Below are positions 1-64,000 of a stretch of DNA of 64,000 nucleotides, piece by piece. The translations under genes and the position numbers were made by a program. The stretch comes from Oasisia sp. SBJ-2009 (Eukaryota; Annelida; Polychaeta; Sabellida; Siboglinidae): contig OZ024858.1 in NCBI GenBank assembly GCA_964017155.1, positions 23,542,157 to 23,606,156 of the forward strand, read 5' to 3'. Position 1 is the stretch's first letter. Each line of letters begins with the position of its first letter. The notes below the pieces were generated by a model. That model was not told the origin of the DNA. It saw only the letters and a program-made list of their open reading frames with translations, and did no database searches.

Positions 1-1853
1 TGAGCGAGCAATGGACATCTAGTTAAAGTCGAAGCGAATCGCCATCGGTTGCCGAATCTACTAAGTAACTGCGGCACACATCGCCAAGAAGTGACATACA
101 CGACGTGACTGATTAACGATGACGATGTGCTTACTGCATACTGTCACTCTCACTGTGACACTGCCAGTCACTGCCACTGGCACTGGCCAAACAGATTCAC
201 CACTGGCAGAGCCAGAGCCAGAGGTAGAGGAAGAAACTGACCGGTTCTTGAAAACAGTTGCAAAAACATTATGGGGCTTGTTATGTGTACTTGATAACGT
301 GGTAATTTACGTTTTATAAAAAAAAAATTGGTGTGAACTGGGAAGTGCAATTGTAATTTTTATTAATATTTTTTCTATTATTAATTAGTGTTATTTTATT
401 GTAATCGTCTATACAGTTTTGATGTTAAATCACAATTATCTTTACGATACAATTAATTATAAAACAGTTATAACAGTGAGTGTGCAGCTGTGCTAGCAGT
501 GGCACTATTATAAGTGATAGGTGTATTTATATTTAATATAATAATAACATATTATTTGTATGTTATGTTTCAGCTGTATTTGTTGATGGTCACTTTAGGA
601 GACACATTGAATTGAAATTAAGCTGCTATATTATAGTGTATTTACAAACAGCTGGGGTGAAGTACTGTTATTAATTTAAAATAATTCAGTGCAATTGATG
701 AATTTATTTTTCACTATGTATTTTATTGCAGTTGTCTTTATTGTTTTAATTTTATATTACAGTTACCTTTTAGTTTTACAACAGTAATCAATTATATTGA
801 AACTGTTGTTTGTTTACTTACATAAAATGAAAATTGCATTTTAATCATTGTTTGCATGACTATAAAATTATCACATATTTCCCTACTTTTAAGTGTAAAA
901 TTGTGTGTGTTTCTGTGGCATTAGTCTAAGTGGATTGTAGTGTGTTTCTTTGGAGATCTCTACTGTATTGAATTACACTTACAAGGTAAATTTTGAGTAT
1001 CGAATACAAATCTGGTATCGATTGAGATAGAAGAATTCTGGTATCGAACCAGCAATATATCGATCGGTATCGAAGAATTCTGGTATCGAACCAGTACTAC
1101 TTCTGTTGCATACTGTTTCTACTGGGAACTGTGTTCTATGTGAATATTAGACTTACAACGTAAGTATCGAGTATCGAGTATCGAACAAAATTCAGGTATC
1201 GATCGGTATCGAACAAAACCTGGTATCGAACCAGCACTAGTGGCCATACACATCGATCTTTTTGTTTACTTTCTGACCATACTATGAAAACAACTTCTTA
1301 CAGCCTCCAAACTTATCCTCACGTATCTTATGTACATATGCACACATTAGCTACAAAATCAAATAATTTACATTCCTGTAAAGAATAAAATTAAGAAAAC
1401 AAACTTTTGCAAAACCATGACATGATCTACGGGGGCTACGAGGAGCATGGCGCTTACTGTAACATCAGTAATTTATCGCAGGCATTGCTAAAGAAATTAC
1501 CTTTACAAATTCCGGTTTTATGCTAACCCTAAAGTAACTGTAGCCGTAAATAAACTTATGCTAACGTCAGCTAATCCTAAACTTTCCCGAAACTGTAACC
1601 TCAAAACTTAATCAGACACTGTTAACAAAAGACCCCTCGACATAATATCGTTCGAATATTCGAAATTTCAAATACGAATCGAATATTCGTCCCATCCTTA
1701 TATGGTGGGTGAGTGGCCAGCTGCATTCCTTTAAATTCCACCCGTCTTATCAGTTGTAATTACCCAATTTGGCCCCATCCCTGCTTCAGTCCCAGAAGGA
1801 GAGAAAGAAGAAGTATTGGTGGCGACTGTATCATCAGAGTATGATTGTTGCAG
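1..1853. other. Upstream region, no exon recognised
   Basis: AT-rich sequence with no coding segment I can support. The first coding exon of the TEX14-like gene (start codon and roughly 40 residues before the first ankyrin repeat, judging from vertebrate TEX14) should be here or upstream, but no open segment here resembles it. Between about 1006 and 1236 the motif GGTATCGA recurs many times, often followed by ACCAG, as a degenerate simple repeat. A short palindromic ATATTCGAA-type stretch lies near 1648-1690. Confidence 0.5.
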
Positions 1854-1968
1854 GCATTGATGTGGACTACATGAATGCAGCGGGCCAGACCGCGCTGTTC
1901 TGTGCCTGCTTCGAGGGGCAGGAGAGCGTGATCAGTATTCTCCTACAGCACGGCGCCAACCCCAATCA
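1854..1968 (+). CDS. TEX14: TEX14-like exon A: ankyrin repeat
   Basis: First recognised coding exon. Acceptor ttgcag, donor gtaagt; it enters in phase 1 and leaves with 2 nt. It encodes an ankyrin repeat with GQTALFCACFEG and LLQHGANPN, matching the first repeat of vertebrate TEX14. The open frame continues upstream to 1769 with a Lys/Arg-rich stretch, but the strong acceptor at 1852-1853 makes that part intronic. Confidence 0.88.
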
Positions 1969-4900
1969 GTAAGTCAAGGCAGCAATGGAAGAACTCTACT
2001 CTCTCAGTCACTGCTGAATGGGTATATTCATTCATATCATTGTGGACAGTTTGCTGCATTTGTCAGTTGTTGGTAAGGGCTGTAGTTGTACCTGTGTTGT
2101 TAGAAACCATGCTAGGAGATGCAAAAACCATAACAGGTGGCTGGAAATGTGAGGGTACACAAGTTGTCATGCACAACCATTACATTGTCTGAAAGCACCA
2201 GTGCTCGGAAGCACTATGATCAAAAACAGTTTCATAAGTCACCAAATGGTACTTTTGAATATATATCAACTTATGGCCATACATTGTTTAACATGCAACA
2301 ACGAATTTAGCAATCATCCAACTTGGCTTGGGCATTGGGACTAATGTTCTAGTTGATATCACAAGGTGTGTAGTTTTCAGCTACAGGCATGCACCACAGA
2401 CAGTAGACTGCGTTTTTTTTTTATCTTGATTTGGTGATTACAAGCCATGCTCCACAATCCGGGGTCACACACATGTAAATGTACTGACCGTCCCACTGGG
2501 TTGATGTTGATACAAGCTTGTTGTCAAACCAGGCGTGTATGTTGCTGAAGCTGTGATTATTCTCTCGCAGCCGCTGTGATGTCGGCAGCACCCCGGTGCA
2601 TGCGGCCGGCTACAGTTGTAACCCCAAAATACTGTCGGCCCTGATCGAGGCGGGGGGCGATATGCGTCTGCATGACAGCAAAGGGCGCACGGTGCGCTAC
2701 TGGGCCATCTGTAACCCGGACAACAAGAAGCGGCGCAAGATGATCGAGTACATTGAGAAGACGCGCTACTTCGCGCTGACCTACACCGGACGTGACATTC
2801 TACAGAAGCACTCCAGTCAGCACCTCAGGTGAGTATATCGCTTATGTGAATGTGGTAGTGGCTTTATACGTAGTAAACCAAATGTCAGTAAATTGATCAT
2901 AAAAAGATTTTATTAAAGGAACTTTTTTTATATTTTTATTTAATTACGGTATGCAGTATTTTAATATGACAAATAATCCGGCCATTCCTGAGCGATTTGG
3001 TCTGAGGTTTATTGTGGTTTATTGTTTCAGTTGTCTGTTGTGGGATTTACGTCTCAATTAAGGCTGACACAGAATGCCAAGAATGTTTTTTTTAAAGTCA
3101 CAAACAGAACTTGTCATTGGATGTATTGCACTCACAAGGTTGTTATGTTACTGCCATAAAGAGTGACTTTTTGGTTGAAGAGCTGTTTTATTATCTAAAA
3201 AATGTGTTCTTAAAATACTCTTGCTAGGCTGAGAAGAAAGCAAACTTCACGTTTATAAATTATAACAAATAGTGGGTGGCTAATGTGTTTGCATTTTTAT
3301 TAAAATAGTAATGTTACACATTTGTGACTCATCTTAACAAAAGCGGTCTAATGTCGGTAAATCAGATTTTCCGTAAATGCCGATTTTGTGAAAAAATCGG
3401 GCATTCGTCAATTTTGAGATTTTCCCTGAAAATAATTCTTTAGTATTCGTTTTATCGATTGCCACACTTGTTATCATCTAACTAACTCTGTTTCATATAT
3501 TTTAAAGACATTTGCGTAGAGCTGTGCTAAGTGTTCCGCTCCATTTCCATAAAACAAAGCCGAAAATGCCAGTAATTGCGCGCATTCTTTGCCGCAAATT
3601 TTGGGACGATCCCTATCATAACGGGTATCACCGCGTAGCTTAACGCGTCATCTGTCCATATATGGTCATATCTATGCTAATGCATGCATTGTCCGGCCTC
3701 CAGAACGCTTGGAATAGACCCCCTGTTCGTTCAACTGTGGTAAACAAACCGGGGTCATATGGTAGCAACAGCTCCGGCAACCGTTCTCATTGGTCCAGCG
3801 TGGAACATTTGCATAACTGCATGCGCGTACCGTGTATTTACTTGGCGTCACTGCTGACCTAGTTAGCGAGTGAACACGAAGCGAAAAATGGCGTGCAGTG
3901 TGGCGAAGTTGTTAAACTCTGATGCAAGTGATCGGGCACAAATAGATAGTTTGATTGAGGCGACCGGAGTACTTTTTGGAGGAAGTGACTGATGAAAGCG
4001 TGGCGGACGATGACGAGGATGACAATTTTGCGAACTACATCACTGACGAAGACGAATATTGAATTCGACTTTCGTGAGAATGATTACGACACGGCACGGC
4101 TACGCAAGTCGCGCTGACCGATCCGTAGAGACGGTGTCAGATTCTCCGGATGAGGAATTGGGAAAAGCAAATGCAATATCATGAAAATTATACTATCTTT
4201 GAGTTGTCCAAATTTCAGCCAGATATGTCCATCCTAACCAAGGCATAAACAGCAGCAGAGTTTGTTCGCTTTTCTTAACAACGAAGGTAATTGCATAAAT
4301 TATTAATTAATCTGCAATTGTTTTTCTAATAAACATTTTGTGTTCATATTAACACGGTATCTTAAGAATGACATTATCTTCCAACATGCCAAGTTTCAAA
4401 AAGATCGGTCCATGGTAACTAAGGTACATTCCATGAAACTTAACAAATATTTTGCATCAACTTTGAAGGCCATTTTCTTACTTTGAAGGTTTCTACCCCA
4501 CACATGTTTGTCAAGCTATAACTTCGGCTAGAATCGAGATATCTTCTAGCATGATATACCATATGAAAGCAGATATTATGCTCTTTCCAGTGGTACTAAT
4601 AACTCAATTTTGAAAATTACCGACATCCGACCGATTTTGTTAAGATGAGTCACATTTGTACAATGATTTAATCATTAGTAAGGAGATGTGATTATAAATT
4701 ATACATCTGTATGACAATTGGAGTGTAGCACATTGGCTTGAACTTGGTACTCTCAGTTGAAAGAACTTTAGTTCCAATGTTGTGCTTCTGTCTTGAATCT
4801 AAGTCATGTTCATTCAATCTAAATTAAGGTTAGAGGCAATTGAAGTTCTTATATAGCACAGTATCCAGTCCTCAGGACTGCTGAAAGTGCCTTACACCTG

Positions 4901-7900
4901 TTCAATTAAACACCATTTCAACTTCTCTGGGAACCATCCAGCCATATGCTACAATTAATGTGCGAAGACTGCTTGTTCACATATCCACCACTGTCTATAG
5001 TCAGGTACTCATTTACACAGCTGAGTGAACTGGAACAATGTAGAGTGAAGACGCTTGCCCAAGGGTTAACACCGCAGCACAGGATTCAAACCTGGGTTCT
5101 GTTAGTCAAGAGTCCGAAGCTCTACCCCTGATCCCTTGCGCTCTAGAGTTCACTCAGCAATATGACCGAGTGCTTGGCTGTAGACAGTGGTGGATATTTG
5201 TTTATGAATGGTCTTTGCACATTAATTGTAGCATAGCTGAATCCTTTCCAAGAGAAGTTGGGATTGTGTTCTAGGGAAGTGGTCTGCCTGGGCATAAAGT
5301 GTAAGCACTTTGAGCAGTCCTAAGACTGGATACTGGTTTATACAACAACTTAGCATTGCTTTACTTCTTACAATTGGTGACGAAGGTTGTCCACTTATAG
5401 TCTTCAGGCGGACAATTCAAGAAGCTCTGTAACCACATCCCTCATGAATTTGCTCAAGTTCAAAGGCACTGCTCGCAAATCCTTGTTCACATCATCCGTC
5501 CACAGCTTTGGCTATGGCAAGGTGAGCATTGCTTTGTCTCGTTCGTACTCACTGTACAGTTGTTCTCATTTCGTACTATGAAAATAACCTGTTTTGCCAT
5601 GATTTTGACCGAACGTTGGCTCAGATGACATTGTTAATTATGGAGAAAATTACCAGAGCAGAAACACTGGCATGATAGTGGAATTATTATTGGAGACTGA
5701 GAACTGGAATTCAGGGCCACTCCGCTTCTGCTGTGTCGGATCGTGACATCAGAATATGGGAGTTGCAACAACAACATGGTGGAAGTTAACCCTTTCTCTA
5801 CTGAGTATCAGGGCACCCAGTAAATAATTAATTTGAAGTTACTGAATCCTCTCAACACAACTTAGTATTCATTCAGTGTACAAAGAAGAACGTTTTGAAT
5901 AGCAACAAAAAATCATCAATAACTATCAATGACTCATGACCATGGAAAATATGAGATTGGTTGGCATTGGAACCGAGAAAATCCAAGACGGTCGACCAAC
6001 ACTTAATTGTTTTGTCTGCATTTTCACAAATTCTTCAATATTATTTTGCATTTTTTCTTTTAAAGTAAATTTAAAAGAAAAAATGCAAAATAATATTGAA
6101 GAATTTGTGAAAATGCAGACACCTACAACACTTTGACTTTGTAATATGACAACGATGCATAAATTATTTCTATTGCACTAACTAATAACAGTTACATAAT
6201 TAGTGCCACACAAACCTTCTGCATTCTCATCATGTAAAAAATATACACAAACAGGAATTATATTTCTAATGCATTCATATATTTTCTTTCATTTGTTTGG
6301 AAATTATTTTGGAGATCATAAACTGTTGTCAAATATTCGGTTAATGTAGAATTCGTGAAATATGTTCACACCTCCACAGCTAATGCTAGAGTGACCACTG
6401 CTGCTTCAACAGATGCCCGTGGCTGTTTCAGATCTACTTTGGCAATGGCGAGTACCTTGGCAGCGTTGCCACAGTGCCCTTGGTGGCTGAAGGTGCTTTG
6501 AAGCATGACGAGTTCGCACCCAACTACTTCAACGGCCCATTCATGGTCATGGAAGGGTGCGTCTCTTTTAGATCCTTCTGCAAACATACTGCTGGTCCGA
6601 GACTGTAAATGTCTCAGTCCGGCCAGAAACGTGAAGGTCAAATGTCAAAATGCGTATTTCCAGAAGTGACAGTTGTTTACAATTAAGTTCATGTGCCTTT
6701 ATGTGGACAAGAAACCATGGACAGACAAGTTTGCAAATTTCAAAGTTCTGTTGACCACCAATTTCTCAGATCAGATGTAGAATACAAAATATTACCTATG
6801 AAATATATGATCAGTATCGTTAAGCACACGTGAAGCTTATGTGTGCTTGCATGTGCATTCTCATGCACACACCTACAGTTTCTCTGTTGTGGCTGTGACA
6901 GTGAGTGACTGAGGTATCCCTGTATATGGCTCCTCTCTCTGAGTCATAGGCCTAATAATGCCATATAAACCCATCCGCAATAATTGCCGAAGATGACACC
7001 CACTCTAGAAGGAGCAGAAAGTGATGTGCCTCCATTGTTGCCAATACTGGGTGGTAGATTTCCTAGTGATTAGATAAATTCACATGTATGCATTCACACT
7101 TGGACTAAGTGCATTGAGCAGGACCGACCACTGTACATGGTATTTGTCGACTTCAGTAAGGCGTTCGATACAGTTGGGAGGACCGGACTATGGCAGCTAC
7201 TGAAGAAGTATGGCTGCCCAGAGAAGTTCACAACAATGATCGAGGCACTACATACCGGAATGATGGCGACTGTTAATGTTGGAGGGGAAGTCTCGGAATC
7301 GTTCAGGGTCTCAAATGGGGTCAAGCAAGGCTGTGTACTGGCGCCCACGCTCTTTTCCATCTTCCTATCAGCAATGCTCGACAATGCTTTCCGAGACATG
7401 GGGGATGGCATCTACATACAGTCCAGACAGAGCGCTGACCTATTCAACGTCGCACACTTCAGAGCGAAGACCAAGACTACACGGATACTGATGAGGGAGC
7501 TGCTATTCGCAGATGACAGTGCACTGGTTGCACACTCTGCTGAAGAGATGCAGAAAATAGTGGATGCTTTTTCCAATGCGTCAAAGAAGTTCGGCCTGAA
7601 GATTAACATCAAGAAGACCGAGGTGCTGTACCAACCCAACTCTACAAGAACCCGAGAGGAGGATATCATGGTTGATGGAAACAAGCTGAACTCTGTTATG
7701 GAATTCACCTACCTCGGAAGCACTATATCAAGTGACGGATGCATTGACGATGAAATACAGAGGAGGATGGCCAAGGCTAGTGCATCTTTCGGCCGACTAC
7801 GCCAGAGACTCTGGAACAACCACCATGTGTCCATGCGGGTTAAAGGCAAGATATACCGTGCAATTGTGCTGTCCACCCTCCTATACGGAGCCGAGGCCTG

Positions 7901-10900
7901 GACAGTGTACAGACGACAGGTGAAAAAGTTGCATGCCTTCATGATGCGACATCTGCGTTCGATCATGAAGATAACCTGGATGGACAAAGTGACAAACAAG
8001 GAAATACTCGAACGGACAGGGCTGCCATCTATGGAAGATCTTCTGAGCAGAAAGAATCTCCGGTGGACTGGACACCTCATGAGGATGTCATCAGACAGGC
8101 TACCGAAGCAGGTTCTCTACTCCCAACTGTCTTCTGGTCACAGAAAGAGAGGGCGCCCTCGTCTCCGGTTCAAAGATACCATCAAGAGAAACCTGAAGCT
8201 GAGAGACATAAAGATCGACTCCTGGACACCACTCTCACAGCAGAGAGACAAATGGAGAGCAAGAGTCAAGTGATGGAAGCAGTCTTTGTCGCTTCGCGAC
8301 CGACAGCATGATGATGATGATGATGATGATGATAATATAAATACACATGTATGCATTCACATTTGGACTAATGTTGAAAATGTAATTGTGATGATACATC
8401 TGCTAGCATTTGCTTTCAGTCATGTATATTTTATATGTAGCTAATATCCTCGGGATCCTGTGCCCACTAGTAAAACAAAACCATTTGTTTTTTGCTAGAA
8501 GCACATACCTTTTTGTTTTGATCGTAGGCCAACAATATAAATGCTGCTGTTGTAGTATGAAGTGGAACAAGACGCTGGTGACAGTGAAGCGACTTCATAA
8601 ACAGCCAGCAGGGGACAGCACTGTCGATATGCTCATTCGAGAAAACGACTACATGGCGTACGTTAATTACTTGTCTGTCTCGTCATTATAAAGTGAGGTA
8701 GTTGTTTGTCTGAGTCACGGTGTTTTGAGAAATGTGCAGGTTGTTGCGATGGTTTTGTAACAACTGCTAAAGAAAGAATTTACTTTTTCATTTATCTAAG
8801 GATTGTTGACATAGTAACTTGATATTATTAATAGGTGTAGTGTGGCAAACTCCTGCCTCGTGTGAGCAGTGTGCCGAATGGTGGTCAGTGATGTGACGAG
8901 AAGACTGAGATTGAGCCCAGTAACTAGAGCAGTACACTATTGAGAAAGCCCGGGTTCGAATCCTGTGCTGCTGAGTTGAACCTTGATGATTGAATGAATG
9001 AATGAATGAATGAATGAATGAATGAATGAATGAATGAATGAATGAATGAATGAATGAATGAATGATTGAATGAATGAATGAATGAATGAATGAATGAATG
9101 AATGAATGAATGATTTTTTTTTGAATCGTACAAAGCACATGTAAACAGTATGTTTAAACTAAAAATGTAACAGTCAATTAATTATATCATGTACGATTCC
9201 GGGCAGACAGTTGGTCAAGTCTGTTCAGGCTACGTTGCTCCATTTGATTCAGCTGTTTGAATTAGAACCTGGCTATAGAATGTGATGACTATTTGTGTAC
9301 AAAAAGGTTTAATGCCGAAATGGCAGCGTGGCTCAATGCTCCTGGAAAATTTAAAGTTATGTTTGATTGAACACATCTGCCAGGCAGTGTAGGGCACTAT
9401 TATATTAGCAGCCCTGAGGACGGACACTGCAGTATGTAGGAACTCATCCCCGGTGACGTTGCAGGCGACTACGACATCCCAACATCCTGCTGCTGATGGG
9501 CCTGTGTCAGACGAACAACCTCGAGGGCCTGGTGCTCATCTACGAACGCGTCGGCTGCGGCTCCCTCTTCCACTGTCTGCACCAGAAGGTGTGTGTGACA
9601 CTGCACTGGTGACGACTGCACCGCATCTCATGTTTGTCAGTATTAGCTGTGTGGTTGTGTTTGTAGTCGGAGTTACTCGGCAGGTACGGCGAGTGTGTTT
9701 GTGGTTGTGTTTGTAGTCGGAGTTACTCGGCAGGTACGGCGAGTGTGTTTGTGGTTGTGTTTGTAGTCGGAGTTACTCGGCAGGTACGGCGAGTGTGTTT
9801 GTGGTTGTGTTTGTAGTTGGAATCACTCAGCAGGTACAGTGAGTGTGTTTGTGGTTGTGTTTGTAGTTGGAATCACTCAGCAGGTATAGCGAGTGTGTTT
9901 GTGGTTGTGTTTGTAGTCTGAATCACTCAGCAGGTATAGTGAGTGTGTTTGTGGTTGTGTTTGTAGTTGGAATCACTCAGCAGGTATAGCAAGTGTGTGT
10001 TTGTGGTTGTGTTTGTAGTCGGAGTCACTCAGCCGGTACAGTGAGTGTGTTTGTGGTTGTGTTTGTAGTATGAATCACTCAGCAGGTATAGTGAGTGTGT
10101 TTGTGGTTGTGTTTGTAGTCGGAGTCACTCAGCAGGTATAGTGAGTGTGTTTGTGGTTGTGTTTGTAGTCGGAGTCACTCAGCAGGTACAGCGAGTGTGT
10201 TTGTAATCGGAGTTATTCAGCAGGTACAGCGAGTGTGTTTGTGGTTGTGTTTGTAGTCGGAGTCACTCAGCAGGCACAGCGAGTGTGTTTGTGGTTGTGT
10301 TTGTAGTTGGAGTCACTCAGCATGTATAGTGAGTGTGTTTGTGGTTGTGTTTGTAGTCGGAGTCACTCAGCAGGTACAGCGAGTGTGTTTGTAATCGGAG
10401 TTATTCAGCAGGTACAGCGAGTGTGTTTGTGGTTGTGTTTGTAATCGGAGTCACTCAGCAGGTACAGCGAGTGTGTTTGTGGTTGTGTTTGTAGTCGGAG
10501 TCATTCAGCAGGTACAGCGAGTGTGTTTGTGGTTGTGTTTGTAGTCGGAGTCACTCAGCAGGTACAGCGAGTGTGTTTGTAATCGGAGTTATTCAGCAGG
10601 TACAGCGAGTGTGTTTGTGGTTGTGTTTGTAGTCGGAGTCACTCAGCAGGCACAGCGAGTGTGTTTGTGGTTGTGTTTGTAGTCGGAGTCACTCAGCATG
10701 TATAGTGAGTGTGTTTGTGGTTGTGTTTGTAGTCGGAGTCACTCAGCAGGTACAGCGAGTGTGTTTGTAATCGGAGTTATTCAGCAGGTACAGCGAGTGT
10801 GTTTGTGGTTGTGTTTGTAATCGGAGTCACTCAGCAGGTACAGCGAGTGTGTTTGTGGTTGTGTTTGTAGTCGGAGTCATTCAGCAGGTACAGCGAGTGT

Positions 10901-13900
10901 GTTTGTGGTTGTGTTTGTAGTCGGAGTCACTCAGCAGGTACAGCGAGTGTGTTTGTGGTTGTGTTTGTAGTCGGAGTCACTCAGCAGGTACAGCGAGTGT
11001 GTTTGTGGTTGTGTTTGTAGTCGGAGTCACTCAGCAGGTACAGCGAGTGTGTTTGTGTTTGTAGTCGGAGTCACTCAGCAGGTACAGCGAGTGTGTTTGT
11101 GGTTGTGTTTGTAGTCGGAGTCACTCAGCAGGTACAGCGAGTGTGTTTGTGGTTGTGTTTGTAGTCGGAGTCACTCAGCAGGTACAGCGAGTGTGTTTGT
11201 GGTTGTGTTTGTAGTCGGAGTCACTCAGCAGGTACAGCGAGTGTGTTTGTGGTTGTGTTTGTAGTCGGAGTCACTCAGCAGGTATAGTGAGTGTGTTTGT
11301 GGTTGTGTTTGTAGTCGGAGTCACTCAGCAGGTATAGTGAGTGTGTTTGTGGTTGTGTTTGTAGTCGGAGTCACTCAGCAGGTACAGCGAGTGTGTTTGT
11401 AATCGGAGTTATTCAGCAGGTACAGCGAGTGTGTTTGTGGTTGTGTTTGTAGTCGGAGTCACTCAGCAGGCACAGCGAGTGTGTTTGTGGTTGTGTTTGT
11501 AGTTGGAGTCACTCAGCATGTATAGTGAGTGTGTTTGTGGTTGTGTTTGTAGTCGGAGTCACTCAGCAGGTACAGCGAGTGTGTTTGTAATCGGAGTTAT
11601 TCAGCAGGTACAGCGAGTGTGTTTGTGGTTGTGTTTGTAATCGGAGTCACTCAGCAGGTACAGCGAGTGTGTTTGTGGTTGTGTTTGTAGTCGGAGTCAT
11701 TCAGCAGGTACAGCGAGTGTGTTTGTGGTTGTGTTTGTAGTCGGAGTCACTCAGCAGGTACAGCGAGTGTGTTTGTAATCGGAGTTATTCAGCAGGTACA
11801 GCGAGTGTGTTTGTGGTTGTGTTTGTAGTCGGAGTCACTCAGCAGGCACAGCGAGTGTGTTTGTGGTTGTGTTTGTAGTCGGAGTCACTCAGCATGTATA
11901 GTGAGTGTGTTTGTGGTTGTGTTTGTAGTCGGAGTCACTCAGCAGGTACAGCGAGTGTGTTTGTAATCGGAGTTATTCAGCAGGTACAGCGAGTGTGTTT
12001 GTGGTTGTGTTTGTAATCGGAGTCACTCAGCAGGTACAGCGAGTGTGTTTGTGGTTGTGTTTGTAGTCGGAGTCATTCAGCAGGTACAGCGAGTGTGTTT
12101 GTGGTTGTGTTTGTAGTCGGAGTCACTCAGCAGGTACAGCGAGTGTGTTTGTGGTTGTGTTTGTAGTCGGAGTCACTCAGCAGGTACAGCGAGTGTGTTT
12201 GTGGTTGTGTTTGTAGTCGGAGTCACTCAGCAGGTACAGCGAGTGTGTTTGTGTTTGTAGTCGGAGTCACTCAGCAGGTACAGCGAGTGTGTTTGTGGTT
12301 GTGTTTGTAGTCGGAGTCACTCAGCAGGTACAGCGAGTGTGTTTGTGGTTGTGTTTGTAGTCGGAGTCACTCAGCAGGTACAGCGAGTGTGTTTGTGGTT
12401 GTGTTTGTAGTCGGAGTCACTCAGCAGGTACAGCGAGTGTGTTTGTGGTTGTGTTTGTAGTCGGAGTCACTCAGCAGGTACAGCGAGTGTGTTTGTGGTT
12501 GTGTTTGTAGTCGGAGTCACTCAGCAGGTACAGCATGTGTGAGCTGCTGCTACAAGTGAGTGATGCGCTGCTCTACATCCACCAGCAGAACCTGCTCCAC
12601 TGCTCCATCACGTCCCACGCCATCCAGCTCATCACACCCACCGTCGCAAAGCTCAACAACTTCGAGTACATGCTCGAGAGGTAAGTTATGTGGCGCCATC
12701 TATCAGTGCACCTGGAGGTTGTTTTTCATTCTCTTGATAACCTTTTTTGTATTATTGTATGATAACAAATAGCTATCGTTCAGTAATATTGTGTCTCGTA
12801 TTTGTTTTTATGTCACCCTTTTAACATAGTGAATTATTTCAGTGGTGACAGTTTGTCAGGGTATTTGATATATAGACGCCGTTGAGTGTTATGATGTACT
12901 TCTTGGTTCATAGCTTCATTATGGACAGTTGTCTTTTGTTCCTCGAACTTCTCCTCTTTTTCTCATTTGTGATGGTTATTTCACCACGGTGTGGATCACA
13001 TGAACTGCCAAACGAAGCCATTGTTGTCTAGCACTGTCAGAGATCCACTGGATGGAGTTGGTTAGCGCTATTATCACGCCTGGACACATTTAGGATTTTG
13101 CCTGATATTCTTATACAAATTATATATAAATGATAACAGATAACCATTTACTAACCACTTGCTGGCCAATTGTGGTATGCAGTCATAATTTCATCATAAT
13201 GATACGTTTAATTACATCAATACAATTTCGTTACGCCTTGACACGATCATCTTGCCTAAAATGAGGTGTGCCGTAACAATGAACCTGCTGTTTAGACAAA
13301 TATTTCAGATGTTTTAAAACGATAAATGACAACTGTTTACAAAACAGTACCTTTAAAATCTGCACTCCTCCACAGTCATTGGAATACCCCAGATAAAAGT
13401 GTAAAGCGCTTTGAATGGTCCAGAGGACTATATAAGAACTTTACTTTAATCTGATTACATATGCTACTCTGTGTCCACCCCATCTTGTCACTCGAAGCAA
13501 TCGAAGCACCAAGATCAAAAGTATTGTAAGTCACCAGTTGATACTTTTGAGTAAATCAGTAAGAAGTGACATTGGAAGTGTTTATTTAATGTTCAGCAAC
13601 AAATTTAGCTATCACCCTCCCAGCGGACACACGATGTCGGTACGGTGTCAATTATTGGTTGAATATGTCGTGACGTCGGACAACATGTATACAACATCCT
13701 TACACCGTCGGAACATTGACGTCGAAATTTGACTTTGTCATGATGTTGAAATCACGTCAACAACTAAATCCAACGTTTTTACAATGTTGTGTCATCGACG
13801 TTGTAAAGACGTCGAAAAACCGACCTTGTCTTGACGTTGAAATCATGTTGACAACCAAAATCCGATGTCAAAATAACAAGTGTCATCGATGTTGTAAGGA

Positions 13901-16900
13901 TGTTGGAAAGCGATGTCATGACATTGAAATCATGTCGACGACCAAATCCGACATTGTTACAATGTCGGGTTGTCGATGTTGTAGGGATGTCAAAACTCGA
14001 TATCGTCATAACGTTGAAATTATGTTGACCATCAAGAAACAACATTGTTGTTTTTAACCTTATAATAATAATAGCTTTATTGTTACATAATGTCATATAC
14101 ATATAATAATCAGCAACAGTAAAGTAATAATTACATGTTTAAGTACATTTTACAATGTAACAATTGACTAATAACAGTGCTTATTTTCTGTATTCATGTA
14201 TTTTGACAATTACGAAACAATTATAATACGTGAACATAAAAACAAAAACCTATACAGCCACATCGTAATAGTGCAACTAGTTAATTAAAATAGTGAAATA
14301 GTGAAATACAAGAGTACCACAAAATTAAATACATCGATGCACGTGTGTAACAAGTAAAATTGTATTTAAATAAATGTTTAATATAATTATAGAAAAACCT
14401 TGATTCTTCAACTAACAGACATGCCGATAATGTGATGTGAACATGACAGGCCTGCGTGGGCCCAGTTAAAGTGACGGCGGTGGTGTGTTTGCGCTACAGA
14501 GAGCTGCCCGAGTACCCGACAGGCAATGACGTGTCGGCGGCCGCGAGTTCCCGCAGCTTTAGCATCGTGGAGGAACAGATCCAGCACGGCCCCTTCAACT
14601 GGCTCGCTCCGGAGATCCTGGGAGGGGCCGGGCCCACGGAGAGGTCAGACCTCTACAGTCTGTGTGCCGTCATGTGGGAAATTATACATGGTCAGTGTAC
14701 ATGAGTACGTGTGCATGCTACAGGTGTATAGTCTGTTATGTAGATTACACATGAATAATTTGTTGTATGATGTGAGATTTAAATTTAATATTTTTAGGAT
14801 TTTGTATACATACAGTCATTAGATTTGATAAATTACACTGTAATCTTACAATTCCTTTATTAATTACAGTGTGTGTAAATTCACACTCTTGATTGGCTAG
14901 TTTCTGTGTAAAGTTTCACTTCTTGATTGGCTAGTTTCTGTGTAAAGTTTCACTTCTTGATTGGCTAGTTTCTGTGTAAAGTTTCACTTCTTGATTGGCT
15001 AGTTTCTGTGTAACGTTTCACTTCTTGATTGGCTAGTTTCTGTATAAAGTTTCACTTCTTGATTGGCTAGGTTCCGTGTAAAGTTTCACTTCTTGATTGG
15101 CTAGTTTCTGTGTAAAGTTTCACTTCTTGATTGGCTAGTTTCTGGGTAAAGTTTCACTTCTTGATTGGCTAGTTTCTGGGTAAAGTTTCACTTCTTGATT
15201 GGCTAGTTTCTGTGTAAAGTTTCACTTCTTGATTGGCTAGTTTCTGTGTAAAGTTTCACTTCTTGATTGGCTAGTTTCTGGGTAAAGTTTCACTTCTTGA
15301 TTGGCTAGTTTCTGGGTAAAGTTTCACTTCTTGATTGGCTAGTTTCTGGGTAAAGTTTCACCTCTTGATTGGCTAGTTTCTGTGTAAAGTTTCACTTCTT
15401 GATTGGCTAGTTTCTGGGTAAAGTTTCACCTCTTGATTGGCTAGTTTCGGTGTAAAGTTTCACTTCTTGATTGGCTAGTTTCTGGGTATAGTTTCACTTC
15501 CTGCATTATGCCGTGTCAGTGTTGAGTTGAGCCATGCCCAGTCACCAGGGGGCGCTGTGTGTCTGTCTGCAGGCAACATCCCGTGGGGTGAGTTGATGGG
15601 GCCACAGATCAAGACGGAGCTGGTGGAGCGGAAGAACACGCTGAAGGTCAGCGAGAAGGTGAAGAACCCGTTCAACGTGCTGCTCTACTACGGCCTCAAC
15701 TCGGACCCGGACGAGCGCAACCTCACCGTGGAGCAGTTCCGCGACATCATGTCGCAGATCGTCATGGTAACAGACCCCTGTTCTCTCACTCCCTGTCATC
15801 ATGTGTTTGTATGCTTGAGACAAACGGTTCCGATTCTCTGAGAATCATGATATTGCCTCGATGCATCGTTGTGCCCTGTCCTGTGTTGTCATGTGACCAC
15901 ATTATGGATGGTTGTCACATGACATTAAAACGTAACACTAACAATCAGATATGGATAATCCCAAAATTTCTGTCTGGCCAGTATCATTATTTAAAGAGTG
16001 CTATCTAGCTCACTTAGCTTTATGATAATTTGCATTTGCACATAAATTAGAGCATGGCTGAATACTTTCTGTCTGTTTTCTTCCTGGTTGCTTTCAAATC
16101 TGAGAGTTCCTCCTGAAATGTGCCACCCGGCAATGATGTGTTGTCATGTGTTTGTGATCTGAAATGTGTCACCCGCCAAATGACGTGTTACCACGTGTTT
16201 GTGATCTGAAATGTGTCGCCCGCCAATGACGTGTTGTCACGTGTTTGTGATCTTAAATGTGTCGCCCGCCAATGATGTGTTGTCACGTGTTTGTGATCTG
16301 AAATGTGTCGCCCGCCAATGACGTGTTGTCACGTGTTTGCGATCTGAAATGTGTTGCTCGCCAATGATGTGTTGTCACATGTTTGTGATCTGAAATGTGT
16401 CACTCGCCAATGATGTGTTGTCATGTGTATGTGATCTGAAATGTGTCGCCTGCCAATGATGTGTTGTCACATGTTTGTGATCTGAAATGTGTCACCTGCC
16501 AATGATGTGTTGTCACATGTTTGTGATCTGAAATGTGTCGCCCGCCAATGATGTGTTGTCACATGTTTGTGATCTGAAATGTGTCGCCCGCCAATGATGT
16601 GTTGTCACGTGTGTTTGTGATCTGAAATGTGTCACCTGCCAATGATGTGTTGTCACGTGTGTTTGTGGTCTGAAATGTGTCGCCCGCCAATGATGTGTTG
16701 TCACATGTTTGTGATCTGAAATGTGTCGCCCGCCAATGATGTGTTGTCACGTGTTTGTGATCTGAAATGTGTCACCCGCCAATGATGTGTTGTCACGTGT
16801 TTGTGATCTGAAATGTGTCACCCGCCAATGATGTGTTGTCATGTGTATGTGATCTGAAATGTGTTGCCTGCCAATGATGTGTTGTCACATGTTTGTGGTC

Positions 16901-19900
16901 TGAAATGTGTCGCCCGCCAATGATGTGTTGTCACGTGTTTGTGATCTGAAATGTGTCACCCGCCAATGATGTGTCATCACATGTTTGTGATCTGAAATGT
17001 GTCACCCGCCAATTATGTGTCGTCACATGTTTGTGATCTGAAATGTGTCACCCGCTAATGATGTTTTGTCACATGTTTGTGATCTGAAATGTGTCGCCCG
17101 CCAATGATGTGTTGTCACGTGTTTGTCAGGATCACGAACGAACTGCAGCGGAACAAGATAAAGGCAGTCCCCGGGCATCGAGAACTTTTAAATCTTTCAA
17201 AAGTTGGATGGCTCCAAAGTCGAAGGCGAGCGGGGCCGGCCCTGCAACAGGCCTGTCTACAGAGGAGGACACCGGACTGAGTGCCGACGAGAAGGAAAAC
17301 CCATTTTTCGACTTCGTCCTAGAGCCGGGCAAGGGTACACCAGCAGGCGCAGCTAAAGGGACACCAGCGAGCAAGGGGAAGATACTTACTGACAGACAGA
17401 ACTCAGACAGGTGGGTGAGATAAGCTGTGTGTACATTTCTCTCTTTCTGGCATTCTTGTGTTCGTTTCTGTGTATGACACGACATTGTCTGTTTTGGCTG
17501 TTCACATGCAAACATGCAAATGTTCTTTGGGCTTTACAGGAGGTCACGACATGGAACTAGAGCTGTTGGTCGTACGTCAGCGTTCTGGGACACTAGTAGT
17601 TTTTATGCAGTTTTGATACCGGGATTTTTATTCCAATGTGCTGCTGTTCAGAACAGTGTGTTGAGTCTTCAGCAGCTGACAATATTTGAAACTTATAAAC
17701 CATGCAAAAGTTGTCTTTGTACTTCCATGGAGAGTGCACATGGCTGAAAGTGGAAATGACTTATCAATCATGCCTAATCCATAGGGTGACATTACTGTGA
17801 CATCCACATGACTGGATTTTTCATAAGATCACGTATGAAAAACATAGAATTAAGTACTCGAAAGGAATATTTTGGAAAGTAGAATCTACATATATAAAAT
17901 GTCCATATTATAAATTTTACAATTTGTAGCGTATTCTCGAAATTGGACATATGGGTCCTTAGTCCTTTTGACCCATCACGTGGCTATCAATGGCTGTAAT
18001 TCTGCCCTCTGGTAGTTAATTGGTTGGTGTGCATGATATGACAGTGACATTGCGATGACTTCGAGAAGTGATAGAGCACACTCGGGGGGGGCGTCGGGGG
18101 CACACGAGAGACCAATGCGCTCTGTGTTGCTGTTACAGTAGTGGCGTGTTCGACCACCTGAGAGGGATTATGTGCAAGAAGCAGACTGCTAAGAAGAAGC
18201 CTTAGTCAGTCGACGCCTCGGGCCAGTCCGCCAGCCAGCGGTCAGCCGCCGACCAGCCAGTCGGTCAGTCAAAACGGCTCCACACTGCCTCGCAGTCAGC
18301 TTGCTACATCGTGTCCATCGAACTCTCTGCGAATCTTTGTCCGACCCAAACATTCGGTTCTGCAGTGCATCGGCTGTCTTTGGAAATGTCCCCCGAACAC
18401 ATCCTGACACAGGCTGGCGAGCTGGCTTTGCCACAGGCGTACGATGGGATCTAGCCGGGTCATAAGTGGACACAGACCACCGCAGCGAACGGAAAGGCAA
18501 TTTATTTATTTTTGGGCACGTGGCCGTTTGATGTGTGTGGCGGGGTCAAATAAAAAATATGAAAACCTTAGACGATGTTGTCTTTTGGTAGTTCATTTCT
18601 GTTTGTTGATTCGATTCAGTTTTACTACAAAAACCTCAAGAGATTTCCTGCAAACCTACTGGAGTTTGATATTTATAGATATGACCCTGTACCTGATAAA
18701 TGGCAAAACTCTACCAAAGTCTCAGTGATATATATATATCAATGAAGCAATGAAAATTTACATACATATTTATATGTAGCTTTGAGATAAAATATGGATA
18801 TATGAATTGCTTAATTTATGTGTCTTAATAATGAACATGCTTCATCTACTTCTTGGTGTTTTACAATGTGGCACTACACAGAGCTTGCAATTCTCTTGTT
18901 TTGCTTTGTTTTTAACGGTAAAATACCATTTCCAATGCAAACTATTTTGTGAACGTTGCGTGATCTGTGCCCATTTAGTCATATATGTACATATGATACT
19001 CTGCTAGTGACATCAACAGAATGGGTTCTACACATAGATATGGTATAGTTATGTCTGTTGTTAACTTGAATGGAGGTGGTATGCTGCCATTTCGTAATGT
19101 CTATAATCTATACATATTATATAACTTTATAGCCACAGACTTGTATCTTAGGCATCTAGAAGGACAACTCTGATTCCAAATGTGGGTAGTCTTAGTTAAA
19201 ACTCATTACATTTGGCATGCAGTGGAGGACAGAAGGAAAACTCTGACCAAAGACCACAGGATGCCGAACCCTGACTGCATTAACTGTACCATCCAAACAT
19301 CCATTGAGCAACTATAAAACAGTCGGCCAACGCCATATCGATGAAAACAACAGCTCACGAAAGAACTTGATTTAGAACCGGTGTCATTATTCATCCTACG
19401 GACATTCACTCATCGCAAGAAAATCACACGGAAACGGAAGAAAACACATACACAAAGATGATCTGTGACAATATTGATGTTGAAATGACAGACTTCCCAA
19501 CCTTAATGAACAACCGACCCATCCAGAAGTAACTCATCTATGCTGTGGACCTAGCCAACAAATGATGTTGACAATGCACAAAATCTTTCATTAGGACATT
19601 TGTGTGGCTAGCTTGTTGATGTGCTTGTTTTGAGAGGAAGTGGTGTCTTCACATGGCAGTGTTCTAATACGTGATATAAGATCCATATCATTTATATCAA
19701 AAGAATTTTTCCATTTCAAGCCGAATGCTTCATTGCACAAAATATATACTATTTGCTAGCATAAATAACAAAAATGGAAATATCTGAACACATTTTTCAG
19801 TTGAACAATCCACAAAACCACCCTGTCAGAATTTCAAAGAATTGTCTGGTTGGCATATGCAAACTGACGCTTATGTAATGTATCTCCGTTTCATACAAAA

Positions 19901-22900
19901 TTAACACACTACACATTTTGTTAAGATAGGACATAGTTTTTAAGATATGACAATTAAATAACATTTGTGTTCAGGTCACTTGTGATGTTACGGATCGCCC
20001 ATTCCACTCCTTCAAACGAACTCTAAAGTTATTCAGAATTATTTCTTGGCATTAGGTATAGGCAGGTTGTATATAAAGAAATATGACATATCAAAATTTG
20101 GCTAAATATCACGCTTTCATTTTGCAATGGCAAAATGGAGCAGCCACCTAGCGACTAAACTTTGAAAGTGCTCACTGTGAACATCAGCATTGCCTGGTGG
20201 CTAGTTCTGAAACTAGATAGGTCTGGTAGAATGACTCGGTTGACCTGTTATGTGCGCTGTTCAGTTGGTATCCAATTTTATTTTATCATGATATCGCCAC
20301 CAGTTCATGTGACAATAATATAGAGAAAATGTGGCAAAGATCACCTGCGGGTATTTGACTGGCTGAGGTAAGAGAAATAAAGCAACACGTGCACAATTAG
20401 GACTTTATAAAATATTTTGTAAAGTTTATACATGATATCTGTGTACATGCATGTTGTGCATGCTGTGAATGTAGCATACAAAACTGCACCGAGCACCATT
20501 TTTTTGCTTAGGCAATTTGAACACCATTTTGGTTCAGACGTATGGAGTCTAATGACCCAATGTTTTTAAGCCCTAAGATGAACGCTGTCATTAAATTTAA
20601 TTGAATACATATTGTATAATTTTCTTTAAAAAATTATTTCCCATTAATTATGTTATTCCTAAAACTGTTCTCGTACAGTTATTAATGTGTTTGCTGTTGT
20701 TACTTTTAATGATTGCAATATGTTTGTGTTACTGTTAATACATGAATGTTTGATATTACAGTCCTGGCATTACATGCGCCATTTAATAAAAAACTGAAAC
20801 ATATTGAATTACTGAAAAAGCCTTGACAACCTAAATAACACAGCAGGCAAGAACATTGGAGGGTTTTCATATTAGTTTGTGAAATCCAAGATACTCTGAA
20901 ATTAAAGTTTGCATGCTGATCTGAATAGCCTTGAATATATTCGTAAAACCGGGACGTTCTAGGATATCGAAGATGTCGATAAACGCAGCGATTGGCTCAT
21001 CACGTGTGACTGTGAGGACATCTGGAGACCCGCTGTGGAGGGAGAAAATCGACATCATTCGGCAAAGGTACTCGCCCATTCGTATGAGCTATAGGCTGGA
21101 TTTTGCACTTCTAAAATCAGCTTTGGTCAATTATAATGAGTATACTAAAAACTGTCCCCGTCAGAATTCACCACTGCTGCTGGGGTGTCAGAGAAATACT
21201 CTCCTCTGATATGGCAGCAGATTATTTATTTTGAAAACATTCCTTTTAATTAAAAGCAGATTCAGTTTAATGACGGCTCTTTTTAATCAGCTCATTAGCA
21301 TTGTGAAATAGTCTCCTGGTTCTTGAGAAGACTACACAAAAAATCAGTAATTTTGTAACCTGCCAAGATTTTCATAATTGGCAAAGTATGGAAGTCATCT
21401 GGCAAAGCTTGAACATTATTATGACGTCTTAGGGAAAGTATTATTATTTACTGAATAAAAGCATTAAAATTTGAACCAGGTGTAAAATATATGATCAAAT
21501 TGCAAACAGCAATTACAATTGTGTAAAAGCGCCTGGCATCATGTTCGTAGAGTTCACTAGAGGCTAGCGTAGGTTGACAATGACCAGTTGACTTAATCAT
21601 TACTTCATCTTGGATTGAGATAATTGCAATCACCATGTTACAGCTTTAATTTGCTTCGCTGTCAACTTGAGGAATTTTATTATCATCTAACCAAACACTA
21701 CTTATTGTCTATGTTTGTTTGTATATGCGGTAGATCACCGGACTGTCAATCGAGGGGATGGTGGTTCAATCCCACCTACCGCCTTTTCGAAACTTTCGCA
21801 ATTTCGTTCACCCCACATTTGCCTGTGTCTTTCGGAAGAGACACCAAAAGCTGGTGGTCCCTTCTATCTGGTGTCTATGCCAGGGGAAGTAAAAGATCCC
21901 ACACAGGGGGTAAATGTGTAACCCGTAGTAGACTCACTAATTCTAGAGAAGGACAACACCCACGTTAATTAGCCCAAGTTTGGGCTGTTTGGAGGGAAAC
22001 CACCCGAGACCTGAGATTTATACAATTCCAAATACAAAACCTATGACATAAAGTGTGACCTGAACTAACACGAGCCCTGTGTGTGTGTACGCGAGCAGCC
22101 AGATCCCATCTGGCGGCTTCATAGCGGTGGACAAGTCGGCCAACGCCCAGGACAAGGAGTGGAGGACGATGCCTGCGATGACGAAAGTGAGGACCCTCGG
22201 CGGCACCGCCAGCGCCGGCAGCAGCACCGCACAGCACCGCAGCAACCTGAAGCAGCTGCGGGACGAGCTGGAGCGCAGCAAGCGGTCCTTCTTCGAGGCG
22301 CCCGTCTCTGACTCGTGGCATTCCACGGCGTCATTGCCGCGGCAGAACAAGTACGCGCCCCCTCCCCCTGGCGAGCCAAGAGCAGCCAAGTAAGCGGACT
22401 ATTCTGACTATCATCATGCTTTCACTATGCGGTCGCTCGTTGCAAGTCTCACGTGCCTTTACTAGTCTTGCTTGTCTCCGGCGGAGACGGAAGTCTGTTA
22501 TTTTACGCTCATTGCTCACTACAGGGAATTTGGCTTTATTTAGCATGTTATTGAATATATTGTTCATGGCTCCAAGAATGGTTTATTGCAGATAATTTAA
22601 CTTCCTTTGGAGCTTAATGTCAAAGATGAGTACGACGTTTCGATCTGTCTGCTACGTGAACAAGGTCCGTAGCTGTTGGATCGAAACGTCGTACTCATCT
22701 TCGACATTAAGCTCCAAAGTAAGTTAAATTATCTACAACATCCCAGGTGTTGTTGCCCAAAACGTCGGATGAGTGATTGCAGAGTTTGAAGCAAAATATA
22801 ATTGGTGTACATGTAATTTGGTTTGGTGATTCACACAGCCAATGATTTATAGTATCTTGTACATAAAACAGGATTTCGTTCTCGTTGCAACACTGATGTT

Positions 22901-24657
22901 TTATGCCAGGCAAAATTAACCCAAGACAAACAAGATAACGGTTTTGATCAGGTTTTCGTGATTTCCACATAGAATTAATCACGTTACTCATCAACAAATT
23001 TGTAATAACTCCGGTTTTCTGTTGAAGAAAGAATATAAAATGAAAAATTCTGCTACAGTTTTTAGTGGTGGTTCTAGCTATTTGATTTTGCAAACCATAT
23101 CAATAAACATAAATATATATTTGGTAAATATATATTGAATGTATAGCCTAACTAAAAAGTCTCATGTTAGTATATTACAAACTCAGAGATGCACATTTGA
23201 ATGTGGCACATTTTTATGTAGATTTTAATTGTGAAGAGGAAAAACAAGTACAAATGTGAAAAACAGCAAACTGGTTAAAATTGAAGTTTTATAATATGTT
23301 ACATTATAATATGATGAAGCTTTATTCAACCCGTGCAGTTGGAAGGTCAGTTTAATGTGAAGTTAGATACCCATTCGCAAGGTGTAGTGTGGTAGGCAGG
23401 GAAAAATGCCACCTTATGGGCAGACAAGTGATTTTAAAGCCAGGTTTTTGTTTCTGACATATGCCACATAAATTGACTCTAAAGAGTCTTGGGGAATGTT
23501 AATTAGTTATGATACGAAGTCACTGGTTTACTTGTTAAAATATGTCAAAGATGGTGGGCATTGTGTTGTAAAGGATAACAGCTTATATCAGCTGAATGCA
23601 AACTCAGAAAGTCAGTGCCCTTGTGTTATTCATCACTGCAATTAGAAAACTTCTTGGAGAGTTGGTTCTGGCGTAATGTTCTCCTGCCAGACTTGCCGTG
23701 TGCCGTAGTGTAATCAATTAACATTCCTTAACATGGTCGTACAAGTTGTTAGTTAGAAGCAGAATGACGGTCTGGTACCAGACTTCCGTGTACTGACGTG
23801 AATCTCAGCTCAGTAAACACATCTTGAACCAACAGACACAAGATTATTTCACTTACAAGATGCTGACATGTCTGTGTGCAACGGCTGTCTTTGTTCAGTC
23901 ATTTCAAGATGGTGAACGGTGTTTGGTCAAATTTGGGTGCAGTTAGAAATGTGAGAGTAAAACTGACGTGACTAATCGGGAAACAGGAATGTGTCGAAGT
24001 GTGGCATGGACTGGGTTCACGTCAGGTTGACGGGAACATGGCAGACGTGGGTAATAGTGTTTTCTTACAGTTCCGTTTTCCCCTTGACTACGGATATACA
24101 ATGTATTTTATCTGTTGTCGATATAATATATAGTGTGTTTTGTCTCATTAAACATTATATTTTATTATTAAACCTGTGTTTTTTTGTTATTCGTTTGTAT
24201 TTTGTTTGACTGGTTTCACATCTACATCAGTTCCTTGTCCTTTTTAGTTTGTATCTTTATTTTGTAACTTGTTCCGTTTTAGACAGGACATGACTAGAGT
24301 AAATATCACATACTGATAGAAGTAGTGTGTGTCTGCTTGTGTGTAGATGTGTATTTGCATGTGTTCATGTGTGTGCATGAGTATGGCAGCAAAGTTCAAA
24401 CTCAGTAACAAATGGCTAGATTACATAATTGATCATTGCCACTCAACGCAATTGGGGTAGTATTTATCCAAATAATAACAAAATCGCGATTAGAATGGAA
24501 AAGAAATGAACATTTGTTGAGTGGTTACTAAAGTAAAAGTTTTGTGGCGGTTTTTTTTTGGGGGGTGGCACCCCTGGCAGAATATAATGTATAACGTGCC
24601 CCAATTATAAAGTGGTTCCATTTCGTTGACCCCAACTACCGCGTTATGACGAGGCGT

Positions 24658-24691
<34 letters not shown>

Positions 24692-24692
24692 G

Positions 24693-24725
<33 letters not shown>

Positions 24726-24848
24726 ATTACTTTTAGCGACTACTTTCCATTTCCTTTCAATCACATCATGTTTTTTGCTATGTGGTCACCACAGTTATGC
24801 CATAAATTCTGCTCCAATTGGGTTGATTGACAATGATCAGTAATATAT

Positions 24849-24879
<31 letters not shown>

Positions 24880-27800
24880 CATATATGTATATGTATGCGC
24901 CAACTGTCGCATACACCCTCCTATGCAAAGCAACAATGCGAGACCAATGTAGATTGAAATAGGCCAATTTAATGACATTTAGTTTTATTTAAGGATATAA
25001 ACAACACCACAGGTACATCAGTACATTATCACAGCAAGCATGCCACCCCAATGGTATTGCTACTCAATACCTACATGACCTAGACATATTAACAACCAGT
25101 AACACTAACTATACCAATATACACTATATTTATAATTGACACCATATCGGTGGGGGTCATTACGCACTACTTTATTTACCGCACTAAAAACCCTGAGTAC
25201 ACCGTAAGAGGAAAAAACCTGGGTAAAACCTTGTGTACTCACAAAAGGGAAAAGTGTCAAGAAACTACAGTGCACACAATACAACTAGTGTAGCACAGGG
25301 AGGTGGGTGGGTATAATTGTGTTCCTAATAACAAACAACACACTTATAAAATTACATTGCAAAATACAGTTAATTGTTTCATGACCCCCAATTGATCACA
25401 CTTGTTTACAGTTAGCAAGTGGGCACTGCATGCGCCTGCACTCACAGCTCTAAGCCAATCAGGGGCTCACTATCAGCTCTGCGTCCAGTGATGTTTGTTT
25501 ACAGATAGGTCTCTCGCAAAAGCGCTGCAATTGTCTCAAGAACCCGAAAGAGGGCGTTCTGTGCTTTCCCGTAGTACCAAATATGTCCGCCATGCATTGA
25601 GGGAAACCCCAAAGAGTGCGACTCGAACAAGTGCAGTTTATTGGTTCTGTAGCCGCCGACAATGATGTTGAGTTTAGCATGATTTTGATCTGTGTTTTTT
25701 CGTTGTTACTGTGTCGTCTCATTTTTTATATTTTTAGTTTACTAGTTCATTATTATTTTGTTAAAGCATACATGCTATATGGACATTAATTATTATGATA
25801 TGCGTAAATGTATGAATTAATCCAAAACATTAAAATAACCACACCCTTCATGGGAGACACCCCTCTTTTAAGACCACTCCACTTCAAATTAGGGGGGTGG
25901 TCTTAAATGAGGGGTTCTACTGTATTGTTATATTTGTACATTTTCCAAGCCCCCATTTCAGCAATGTTATACTTGAATGAAAAGGGCAGCACCCATATAT
26001 AAACACAGCAAAAAATCGGTAGATTCTATTGTGTACTTGAATCATTACAGAAATTTAATTAATTAATAGACCATCCAATTCTCATATTGTGTACCATTTT
26101 ATTCAAATTATTACCCACCTTTTAATATCATATCCACCTCAGTGATGTAGTTTAAATACACGGTGCATATGCCAAGTTTGAGTTCCAGGCCAGGGACAGT
26201 ATCCTCACCTTCACCCACACCCCCCACGCCCACTGGACACCCACAGAGCAACAACGGAAACAACAACATCTGTCAGCTCCGTGACAACTCATCGCTGCCA
26301 ATGGAGACGTCTGATTCGGAGGTGAACCCGTTCAAACTGTACCACACGGAGAACGTCATTGCCGAGATCAAAGCCGTGCTCGCCACTCGACCGCTCAACA
26401 AGTACAAGTCGACCAGCACATTCCTGCCGAGCTCACTCAACAAGTAAGTCGGGTTTTGACTTCACTGATCTGCAGTTGTCTTCAGCAGAATGAAGTTGTG
26501 ACTGACCTACGTCATGTGACATGAGCTGGAGCATGACTGGTGTAGGTTCCTGCCTGCCTGGCTGACACCTTTCTTCAGTGAAGGCTTCCCTAGGTGTATG
26601 TTGAGTGTCTCCTTTACCTATCTCCTGTGCCAGTTCTTTTCATGTCTAGAATTTTATCACCCTTTATTGAACATTAGTGGCCTGTGTTCGGTCTGTTTAC
26701 ACTTACAGCTGCTAGTGGTGGGCAACAAGATAGATGTTTTTTTAATGATTGTGCCAAATGGTCTAGTGGTTTCTCCTTTATAATGTTGGTCACGTTCTTG
26801 GCAGTGTGTATTGTATGATGTCCCATAATTTGATTTGCTGGTTTTGTACTGAAGTCCTTTGGGTGATCCACAGATAGGAGTCCATGTATTTTACAGTAAT
26901 TATTACATGTGATACACTTGACTCGATGCTCTTGGAATTGTACTTGATCACTTTATGTTGCAGAGTATTTATAATTGTACTTGTCCTAAAGTACTCGTGC
27001 TTGGCAGTGTACTTGCTCATTGACTGCACATAGTCCCAACGCCAGTGTGGTTTGTAGAGTTCATAGGTCAACGGATGGCGAGCTACTGAAGCATACAGTC
27101 TACGGCGCACTGGCCAACCCAGTCGCGAAGTACACGCGGTCTCAGCGGTTCACAACGAACACGTCACATACGTCACACACGTCACACGTGGAGGGCGAGC
27201 ATACCACGGTGACGACGACAACGTCACGCATCATGCGAGCACACATTACGCCCGTGTCACGATTCTCGGTGACACCAAGTTCGAGAGGGTCGGCGGCCAT
27301 CGCAGGAAACACGTCAGATTTCAACAGGTGGTTTCCTCGTTCAGTGCTAGACATTATCGTGTGGTTAGGAAGTTTGTTTTCTTGCTTAAAATAGAGAACT
27401 TGAGGACATGGAGCGATGGGGGTGAAGGAAGAGTATAAAATACCAGAATGTATTTGTTCTCACACAACGTTATAAAAAGAAGAAATAGATTGTGTACTAG
27501 TGGCGCAGTGGCTAGAGCTTCAGACTCTCACGAAGTTTGAATCCTGTGCAGCCTATTGCTCCAGTTCACTTAGCTGTATGAATGAATATCTGGCTATAGA
27601 CTGTGAGTGGCAGATTTGTGTGCTGCAGATAGTCTTTTCTCGTTAACTGTATCGTGGCTGGATGCTTACCAGAGCAGTTGAGATGGTGTCTGATTGAACA
27701 GCTCTGTCAGAGAGTAAAGTGAAAAGTGCTTTGAGCAATCCTGAGTATTGGATACTGACCTATATAAGAACTTACCTTTTTATTAATTGTATAAATGCTA

Positions 27801-30800
27801 CAGCATCACGGATATAATTTCAACGTGAAATCAACAAACACCTTAGTCTCGCTTAACCGACTGTCGGTCAGCTGTGGAACTACGCCGAGAAGACAGTCTG
27901 GCCACATTTGCCGGCTTTAGTTTGGTATCCGCGTGATCTATACAACGCTGCCACCTCACGGACACTGCCGTAATATATTTTTTATAAACAAGTGCAAATT
28001 TGTATTTCTATTTATTTTGTGTTAATATAAGTTTAATTCTGAATAGTTTTTATAATACAGCATTATTTGATTTATGGTATCCTTATTTAATTGGTATGCT
28101 ATCCGTGTGGGGCTAGACAATGCTGCCACCTCACGGATACTGGTTAATCCTGCCGTAATTTGAATTTTTACTTACTTTTGTGTTAATATAAGTTCAATGT
28201 TGAATACTTTTCATATGATATTATTATCTTGTAAAAGTATATCGTTATTTTAATTTTAATTTCATAGTTGGCCTGAGAGCCAATCAGCATCTCTATCCAA
28301 ATCTGGGGTAAGGCCACCCGGATGTAGAAACTTAAGACCCATTAATTCCCCAGGCAGAGTTGAGGGGCTTAAAAGTGCTGCCACCTCACGGAGCCTCGGT
28401 AACCAAAGCTACAAACACCTCAGAACGGCATGTTTCACACAGACAAAATAAGTCAAAGGCTTGTATTTCCAATTACTGGCTTGGGTTTGTGCACTGTATG
28501 TGTGGCGACGTTGTCATTCGGTTGACACATGTGACGTATGATGACAGGTCAAGCTGGAGCGGTAGCTGGACGCTGAGCTTTGACAACAACGAGGACCACT
28601 CGTGTAAGCCGGCGAGTCACTGCCTGCTGCGAGAGAGCACGCCCATCAACACGAAGGACAGCAACTCGCTGCCGAAGCCGCCCGACTTTGCCTGGCCACA
28701 GTCCCAGCAGAGTAGCACCAGCAGGCTCGTGACGCCGCCAATCGTGCGGTGGTCACGCACGAAGCCGACCCAGGTGTCACCGGCAGTCAAGAAGGCCCTC
28801 AGCTATCACGGCTCTACCCAGCAGCGTGAGCAGTACAGGTATGGCTCCATGTGTACAACTTCGAGGTTCTTCTGTCACAAGCAGTGGCAATCGTGGCCCT
28901 CCGAACAGCACAGTCGTTTGTAACTGTCATGCTCTGCTACTTCCACGCCACGTTGATCAGTTATCTATTGTTATTCTCTGAGGCCTCTCCATTTGTTTCC
29001 AATGTAAAACCTTGTTCTCATTTTCTCTTTCTCATGAATGTTGCTTGTGTTTTGGTTTTGCTAATGTCTTTCTGTTTGATATGACAAGGATGAGAAAATG
29101 TTTTTAGTAGCAGGTCAAATTATTAATGTTGTGACATGCATGCTCCAGTGTCACTGTTGATGAACTGTCAACTCGCCTTCAACAATTGAACACATACTAA
29201 AATTCAACTAATTTTTGTAAAATGTTCGACATTTTGATTTCTGTACAAAGCTGAAACTAAACTGAAAAGTACAAGTTGAATGCAAATTGCAATCAAGTTG
29301 AAACTCAGTTAATTTACACGAAGATATTTATCTGCTAATTAGATGAAATTAACGTTCATTTCTGTCGAGTTTGTTGAACTTTTGAACATTTATATAAATC
29401 ATGTTTTAGGGAGAGGAGGATGTTGTGGACAGTGAATGTTGGAGGAGCATGTACATCAACTGTGAGCTTTGGTTATTGTTTTGTAGTTCCGAGAGAGTGG
29501 GCTGTCACCCTGAGCACCCCGCCCCAGCAGTGGAGGTTGAGGTCGGGGACATGCGGGAGACACCCAGTAAGGCGGCGGCTCCACCGGAGCAGAAGAGGAA
29601 GGACTGGAGCACAAGACCCAAAAGTGTCCGGGATCTCATCCGCAAGTTCCAGGGTCACGTGGAGGAGGCAAGTGCCGCTTCCAGAGGTCGAAGCCTTCAG
29701 TTTCAACGACTCATTCCTACCTGTTTATTCCACACTGTTCTGTCATTTTGGCTGTAATTCCTCATGTTTTCTGCGCTCTCTTTGTACACTCGTATACACG
29801 GACAGATTTTATACATATTTCACAGTTCTTCCAGGTGGGTCTATCAACATAAGTGCATACTATCAAATATATATATTATATATATATATATATATTTGGT
29901 GTAAATCTTAATTCATTTGTTGACTAAGCTAACAAACGCATAATGCAGATGTTTCATAATATATATATATATATATATTATGAAACATCTGCATTATGCG
30001 TTTGTTAGTTTACTCAACAAATGAATTAAGATTTACACCATATTTCTGTGTAAGAACAGATCAGCTATACTTACCTCAGTCTTAGAGAAAGGTCATTGCA
30101 AAGCACTGTAAAATTTCACCCAAGGAACATATGGCAGAAAATAAAAAGGTTTCCTACATGGAATCATTGCGCATTTTCTGACCACTGCGTTTATGTGAAC
30201 AGTGATGCCGACAGAGGAACGTAACGAATGTACCAGCATGCCAGCTGAATTGTTTGAACGTTTTGCAGCATCTGCGAAAGCAGACGTCGCACTGCACGAG
30301 AAAGAACAGCCAGAAGAAGAAAACGGCCTCCAACGTTGGTGTGTTCTCGGCAAGAAGCACACCAGTAGTTCGTACCAGAGACTACAGTGCCTTTGTGAGT
30401 ATATACCAGCTGTGACAGGGCTATTTCACATGTCCTCCGTTGTGTACCATCTTCCTGGAAATCGTTAAAGAACACGCCGCAAGAATGTGGCATTTGTGTG
30501 ATATGCTACATTTATGGATTATCTCAAAATGCGTTGGATGAATTGGGTTATAATCCAGATAGCCAGCTGTTTGACGGATAACTTTTTTCAAAACATTTAT
30601 AATTACTGTAATAAATTTCTCGAGGCGTTCAGTGTGTAAAACGCTTGGTCACGGAATACCTTCCGCAAAGAAATGTAAGAAATGTCTAGAATTACAATTA
30701 TGTGATTTCCCATAAACGTCTTTGTTATAAGTACCCATTTAAGAACCACAGACTTTGTACACATTTACAATGACACCATGCCATTGAGGTGGCTGTGACA

Positions 30801-33800
30801 ATTCATAGTACAATTTACATCATTCGAAGAACTACTGTCCGAGTCCACAGAAGTCATGATGGATTGTGAGCAACGTTTGTAGCTCCACCCCTGTTGGGTT
30901 CACGACTTGACCCTTCCGGAATTTGAGTGACAAATTTTGCGGCGATTTGAGTGACAGCTTCGAGATTATTATAAACATTCGACGGTTAAAATGATGAAGT
31001 CGGTTTTGCTACGTTAAAACATTTTTGGGTGGTCAGTACGCTATGGTAGGTAGTTTATAATGTCTATCACGATTTTGCAATAAATATAAAAAGTCATCTG
31101 GATGTTGTGTGCCTTTATTAAGTATGTTTGGCCAAACTGAACTAACTGTATAGATTACTGATTAGTATGATGGAAAAAGTGCTTCGCAGCTTACGATTCA
31201 GTAAAGGATCACGTTAGTGAAACGCATTTTGAAAGTTCTTATATTTTCCGTCCAATTCTGTTTAGGAATGTTTTCCTTCAGAGCACTCTTAGTGAAACGG
31301 TCCCCTGATCACGGTATCATCTTTAGTTCTGGAGTATTGTATTTTTTAGATTGTGGCCATTCTGTTTGTTACCATGGAAATGAGAGATTGGGCAGAGAAA
31401 AACACCTCTTTACTCAGTTACACATTACAACAATGTTATAGGTACATTAATAAAATCATATATCTCTGCCATCCCAGCAAACAAGGAACCATTTCTGAAC
31501 CAGTTGGCACATGTCATACTGGTTCATAATTGATACCGCTCCACCAGTACGTGTTTTCATCTGTATTCATGTGAATACACATGTTATGCCTGTTGTCACG
31601 AGTTTTGAACGAGTTTGACATGAGTCGTACTGAGTCAAAACAGGTTTCACTGGCACGTGAAAAACTCGTGATTTCACGGTAAACATGTGTCGACACAGCA
31701 AATGTATTCACAGAATTCACGTGAATTGAGCCAGTTGAACTCGTGAATTCACTTACAGAACATGTGAAATCACGGGTCATTGTTTGCTGGGATACCTACT
31801 CTTAAATATAAGAGTAGATTCTGTATAGTTAAGGATCTCGTCGTGAGCGTATTATCGTAGTGTGACCTTTAGTGTGGTCTGCCTGTGTCCAGTACAGCAC
31901 AGAGTACCGCCGCCCGACTCCACTAGTGACCACTGCTGCCACCACAGCGTCCGCCACTAGCTACCTGCAGAAGATTGTGCGCAAGTCGACGGAGAGGTTG
32001 TCAGGCATCATGCGGCGTTCACTGAGGCAGGACAGCACGGCCGACAGGTGACTGTTGACTTTTGTGTTACCTGTAGCAGACACATGCAAGCATCCTGTGT
32101 ATGACCGGCTTCTCTGTTACCTGTAGGCTTGCGAGAACATATGCGATAGACCGTCTCTGTAATACCGCTATCCCTATTTAAACATGTGGTGCACCTTCTC
32201 TGTTATAACTGAGACTAAACTAGATCCTTCTTTCAGTCTTGCTCAGTTTGACGTACCTAACTACAAGTCTTTTAGAAAAGACCGGGCTGGTCAAGGTGGG
32301 GGCATTCTGACTTACGTCAGATCTGATTTACCAACCCGTCAGCGCCCCGACCTTGAGTTACAACATGTAGAAAGTATTATAATTGAAACAACGGTTTGTG
32401 GCCGCAAATGGGCGATTGTCTGCGTCTATCGGCCACCTTCGATGGCTAATGCTAGTTTTATTGACGATTTTACTACATGTATTGATAAAGTTCATGTTCA
32501 TTTCGACAATATAATTGTCATTGGAGATTTAAACTATGACCTGTTGAAACCTGACAAATGCCAACCTTTGCATACGGTATGTGACATTTCTGACTTTACA
32601 AATCTTATCAAGACCCCAAAATGTTTCATGAAAGACGCGCACCCTTCACTTTTGGATGTTATCCTTACCAATAGACCGTCCCTTCTGTTTAACATCACAA
32701 ATTTCACATGCGGCATTAGTGACTGGCACAATATGATCTCCTGTGCTATCAAAGGCGCGGCTCCTCCACCAAACAAACGTAAAATTCAGTGTCGCTCATA
32801 CAAACATTTCGATGAGAAGGTCTTCAGTGAGGCAGTGGGTGTCATCCCTTTTGATGTTGCTTATGTTTTTGATGACGTGGATGACATCTACTGGGCTCAT
32901 GAAGTCCTCCTCACCGATGTTTTAAACGAGCATGCCCCGATCAAAGAGAAAACAGTCAAAACCAAGCAAACCCCATTTATGAACTCCAAACTTCGCAAAG
33001 CAGTCTTTAAAAAGTCAATGTCTTTCAACAAATACAAAACATGGCGTACTCCGGCCAACTGGGAAGCTTACCGTATGCAAAGAAATCTCTGTACAAAACT
33101 AAAACGGCAGTCAATAAGACATTACTTTTCTGAGAGGTGTGCCGGTGGACCCAAGTCAAAAGACTTCTGGCCCACCGTAAAACCATTTTTGTCAAACAAA
33201 GGGCTCCTAAAAGACCCTGTAATAATACTCTCAGAAAACGATAGTATCATATCAAACCAAATCTCTGTTGCGAGTACTCTAAATGAGTTCTTTGTAAATG
33301 CCGCCCAAGACATATCATCTGTACCTATCCCGGAAGACATTAAATCACCCCAGCATCAAAAAAATAACAGCCCACATCCCTGCTCCTACTGGTTTTGATT
33401 TTAGTCCCGTCACTTCTGAAAGCATATATACTTTCATCTCTAAATCTAACCCCAAAAAAGCCACTGGAGTCGATGGCATCCCTGCAAAAATCATAAAATC
33501 TTGCAGTAAATTAATTTCGGAACCACTAGCAAAATTAATAAACTACTCATTTGCGACCTGAGCCTCCCCAAACAGACTTAAAGAAGCACAAGTTATCCCG
33601 GTGTATAAGAAAAAAGATCCTTTAGACAAGCAAAACTACAGACCGATTAGCATTCTCCCGTTCATCTCTAAGCTGTTTGAAAACGCCATCAACTCCCAAT
33701 TAAGCACTCATTTTGAGAATTTGTTCAACCCTTTCCTCGGTGCTTTCAGGACAGGCATGGGGTGTCAGTCCACTCTATTGAGACTAGTAGAGGATTGGTG

Positions 33801-36800
33801 CAAGGCACTTGACAACCATAAGTATGTCGCAGCCATTCTCATGGACTTGACAAAGGCCTTTGATTGCCTCCCTCACAGCCTGCTCTTAGGTAAACTCAGT
33901 GCTTATGGCCTTTCTGATAAATCATGCAGTTTAGTTAGTAATTATCTCAGCAACAGGAAACAGCAAGTGAAATTAGGACCTCACTACAGTGAGTGGGCTG
34001 ACATCGTCAGAGGTGTACCCCAAGGCTCTATTCTTGGGCCTCTTCTTTTCAATGTTTTTATTAATGATATTTTTCACTTTTTGGATAAATCCTCTCTCTA
34101 CAATTATGCTGATGATAACACCCTGTCTTATGCTCATTCAAATTCGGACACTCTCATTCACACCTTGCAACAAGACTGTACTTCTACATTACAATGGTTC
34201 AATATCAACCAGATGAAGGCTAACCCATCCAAATTCCAAGCAATTAGCTTCGGCAAGAGGGGAACAAGGGACATAAAAAAAATTACTTTTGAAAACACTA
34301 CCATTCACTGTGAAAACTCTGTTGTCCTTCTCGGCATTGAGATTGATCATTCGTTAACTTTTAACACACATATCGCGAACATCTGCAAAAAGGCAGCTAG
34401 ACAGTTAGCGGTCTTAAAACGTCTCGGTCATCTCCTTACTCGTCAAGGGAAACTTACAATTTTTAAATCATTCATACCATCAAACTTCAACTACTCTCCT
34501 TTGATCTGGCACTTTTGTAGCCAATCTAGCACCAACAAACTTGAACAAATTCAGGAGAGAGCACTTCGCTTTATTTACAATGACTATTCATCGACGCATC
34601 ATGATCTTTTAAAGACCGCTAACACCGAACACCTCCACGTTAAACGGATAAAAGAAATGGCATGCGAAGTATTCAAAATTGTAAATAATATTGTTCCAAG
34701 TTTTATTCAAATTCTCATCACTCTAAAATGTTCCCAGTATTCCATGCGAAAGGAAAACACTGCAGTTGTCCCTAAGGCAAACACATCTAAATATGGACTT
34801 AAATCATTGTCCATGATGGGCCCCGGATCTGGAACAGCCTGCCAAATGAAATGCGAAAAACACTTAACTACGGCGAGTTTCGCAGCCAGATCCGGAACTG
34901 GGATGGCCCATCATGCAATTGCTCTATATGCAGGTAAACAGGTAACATCTAACATGTTTGTCACCATGCCAATATTATGAATATAGCTTTCATTGTATAT
35001 ATGCAATATGGATATGTGTAAAATATTTTTAATCCTTAAATTGATTCTTTAGATCTATTTATTTTTATGTTTTAAAGTATTTATTATTTTAATAAGTTTA
35101 GTCAATATACATCTCTACATTTATATTTATGCTAATGTCTTAAATTATATATTATTTCAATCTATTTTAACCCAATATACTTTGCATGTTTTATGTAAAA
35201 CAAATGAAAAAAAATATATATATATATATATATTATACATGCATGTATTATTATTATATTTATTTTGTACTCATTACCCTATTTTATATGTATAATTGCT
35301 GTCATTTTAAATACTCTGTATGCTTGTTATGGTTTTATGTCTTCTCGTTGCTTTATACTCGTTTTGTCGGAAAATAGCTCAGATGAGCTAATGTTGCCTA
35401 ATTATCATGTAACCGACGTTAAATAAAGCTTCTTGTATCTTGTTACCTGTAGTTCTGTGTGAATAAATGTGACACACCTTTGTTACCTGTATCCCTGTGT
35501 GAACGTGTGTGATACACCTGTGTTACCTGTACCTTCTGTTACCTGTAGCCCTATGTGAACATGTATGACATACCTGTGTTACCTTGTAGCCATATATGAA
35601 CACATGTAACACACCTGTGTTACCAGTATGTGAACATATGTGACACCTGTGTTACCAGTGTGATACACCGTCTCTGATATCTGTAGTGGTGTGTGAACAA
35701 ACGTGACACACCGTTGTTACCTGTATCCCTGTGTGAACATACGAGATACACCTTCTCTGTTACCTGTTGCCATGTGTGAACAAATGTGACACACCTTTGT
35801 TAGCTGTATCCCTGCATAAACATATGTAACACACCTTCTCTGTTCCCTGTAGTGGTGTGTTCAGGGAACGTTCCCCTTCGCCCACACCCCCAGCGCGACC
35901 GCCACTCCCATCCCGTCACGACATGTCATACCTGAGCACTAGCACAGACGGCTCCGAGTTGACACCTAGTGATGTCATCATCTCTACAGGTACAGACCTG
36001 CATGGACCACGTGCGCGCACACACATGCATGCACACACACGCATGCACACACACGCATGCACACATGGATACATAGATACACAATATCCATGAAAATGTA
36101 ATTATAATTGAACTAGTGTGTATGTTAGCTACTGCTTTCCTCCTAGAGTACTTGCCGTTTTTAGAACAACACTTTTAGAGATTAATCTGTGTTCAGCACA
36201 CTGCACGTAATTTGCGTCACAAGTGATATCATAGCAAATGTCAGTTATGAATACTCTGTGAAGTCCTCTTATTTGAATTAACGCCATCGTGAAAATGGGA
36301 AATTTTGCTTGTAAGTATATAAAAATAACATTTAAGGGGACACGCTCTCCTAAAACAGGTGTTTTAAAACAATTTTTTATTGATTTGTTCTCTATTTCCA
36401 TGATCTCGTGAGTTATACTTTTGTCTTAGACAGTAATAATACAATAGTTACACCTGTAAACAAACTAAAGTGTGAGTGACTCTGCTTCAGACGACTCTGA
36501 GGACGTGTCGGTGCTGGTGGACCGAGTCATCCACGACGCACACAAGCAGGTGACAGTGGAGGCCAGGAACAGTCGCGGCAGACTGAGTCAGGGGCAGGAC
36601 ACGCCAGGTGGGTGGACTGGCAGAGGCCATGGGAGAAGTGTGGGAGAGAGGGGGGAGAGATCAAAGAGAGGGAGGGAGCGGGGAGGGAGGGAGGAGGGAG
36701 AGAGAGAGAGAGAGACAGAGAGAGGGAGAGAGGAGAGAGAGAGAGGAGAGAGAGAGGAGAGAAAGAAAGACATAGAGAGAGAGAGAAAAGACAGAGAGAG

Positions 36801-39800
36801 TGAGAGCGAGAGAATGTGTGAGTGTATGAGAGAGAGAGAGACCACGAGAGACAGACGGAACAATGAGAGAGAGACCAACAGACAGAGAGAGGTGAAACAG
36901 CAGCCCTGTTCTTATATGGTCCGGTTCAGGTACCAGTTTCCAGTGCATCAGGTCGACTTTGCATTCATACCGCCAACAGTTGAGCGGACTCAAATTGTTT
37001 GCGAACCAGTCGCCATGTACACACGTTGTCTGATTTGCGAACGGCCCTGACCCAATTACATGAAGTTAGCGCATGGAATATCAATTATATGAGTGAATAG
37101 TATGTGCCTACTGCACATTGATATTGCAGAGGCAAGTGGGTGGTGGTACTGCATGTTTACATCCAGTGAGTCCACATTGACAGTTGGTGTGAGCAGACAG
37201 CCCCAGCCACTGTGTACACAGCCAGCTGGTCGCCAGTGATACATCATGTCTACAAAATGTACCCGTGTGAACACAGCCAGAGAGAGAGACTGGTCAATGG
37301 TTGTTGTCATTAGGCCAATAACAATTACAATTATTAGGTGATATTGAAAAAGCAAATTTAGAAACATTGTCAGTTGGTTGCAAAGTAACCTGGCTGATTT
37401 GTTTTGCAAGTAATTTAGAATAGTATTGACAATAATTAAGCAACTTATCTTACAATAAACGTCGACAGTAAAATTATCTGTTGATAGTACTCTTTAGTCA
37501 CAACTGTTATGATACATATATAGTATGACTTGATTTATATAAGTCTTGTCCCCTCGAGTATCATGTTGAGTGGGGCAGCATTGTGTGTCTGGAGCAGGTC
37601 TTGAGTATCATGTTGAGTGGGGCAGCATTGTGTGTCTGGAGCAGGTCTTGAGTATCATGTTGAGTGGGGCAGCATTGTGTGTCTGGAGCAGGTCTTGAGT
37701 ATCATGTTGAGTGGGGCAGCATTGTGTGTCTGGAGCAGGTCTTGAGTATCATGTTGAGTGGGACAGCATTGTGTGTCTGGAGCAGGTCTTGAGTATCATG
37801 TTGAGTGGGGCAGGATTGTGTGTCTGGAGCAGGTCTTGAGTATCATGTTGAGTGGGGCAGGATTGTGTGTCTGGAGCAGGTCTTGATGATCATGTTGAGT
37901 GGGGCAGGATTGTGTGCCTGGAGCAGGTCTTGAGTATCATGTTGAGTGGGGCAGGATTGTGTGTCTGGAGCAGGTCTTGGTGATCATGTTGAGTGGGGCA
38001 GGATTGTGTGTCTGGAGCAGGTCTTGAGTATCATGTTGAGTGGGGCAGGATTGTGTGTCTGGAGCAGGTCTTGGTGATCATGTTGAGTGGGGCAGCATTG
38101 TGTGCCTGGAGCAGGTCTTGAGTATCATGTTGAGTGGGGCAGGATTGTGTGCCTGGAGCAGGTCTTGAGTATCATGTTGAGTGGGGCAGGATTGTGTGCC
38201 TGGAGCAGGTCTTGAGTATCATGTTGAGTGGGGCAGCATTGTGTGCCTGGAGCAGGTCTTGAGTATCATGTTGAGTGGGGCAGGATTGTGTGCCTGGAGC
38301 AGGTCTTGAGGATCATGTTGAGTGGGGCAGCATTGTGTGCCTGGAGCAGGTCTTGAGTATCATGTTGAGTGGGACAGCATTGTGTGCCTGGAGCAGGTCT
38401 TGAGGATCATGTTGAGTGGGGCAGCATTGTGTGTCTGGAGCAGGTCTTGAGTATCATGTTGAGTGGGACAGCATTGTGTGCCTGGAGCAGGTCTTGAGTA
38501 TCATGTTGAGTGGGGCAGCATTGTGTGCCTGGAGCAGGTCTTGAGTATCATGTTGAGTGGGGCAGGATTGTGTGCCTGGAGCAGGTCTTGAGGATCATGT
38601 TGAGTGGGGCAGCATTGTGTGCCTGGAGCAGGTCTTGAGTATCATGTTGAGTGGGACAGCATTGTGTGCCTGGAGCAGGTCTTGAGTATCATGTTGAGTG
38701 GGGCAGGATTGTGTGCCTGGAGCAGGTCTTGAGGATCATGTTGAGTGGGGCAGCATTGTGTGCCTGGAGCAGGTCTTGAGTATCATGTTGAGTGGGACAG
38801 CATTGTGTGCCTGGAGCAGGTCTTGAGGATCATGTTGAGTGGGGCAGCATTGTGTGTCTGGAGCAGGTCTTGAGTATCATGTTGAGTGGGACAGCATTGT
38901 GTGCCTGGAGCAGGTCTTGAGTATCATGTTGAGTGGGGCAGCATTGTGTGCCTGGAGCAGGTCTTGAGGATCATGTTGAGTGGGGCAGCATTGTGTGCCT
39001 GGAGCAGGTCTTGAGTATCATGTTGAGTGGGGCAGCATTGTGTGCCTGGAGCAGGTCTTGAGTATCATGTTGAGTGGGGCAGCATTGTGTGCCTGGAGCA
39101 GGTCTTGAGTATCATGTTGAGTGGGGCAGCATTGTGTGCCTGGAGCAGGTCTTGAGTATCATGTTGAGTGGGGCAGCATTGTGTGCCTGGAGCAGGTCTT
39201 GAGTATCATGTTGAGTGGGGCAGCATTGTGTGCCTGGAGCAGGTCTTGAGTATCATGTTGAGTGGGGCAGGACTGTGTGCCTGGAGCAGGTCTTGAGTAT
39301 CATGTTGGACGGGTATTGTCATGAGAACTTACCTTTATTTGTGAAAGAAAAGGGAGTTATGCTCATGCATCCAGTGTATGTAATGTACATGTGTGTAGCA
39401 GCATAAACAACTAGTGTGTGAGACGCAGTCGATTCTACCCAGTACACAAGTTTGCATTTTCAAGATGTGACGACGACTGAACACGCAGAAACTGGCACAA
39501 TATTGAATATATTGTTCATGGCTCCAAGAATGGTAAATTGTAGTATATTTTAACATACTTTGGAGCTTAATTGTCGAAGATGAGTATGACGTTTCGACCC
39601 GTCATCTACGGGCCTTGTTCACGTACTGGTGTCACGTGTGTTGCCTTAGATTTCGGCGGGATAATTTGGTTGTAGATGGCAGGCAGATGGTATCCCTGGT
39701 CTCTGTTCATGGTAACAACACACGTGACACCAGTACGTGAACAAGGCCCGTAGATGACGGGTCGAAATGTCATACTCATCTTCAACAATTAAGCTCCAAA

Positions 39801-42800
39801 GTAAGTATTATACTACAAGAAACTGGCCCGTTTAACGTTGTAGGACTCGCGGCCGTGCCAGCACTGACGTCCGCCCCCAAGGCCACCTCATCCGACCCTA
39901 CCGTCAGGTCCACCTACATGGCAGGCAGCACGGGTGTGACAGATGACACCGCCACGGCGCTACACAGGGACAGTTGTCTCGGCAGCCAGGAGTGTCACTC
40001 GAAGAGCATCCCGTCAGCCTACGCGGCGAGGGCGGTGTCTAATCTCGGAACGCAGGCCGCATGTGACCTCGGGTCACACACTGCGAGTGGGGTGCAGACG
40101 GCCGGGGCGGGGTACTTCAGCGCCACCGTCAGCGGCAGCGGCGCCTGTCAGCACTGCTACACTCAGCGGTTCTCCAACATCAGCCGACTGACGAATCGAC
40201 GCGTCATCACGACGACGAACGACGTCGATTACGACGATGAGGTAGACACGGTTTCTGTCCCCAACTTGGACTTGTGTGTTATATTTATTGAAAATATGCA
40301 ATTGTTAGGAGGCTAAGACCATGCACAATGGCCATTGTGCCAGTGTATGTATGTGTGGAATGGAGCAGAAGTATTAAAATCAGGGTCACATAAAATTGCA
40401 CCAATTTGAGAGAATTGTTGAACTTTGCAAAGCTTTTCCTAAAAAGTAAGCTTTCCTATAAAAAATTAAGAGTAAATTTGTTATGATTGCACATCACGAA
40501 CTTTTACAATACTACAGCAATGCAAGAGAAATATCTTGATTTAGATGTGTAAAACGCAACTGGAAATCTCTACGGACTACGATCAGTCAATTATGAATGC
40601 AAATGCGTGCGCTCGGTGAGTTCAGAAAAGTCCAACTGCGGTGCAGTTTATGGTATGCACTTACACCTGTTTGCCCGCTGGGAGCATGGGCCATATATCA
40701 GTTGTTTACTTATGGCCATCTTCTCCATCTCTCTCCTGGTGTATCCTACCTCCCACTCACAATATGCATGAAACTATAACTATTGTTAAATATGCTTCCA
40801 TCACCGAAATTGGTGAGCATGTAAACATCGCAGATAAGGTGTACTTATCATATAATCGCTAAGTCCAAAAGTAATTTATTTAGCGCTGATTCAAACTGAT
40901 TCCCCGGTTATACATGCTGTGTCCAAAATTGCCATCAACAAGCATTAATTTACAGTAACATGTATCACTCACTAGGTGGTGCCACCATAGCAATGTATTG
41001 TCTTTGGTATACCGGTACGTGTTGACCAAACTCTACTACCTAACCTAATTTGGAACCGTTACAAAAGTCCACAAGTGTATCGTGGCACTTGTGAGCTTCA
41101 GTAACCACCCCTTAATCCACAATAGAAACTGAACCGATAGAACTGTTGACCGCTGTCCAAGCACTCCCTCCGACCGTTCTGTGTCCAGCCGACAGACGTG
41201 AACAGCCGCCGGGCCGACGCAGAGCTAGAAGACCTCTACTTCGACGACGAACTCTGCACCGAGAACATCTGCAGATTGCGTCACCTACGACTCCAGAGTC
41301 CTTCGGCGGACACACCGGTAGTGACCTCTGGTGGTATCACAGGTGGCACCACCAGTGGTGCATCGCTGACGAAGACAACGACGACAGTTAAGTCGTACGG
41401 TGGCATGAGACTGCAGTCAGAGTCGCCCAGTCAGAGGAGCAGCGTTGCAGAATCCGGTTTGTACACTTTCTAATCATAATTAAAAACTCAGTTTGTTTAA
41501 ATGAAACAAATTTTTCTTTTCCAAATATCGAGTCCGGTGTTTTGTATAATAGTGTTACTTATTATATTAGTATCATGATCTTGTGTTGAACCATGATAAC
41601 GTGGTTTAATTGTCAAGATAACAATGCCCAAACGGTGTTTGCACTGGCATAGATCAGTCCTTGTAGCAAGTGTGAAAGCAAACGCAGTTTGAGGGTTTCT
41701 TCCGAGCTGCGAGGAGGTTTTCGGTGAAGCTTTTGGCAGAGGGGGTGCAGAAAAGAGGTCTACAGAGACTCGTTTTCCTGAGTGTTGTCATGTCCTGACA
41801 CCAATAGATACATTTAAATTAAATTGGCCTGGGCAATGGTTTGGTTTCTAGAACTGCAAAGTTGTGAGATGACTGCTGTGTCAGAGTGACGACACTTGTT
41901 GGTAATGACAGGTCACATCACCAGGGAACTGTTTCACTAAGATGAAGAGCTCTTACAGAAAATCAATCATTAATCAAACTATTTTATTAAATTAATGGTG
42001 CTTTTTCATAACACTCATCCATTGCCAAATTACTGAGAACACTATTTCCATGACACACTAGTAACACTGTCCCACTGACGCATCTTAGCGTCGAAAGTTT
42101 TCGGGTATACACAATCACCGTTAAGGAGCAAAGTGAATTCAAAAGAGCAAAATCAAACTGAGGAGCTCTTAACAATGTCAGTGCAATGGTGCCCAGTGTC
42201 ACTGGTCCTGTTGTCCGTGGAGATGACAGGTGACGTTGTGATGACGGGTGACGTTGAGATGACGGGTGACGTTGAGATGACGGGTGACGTTGAGATGACG
42301 GGTGACGTTGAGATGACGGGTGACGTTGAGATGACGGGTGACGTTGAGATGACGGGTGACGTTGAGATGACGTTGTGATGACGGGTGACGTTGAGATGAC
42401 GGGTGACGTTGTGATGACGGGTGACGTTGAGATGACGGGTGACGTTGAGATGACGGGTGACGTTGAAGTGACGTTGTGATGACGGGTGACGTTGAGGTGA
42501 CGGGTGACGTTGAGGTGACGGGTGACGTTGTGATGACGGGTGACGTTGAGGTGACGGGTGACGTTGGGGTGACGGGTGACTTTGGGGTGACATTGAGGTG
42601 ACGGGTGACATTGAGATGACTGGTGACTTTGAGGTGACGGGTGACGTTGAGGTGACGGGTGACGTTGGGGTGACGGGTGACGTTGAGATGACTGGTGATG
42701 TTGGGGTGACGTTGAGATGACGGGTGACGTTGAGGTGACGGGTGACGTTGAGATGACGGGTGACGTTGAGATGACGGGTGACGTTGCGTGTTCCAGAGAT

Positions 42801-43070
42801 GAAGCGTCTGAAGGTGATTGAGGACGAGCCCCGTACGAGTCTCCCTCCTCTCATGGAGGTCGACAGCGACGATTCCGAATTCCTCAGAAAGGTACCACAA
42901 CATTAATAAGTTCCAGTTATATACCAGATTCCTGGGATATTGATAGATATCAGAATTGTTTTCATACGTAGATTGTTAGTGTCATCTGTACACTGTATAT
43001 ATACATGTATATATATACATATTTTTATGTATATACATATATTTATGGATATACATATATTAATGTATGT

Positions 43071-43101
<31 letters not shown>

Positions 43102-45270
43102 TATATATATCCCAATAGAAGTACACCAACAGAATTACAAAAAGTACAACAATAGAAGCACAAGAAAAAGTTAAGGAATATAGAGACCAAGTGGAAGAGG
43201 AATACCAGCTGGAGGCAGACACTAATGCAGAAGAAAGTTGGTAAATATTTAAGAAAGTCGTCATGAGGGCAGCAGAAGAGATATGTGGAGCCACCAAAGG
43301 AGGGAAACACCTGGAGAGGGACACCTGGTGGTGGAATGAAGAGGTACAGGAGAGCCTGAGAAGGAAAAAGGAAGCATTCAAGAAATGGCAGATGCAGGGT
43401 GGAAACGAACTGAAGGAGGCCTATAAGAACATGAAGAGAGAGGCAAAAGCTGCTGTGGCCAAAGCTAAAAACGAGGCATACAAAGAGTGGTACGACAAGA
43501 TGGGAACAGAGGAAGGTGAGCGGTTGATCTACAAAGTGGCAAAGCAAAGGGCAAGATCAAGAAGAGACATTGGGGAAGTGAATGTGATTAAAGACCAAAC
43601 AGGGGATATGCTAACAGATGAAGTAAAGATCAAAGAGAGGTGGAGAGAGTATTTCAGCAACCTACTAAATGTAGAAAACGCCAGGGAACAGCTTGGAGAA
43701 GTACCAGCAGTAGAAGGACCAGTCCATGAAATATCAAGGGAAGAGGTGAAGAACGCCATAGAGAGAATGAAGAAGGGAAAAGCTCCCGGACGCTCAGGCC
43801 TCCCGATAGACCTTATCAAACACCTAGGGGAGAGTGGAGTGGACATGATGCGTGAAATACTGGAGAGAGTTTGGGAAGAGGAACAGATGCCGGTAGAGTG
43901 GAAGAAAAGTGAGATCGTCCCTATATACAAGCAAAAAGGGGACCCACTAGAATGTGGGAACTTTAGAGGCATTAAGTTGTTGGAACATGGGATGAAGATG
44001 TTTGAGAAGATCCTAGAGCGCAGACTCAGAAAACTGATCACAGTCAACAACATGCAATTTGGATTTAGTCCAGGGAAAGGTACAACAGATGCAGTATTTA
44101 TCATACTACAACTGCAAGAAAAACACCTAGAAGTACACAAGGATTTGTTCCTTACCTTCGTTGATTTAGAAAAAGCGTATGACAGGGTGCCCAGGGATCT
44201 GGTGTATTGGTGTCTGAGAAGGAGAGGGGTCCCAGAGAAGCTAGTGAGGCTAGTAGAAGCAACATACCGTGGAGCATCAACAGTAGTGAGAACCACGCAT
44301 GGCAGAACTGATGAGTTTCCCATCAAAGTTGGCCTACACAGGGATCAGGGCTAAGCCCATTCCTGTTTATCGTAGTATTAGATGTCATCAGCGAAGAGTT
44401 CAGATGCGGGTTGCCGAGTGAACTGCTGTTTTCTGACGATCTGGCAGTAGTAACAGACACAGAGGAGGAGATGCAGAGGAGATGGCTTGGATGGCAGATT
44501 GGGATGGAGAGCAAGGGACTAAAAGTCAATATCGGGAAAACGGAAGTGATGGTCAGCAGCAGGAGAGGAACAAAAGTAAACATCAAAGACAGCCAAGGCA
44601 CGAGCCTCAGACAGGTGAATAAATTCAAATATTTAGGTGTCAGCATCAGTGAAGAAGGAGGATCAGAGGAAGCAGTAAGAGCAAGAGTTAGTGCAGCGTG
44701 GGGCAAGTGGAGAGACATATCCGGAGTTATCAGTGACAAGAATATGCCAAGGAAATTAAAGATCAAGCTCTACATGACTGTCATTAGACCAGTACTTCTG
44801 TATGGAGCAGAATGCTGGACAGTTAGAAAGAAGGAGGAACAGATTCTCGAGAAAACAGAAATGAGGATGTTGAGAAGAATAAAAGGAGTAACATTGAGAG
44901 ACAGAATAAAGAGTGTGGACATCAGAAAGGAGCTAGGTGTGAGTAGCATACAAGAGAAAGTAAGAGAAATTAGACTACGCTGGTATGGACACATGCAGAG
45001 AATGGAAGAAAACGAAGTGAGAGCAGTTGGTGACATGAGAGTGCCAGGAAAAAGACCAAGAGGGAGATGGATGGATGGCGTCCAAAGGGATATGCAGGCA
45101 CCCCGGAGGATGCGCAGGACAGAACATTCTGGAAATCAAGAATTCGGGCCGCTGACCCCACCTAGTGGGAAAAGGCAAAGAAGAAGAAGTACACCAACCA
45201 AATGTACCAAGTGCCATTAGTGAAACATACATATTTCATGAATGTATGTATACATGCTAAATGTAGTGTG

Positions 45271-45322
<52 letters not shown>

Positions 45323-46710
45323 TACGTATGTGTGTCAGGCATGCAAAGCCAAAATATCGTAATGCCTTATTTTTGCACATACTAATTCATGTTTTTACTA
45401 TAATTTAGTATATCTATTTATTTTAATGTCTTAAATTATTTATTATTTTTTAATAAGTTTAGTCAACTAATCACAGATAATATGGTGTCTTAAATTATTT
45501 TATAGATACATACTGTATATTGTCTAATTTATAATTATACATACGCTAGTCTTAAATTATACATTATTTCATTCAAGTTTTAACAAATGTACTTTGTCAT
45601 GTTTTATGTACCGCTTCGATCTCTGATTGGCCAGACGGAAATCAACTATAACTATTAGTGTATAATAATAGCGATGGCAATACTGCTTCTAGCATCACCT
45701 TGTGGGTGTTAGGTGATTCATAGTGTGTGCACGGTGTTGCATTTTTGTCATGTGTTGCATCAGTCAAACTGGTAAATGTGCCCAATGAGTGTTGGCTGAT
45801 GCCTGCTTAAGATGATAATAGATATACAACCAAGTTTTCAAACCCTCATGCTGGTCGTTTTTTGTGCCGTCTCATGGTGTAGTGTACCGTAGGCTTTGAA
45901 AATACTTGCCAATTATACACACAGCTTACCACATATAGGCTACACCTATAGTATGTTGTCTTATGTTTGTTTCCACGGTGTTTGTGCCGTATGGACTGTG
46001 TAATTGGCAGTGAATGGACTTCCCTATTTACATACAAACATTACTGGGTTTTAATTGTGACTCTTTTTAGCTATTTATTCAATTGATCTATTTTATACTA
46101 TTTTAACGAGTTGTAAGTTTTTAGTCATGTTGTATGTTCCATTTATAATAATATATTTTGGTAAATATATTTTATTTGTTATGCTTTAATTTACCTAAAT
46201 GTATATTAGAGAACATTTACAGTTTTACTATCCGACATTTTTATCACTTTAATTTTACTAGACATTCTAATTAGTAACACTTTCATATATTGTTATGCTT
46301 TCATAAATAGTTTTAATAATATACATTAATGAATTTGTTATCAACCATATGAATATGTTCTCATTGTACTATTCAGCCGCTGTGGCTGCCAGTGAAGTGG
46401 ATAAACCTTAAACCTTTATGTTGACGCTGTCTTTATTTATCTTTGAGTGTGTGGTGTTACAAACCCAAGGTTTATAGCCATTCACTTTTTAGCCCTGTCA
46501 ACTTGTCACATGCAGGTCCTCGACCCTAACAATGACATTGGCTACTATGCGACCGTGCGCGTGGACTCATTCGACAAACACTCCCCACTCCTGGTCGACA
46601 GCAAGTCAAGTCGGTGTCAACGCGCATCAGGTGATGCTACTGGCCTGCCCCCTGGTGACGCGTCTGACCAGACGGGTGACAGCAACACGGACGATGCACC
46701 AGACGCCTAA
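1854..46710 (+). CDS. TEX14: TEX14-like ankyrin-repeat pseudokinase (whole gene, 5' partial)
   Basis: Spliced gene of 23 visible coding exons (4,439 coding nt, about 1,478 residues plus stop), listed below. Order: ankyrin repeats (residues ~1-120), protein-kinase-like domain (~150-465), then a Ser/Thr/Pro/Lys-rich tail. Vertebrate TEX14 has the same order and a length near 1,490; it stabilises germ-cell intercellular bridges and acts at kinetochores without kinase activity. The match is specific: the ankyrin segment GSTPVHAAGYS, the pseudokinase EYML in place of the region after DFG, and LRHPN in the alphaC-beta4 region follow vertebrate TEX14 closely. The beta3 lysine is kept (VTVK), but HRD reads HCS and DFG reads NNF, so catalysis is unlikely. 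No GPPX3Y (the vertebrate CEP55-binding motif) is found in the visible exons. The start codon exon is missing. Exon borders come from consensus sites and phase continuity, not transcripts. Confidence 0.9.
2571..2828 (+). CDS. TEX14: TEX14-like exon B: ankyrin repeats
   Basis: Acceptor tctctcgcag, donor gtgagt; phase 2 in and out. It encodes HRCDVGSTPVHAAGYS and LIEAGGDMRLHDSKGRT, the second ankyrin repeat and the helix after it. This is the segment most like vertebrate TEX14. It ends in a basic/aromatic stretch (NKKRRKMIEYIEKTRYF) that leads toward the kinase-like domain. Confidence 0.93.
3324..4653. mobile_element. DNA transposon with ~38-bp terminal inverted repeats
   Basis: The ends are inverted copies: left GTGACTCATCTTAACAAAA..., right the complement ...TTTTGTTAAGATGAGTCAC, with the pairing running on for about 38 bp through ATGTCGGTAA. 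Both ends are flanked by ATTT (3320-3323 and 4654-4657), a possible 4-bp target duplication. Inside, 3889-4061 holds a broken acidic open segment (DESVADDDEDDNFANYITDEDEY), the kind of N-terminus seen in some transposases, but no catalytic domain. It is probably a non-autonomous or deleted copy. Superfamily not assigned. It lies in a TEX14-like intron. Confidence 0.75.
4850..5146 (-). mobile_element. tRNA-headed SINE, minus orientation
   Basis: The complement has a tRNA-like head with a B-box (GGTTTGAATCC) near 5073-5100, then the body shared with the copies at 27498 and 51742 (CAGTTCACTCAGCTGT, ATTAATTGTAGCATATGG) and the tail that ends in a GGACTGGATACT...TATATAA block. A second, headless copy in the opposite direction follows directly. 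Confidence 0.7.
5147..5362 (+). mobile_element. Headless SINE copy of the same family
   Basis: It begins at the GTTCACTCAGC body block and keeps GACAGTGGTGGATAT, ATTAATTGTAGCATAG and the tail GGACTGGATACTG-like block. It lacks the tRNA-like head and is abutted head-to-head by the minus copy at 4850-5146. Confidence 0.6.
5401..5521 (+). CDS. TEX14: TEX14-like exon C: ankyrin-kinase linker and glycine-rich start
   Basis: Phase decides the acceptor: only ...CTTATAG at 5399-5400 keeps the frame from exon B (AG+T gives Ser). The nearby TTCAG would not. Donor gtgagc. The end, SSVHSFGYGK, is the start of the kinase-like N-lobe, with two of the usual glycines (FGYGK). Confidence 0.82.
6013..6121. 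repeat. Perfect 52-bp inverted repeat with 5-nt loop
   Basis: Arms 6013-6064 and 6070-6121 are exact reverse complements as read by eye (left arm starts TGTCTGCATTTTCACAAATT), with loop GTAAA. It lies in a TEX14-like intron, so the pre-mRNA would carry a long perfect hairpin. It could be a young foldback element or a small-RNA hairpin. Confidence 0.9.
6432..6556 (+). CDS. TEX14: TEX14-like exon D: pseudokinase N-lobe
   Basis: Acceptor ggctgtttcag, donor gtgcgt; phase 0 in, 2 out. It encodes IYFGNGEYLGSVATVPLV and FNGPFMVMEG, aligning with the beta1-beta2 part of vertebrate TEX14 (…LGTVPF… and …FSGPYMVM…). The canonical GxGxxG loop is degenerate here, as in the family. Confidence 0.85.
7109..8337 (+). 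mobile_element. 5'-truncated non-LTR retrotransposon (RTE-like) with long TSD
   Basis: Sense-oriented LINE copy in a TEX14-like intron. It is flanked by a direct repeat of about 34 bp (7075-7108 and 8338-8371, two mismatches; core CACATGTATGCATTCACA), a target-site duplication. The 5' end is cut inside the reverse transcriptase just before the catalytic motif A. The 3' end is an (ATG)n/(ATGATG) run at 8308-8331, typical of RTE-type tails. The coding part is a separate entry. Confidence 0.92.
7137..8273 (+). pseudogene. Reverse transcriptase fragment (LINE, 5' truncated)
   Basis: Open for about 378 codons; the frame extends back to the truncation point at 7109. Motif A FVDFSKAFD, motif B NGVKQGCVLAPTLFS, motif C LLFADDSALVA with both catalytic Asp residues, then the thumb and C-terminal region (LLYGAEAWTV, LRWTGHLMRM) of endonuclease-reverse transcriptases. 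The endonuclease and RT fingers are missing, so it cannot be autonomous. No stop or frameshift in what remains suggests a fairly recent insertion. Confidence 0.93.
8556..8657 (+). CDS. TEX14: TEX14-like exon E: beta3 lysine region
   Basis: Acceptor ttgtag, donor gtacgt; phase 2 in and out. It encodes MKWNKTLVTVKRLH and then DMLIRENDYMA. VTVK holds the beta3 lysine position that pairs with the alphaC Glu in active kinases. The DSTVDMLIRENDYM stretch is the alphaC-like helix. The donor at 8658 (not 8661) is the one that keeps the frame into RLRHPN of the next exon. Confidence 0.83.
8925..9412 (+). mobile_element. SINE interrupted by an (AATG)n expansion
   Basis: It has the tRNA-like head with B-box GGTTCGAATCC at 8953-8963 and the CTGTGCTGCTGAG segment, then a tetranucleotide run, then the SINE body from about 9225 (GCTCCATTTGATTCAGCTG, TGGCTATAGAATG) to about 9412. 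Same family as the copies at 27498 and 51742. Confidence 0.65.
8989..9112. repeat. (GAAT)n microsatellite
   Basis: About 30 tandem copies of a GAAT/AATG tetranucleotide with two GATT interruptions, sitting inside the SINE copy. The apparent minus-strand His/Ser/Phe repeat proteins here are translations of this microsatellite. Confidence 0.97.
9465..9588 (+). CDS. TEX14: TEX14-like exon F: alphaC-beta4-beta5
   Basis: Acceptor gttgcag, donor gtgtgt; phase 2 in, 0 out. It encodes RLRHPNILLLMGLCQ, the standard HPNI..L.G segment before beta4, and LEGLVLIYERVGCGSLFHCL, covering beta5, hinge and alphaD. GC content is much higher than in the flanking introns. Confidence 0.9.
9650..12536. repeat. 50-bp minisatellite carrying a repeated 3' splice site
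   Basis: Almost the whole intron between exons F and G. About 60 units, mostly 50 bp, with 38-bp variants that lack one TGGTTGTGTTTG block. Each unit contains a GT-rich tract ending TTTGTAG, then TCGGAGTCACTCAGCAGGTA plus CAGC, then GAGTGTGTTTG. The last unit runs into the real exon: 12511-12534 is the coding start and is identical to the repeat. The array has higher-order structure (38-bp variants recur every 188 and 376 bp, and a block recurs at 1,196 bp). Confidence 0.97.
12511..12680 (+). CDS. TEX14: TEX14-like exon G: degenerate catalytic loop
   Basis: Acceptor tttgtag at the edge of the minisatellite, donor gtaagt; phase 0 in, 2 out. It encodes ELLLQVSDALLYIHQQNLL then HCSITSHAIQLI and LNNFEYMLE. 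The catalytic loop HRD is HCS and the DFG position is NNF, so the catalytic Asp and the Mg-binding Asp are both absent. EYML is shared with vertebrate TEX14. The first 24 nt belong to the repeat. Other in-array acceptors are possible but only this one is adjacent to the conserved frame. Confidence 0.88.
13380..13450 (+). mobile_element. SINE tail fragment
   Basis: It matches the 3' part of the 51742 SINE: AAAGCGCTTTGAATGGTCC and CTATATAAGAACTTTACTTT. No head or body is present. Confidence 0.5.
13630..14050. repeat. Degenerate tandem repeat rich in GTTGAAATCATGTTGAC-like blocks
   Basis: About four diverged units of roughly 100 bp in which GACGTTGAAATCATGTTGAC, AACCAAATCC and ACAATGTCG-like blocks recur with CpG-rich dyads (GACGTC, CGACG). 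It resembles dispersed short repeats found in several animal genomes; I cannot assign a family. Followed by AT-rich sequence to 14450. Confidence 0.6.
14500..14690 (+). CDS. TEX14: TEX14-like exon H: activation segment and APE
   Basis: Acceptor gcgctacag, donor gtcagt; phase 2 in, 1 out. It encodes FNWLAPEILGG (APE motif kept), then SDLYSLCAVMWEIIHG (alphaF; the D in SDLYS is conserved in kinases). The Ser-rich insert AAASSRSFSIVEEQ replaces the activation loop. It joins exon G through AGA (Arg). Confidence 0.9.
14880..15505. repeat. 34-bp minisatellite, ~18 copies
   Basis: Unit GTTTCACTTCTTGATTGGCT followed by AGTTTCTGTGTAAA, with few substitutions (GTG/GGG). Each copy carries ATTGG, the reverse of a CCAAT box. 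It ends about 70 bp before the exon at 15573. Confidence 0.97.
15573..15766 (+). CDS. TEX14: TEX14-like exon I: C-lobe end
   Basis: Acceptor gtctgcag, donor gtaaca; phase 1 in, 0 out. It encodes NIPWGELMGPQIKTELVERK (the I-PW motif after alphaF is standard in kinases and in TEX14) and LTVEQFRDIMSQIVM (alphaI region). Last exon of the kinase-like fold. Confidence 0.88.
16120..17126. repeat. 46-bp minisatellite, ~22 copies, abutting an exon
   Basis: Unit GATCTGAAATGTGTCGCCCG then CCAATGATGTGTTGTCACGT then GTTTGT. The last copy runs directly into the acceptor of the next exon: repeats read GTTTGT-GATC, the real junction reads GTTTGTCAG|GATC. The repeats therefore look like a unit spanning the splice site but lacking the CAG. 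Small indels (GTGT, TATG) distinguish copies. Confidence 0.97.
17130..17410 (+). CDS. TEX14: TEX14-like exon J: basic Ser/Thr-rich tail start
   Basis: Acceptor gtttgtcag, donor gtgggt; phase 0 in, 2 out. Contains FKSFKSWMAPKSKASGAG, an acidic ENPFFDFVLEPG patch and KGTPAGAAKGTPASKGK. Not similar to a known fold. Placed in the gene by open frame, phase and GC/codon use. Confidence 0.78.
18139..18205 (+). CDS. TEX14: Possible alternative last exon of TEX14-like gene
   Basis: Acceptor tgctgttacag; AG from exon J plus T gives Ser, then SGVFDHLRGIMCKKQTAKKK-P and TAG at 18203-18205. No GT donor occurs before the stop. An AATAAA at 18549-18554 could serve as its poly(A) signal. It would give a short isoform ending soon after the pseudokinase. 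The other path, exon J to 20963, is also in phase. No transcript evidence. Confidence 0.45.
18206..20962. other. Intron, little recognised
   Basis: GC-rich to about 18500 (possible 3' UTR of the short isoform), then AT-rich intron with no coding or repeat structure I can support. Confidence 0.5.
20963..21067 (+). CDS. TEX14: TEX14-like exon K
   Basis: Acceptor acgttctag, donor gtactc; phase 2 in and out, 105 nt, so it can be skipped without frameshift. Encodes ISKMSINAAIGSSRVTVRTS and DPLWREKIDIIRQR. Other frames are open too (and the minus strand), so this one rests on phase joining both neighbours. Confidence 0.6.
21725..22022 (+). mobile_element. tRNA-derived SINE, second family
   Basis: It starts with a tRNA-like head with a B-box-like GGTTCAATCCC (21764-21774) and paired ends (GCGGTAG ... 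CTACCGC). The body, TTTCGGAAGAGACACCAAAA and GTCTATGCCAGGGGAAGTAA, looks like a conserved SINE core domain. Different from the family at 4850, 27498 and 51742. It ends just upstream of the exon at 22099. Confidence 0.65.
22099..22389 (+). CDS. TEX14: TEX14-like exon L
   Basis: Acceptor gcgagcag, donor gtaagc; phase 2 in and out, 291 nt. Strongly GC-rich. Contains a Ser/Thr/Ala/Gly stretch, a short helical basic/acidic segment NLKQLRDELERSKRSFF that could form a coiled coil, and the Pro-rich YAPPPPGEP. Confidence 0.82.
22545..22740. repeat. Foldback element, copy 1
   Basis: Inverted arms GATAATTTAACTT...TTTGGAGCTTAATGTC...AAGATGAGTACGACGTTT and its complement enclose a short centre (22591-22735). 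A left-side segment, ATATTGTTCATGGCTCCAAG, also precedes the copy at 39500, so it is part of the element. Inserted in a TEX14-like intron. Confidence 0.8.
22741..26188. other. Long intron, mostly unassigned
   Basis: AT-rich intron. Holds (TA)n tracts at 24660-24724 and 24843-24896. A GC-richer patch at 25440-25720 has short open frames on the minus strand that I cannot support as a gene. Near 25860-25920 there is an AGACCACTCCACTTCAAATT / GGTGGTCTTAAATGAGGGG dyad ending in TTCTACTGTA, typical of a dispersed repeat end. Confidence 0.5.
26189..26443 (+). CDS. TEX14: TEX14-like exon M
   Basis: Acceptor agttccag, donor gtaagt; phase 2 in and out, 255 nt. Pro/Ser/Thr-rich start (SSPSPTPPTPTGHP), an Asn-rich run, then an ordered-looking NPFKLYHTENVIAEIKAVLA. 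Function unknown. Confidence 0.78.
27058..27327 (+). CDS. TEX14: TEX14-like exon N
   Basis: Acceptor ggtttgtag, donor gtggtt; phase 2 in and out, 270 nt. Contains a small in-exon repeat (THTSHTSH type, NTSHTSHTSHVEGEH), Thr-rich TTVTTTTSR and SRFSVTPSSRGS. Function unknown. Confidence 0.75.
27498..27790 (+). mobile_element. tRNA-headed SINE, plus orientation
   Basis: Head GTGGCGCAGTGGCTAGAGCT with a B-box variant (GTTTGAATCC), body TTCACTTAGCTGTATGAATG, tail GTGCTTTGAGCAATCC...GGATACTGACCTATATAAGA and T-rich end. Same family as 51742-52080. Confidence 0.8.
27920..28240. repeat. Direct repeat pair with GCTGCCACCTCACGGA core
   Basis: Two roughly 170-bp diverged copies (starting near 27923 and 28098) share CGCTGCCACCTCACGGA, TGCCGTAAT and TTGTGTTAATATAAGTT. 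A third trace of the core is at 28377-28392. Confidence 0.7.
28548..28838 (+). CDS. TEX14: TEX14-like exon O
   Basis: Acceptor gatgacag, donor gtatgg; phase 2 in and out, 291 nt. Encodes SSWSGSWTLSFDNNEDHSC, LPKPPDFAWPQSQQ and VKKALSYHGSTQQREQYR. High GC and open only in this frame. Function unknown. Confidence 0.8.
29487..29667 (+). CDS. TEX14: TEX14-like exon P, with GC donor
   Basis: Acceptor attgttttgtag; phase 2 in, 0 out. Encodes QKRKDWSTRPKSVRDLIRK then FQGHVEE. The best donor is a GC site, GAG|GCAAGT, a perfect match to the GC-intron consensus, and it gives exactly the phase 0 needed by the next exon (31893). GT alternatives nearby break the frame or are weak. Confidence 0.78.
29898..30040. 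repeat. Palindrome with (TA)n centre
   Basis: Arms of about 60 bp (GGTGTAAATCTTAATTCATT ... ATGCAGATGTTTCATAATAT) repeat inverted around a TA run at 29958-29980, with only a few mismatches. It lies in the GC-AG intron. Confidence 0.85.
30202..30468 (+). pseudogene. Possible transposase C-terminal remnant
   Basis: 88-codon open segment with MPAELFERFAASAKADVAL and a Cys/His-spaced stretch (RWCVLGKKHTSSSYQRLQCL, then LFHMSSVVYH) that vaguely recalls the zinc-binding C-terminus of piggyBac-type transposases. No catalytic core is present. A minus-strand frame is also open. Weak call. Confidence 0.25.
30937..31095 (+). mobile_element. Partial copy of the 53861-54364 TIR element
   Basis: GCGGCGATTTGAGTGACAGC, AAACATTCGAC, GGTGGTCAGTACGCTA and GATTTTGCAATAAA occur in the same order as in the element at 53861-54364. 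Ends are eroded. Confidence 0.6.
31473..31791. mobile_element. MITE with CCCAGCAAACAA termini, copy 1
   Basis: Termini CCCAGCAAACAAGGAACC and ...GTTTGCTGGG are inverted repeats. Flanking dinucleotide AT on both sides is a possible target duplication. The interior is rich in GTGAATTC and CACGTGA dyads. About 319 bp, no coding. Second copy at 50992. Confidence 0.85.
31893..32047 (+). CDS. TEX14: TEX14-like exon Q
   Basis: Acceptor gtgtccag, donor gtgact; phase 0 in, 2 out. Encodes YSTEYRRPTPLV, then SATSYLQKIVRKSTERLSG and IMRRSLRQDSTADR, a basic helical stretch. Function unknown. Confidence 0.78.
32048..32196. repeat. Degenerate minisatellite, left part
   Basis: Copies of a ~42-bp unit around CTTCTCTGTTACCTGTAG follow directly after exon Q. 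The array resumes at 35438 after a LINE insertion. Confidence 0.7.
32205..33398 (+). pseudogene. LINE endonuclease and RT N-terminal part
   Basis: Apurinic-type endonuclease of non-LTR elements: ITETKLD near the start, GGGILTYVRSDLP, WAIVCVYRPPS, IVIGDLNYD (catalytic Asp/Asn pair) and SLLDVILTN. The later SDWHNMISCAIK keeps the expected SDH-like position but with W before H. The frame breaks near 33355 and continues in the next frame. Confidence 0.88.
33340..34980 (+). pseudogene. LINE reverse transcriptase (broken)
   Basis: Continues the endonuclease frame after a frameshift. KATGVDGIPAKIIKSC (RT motif 2a), a TGA at 33559, then YRPISILPFISKLFE, LMDLTKAFDCLPHSLLL (motif A), RGVPQGSILGPLLFNVFIND (motif B) and YNYADDNTLSYA (motif C, YADD intact). 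The NYADDNTLS form points to the L2/CR1 group. After 34810 the C-terminal WNSLP-type segment is in another frame. Confidence 0.92.
35438..35852. repeat. Degenerate ~42-bp minisatellite spanning a 3' splice site
   Basis: About ten diverged units of TGTGTGAACATATGTGACAC then ACCTTCTCTGTTACCTGTAG. The final unit supplies the polypyrimidine tract and AG of exon R. The 14-mer CTGTAGTGGTGTGT at 35691 recurs at 35847, where it is the real acceptor plus the first 8 exon bases. Confidence 0.88.
35853..35989 (+). CDS. TEX14: TEX14-like exon R
   Basis: Acceptor ctctgttccctgtag (a second, TTCAG at 35863-35864, is also in phase), donor gtacag; phase 2 in, 1 out. Encodes RERSPSPTPPARPPLPSRHD, a Pro-rich stretch with possible SH3-type PxxP sites, then DMSYLSTSTDGSELTPSDV. 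Confidence 0.75.
36491..36607 (+). CDS. TEX14: TEX14-like exon S
   Basis: Acceptor ctctgcttcag, donor gtgggt; phase 1 in and out. Encodes DDSEDVSVLVDRVIHDAHKQ and TVEARNSRGRLSQGQDTPG: an acidic patch followed by a helical segment. Confidence 0.8.
36640..36895. repeat. Polypurine (GAGA)n tract
   Basis: About 250 bp almost entirely A/G on the plus strand, just after the donor of exon S. The long Arg/Glu and Ser/Leu open frames here are simple-repeat translations. Confidence 0.95.
37556..39305. repeat. 47-bp minisatellite, ~37 copies
   Basis: Unit CTTGAGTATCATGTTGAGTG, GGGCAGCATTGTGTGCCTGG, AGCAGGT. Variants alternate GAGTATC/GAGGATC/GGTGATC and GGGGCAG/GGGACAG in blocks, suggesting higher-order duplication. 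Intron between exons S and T. Confidence 0.97.
39500..39815. repeat. Foldback element, copy 2
   Basis: Same family as 22545-22740: left segment ATATTGTTCATGGCTCCAAG, then arms TACTTTGGAGCTTAATTGTC and GAAGATGAGTATGACGTTTC with their complements. Arms extend through GGGCCTTGTTCACGTACTGG to a central unique part near 39645-39715. Ends about 30 bp before exon T. Confidence 0.85.
39844..40241 (+). CDS. TEX14: TEX14-like exon T
   Basis: Acceptor cgttgtag, donor gtagac; phase 1 in, 0 out; 398 nt, the longest exon. Ala/Thr/Ser/Gly-rich with ACQHCYTQRFSNISRLTNRR, a short Cys/His cluster (CQHC), and an acidic end DVDYDDE. No known domain recognised. Confidence 0.82.
41189..41456 (+). CDS. TEX14: TEX14-like exon U
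   Basis: Acceptor ctgtgtccag, donor gtttgt; phase 0 in, 1 out. Encodes RADAELEDLYFDDELCTENI then a Thr/Ser/Gly-rich stretch (VTSGGITGGTTSG). The start is an acidic helix-like segment. Confidence 0.8.
42219..42790. repeat. 18-bp TGACG-rich minisatellite
   Basis: About 31 units of GATGACGGGTGACGTTGA with GTG/GAG and deletion variants. Each unit holds two TGACG half-sites. Because 18 is a multiple of 3, both strands show long open frames (for example 42153-42854 minus), which are artefacts. The array ends 6 bp before the acceptor of exon V, whose first bases AGATGA resemble the unit. Confidence 0.96.
42797..42891 (+). CDS. TEX14: TEX14-like exon V
   Basis: Acceptor gcgtgttccag, donor gtacca; phase 1 in, 0 out. 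Encodes EMKRLKVIEDEPRTSLPPLM then EVDSDDSEFLRK. Too short for the length filter of simple ORF searches. Supported by exact phase with both neighbours. Confidence 0.78.
43131..45184 (+). mobile_element. 5'-truncated non-LTR retrotransposon with 14-bp TSD
   Basis: AGAAGTACACCAAC occurs at 43117-43130 and 45185-45198, bracketing the element as a target duplication. The 3' end is an (AAG)n run (45176-45184). It starts inside the region between endonuclease and RT. Sense-oriented in the last TEX14-like intron. RTE-like by its C-terminal sequence. Confidence 0.9.
43263..45220 (+). pseudogene. Reverse transcriptase of LINE, internally deleted
   Basis: First part 43263-44354: KKGKAPGRSGLPIDLIKHL, GNFRGIKLLEHGMKMFEK, LTFVDLEKAYDRVPRDL (motif A). 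The frame is lost near 44335, in the motif B region. It resumes at 44411 with LLFSDDLAVVTDTEEEM (motif C, SDD where the Ala of ADD is expected), FKYLGVSISEEGG, LLYGAECWTV and RLRWYGHMQRM. Between motifs B and C the sequence is shorter than in intact relatives, so a deletion or frameshift has killed it. Confidence 0.9.
45268..45325. repeat. (GTGC)n microsatellite
   Basis: About 13 tandem GTGC/GCGT units after the LINE copy. Confidence 0.97.
46516..46710 (+). CDS. TEX14: TEX14-like last exon W
   Basis: Acceptor cacatgcag; phase 0 in. Encodes VLDPNNDIGYYATVRVDSFD, HSPLLVDSKSSRCQRASG and an acidic end (SDQTGDSNTDDAPDA), then TAA at 46708-46710. The open frame upstream of 46516 is intronic. Confidence 0.82.
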   Translation, partial: VLDPNNDIGYYATVRVDSFDKHSPLLVDSKSSRCQRASGDATGLPPGDASDQTGDSNTDDAPDA

Positions 46711-47347
46711 TTGTCACCCTTCGCCGTGCGATCACAGTTGGCGTCTGTCGATATGCGTTGTGGGATCTCCTTCGGTCGGTGGGGTAGTTAATCGCAGTGT
46801 CTGTTTCATTGCCATGGCGGTGTAATTTGTACTAAGTACATTTTATCAGAGTTGTACCTGTCATCAGTAGCCGCTACGTTCACGCAGCCTTGTTTGTCAG
46901 TGTTTGTCTTTGTGTCTGCGTTCGAAGTCTTTGTGAAATTTTCATCACCTGAATAGTATGTTGCTGTTTACCAGTGCTTGTCTTCAAAATTGACCGGAAC
47001 ACCAAATGTATAGGGCGCTATATGCATGGGGCAGCACATGTGTAGGGCATTACAAGCTTGGGGTATTATACGTGTAGGGCACTACATGCATGGAGCACTA
47101 AATGTGTAGGGCACTGCTTATGTGGGGTACCAGACAAGCGTGGCTTCTAGTACACCATGGATATGTTGATCATCAGAGGTAACGTTTGATCAGGTGCCTT
47201 TGTTGGTGACAATAAGTTTTCACCTTACATAGTTATGCTTTCTGAATTTACAAATGAATTTCCACTCACTGTTTTATAAGTGAATGCAAGAACTGCAACA
47301 TAATTGATTTGTGGTCTTTCCAGTGCTGATTTGATACTCATAATGCC

Positions 47348-47353
47348 AATAAA
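47348..47353 (+). terminator. Poly(A) signal 1
   Basis: AATAAA in the first copy of the duplicated 3' UTR segment, about 640 bp after the stop codon. Confidence 0.5.
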
Positions 47354-47877
47354 ATATCTTGTGCGTGATTTCCGAGCAAAATTATATACAGGATTTGATG
47401 AACTTTGTTGTAGTTATTGATCTGGATATGAAATAAGACTTGTTTACATTGTTAGTGGAAACACAAGGTTTGGTTTATCTGGTCTGTTTCTGTTGGCTGC
47501 TGCCAAGCTCAGCTGTGATAAGTTTAACGTTTGATCGAGTGCCTTTGTTGGTGACAATAACTTTTCGCCTTACGTGCTTATGTTTTCTGAAAGACAACTG
47601 TTATATCAAGTAAGAATTGGCAGATATGTTTTCCTTTTGACATCACTTCCTTGAATGTCCAGCAGTCATACAATTTTGAGAGAAGTTTTCTTCATCTATG
47701 ACTGCTTTCTTTTGTCATTACAGGAGGTAAATATATAATCGCTGAGGCACCAGGACAATCACTGTCGGTTTCATCAAATTTACGAATGAATTTCCACTCA
47801 CTGTTTTATAAGTAAATGCAAGAACTGCAACAGAATTCATTTGTGGTTTTTAAAGTGCTGATTTGATACTCAATGCC

Positions 47878-47883
47878 AATAAA
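47878..47883 (+). terminator. Poly(A) signal 2
   Basis: AATAAA in the second copy of the duplicated segment. Confidence 0.5.
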
Positions 47884-48139
47884 ATATCTTGTGCGTGATT
47901 TCCGAGCAAAATTATATACTAGATTTGATGAACTTTGTTGTAGTTATTGATCTGGATATGAAATAAGACTTGTTTACATTGTTAGTGGAAACACAAGGTT
48001 TGGTTTATCTGGTCTGTTTCTGTTGGCTGCTGCCAAGCTCAGCTGTGATAAGTTTAATTGTGTGTCCGTTATTCGAATATTGTTTGAACAGAGCTCAAGG
48101 TTGCTTGTGCAAGTTTGTTTGATGTGGTGTTTTCTCTCA

Positions 48140-48268
48140 AGAATCCTCGTTTTGAGGCCGTTGTGAATTGTTTATCATTGTAGATGTCCTCGTTTGAGGC
48201 CGTTGTGAATTGTTTATCATTGCAGGTGTGTTCGTTTGAGGCCATTATGAATTGTTTATCACTGCAGG
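48140..48268. repeat. Three ~46-bp tandem copies
   Basis: TTTGAGGCCGTTGTGAATTG then TTTATCATTGTAG/CAG repeated three times. Confidence 0.9.
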
Positions 48269-51200
48269 ACAATGCAGGTGCAGCCTGTTACCTTACATAA
48301 GTTATCATTGTCATTCCACAAGCCTTCTCAGCAAAGGGTAAGGGTTTTGAAGATTAGCTAACTGATCCTCAAATCTGATAACTTTGTGACGAATGCTTCG
48401 TTTTATTTCAATACAGCCATGTGAAGATGTTTACACTCTTGTCTGCCGGCAGGGATTGCCATTTTAATGTGTCTTTATTGGACAGAAATGCTCCATACTT
48501 TAGAGGGGTCGTGCGTGGTTATACACCTTCTCCAAACAATCGGCTTTATAAGACAGGATTCCTAGTCAATGTATATACATGTGTAATCAGGTGGACTTCG
48601 TAGAGTGGTGAGGCACCCTGTTCTGTTGTAGAGCTCATCAACATGTTGACAATGACACTGGGTGACACCAAACACAAGTGGGTCCACTCAATTAGGTAAC
48701 AGTGTCCAGCAACTAAACAAATGACAAGGTCAATTAGCAGTCGTTACATGTTCAGCTGGCGTGTATAGAGCTGTTCGGGTTTCATACTGGTTTGTTCACC
48801 GTTCGTTTCACCAGTTCGTACATTAAGCATTTCAATAAAAGTTACAGTTAAATAGGAGTCGTCTTGAGTTCTTGTCGTGATTTTGCAAGAATTACTATTG
48901 AAGTGTAATTCCAATGCTGGTAAAGCACGGTTGTCTGTTTTGTTACCTGGAATAAGCAGTGTCGTTTGGCCTGGAGATGGGAACATTCCGAACATGAAAG
49001 GGGTGTTAACATTGGATTTCTAGACTAGGAGCATACAAGATCAGCGCATATATATACTATCAGCCTCATCTTGTCTTTAGTTTTGTGTCAGCACTGCTAT
49101 TGAAATAACTTGATAAGCTGTCTTGATATTTGTTGGAGGGTCCTCACCCCATCGCTGGGGTGACTACCCTGTTAAATAGGGGCAGTGACTCCAGTCAAAC
49201 TGTCTTCTCCCTCATTGAGAAAATTACTTACTAGGTAACATTCATAACTTGTTGTATAATACTTCAATGGGTCAACCTATTCCGTTTGTTTCCCATTATT
49301 GCATATAATTACTGTTTTTAATGTTTGATTATATATGCCAAAGTGGACTGTGCATGAAATAGTTACTTTAAATCACACAAAAATTGTTAGTTGATTTGAA
49401 TGCGACACATGGAAACCAAACAGATTGTAAACAAGATGTGTAACCACTAGACACCAACTACCTGATAGTGTGGAGGCTGGTGGAACTTCAGTAACTTCTG
49501 AATGTCCTTCATATTCCACATTCAAATGGATGAAAAACAACTGGCTCAGCCCATTTCTTGAGCGATGGCCTATGCTCCCAGCAAGCGAAAAGGCATAAGT
49601 AAGTAAGTCAGCCCATTTTGTTCTGTTTATAATTTCCACAGCAGCTTCACCGATTTTTAAAGGAACAAATAATTCCTTCAGCTTGCAGAAAAACAACGTT
49701 TAAAGGATAAAAATTATTTTATTCAACAGTAAATAAATATAGACGACATAAAATATATATCACACACAACAGATAATTATAGCAAAACTTTAAAACAGTA
49801 AAATACTGTAAAGCATTGGATTAGCTTCATGAATATAAAACATCCTCGGGGAGACACCAGAAATCCTTACTGGCCAGTAATGAGAGTGGTCCTGAAAATG
49901 TCTCGAGTTCACGGAATCCACCTTCCACTGGAATGTTACAAAAGGAGAGTAAAACTTCCTGACCCATAACACCCAACAATCTAATTACATAAACATGTAT
50001 GTATACAGAGACGTACAAAGAAACTACTGATTCAGAAACACTGGTTCACAGCAGTGTCAATGTCCGGATTAACATGTTTTCCATATAACACAATCATGCA
50101 TATAATGGAGAACATTAGTGTTCCGATATTCCATTCCTGTGAAACGATTCTCAGATGCAGGAGTCAAAATTATCTGGATCTGGAATCGGCATCAGACAAT
50201 CCAGTACAGTGCCAAACGATTTCCGTATCTTTTGGCTGTCATGGATGAAATATTATATACACACACGTTAATATTCTAGACCGTAATATAGGTTACAATA
50301 GTTCACAACAACAAGTTTCCTTTCAAGAATTCTAATGTCGCTGACATAGCTACCTCGCAATAAAAACTCATAAGAACCACCTCCTTGAAGCGAATATCTC
50401 TGGACTTATTGTTCATGCCCATGCTGGGTTACATATTACATACTTAGGGAAAACTCATGTTTAAATAAATTTGTTGTTAAATGTAATGATTATTGTTTAT
50501 TTATACTGAACAAATTATACTAATCAATTAATTTTAATCAGTGTTAATAAATAATGTTTTTTATTATATAAATTTGAAAACTAACATGTTGGTATGAACC
50601 ATAAAGCTGGTAAGAACTCTTGACTACCAGGGAATTAAAAAAAATAAAGGCAATAACAGCATCTTTTTGGACAACCAAAACAAAAATAACGTTTATATAT
50701 TGTAGGTTTGACACCAATTATTTTATGTGTCTGAATTCATACACTACATACCCGGTAGTAATTACGCTTTCAAATGTCAAAAACTTATTCTTGTGCATTG
50801 TATGTTTTTTATGTTTAATTAATTTTTAGAATTTGTTTTTTGTGTGTATTGTATCCCTTGTGACTTGGATATCACTTTAATGTAGGTACCATCTTAAATT
50901 GGGACTTAAAAGGACCAATGAGGACGACCAACACCCTGGCAGTGACCACACACATTGTAGCCCTAATATCTATACAGCCTACCCAGCAAACAAGGAACCA
51001 TTTCTAGAACCAGTTATTGGTTCATAATTTATACTGCTTGATACAAATTTGTTCACAGAATCTGGTCAATTCGTGTATGGACACACGTGAATTGAGCAAG
51101 TTGAACTCGTGAATTCACTTACAGAACATGTGAAATCACGGATCGTTGTTTGCTGGGTAGTCAGTTAAAAGACCGTTGTCACACATTTGAATATACCAGA

Positions 51201-51474
51201 ATTACAGAAGTTTTCTTTCAATTACTTCTTTCGATTACTCTTGAAAAATTGGCACCAAAGAAACAAACAATTTAAAAAAACATTGACACACCCCAACACC
51301 ACACACTTCAGCTCAACTGTAGCAAGATTTACATGCTGGGCTCGTCCCAGATATGTGACAAGATAAAAACATTAACAATAGCAATTTACCATATAGCATC
51401 AATCAACGCAGACGGTTTAATGTTGTCTGACAGCTGCCGGTTGTGAACGTGGAATGCTAGTAGTTGTGTCTGAA
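48269..51474. other. Convergent intergenic region / 3' UTRs
   Basis: Between the 3' ends of two convergent genes. AT-rich; apart from the MITE at 50992-51157 nothing is recognised. The 3' UTR of the minus-strand gene should start at 51474 going down, but its end cannot be placed. Confidence 0.5.
50992..51157. mobile_element. MITE with CCCAGCAAACAA termini, copy 2
   Basis: Same ends as 31473-31791, flanked by TA on both sides. About 150 bp shorter in the middle. The right half (GAACTCGTGAATTCACTTAC ... CATGTGAAATCACGG) is nearly identical to copy 1. Confidence 0.87.
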
Positions 51475-51689
51475 TCACCGTAGCAGGTCGACGAGGTCAA
51501 ACCGGCCGATCTCGCGGAGTAGTTCAACCAATTTGTCTCTCTCGCACGCAACTGGACACCTGAGTGGATCGACGCCGCATGCGTTGTACGCCGACTGCCA
51601 GTGACGCAGTAAGATCTCGCCCGCTGTCACCCGACAGGGATGGTGGTGTTGAAACGACTGGATGATCATCATGGCGTCGTAGTTTAGAC
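51475..51689 (-). CDS. DOK7/Death gene exon 9: Death domain C-terminal half
   Basis: Acceptor gtgctgtag (minus), phase 1 in, TGA at 51475-51477. Encodes LNYDAMMIIQSFQHH, AGEILLRHWQSAYNACGV and KLVELLREIGRFDLVDLLR. The hydrophobic spacing, the lone W in helix 4 and the IGR-D-LV--L end are typical of Death domains (UNC5/MyD88 type). Confidence 0.9.
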
Positions 51690-54600
51690 CTACAGCACAC
51701 AGACACACATTACCACAATGACAGCACACCTACAATTTTTGTAGAGCGCAGTGGCTCAGGGGTAGACCTCCGGATTCTTGACTAAGAGAACCCGGGTTCG
51801 AATCCTGTGCTGCGGTGTTAAAACCTTGGGCAAGTTTTTTCACTCTACATTGCTCCAGTTCACTCAGCTGTATAAATGAGTACCTGGCAATAGACAGTGG
51901 AGGATATGTGTACGTGCAGCCTTTCGCACATTAATTGTAGCATGTGGCTGGATGCTTCCCAGAGAAGTTGAGATGGTATTCGATTGAACAGGTCTGCCGG
52001 GGAAGTAATGTGTAAAAGCGCTTTGAGCAGTCCTATGGACTGGATACTGCGCTATATAAAAACTTACCTTTACTTTACCTAGGCAGACCCACCCAGCGTA
52101 AACATGTTGACATTTGCCATGCCTACACTAGCCTGATGTGTCCGTCTCAATCTTTGGAATGATTCATTGTACAGTTTTTCCTCGACATACAATCCACAGC
52201 TAATAAAATACAAATTTATGAGCCTCTATATTAAAAACAGGATGGCATGTACCAAATGCCACGTTATGATGAATGTAAAAGATATCCAGCATAGCCATTA
52301 AAACAAAATTATGTTGAGAGTGGGCGTGCTAGCATCAACAAACTTTGGGAGCATCCCGTAAATATTTCCACTAACATCAATTTATGCCTACTAAATTCAA
52401 GGAGCAGCTAAGTGCAACTCGTGAAATGCAACTAACGTAACTACGATGTCATAAGTACGCTTTATGAAACTGGCCCCAGGTGAACAACTACAGATGCATT
52501 GTTGCGCTTACATTTTTCCGGTCATTAAAAACGTTTCAACTGATGTTTCTGTGCATGTGCAATAAATGTAAAATCATCAATATCCAGCGAAACAACAAAG
52601 CATTTTCGGTATAAATGTCACGAGCTGTTCGTTAACTCTCCTGTGATGATTACTGTGAAGAGTTTCTTCAATGCAATAAAATATTACTTTAAAAGAAAAC
52701 TCACGGATTATGGTGCACTACTGTCACGTGATTTACGCTTGCTATCAAAATAGGCCTCAAAACTTGTTTGCCTCGTGTTAATTTGCGACAAATAACTTTG
52801 CTGAGACGTTATATACATCCTAACGAACAACCCATAGTATTTATACCACAAATGCTTTGTCATTTCGTTGCACATTGATGATTTTACATATATCGCGCAT
52901 GCGCAGAAACGCCAATCGGAACGTTTGTAACGCCGGAAAATGTAAGTGCTACAGCGTTCCTACCTATCTTCTCCGCCAGGGCCTTCCAGCCTTTGTCGTC
53001 ATCCTCCTGCGTGTACAGCCTCATGCACACCTGGATCCTGAGTTTGTAGGGCAGACGTAGGGTGTCGGGCAGCGGAGGGTGGTTGTTCAGTACGTCGTTG
53101 AGGCACCTGCAGATCTGTAGGTAAAATATTCAGTACTTTACAGCATGCTTCTGCCAAGTCGTTTGTGGATTGTTTCAGCGTAATCAAAAACTAATCATGT
53201 GACACGGTGGCGTAGTAGCACACATAACTGGTTGCACATAGCATGTGCAATTATTTCGGCTAAGTACTGTGACTACTTTAGCACTGAGTAAGTTACAGCA
53301 GAAGGAACAGAATGCATGTGGCATCACGTCATACTCATTTCATACGACCAGTCATGCCTAATGATTTTAAAATAAAGTTGTGGACAATCTTATCTGTCAT
53401 TGTAATCGGCTATCTTTTGGTTTTAAAACTATTTAAGTTCAAAAGATAAACATATTTCCACAGTTGTGTAATGTCTGGATAGTAATTAAAAACATGTTGT
53501 GCAACACCTTTAAGTGAATTACAGCGCAAAAAATCCATACACCAGATGCACTACAGACACACAGAAGCTCATGAATGATGTCTTAAATTATAAAATAAAG
53601 TTTGCTTTAAGTGCACATATACCCAACTGTTTAATGCTCTTCAAATTAATCGCAGAAAATCACATTTCACGTTATGAACAATCAATTTACATCAGTCTGA
53701 TTTCTAGTAAACAGCTTCAAGTTTTGACAAAATTAAGCTGCCACTTCTCTTCTGAAAGGTCTTAGATTGATTGTGAAAGCTTGGAGGACAAGATGCAAAT
53801 CATCACGAAGGAAAATGTAAATGTAATTATATTCTGCACATTCTCCATGTGTACACAGTTTAAAGCGACATGGTTCGTTCGTGGCTTTTTATTTTTATTG
53901 CAAAATTATGTTATACAGTATACATTATACCTATTATAGCATAAAGATAGTCAAAATATATTTTCATGTACTATTTAGGGGTTGAAAATAGACGCAGTAA
54001 GGGGTGCTTAACTCTGTTTACACATCGACCACGAGGCGTTTTTTAAACCGTTGTAGATGTGGCTAAATGAAGGAAATGCATGATCACGCGATGCAGTATC
54101 ACGTGAACACAATAAAAGTTGACGCCACTAACGCCACACCCAGCCAGGTGCATGCTCCCAGTTGGTAAAGGTCAAAGGGTGGGTGACAATCGCGGCGATT
54201 TGAGTGACAGCGTATATAAACATTCGACGTTTAACATTACGAAGTCAGTTCTGTTTTGATAAAACATTTATTGGTGGTCAGGACGCTACAATAGTTATAA
54301 CTTATACTGATTAACATGATTTTGTAATAAAGATAAAAAACCATGAACGGACCATGTCGCTTTAACTTGTTATTCTGGTAGCAACTCACACTTTCAGCGC
54401 TCCAATCGTCGGGACGCTGAGGCTGAATCAGGTCGTGTTCACTGATGCTGCGGTAGAGAGAGAACCCATTGACATGGCGGGATGCACTTGGTGACCTTGA
54501 ATGTGACCTTTCTCTTGGCTGTGTCTCCTGACCCCGGGAGTGGTGACCCTCGATGACATTGTCATCGAAACTACAGTCACAAAAAATATGGATCTCAAAT

Positions 54601-57594
54601 AGGTTGCCACTTATATTGGTGTGCAAGCATTGAGGACTATTTGTGATGGTAATGAGACAGTATTTATTTTAACTGCGAATATGTCACCTAGACAGATAGA
54701 GCAATAATTAAAATGTGTCTTATGTCAACATTTTATTATGGTTTTACCAAATTTATTTAGGCACGTTGCTATATGTCACACTCCTGTACAATAATAACTA
54801 TCAACGTATCTTATATATAATTATTATTCAACCATTCACACAATTCAATGTCAATCAATGGTCAAAAGCATTTCTTATTCATGTTTAATGTGAAATTGGC
54901 ACTGGGTGATCTGCAACAACCCATCCAAGTCAGTAGTTTCTACAATATGTGCCAGAGGGGGTTAATGTTGCCCCGAACCAGGATGTTTTATAAAGTTCAA
55001 GGTCTCGCTGACCACCAACTTTTCAGCACTAATGTAGGACACTGGACTGACCTTTGCGTTTGCGTCGGAAGTAACAAAGTGAGAGAACCAACGGGTTTCG
55101 CGTAACGTTTCTTCAATGTTGACCGCATGGTTGCCCGTGGCGACACCGTCTCAATGACCCCGCTACTGGTCAAGCCGCTACAATGGACCGCAGCTGTCCG
55201 CACTATCGTGTCCATCTGTGAGTAGATGGCGCGGTGGTTCTGTAGTCGCTTCACGTCGGCCGCCAGGTCGTTGATGTTGCACGAACAACTCGCAGTACCC
55301 AGGTTATCTATCGATCTCCGACACCATCGGGCAACACTGCACATGTCCGGGGGTTTGACTGTCGTCATGCTTGCGAGACAACCCGTCGAGCGTGACCGTC
55401 GCGAGAACGTCAAATCGTAAACACCAAGAAGCGCGTCGGCATGTTTATCATCATCACAAACGGTCAAATCCTCTTTAATGTCGTCACGCGACAGCCTCAC
55501 TTTGACAGCTGTTTCGAGTTCGGTTTGGCTGTGTTCGGACTCAGTGGATTCCATTGTTTCGTGCTCTGATTCAGTTGATATTCGGCTTTGTTCGGTTTCG
55601 TCGTAAGATGACTCCGTGAACTGAAAACTGGTGGTTTCGCTGCTACTGGACGCGGACGGCGTCTTACACGATCGCAAGTAGTTGGCACGAGCTGCCTCGA
55701 CCACTTTCATGACAGTGGCACAGTGCTTTGTCTGGAAGATGTACTCACCTGAAGGAAAGTCAGAAAGCAGTTAACAATGCACAGGAAATATATATATTCG
55801 GCTCACTAGTAAAAAAAAAAAAACTACACGACTTAAAAGTCTCAAACAATGTCTAGTTGAAAGTATTTATTGAATAGTGCAGTGAATATCAGAACCGGAC
55901 ATGTGATGTCTTTGGAACCATGTCACATTTGCCTGAGAATGTTAAACAACTAAACACTGTCAACATTCTCAAGACACACTTAAAAACACTTTTACTTTAA
56001 TAACCTTACTATATAGCCTACAAACGATTCATTAATACCGGGTTAAGTTTCATTCACATAAGACACACATTCCCAGGAAGCACAGACATGTAACACAACA
56101 GTTGTGACTTGTGAGTTATGGTATTAGTACCTGTGACATCTTTCTCTTTGGCGTACACCTTGAGTGTATTGTCGTTCTGTTGCTCACACCTCACATGTGA
56201 CAGTGACCACCTTCTCACGCTGTGGGGGGGCTTGTTGGTCTGCTCCAAACTGTTACTCAGAAGACTCAGCCCACTTTCGGTCAGTGCCAAGGTCACCTGA
56301 CTGCCCACTTCAAGGTCAGCGACATGAACCGTGCTACCAGCGAAGACCACATACCAGTTGGCCACTGAAACAGCAGATACATGTGTCTGCTTTAAAGGTA
56401 GCTATTAAACTGGTATATTTATGTGGTAAAAAACTATGGATCTAGTATCTATAAGTTTAATGAAATATTACCAATAAACTACTGACAACATTTCAATAAA
56501 TGAGTTATCACTTCAAAATTTATGATCCGAGGAATCCAACAAACCCTATGGCGTAATTTTGCAACTTGGCACATATGTATGAGACCTGACAGACTCAAGT
56601 GTACTCCTTACCACATTTCAGGGCCCCAAAGAGGGTTTGTCTCCAGTCACTCAGGGTGCTGCCGTGTATGGTCTGCTGCTGGCTCTTGTTAAACAGCATG
56701 AGGGTCTTGCCTTGAAGGCATATGGCAATGTAGGCCATCTTCGGTTGCTTTTGTCCCCTCCGCCTAAGAACATGTGCATAAGGATTGGTTATTTTCATCA
56801 GCGGTGGTAGACCAGAAAAATCATGACTTACACACATGAAATCAAACTCTCCCATCAATCCCATCTACTGATATCTGAACTCTACGTAAAATACAATGTG
56901 AACCGAAATCTGACCCACCTCAAAATTCTGTCTTGTGCAATAAAAACAATTTACCATGATTACCCCCTAAGGACCCCTCCATTTAAAACATAACCAATCA
57001 TGTTACTTTTTTTACAATTGCATCACTCAAAACCTCACATTAAGAAAGATTCAAAGCATTAAGTGCAAAAACGTTGCAGAATTGTTTGATCCGTTAAGTT
57101 TCCTGTCATTATTAGTATGAAAAGATGTGTAAATGTTTTCCTATTTGTTGTACATTCAATTGATAGTGATACCGAAGACCTACACTAGTACTAGTGCTGC
57201 CATCCAGTGATCAAACTTTTAGCCAGAATGACTGTCCATGAAACCATTATGCAACGAATCATCGATAATTATTTGCCATAATTTAAACCGATTTTTAATA
57301 CTACAAATGATGACAAACCAGCATCCTGTCATTGGCAAGGTCAGGTCTCCTTCAACAATGCCACAGAGGTCATGATGCCTCCACTCCGCTTTCTTTTTCA
57401 CATGTTTCTTTCGCGCCACTTCAGACAACAATAGGTGAAACGTTTCTGAGAATGTACAAACATATTTCATTAATCATCACATGAGTACCACCTATTGAAC
57501 ACATGCAAAAATATCCATATTAATATAATGTTTCTGGGCATATTTAGTAAATATGTTATATATATTATATATATATATACACATGTGTATATAG

Positions 57595-57626
<32 letters not shown>

Positions 57627-57958
57627 CATCATTGTGCAGCCAGAGTCCCATGGTTGGGCAAAGACCTCAGCATGCTGCTTCCACATGACATGCTAAGAAA
57701 ATTGGATTGGTTATAGATGAAGCATGCTCAGTAATGTAAACACATAAATTAAATTCTCATTGCTTATTTGTATGTCAATACATATTGAGTGCATATCTGA
57801 TGATAAGTTATTGAATAAATTATAGATTATATATGTTGTACATGTCCAGAAATATTGCTATATATATATATTAATTTGATTCTTAATTATTATTATATAT
57901 ATATATATATATATAAGTTATATATATATAATATATATATAATATATATTATATATTA

Positions 57959-58008
<50 letters not shown>

Positions 58009-60560
58009 TTATGTGTTTACGTTATTGAGCATGCCTCATCTATAACAAATTTTCTGAACATGTTATGTTAAACATAGTTAAACTTATGTAATATATATAA
58101 ACTATAACCATGCTATAAGCATGTATATACATAATCTATGCTACAACCAAAATGTTTGAGCATGTGCAAACATACATAATCTTCCTGTACACATAGCCAA
58201 TGTTTTTGAAAATGTACAAATCTACTGCATCTACGATTTATTTATCAATAATTTATCACGCAACACGCACGGAAGCACCGACAGGTTGACCTACAAGTAG
58301 ACAATGAGAATCACTAGTGTAATTAAACAACAATTCTGAAACCTAGTTAATTACATGTTAACGTTTTAACCCTAATTTGTGAATGGGTTTAATTTAAATT
58401 ATAGAGATGTTTTAATTTGCATGTTTAATATAGATGCATACTATATTTGTACACTGACCTATCCTATGCCCAAGGTAGTGATATTAGAAATTACCAGCTT
58501 AATCGTTTATGTCGATACAATTTACTTCCCATTATTAGGATATCATTTTGTCACTAAGCTATTTGTACAGCACTGTATTAAAATAATATACCCTGTACAC
58601 ATGCCAATAAACTGGTCAGGTAATGTCCTACCTTTTTGTGAATTTGCCTCTGTTTCAACTCCAAACTGTGCATACATCTGTCAAAGACAGAGAATCAACA
58701 ATGAAGTGTCAATAATATAATTAGTTATCGTTAATTAGACATACATGATAACTACTTGTCAACTACAACTGCACCCTTAACATCTTACTGAGACACAGGT
58801 GTCAACCCATCAACACACAAAGTGCACCCTTCACATGTTCTGTTCAACCTGTCAACACAGTAGGTAATATTCAAAACTAACAGGTTGATTAGTTACTATT
58901 TTATAGCAGAGGTGTATCCTTGTATTTGTTTAAAGCTTGAAGTCAACAAGATGTTCAAAAGAAAATTGACCAGTTAGTAAAACAATAATGGCATTGTTAC
59001 TCTCACAAGGGACAATTCCATCAACTGGTAAAGAAATATGGTGACTAAAGTCTAGTACTGAGACTAGTCTGCAAGGATCCTCTGCTTGCAAGCCAAAATC
59101 AAGATATGCTCTCCAGAATCAGTAGACCAGACTAGACATACACATTCTGTCAAGCATTCTGTTACTACAGCATTGGCAACTGGTCAAGTAGCATCACGAG
59201 TGAAGAGGAGGTAGACCAGTTGACATTGTGTGGTAATTTGTTTCCAATAATGATCAGTATTCATTTCAATTAAATTCAATTAAATAACTTTATTCTGGAA
59301 CATTGCATCCATATAAAAAGGTAAACTAAAGTATGACTAATAACTATACATAAAACATTTTCCGCCAATGGCGACACAGTGGTGAAGTATACAGAGCATC
59401 ACTATTCATGATACTCTGTAGTATTGCATTGCTCGATGTAGCTATAAACGTCAAGAAACTATACACATTTTTTCTTATTAATCTTTTACATGTGGGTAAG
59501 CCTGTTGACACAAACATATAACTTGCACTACAATCTCGAGGTTCATTGTATACAAATCTAAACACATTATTGTACGCTACACACAGTTTTCTCATTGACT
59601 CTGCTTTATAGCAACACCACAGCTGGCATGTGTATTATGAAGTACAGTAGGATTTAAATAAAGAATATTTTACAGATTCTGTACATATGTAAAACTTTCA
59701 GATCAAGGCATTACCCTGAGCATAAATTATCTTATATTGCCTAGATGTCATCATTGTCACATAGATGTTCTGTGATAATATACCCAAGATATTTACACTT
59801 ACTAACCCTTGGCAATGTTTCACCATTTAGCACAAAGTTTGGAATGTATATCTTTGAAGCTTTTACAAGAAAATATCATAACCTTACTGTTGACACTATT
59901 GTATTTAATATCATGTTCTTCTGATGTGTGTGTAGCTTGTATTGCAAACATGCTTCAAATAGAATCATTTTAAGAATTTTTCCAGTTAATCTGGTAGTGG
60001 CCACATACATGGGGTTTTCCCCGGAGATGAAATTCACCATGATGGGGGGAATGTGCCAACCATGCATGTTCAATCTGTAAAAACCAGTCAACCATGGAAC
60101 AACATCCTTTTCCAGCAAGAATACCATGGCTTTCATGCAGTGGTCATGGGCGCAACCGGACACAAATGTAGTAAAGACTGTAGAATCTAGAACTTTAAAA
60201 ATTGGCTATTTATAGCCTCAATGATTTGTACGCTGGAATTTGTGTTGACTGGTGACGGTTTTATCGTCACCGACACTGTCAGTGCTCTGCCTGTTTTCGT
60301 GTGTCTGGACAAGTTGAGAGTTAACACGGATACTGCACGATCATTCGACACACTTTTTAGTGTTAGCCACAATTTCATAAGTCGCCACTGACACATTGTT
60401 GACAAACAAAACAAAAAGGCCACTCCTAAACTGTGCTAAAGTAAAAGTTGGCGGTCGGGGAGGTCCACTACGATCTACGTACCCGTTTAGGTTTGCACGA
60501 GTTTTCTCCGCAAGAGTAGTAAATCTCTCCCTTTATCAAAGTGTTCGTCGTCACCTCCAT
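51475..60560 (-). CDS. DOK7-like PH-PTB adaptor with C-terminal Death domain (whole gene)
   Basis: Nine in-phase exons (60560-60483, 58677-58632, 57445-57319, 56763-56612, 56364-56131, 55748-55052, 54570-54390, 53114-52964, 51689-51475), 1,881 coding nt, about 626 residues, ATG to TGA. Residues ~8-134: PH domain ordered as in DOK7 (LIKGEIYY, HDLCGIVEGD, YIAICLQGKTLMLF, DWRQTLFGAL). ~135-240: IRS-type PTB (WYVVFAG, LALTESGLSLL, RRWSLSHVR, GEYIFQT, VMKVVEAARANYL). ~240-505: low-complexity Ser/Thr/Glu linker. ~525-626: Death domain (GWKALAEKIGLN, IGRFDLVDLL). Known DOK proteins are receptor-proximal tyrosine-kinase adaptors; Death domains mediate homotypic assembly in apoptotic and innate immune signalling. 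The fusion and its function are inference. Small exons 2 and 3 are the least certain. Confidence 0.8.
51742..52082 (+). mobile_element. tRNA-headed SINE, most complete copy
   Basis: Head GCAGTGGCTCAGGGGTAGAC (A-box region) and GGTTCGAATCC (B-box at 51793-51803), body TTCACTCAGCTGTATAAATG, GACAGTGGAGGATATG, ATTAATTGTAGCATGTGGCT, tail AAGCGCTTTGAGCAGTCC and ACTGCGCTATATAAAAACTT. It lies antisense in the last intron of the DOK7/Death gene. Confidence 0.87.
52964..53114 (-). CDS. DOK7/Death gene exon 8: Death domain N-terminal half
   Basis: Acceptor tttacctacag, donor gtagga; phase 0 in, 1 out. Encodes ICRCLNDVLNNHPPLPDTL, RLPYKLRIQVCMRLYTQ and DDDKGWKALAEKI. GWKALAE is the helix 2-3 signature (W-x-x-LA) of Death domains. 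Confidence 0.9.
53861..54364. mobile_element. TIR element (~504 bp)
   Basis: Ends TAAAGCGACATGGTTCGTTC and, inverted, GAACGGACCATGTCGCTTTA; pairing extends inwards through a TTTTATTTTTATTGCAAAAT-like stretch. TA on both sides is compatible with a TA target duplication. Non-coding. A partial relative is at 30937-31095. Confidence 0.8.
54390..54570 (-). CDS. DOK7/Death gene exon 7: Ser/Arg linker
   Basis: Acceptor tgtgactgtag, donor gtgagt; phase 2 in, 0 out. Encodes PRERSHSRSPSASRHVNGFS and LYRSISEHDLIQPQRPDDW. Low complexity; RSHSRSPS is a possible phosphorylation cluster. Confidence 0.8.
55052..55748 (-). CDS. DOK7/Death gene exon 6: PTB end and linker
   Basis: Acceptor tttccttcag, donor gtcagt; phase 1 in, 2 out; 697 nt. 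Begins GEYIFQTKHCATVMKVVEAA, the last strand and C-terminal helix of an IRS-type PTB domain. Then a Ser/Thr/Glu-rich run (STESEHETMESTESEHSQTE) with short EHET/SEH repeats, then a more ordered Cys-containing part (CSVARWCRRSIDNLGTASCS). Confidence 0.88.
56131..56364 (-). CDS. DOK7/Death gene exon 5: IRS-type PTB core
   Basis: Acceptor ctgctgtttcag, donor gtacta; phase 1 in and out. Encodes VANWYVVFAGSTVHVADLEV, QVTLALTESGLSLLSN and HSVRRWSLSHVRCEQQ. The beta-strand pattern and W-x-L-x-x-(L/V)-R are those of the DOK/IRS PTB; in that family arginines in this area contact phosphotyrosine. Confidence 0.88.
56612..56763 (-). CDS. DOK7/Death gene exon 4: PH domain second half
   Basis: Acceptor catgttcttag, donor gtaagg; phase 2 in, 1 out. 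Encodes KMAYIAICLQGKTLMLFNKS and LSDWRQTLFGALKC. In DOK7 the matching part reads as AIVCL...IML followed by a W-containing C-terminal helix. The PH helix here keeps its W. Confidence 0.87.
57319..57445 (-). CDS. DOK7/Death gene exon 3: PH domain middle
   Basis: Acceptor acattctcag, weak donor gtttgt; phase 1 in, 2 out. Encodes FHLLLSEVARKKHVKKKAEW then RHHDLCGIVEGD, which follows DOK7's order (strand 3, basic loop, then the D-(I/L)CG segment). The basic loop could contact phosphoinositides. The 3' border is uncertain; no better in-phase donor was seen. Confidence 0.7.
57687..58065. repeat. Inverted repeat around an AT-rich core
   Basis: Arms of about 65 bp: left GGTTATAGATGAAGCATGCT...AACACATAAATTAA, right the complement TTAATTTATGTGTTTACGTT...GAGCATGCCTCATC. 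The centre is mostly (TA)n (57889-58004). In intron 2 of the DOK7/Death gene. Confidence 0.8.
58632..58677 (-). CDS. DOK7/Death gene exon 2: small PH exon
   Basis: Acceptor gtctttgacag, donor gtagga; 46 nt, phase 0 in, 1 out. Encodes MYAQFGVETEANSQK, which takes the place of strand 2 and the following loop of the DOK7 PH domain. Short, so it rests on splice sites, phase on both sides and domain order. Confidence 0.65.
59270..60180 (-). mobile_element. Decayed non-LTR retrotransposon, 3' end
   Basis: Minus strand, intron 1 of the DOK7/Death gene. Frameshifted pieces of a LINE reverse transcriptase: CLQYKLHTHQ, HDIKYNSVNSKVMIFSCKSF, KYLGYIITEHLCDNDD, and the open C-terminal segment 59595-59344 with MRKLCVAYNNVFRFVY, CSASYMFVSTGLP and RKNVYSFLTFI. 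The 3' tail has AATAAA (complement of 59289-59294) and an AATTGAATT-type repeat. Several frameshifts and stops; not functional. Confidence 0.75.
60483..60560 (-). CDS. DOK7/Death gene exon 1 with start codon
   Basis: ATG at 60560-60558 is the first Met in an open frame that reaches back to at least 60656. Encodes MEVTTNTLIKGEIYYSCGEN and SCKPKR, then donor gtacgt; phase 0 out. LIKGEIYY is the beta1 strand of a PH domain, as LVEGQVKL is in DOK7. Confidence 0.75.
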
Positions 60561-60960
60561 TCTGAGGAGAACATATCCAAGTTTGTCATGAGACCAACTG
60601 ACGAAGCTTATGCTACTTCGAGTCACACCACATGAACGAAGTTTACTTTCGCACACAACTCATCCAATAACAGGAAGTAGAGGTCGCTGCGTGGTCACGG
60701 TGCGATGATTAGGTGTCTACTCGGCTACCGTTAGTGACCTACTCGTTAGACGAGAACAGGTAGATAGATGGCCGAGAAATAGTCTTGTTTTATCACTTAC
60801 CACTGTCACGTTGCGAATACTTTCTGACAGTAGAATTATGAGTGGAATTTTTGTATAAATTAGTTGGTAAGACACTATGCCTAGCGATGAAATATTATTT
60901 AAAGGTAGTCGTGCGTAACACTTGACATGAGTTGGTTCTTTAATCATGGCCGGATAGTAA
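60561..60960 (-). promoter_or_regulatory. Likely 5' UTR and promoter region of DOK7/Death gene
   Basis: Upstream of the start codon on the minus strand, more GC- and CpG-rich than the flanking AT-rich DNA. No TATA box or clear initiator could be picked. Inferred from position. Confidence 0.3.
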
Positions 60961-62010
60961 TCACTTACGGGAAGTTACGCTTGGTCATAATTCATTTCAT
61001 TGTTAAAACAAAACTATTTTGGCATGATTATGACGCACTCGTACATCACAAACAAGCTTATAATATAACTTAATAATCTTATAAATATAATTTTAAACAT
61101 AATTTTTATATAATTAATAATTTTTTTATTTGGACTCATTCAATTCAATATAAATTTAATAAAAGTTTACATATTATAATTCAATTGTAAATATAATTTT
61201 TAATGATATTTTAGACCTCTTATATATATATTTGTTTTTAATTAATTATTTTATTTTTAAATAGGCAATCTATTATTTTAAGAGATTTCTGATACATGTT
61301 ATTTATATATATGATCAAAATTATATTTTTTATCATTTTAAAGAACATTATTATGTACACTGTATATTATATATTTATTTGCCATATTTCATTTTATTTT
61401 ATATAATAGGCAACGCCAGACTAAATTCCAATTTAACATGTAATGCATGTTGAAAATGGCAATAAACCTTTATTATTGTTGTAATTATTATTATATTACA
61501 ATTGTAGGCACGGGCGCGAATACGTACATGGTGCTCGCATGCGCGCGCGCGCACGCACACACGCACGCACGCACGCACAATCTGGTTTGCGTTCATGCCA
61601 TCCACTTGAGCCGACTTAACTAGGTGTATAACTAAACATGGGCGAAACCACCTTAAGGATGGGGATTTTTTTTAATCGGATTAAATCACTGATCCGACTT
61701 AAATGTTTAGGCATGCACAGTGTGAACACAGCGTAATGGGAGCGAAACCGGAATCGCACCGGATTAAAACTGGTAATGTGAAAGGCTGAGCACTATTCAT
61801 GTATTAATGTTATTTATCCCCTGCCGAAATTGAATGCGTATACTACAACAATATACAGTGGCAGAACCCTGAGCAACACACAAAGTGTTATTGTTGAAAT
61901 AGGTAATTTAGGCTAATATGTGTTATCCTTTAACTAGGATAATAAGGCATAGACATGATCTCGAATGTAAATAGGTTAGCAGCAAGCACGAAAAAAATGT
62001 CGACAAGAAA
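60961..62010. other. AT-rich spacer with (CGCA)n
   Basis: Very AT-rich to 61500, then a GCGC/CGCA microsatellite at 61538-61578. Nothing coding recognised. Confidence 0.55.
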
Positions 62011-64000
62011 ATACATTACATTATGCGTGGATGCTAGCTGCCTATACAATGATGCTATACATTACATTGTGCGTGGATGCTAGCTGCCTATACAGTGATG
62101 CTATACATTACATTGTGCGTGGATGCTAGCTGCCTATACAATGATGCTATACATTACATTGTGCGTGGATGCTGGCTGCCTATACAGTGATGCTATACAT
62201 TACATTATGCGTGGATGCTAGCTGCCTATACAATGATGCTATACATTACATTATGCGTGGATGCTAGCTGCCTATACAATGATGCTATACATTACATTGT
62301 GCGTGGATGCTGGCTGCCTATACAATGATGCTATACATTACATTGTGCGTGGATGCTGGCTGCCTATACAGTGATGCTATACATTACATTATGCGTGGAT
62401 GCTAGCTGCCTATACAATGATGCTATACATTACATTATGCGTGGATGCTAGCTGCCTATACAATGATGCTATACATTACATTATGCGTGGATGCTAGCTG
62501 CCTATACAATGATGCTATACATTACATTATGCGTGGATGCTAGCTGCCTACACAATGATGCTATACATTACATTATGCGTGGATGCTAGCTGCCTACACA
62601 ATGATGCTATACATTACATTATGCGTGGATGCTAGCTGCCTACACAATGATGCTATACATTACATTATGCGTGGATGCTAGCTGCCTACACAATGATGCT
62701 ATACATTACATTATGCGTGGATGCTAGCTGCCTACACAATGATGCTATACATTACATTATGCGTGGATGCTAGCTGCCTATACAGTGATGCTATACATTA
62801 CATTGTGCGTGGATGCTGGCTGCCTATACAGTGATGCTATACATTACATTGTGCGTGGATGCTAGCTGCCTATACAGTGATGCTATACATTACATTGTGC
62901 GTGGATGCTGGCTGCCTACACAGTGATGCTATACATTACATTGTGCGTGGATGCTGGCTGCCTATACAATGATGCTATACATTACATTGTGCGTGGATGC
63001 TGGCTGCCTATACAATGATGCTATACATTACATTATGCGTGGATGCTAGCTGCCTACACAATGATGCTATACATTACATTGTGCGTGGATGCTGGCTGCC
63101 TACACAATGATGCTATACATTACATTGTGCGTGGATGCTGGCTGCCTACACAATGATGCTATACATTACATTGTGCGTGGATGCTGGCTGCCTATACAAT
63201 GATGCTATACATTACATTATGCGTGGATGCTGGCTGCCTACACAATGATGCTATACATTACATTGTGCGTGGATGCTAGCTGCCTACACAATGATGCTAT
63301 ACATTACATTGTGCGTGGATGCTGGCTGCCTACACAATGATGCTATACATTACATTGTGCGTGGATGCTGGCTGCCTATACAATGATGCTATACATTACA
63401 TTATGCGTGGATGCTGGCTGCCTACACAATGATGCTATACATTACATTGTGCGTGGATGCTGGCTGCCTATACAATGATGCTATACATTACATTGTGCGT
63501 GGATGCTGGCTGCCTATACAGTGATGCTATACATTACATTGTGCGTGGATGCTGGCTGCCTATACAATGATGCTATACATTACATTGTGCGTGGATGCTG
63601 GCTGCCTATACAATGATGCTATACATTACATTATGCGTGGATGCTGGCTGCCTACACAATGATGCTATACATTACATTGTGCGTGGATGCTGGCTGCCTA
63701 TACAATGATGCTATACATTACATTGTGCGTGGATGCTAGCTGCCTATACAATGATGCTATACATTACATTGTGCGTGGATGCTGGCTGCCTATACAATGA
63801 TGCTATACATTACATTATGCGTGGATGCTGGCTGCCTACACAATGATGCTATACATTACATTGTGCGTGGATGCTGGCTGCCTATACAATGATGCTATAC
63901 ATTACATTGTGCGTGGATGCTGGCTGCCTATACAATGATGCTATACATTACATTGTGCGTGGATGCTGGCTGCCTATACAATGATGCTATACATTACATT
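62011..64000. repeat. 46-bp minisatellite, >42 copies, runs off the window
   Basis: Unit TGCTATACATTACATTGTGC, GTGGATGCTAGCTGCCTATA, CAATGA. Only four positions vary (TTGTGC/TTATGC, CTAGCT/CTGGCT, CTATAC/CTACAC, CAATGA/CAGTGA), and they are linked in blocks. All units seen are 46 bp. The right end is outside the window. Confidence 0.98.

Follow-up and report, generated by a model that had tools for sequence, protein, structure and literature searches.

A divergent DOK7-type gene with a predicted Death domain at its C-terminus in a tubeworm-type annelid

The window analyzed here, a 64,000-nucleotide stretch of the genome of the siboglinid annelid Oasisia sp. SBJ-2009 (contig OZ024858.1, positions 23,542,157 to 23,606,156), carries on its minus strand a gene in which regions resembling the PH and IRS-type PTB domains of DOK7 are followed by a long linker and a C-terminal Death domain (Table 1). 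DOK7 is a muscle-synapse adaptor, a PH-PTB activator of MuSK, and the Death domain is a module that builds cell-death and immune signaling platforms. As a rule, DOK proteins are regarded as one wiring system and Death-domain adaptors as another. The fusion gene (60560-51475) begins with a start codon at 60560 and has a stop codon ending at 51475, and the nine exons of the original prediction were confirmed at the genome level: they join in compatible phases into a product of exactly 626 residues, and GT..AG borders are present at 8/8 introns. Exon GC content is 0.45-0.58, with the exception of exon 2 (0.37), and that of the introns is 0.26-0.41. No Rfam RNA was found at gathering scores between 51000 and 61000, and among eight further ORF stretches in the window no Pfam family scored over its cut-off, with one DUF4614 match at E 0.0061.

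Table 1. Exons, domains and single sites of the fusion gene (positions within the window; P0001 is the Lamellibrachia satsuma relative)
Feature	Position	Strand	Basis or remark
Exon 1 (aa 1-26), start codon, first strand of predicted PH	60483..60560	-	17/26 identical in P0001
Exon 2 (aa 27-41), predicted PH, 46 bases, phase 0 in / 1 out	58632..58677	-	Length and phases equal those of the 46-base exon of own-genome DOK7; absent from P0001
Exon 3 (aa 42-83), middle of predicted PH with DLCG motif (G70 on DOK7 G64)	57319..57445	-	Entry phase 1, as in own-genome DOK7 exon; 9/42 identical in P0001
Exon 4 (aa 84-134), end of predicted PH, C-terminal helix Trp124	56612..56763	-	28/51 identical in P0001
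Exon 5 (aa 135-212), bulk of PTB	56131..56364	-	49/78 identical in P0001; phases equal those of own-genome DOK7 PTB exon
IRS-type PTB (aa 154-232), across intron 5	55690..56308	-	Pfam PF02174; hhalign
Codon of R193, at DOK7 R158 position	56189..56191	-	Ungapped alignment anchored on W187/W152; Trp in P0001
Codon of K209, at DOK7 R174 position	56141..56143	-	Alignment; Arg in P0001, Gln in own-genome DOK7
Exon 6 (aa 213-444), PTB end and linker	55052..55748	-	109/232 identical in P0001
Conserved linker block (aa 402-440)	55066..55182	-	34/39 identical in both species
Exon 7 (aa 445-505), linker	54390..54570	-	25/61 identical in P0001; donor read through in P0002
Exon 8 (aa 506-555), first part of Death domain	52964..53114	-	16/50 identical in P0001, which is without the first part of exon 8
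Exon 9 (aa 556-626), remainder of Death domain, then stop codon	51475..51689	-	52/71 identical in P0001
Death domain (Pfam-matched aa 545-625), across intron 8	51481..52997	-	Pfam PF00531; hhalign

The same arrangement is also predicted for another species, Lamellibrachia satsuma, where a collinear protein (P0001; E=3.4e-156 over 100% of the query), recorded as hypothetical and lacking any precomputed Pfam domain, spans the PTB-like, linker and Death segments and matches exons 1 and 4-9. Its model has no exon 2 and is incomplete in exons 6 and 8. Since exons 2 and 3 are barely or not aligned in P0001, they draw their support instead from the length, phase and position that they have in common with the conventional DOK7 of the same genome. 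A further model, P0002 (306 aa), from a relative, contains the exon 6 stretch missing from P0001. P0002 stops shortly after exon 7, and the exon 7/8 join of P0001 differs from ours, both of which could suggest two adjoining genes, one DOK7-like and finishing with exon 7, the other made of exons 8-9 and encoding the Death domain. Polyadenylation-like hexamers in intron 7 (54272, 53899, 53893, 53635) would fit such a division, although they say little, as the short intron 6 also has four. We consider two genes improbable: the order is common to both species with a single predicted protein across it, exons 7 and 8 join in phase at their donor and acceptor, no Met precedes the Death domain edge in the frame of exon 8, and P0002, both ends of which are apparent intron sequence, resembles a truncated model. 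All nine exons would be carried by a single mRNA.

The Death segment was matched by Pfam Death (PF00531) at E=0.0005 on a fragment and at E=0.00039 in P0001, with scores ranging from 16.1 to 20.9 bits (16.1 on the full protein) against a curated cut-off of 22.6. Profile comparison with hhalign gave 96.2% over 77 columns and a score of 52.7, compared to at most 17.7 in 200 shuffles. With a profile built from 16 Death domains of the same genome and 7 human ones, hmmsearch scored the fusion protein at 26.7 bits and its ortholog at 30.2, while the best of 2000 shuffled sequences reached 6.8 bits. The profile match that had been predicted is present and lies far over shuffled controls, though under the Pfam curated cut-off, and on these comparisons the segment can be considered a well-supported member of the Death superfamily. 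The match extends over the whole of the domain found in MyD88, NF-kappaB p105, ankyrin and UNC5, with 27% identity to MyD88, one of the seven members of the profile; relative to MyD88, the fusion Death domain has about 10 extra residues between helices 4 and 5. In those proteins the usual partners are TIR, Rel/ankyrin repeats and ZU5-UPA, whereas here the Death domain sits behind PH-PTB. The nearest of 30 own-genome Death domains compared (L012, at C1:17195635) is 33% identical over 66 columns.

The PTB segment was recovered by Pfam IRS (PF02174) at E=0.0004 and 20.8 bits on a fragment and at E=0.0039 and 17.6 bits at full length, the curated cut-off being 22. With hhalign, it scored 28.0 over 74 columns, compared to at most 17.1 in 200 shuffles, so that the predicted profile match holds against shuffled controls, by a wide distance, but not at the Pfam curated cut-off. 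Full-length P0001 has no Pfam IRS match, and IRS E values for its fragments (0.05-0.065) are no better than adjacent chance matches (Atracotoxin 0.034, FBA 0.089-0.13). Taken together, these profile results place the segment among IRS-type PTB domains, a predicted membership less strongly supported than that of the Death domain. The sub-threshold Pfam scores, the poor AlphaFold models (pLDDT 29.7 for the full protein and 50.3 for the Death part) and a best Foldseek E of 3.2 might be taken to mean that the domains were over-read, the C-terminus being another helical bundle or the N-terminal half not a PTB, but we find this very improbable.

No Pfam PH match was found in the fusion protein, either at full length or in fragments, and the PH half of the gene therefore rests on its alignment to DOK7 and on gene structure. 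Aligned to human DOK7, the PH-PTB region reaches z 4.9, with 0/500 shuffles as good; for DOK5 and DOK1 the values are z 1.8 (22/500) and z 1.9 (18/500), making DOK7 the best-scoring of the three DOK proteins tried. As in DOK7, a predicted PH is followed by an IRS-type PTB. Single segments align weakly to DOK7 (31/500 shuffles as good for PH only, 17/500 for PTB only), and alignment to the DOK7 exons of the same genome (C5:43808610, 43767657 and the PTB exon at 43.752 Mb) is also weak (z 2.0, 36/1000). Of the PH-PTB-Death architecture originally predicted, PTB homology, Death homology and the DOK7-like PH-PTB alignment stand, while a PH fold is suggested by kinship and goes unseen by Pfam.

Our intron argument is based on the own-genome DOK7. 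Several features recur in the fusion gene and this DOK7: a 46-base exon (phases 0/1), a following exon that is entered in phase 1, an intron of phase 1 lying 11 residues past the PH-helix Trp and a PTB exon that is left in phase 1. The fusion gene thus has the DOK7-type structure of a 46-base exon with phase 1 introns before the PTB exon and at its exit. A DOK4/5-like PTB exon (L008) exits in phase 2, unlike the DOK7 type; the donors at both of the compared exits, own DOK7 and L008, were picked by eye. An extra phase 2 intron inside PH and the terminal Death domain set the fusion gene apart from DOK7. For the human gene, one report places c.653-1 in intron 5 (PMC10117378).

Searching the genome with human DOK7 1-220 yielded eight matches at E<=10, among them C5:43767425 (E=3.6e-7) and C5:43751875 (E=3.3e-5), and the fusion gene was not one of them. 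Because a conventional DOK7 lies on the same contig, about 20 Mb away, we rejected the fusion gene as the DOK7 ortholog of this species. The description "DOK7-like" is accurate for the type of PH-PTB and does not extend to orthology. Judged by sequence, this genome has a second DOK7-type gene beside the conventional one, and the fusion gene is that divergent copy, having gained a Death domain. An exon-by-exon search, which also missed the fusion gene's own Death domain, found no Death domain within 2 Mb of the conventional DOK7.

A recent multigene family was likewise rejected, as there is no other copy in the genome: all eight genome matches to the fusion gene at E<=10 are its own exons. Among 5.77 billion proteins, only P0001 and P0002 were found, in a search where matching requires shared five-residue words and one pass scored the best 7994 candidates. 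Within the reach of that search, this scarcity speaks against an old, widespread invertebrate gene that is unannotated owing to fast divergence. Such a history would be in keeping with both domains scoring under Pfam cut-offs, which leaves P0001 unnamed by automatic annotation, and we view it as rather unlikely. The statement in the original prediction that no described DOK/IRS protein with a Death domain is known agrees with the accessible portions of the open-licence literature searched, in which there was no natural PTB-Death protein. The closest precedent is synthetic: the PTB- or SH2-DED chimeric adaptors of Howard et al. 2003, which are reported to redirect tyrosine kinase signaling to apoptosis (as cited in PMC2575513). 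These chimeras are alike in joining a tyrosine-kinase-reading domain to a death-fold domain, and differ in being engineered and in combining an ordinary phosphotyrosine-binding domain with a death effector domain, whereas the fusion gene is natural, has a Death domain and is at most a candidate for phosphotyrosine binding.

DOK7 R158 and R174, the two arginines that hold phosphotyrosine, correspond to R193/K209 in the fusion protein, W/R in P0001 and R/Q in the own conventional DOK7, and the LRRYG motif has become VRCEQ and VWCEL in the first two. The pair is not fully kept as it is in DOK7. At eight other PTB loci in the genome, read by eye, Arg is present at the R158 place in 7/8 and at the R174 place in 5/7 long enough. 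Phosphotyrosine binding by the fusion protein cannot be assumed from these residues, and the claimed direct link between phosphotyrosine signaling and Death-domain assembly is unsupported in the form given. With the pair only partly kept, the receptor signal may or may not be a phosphotyrosine. The PTB may instead read no phosphotyrosine, binding an unphosphorylated tail, for which the PTB-like domain of talin is a precedent, or scaffolding, which would make the protein a constitutive or inhibitory Death adaptor. The substitutions in both species favor this, as does their contrast with most other PTB loci, and the R/Q of the own DOK7 indicates a pocket that varies in this lineage. In the other direction, a basic residue (K/R) occupies the R174 position in both species, and the fusion protein has Arg at the R158 position. 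We give this alternative serious weight, somewhat short of an even chance.

On balance, we think it reasonably probable that the locus holds one real single-copy gene encoding a divergent DOK7-type PH-PTB with a tail ending in a Death domain, and that its product works as an adaptor. The PH-PTB tandem, probably as a dimer, would place the protein at the membrane on a receptor tail, as in DOK7. Packed densely there, the Death domain would recruit or co-assemble with another Death-domain protein, and receptor occupancy would be passed to a platform of the NF-kappaB/caspase type. The fusion protein may in this way wire surface receptors to the cell-death or immune machinery. A more specific version is tentative and in our estimation doubtful: a tubeworm-type annelid adaptor would turn receptor tyrosine kinase state directly into Death-platform assembly, having arisen from a DOK7 duplicate and Death exons in a genome rich in Death domains. 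Elsewhere we found that arrangement in engineered form only.

A natural fusion in two species offers a testable case of exon shuffling joining the DOK and Death systems, and even if the PTB does not bind phosphotyrosine, the Death fold has gained a new domain partner. One of the two carrier species is a vestimentiferan tubeworm, a group studied for cell-death control around bacterial symbionts. For the Paraescarpia genome, it has been proposed that innate-immunity families are expanded, that apoptosis is suppressed and that the symbionts are controlled through a cell-death pathway (PMC8476170). A link between the fusion gene and symbiont-related cell death is speculation.

Within the linker, the conserved block (aa 402-440) has no Pfam match. 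YxxP is a tyrosine motif for Crk, and one lies in this protein at Y428-A-K-P, where P0001 has F-A-T-P. Motifs so short arise by chance; another, Y388-S-Q-M (YxxM), is kept in both species.

The window gene's nine exons are bordered by GT..AG at all eight introns with compatible phases, and they join into exactly the 626 residues of the original prediction. GC content is higher in exons than in introns, except for the small exon 2. The product was searched in six frames against its genome (764 Mb, 33 contigs), in which the window lies at C5:23542157-23606156. Each of the eight matches at E<=10 fell on an exon of the window gene itself, and at that sensitivity no further copy is visible.

Among 5.77 billion proteins, the sole full-length relative found was LSAT2_000814 (P0001; 538 aa, E=3.4e-156) of the tubeworm Lamellibrachia satsuma, which is collinear with the window gene from exon 1 through the final residue. 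On the strength of this one relative, the window's species is probably an annelid. Identities over exons 1-9 are 17/26, 0/15, 9/42, 28/51, 49/78, 109/232, 25/61, 16/50 and 52/71, so this model lends little support to exons 2 and 3; a linker block at residues 402-440 is identical at 34 of 39 positions. The P0001 model uses a different frame across the exon 7/8 junction and is missing portions of exons 6 and 8, probably through gene-model error. When the two proteins were aligned and used as query, the one addition among the matches listed was P0002 (ENA, 306 aa), almost identical to P0001 wherever both are present. It spans exon 6, including the stretch absent from P0001, and exon 7, and both its ends extend into apparent intron sequence. 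The exon 7/8 join of the window gene is predicted, and the way P0002 ends is a reminder not to take it as settled. A protein search with residues 385-626 found no further relatives.

Pfam IRS (PTB) matches residues 154-232 (E=0.0039 in the full protein, 0.0004 as a fragment); it has no match in full-length P0001, and on pieces of P0001 its E of 0.05-0.065 is no better than chance, since unrelated families score 0.034-0.13 there. Comparing the two-species alignment with a PTB set of 13 DOK, FRS and IRS sequences, eight of them from the same genome, gave a score of 28.0 over 74 columns, against 17.1 for the top of 200 shuffles. Pfam matched no PH domain in the window gene. In global alignment, residues 1-240 scored above all 500 shuffles against human DOK7 (z 4.9), compared with z 1.8 for DOK5 and 1.9 for DOK1. 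Taken separately against DOK7, the PH piece was equalled by 31 and the PTB piece by 17 of 500 shuffles, neither convincing alone.

It is the predicted gene structure that decides kinship with DOK7. Human DOK7 located a conventional DOK7 gene on the same contig (PH exon E=3.6e-7, PTB exon E=3.3e-5). Its exon 2, picked from AG/GT-bordered candidates of seven lengths (40 to 58 bases), has the same length and phases as exon 2 of the window gene. The following exon also enters in phase 1 (D|RLHISLY versus E|TFHLLLS), and in both genes PH closes with a phase 1 intron exactly 11 residues past the helix tryptophan. The PTB exons of the two genes also both end in phase 1, at positions that agree to within one residue (conventional DOK7 donor chosen by eye). 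Elsewhere in the genome, a DOK4/5-like PTB exon (L008) has the matching entry phase, but its exit, with the donor again chosen by eye, is in phase 2. The window gene differs from conventional DOK7 by one additional phase 2 intron within PH. Direct alignment of the two is weak (z 2.0, equalled by 36 of 1000 shuffles), suggesting an early split or fast evolution of one gene.

The PTB domain aligns with that of DOK7 without gaps from W187/W152, placing R193 and K209 at DOK7 R158 and R174, the pair that in DOK7 acts in phosphate binding. Lamellibrachia has Trp and Arg at these places, and eight other PTB loci of the genome, read by eye, have Arg at the first in 7/8 and at the second in 5/7. PMC10117378 lists R158Q as one of the DOK7 missense mutations in congenital myasthenia. 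The original prediction joined phosphotyrosine signalling directly to Death-domain assembly; since these residues make phosphotyrosine binding possible yet not to be assumed, that mechanism is best treated as a hypothesis.

According to PMC10117378, DOK7 is anchored to the membrane by its PH domain, and its PH-PTB tandem is required for dimerising and MuSK phosphorylation. If the PH-PTB half of the window gene docks as a dimer in the manner of DOK7, the attached Death domains would cluster. Proximity drives Death domain assembly. The most economical account is that the product may act as an adaptor between a receptor tail and a Death-domain platform. Engineered PTB- or SH2-DED chimeras reportedly steer tyrosine kinase signals to apoptosis (PMC2575513), indicating that such receptor-to-death-fold wiring is workable in principle. 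Both parts, a DOK7-type PH-PTB and a Death domain, are of known kinds, and searches of open-licence papers on Death domains with PTB, DOK7 or domain combinations turned up no natural PTB-Death protein. The combination is of real interest, being present in two species and directly testable.

Features of the window and of other loci in the same genome
Feature	Position	Observation
Window gene, minus strand	60560 to 51475	Start codon to stop codon
Intron 8 element	about 51750-52080	tRNA-like box sequence GGTTCGAATCC opens a putative tRNA-derived SINE (by eye); no Rfam match
Long ORFs	7074-8273, 32163-34980, 43245-45220	Resemble LINE-type reverse transcriptase pieces (by eye)
Tandem array	62011-64000	46-base unit, 43.3 copies, 97% matching, extends to window end; produces overlapping chance ORFs
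Conventional DOK7, exon 2	C5:43808610	46 bases, phase 0 in, 1 out; WKSRWCILKKLSPVA
Conventional DOK7, PTB	C5:43751875 region (L042)	Arg at R158 place, Gln where human DOK7 has R174
Clustered PTB (IRS) matches	C11:32.895-32.930 Mb (L004, L006, L007)	Four matches; the three that were read resemble DOK proteins and carry IRRYG or IRRCG, and the tails of two also contain YAKVNKP motifs
Similar Death-domain genes in local clusters	C3:46.92-46.97 Mb, C6:23.91-24.10 Mb, C13:1.37-1.39 Mb	Often two Death matches per open frame in the C3 and C13 clusters
Long tandem repeat	L039:1-3700	Both strands open (SLTRSLPSSVAI... / DEGSDLVREMAT...); ~5 kb from the Death domain that best matches the window gene's
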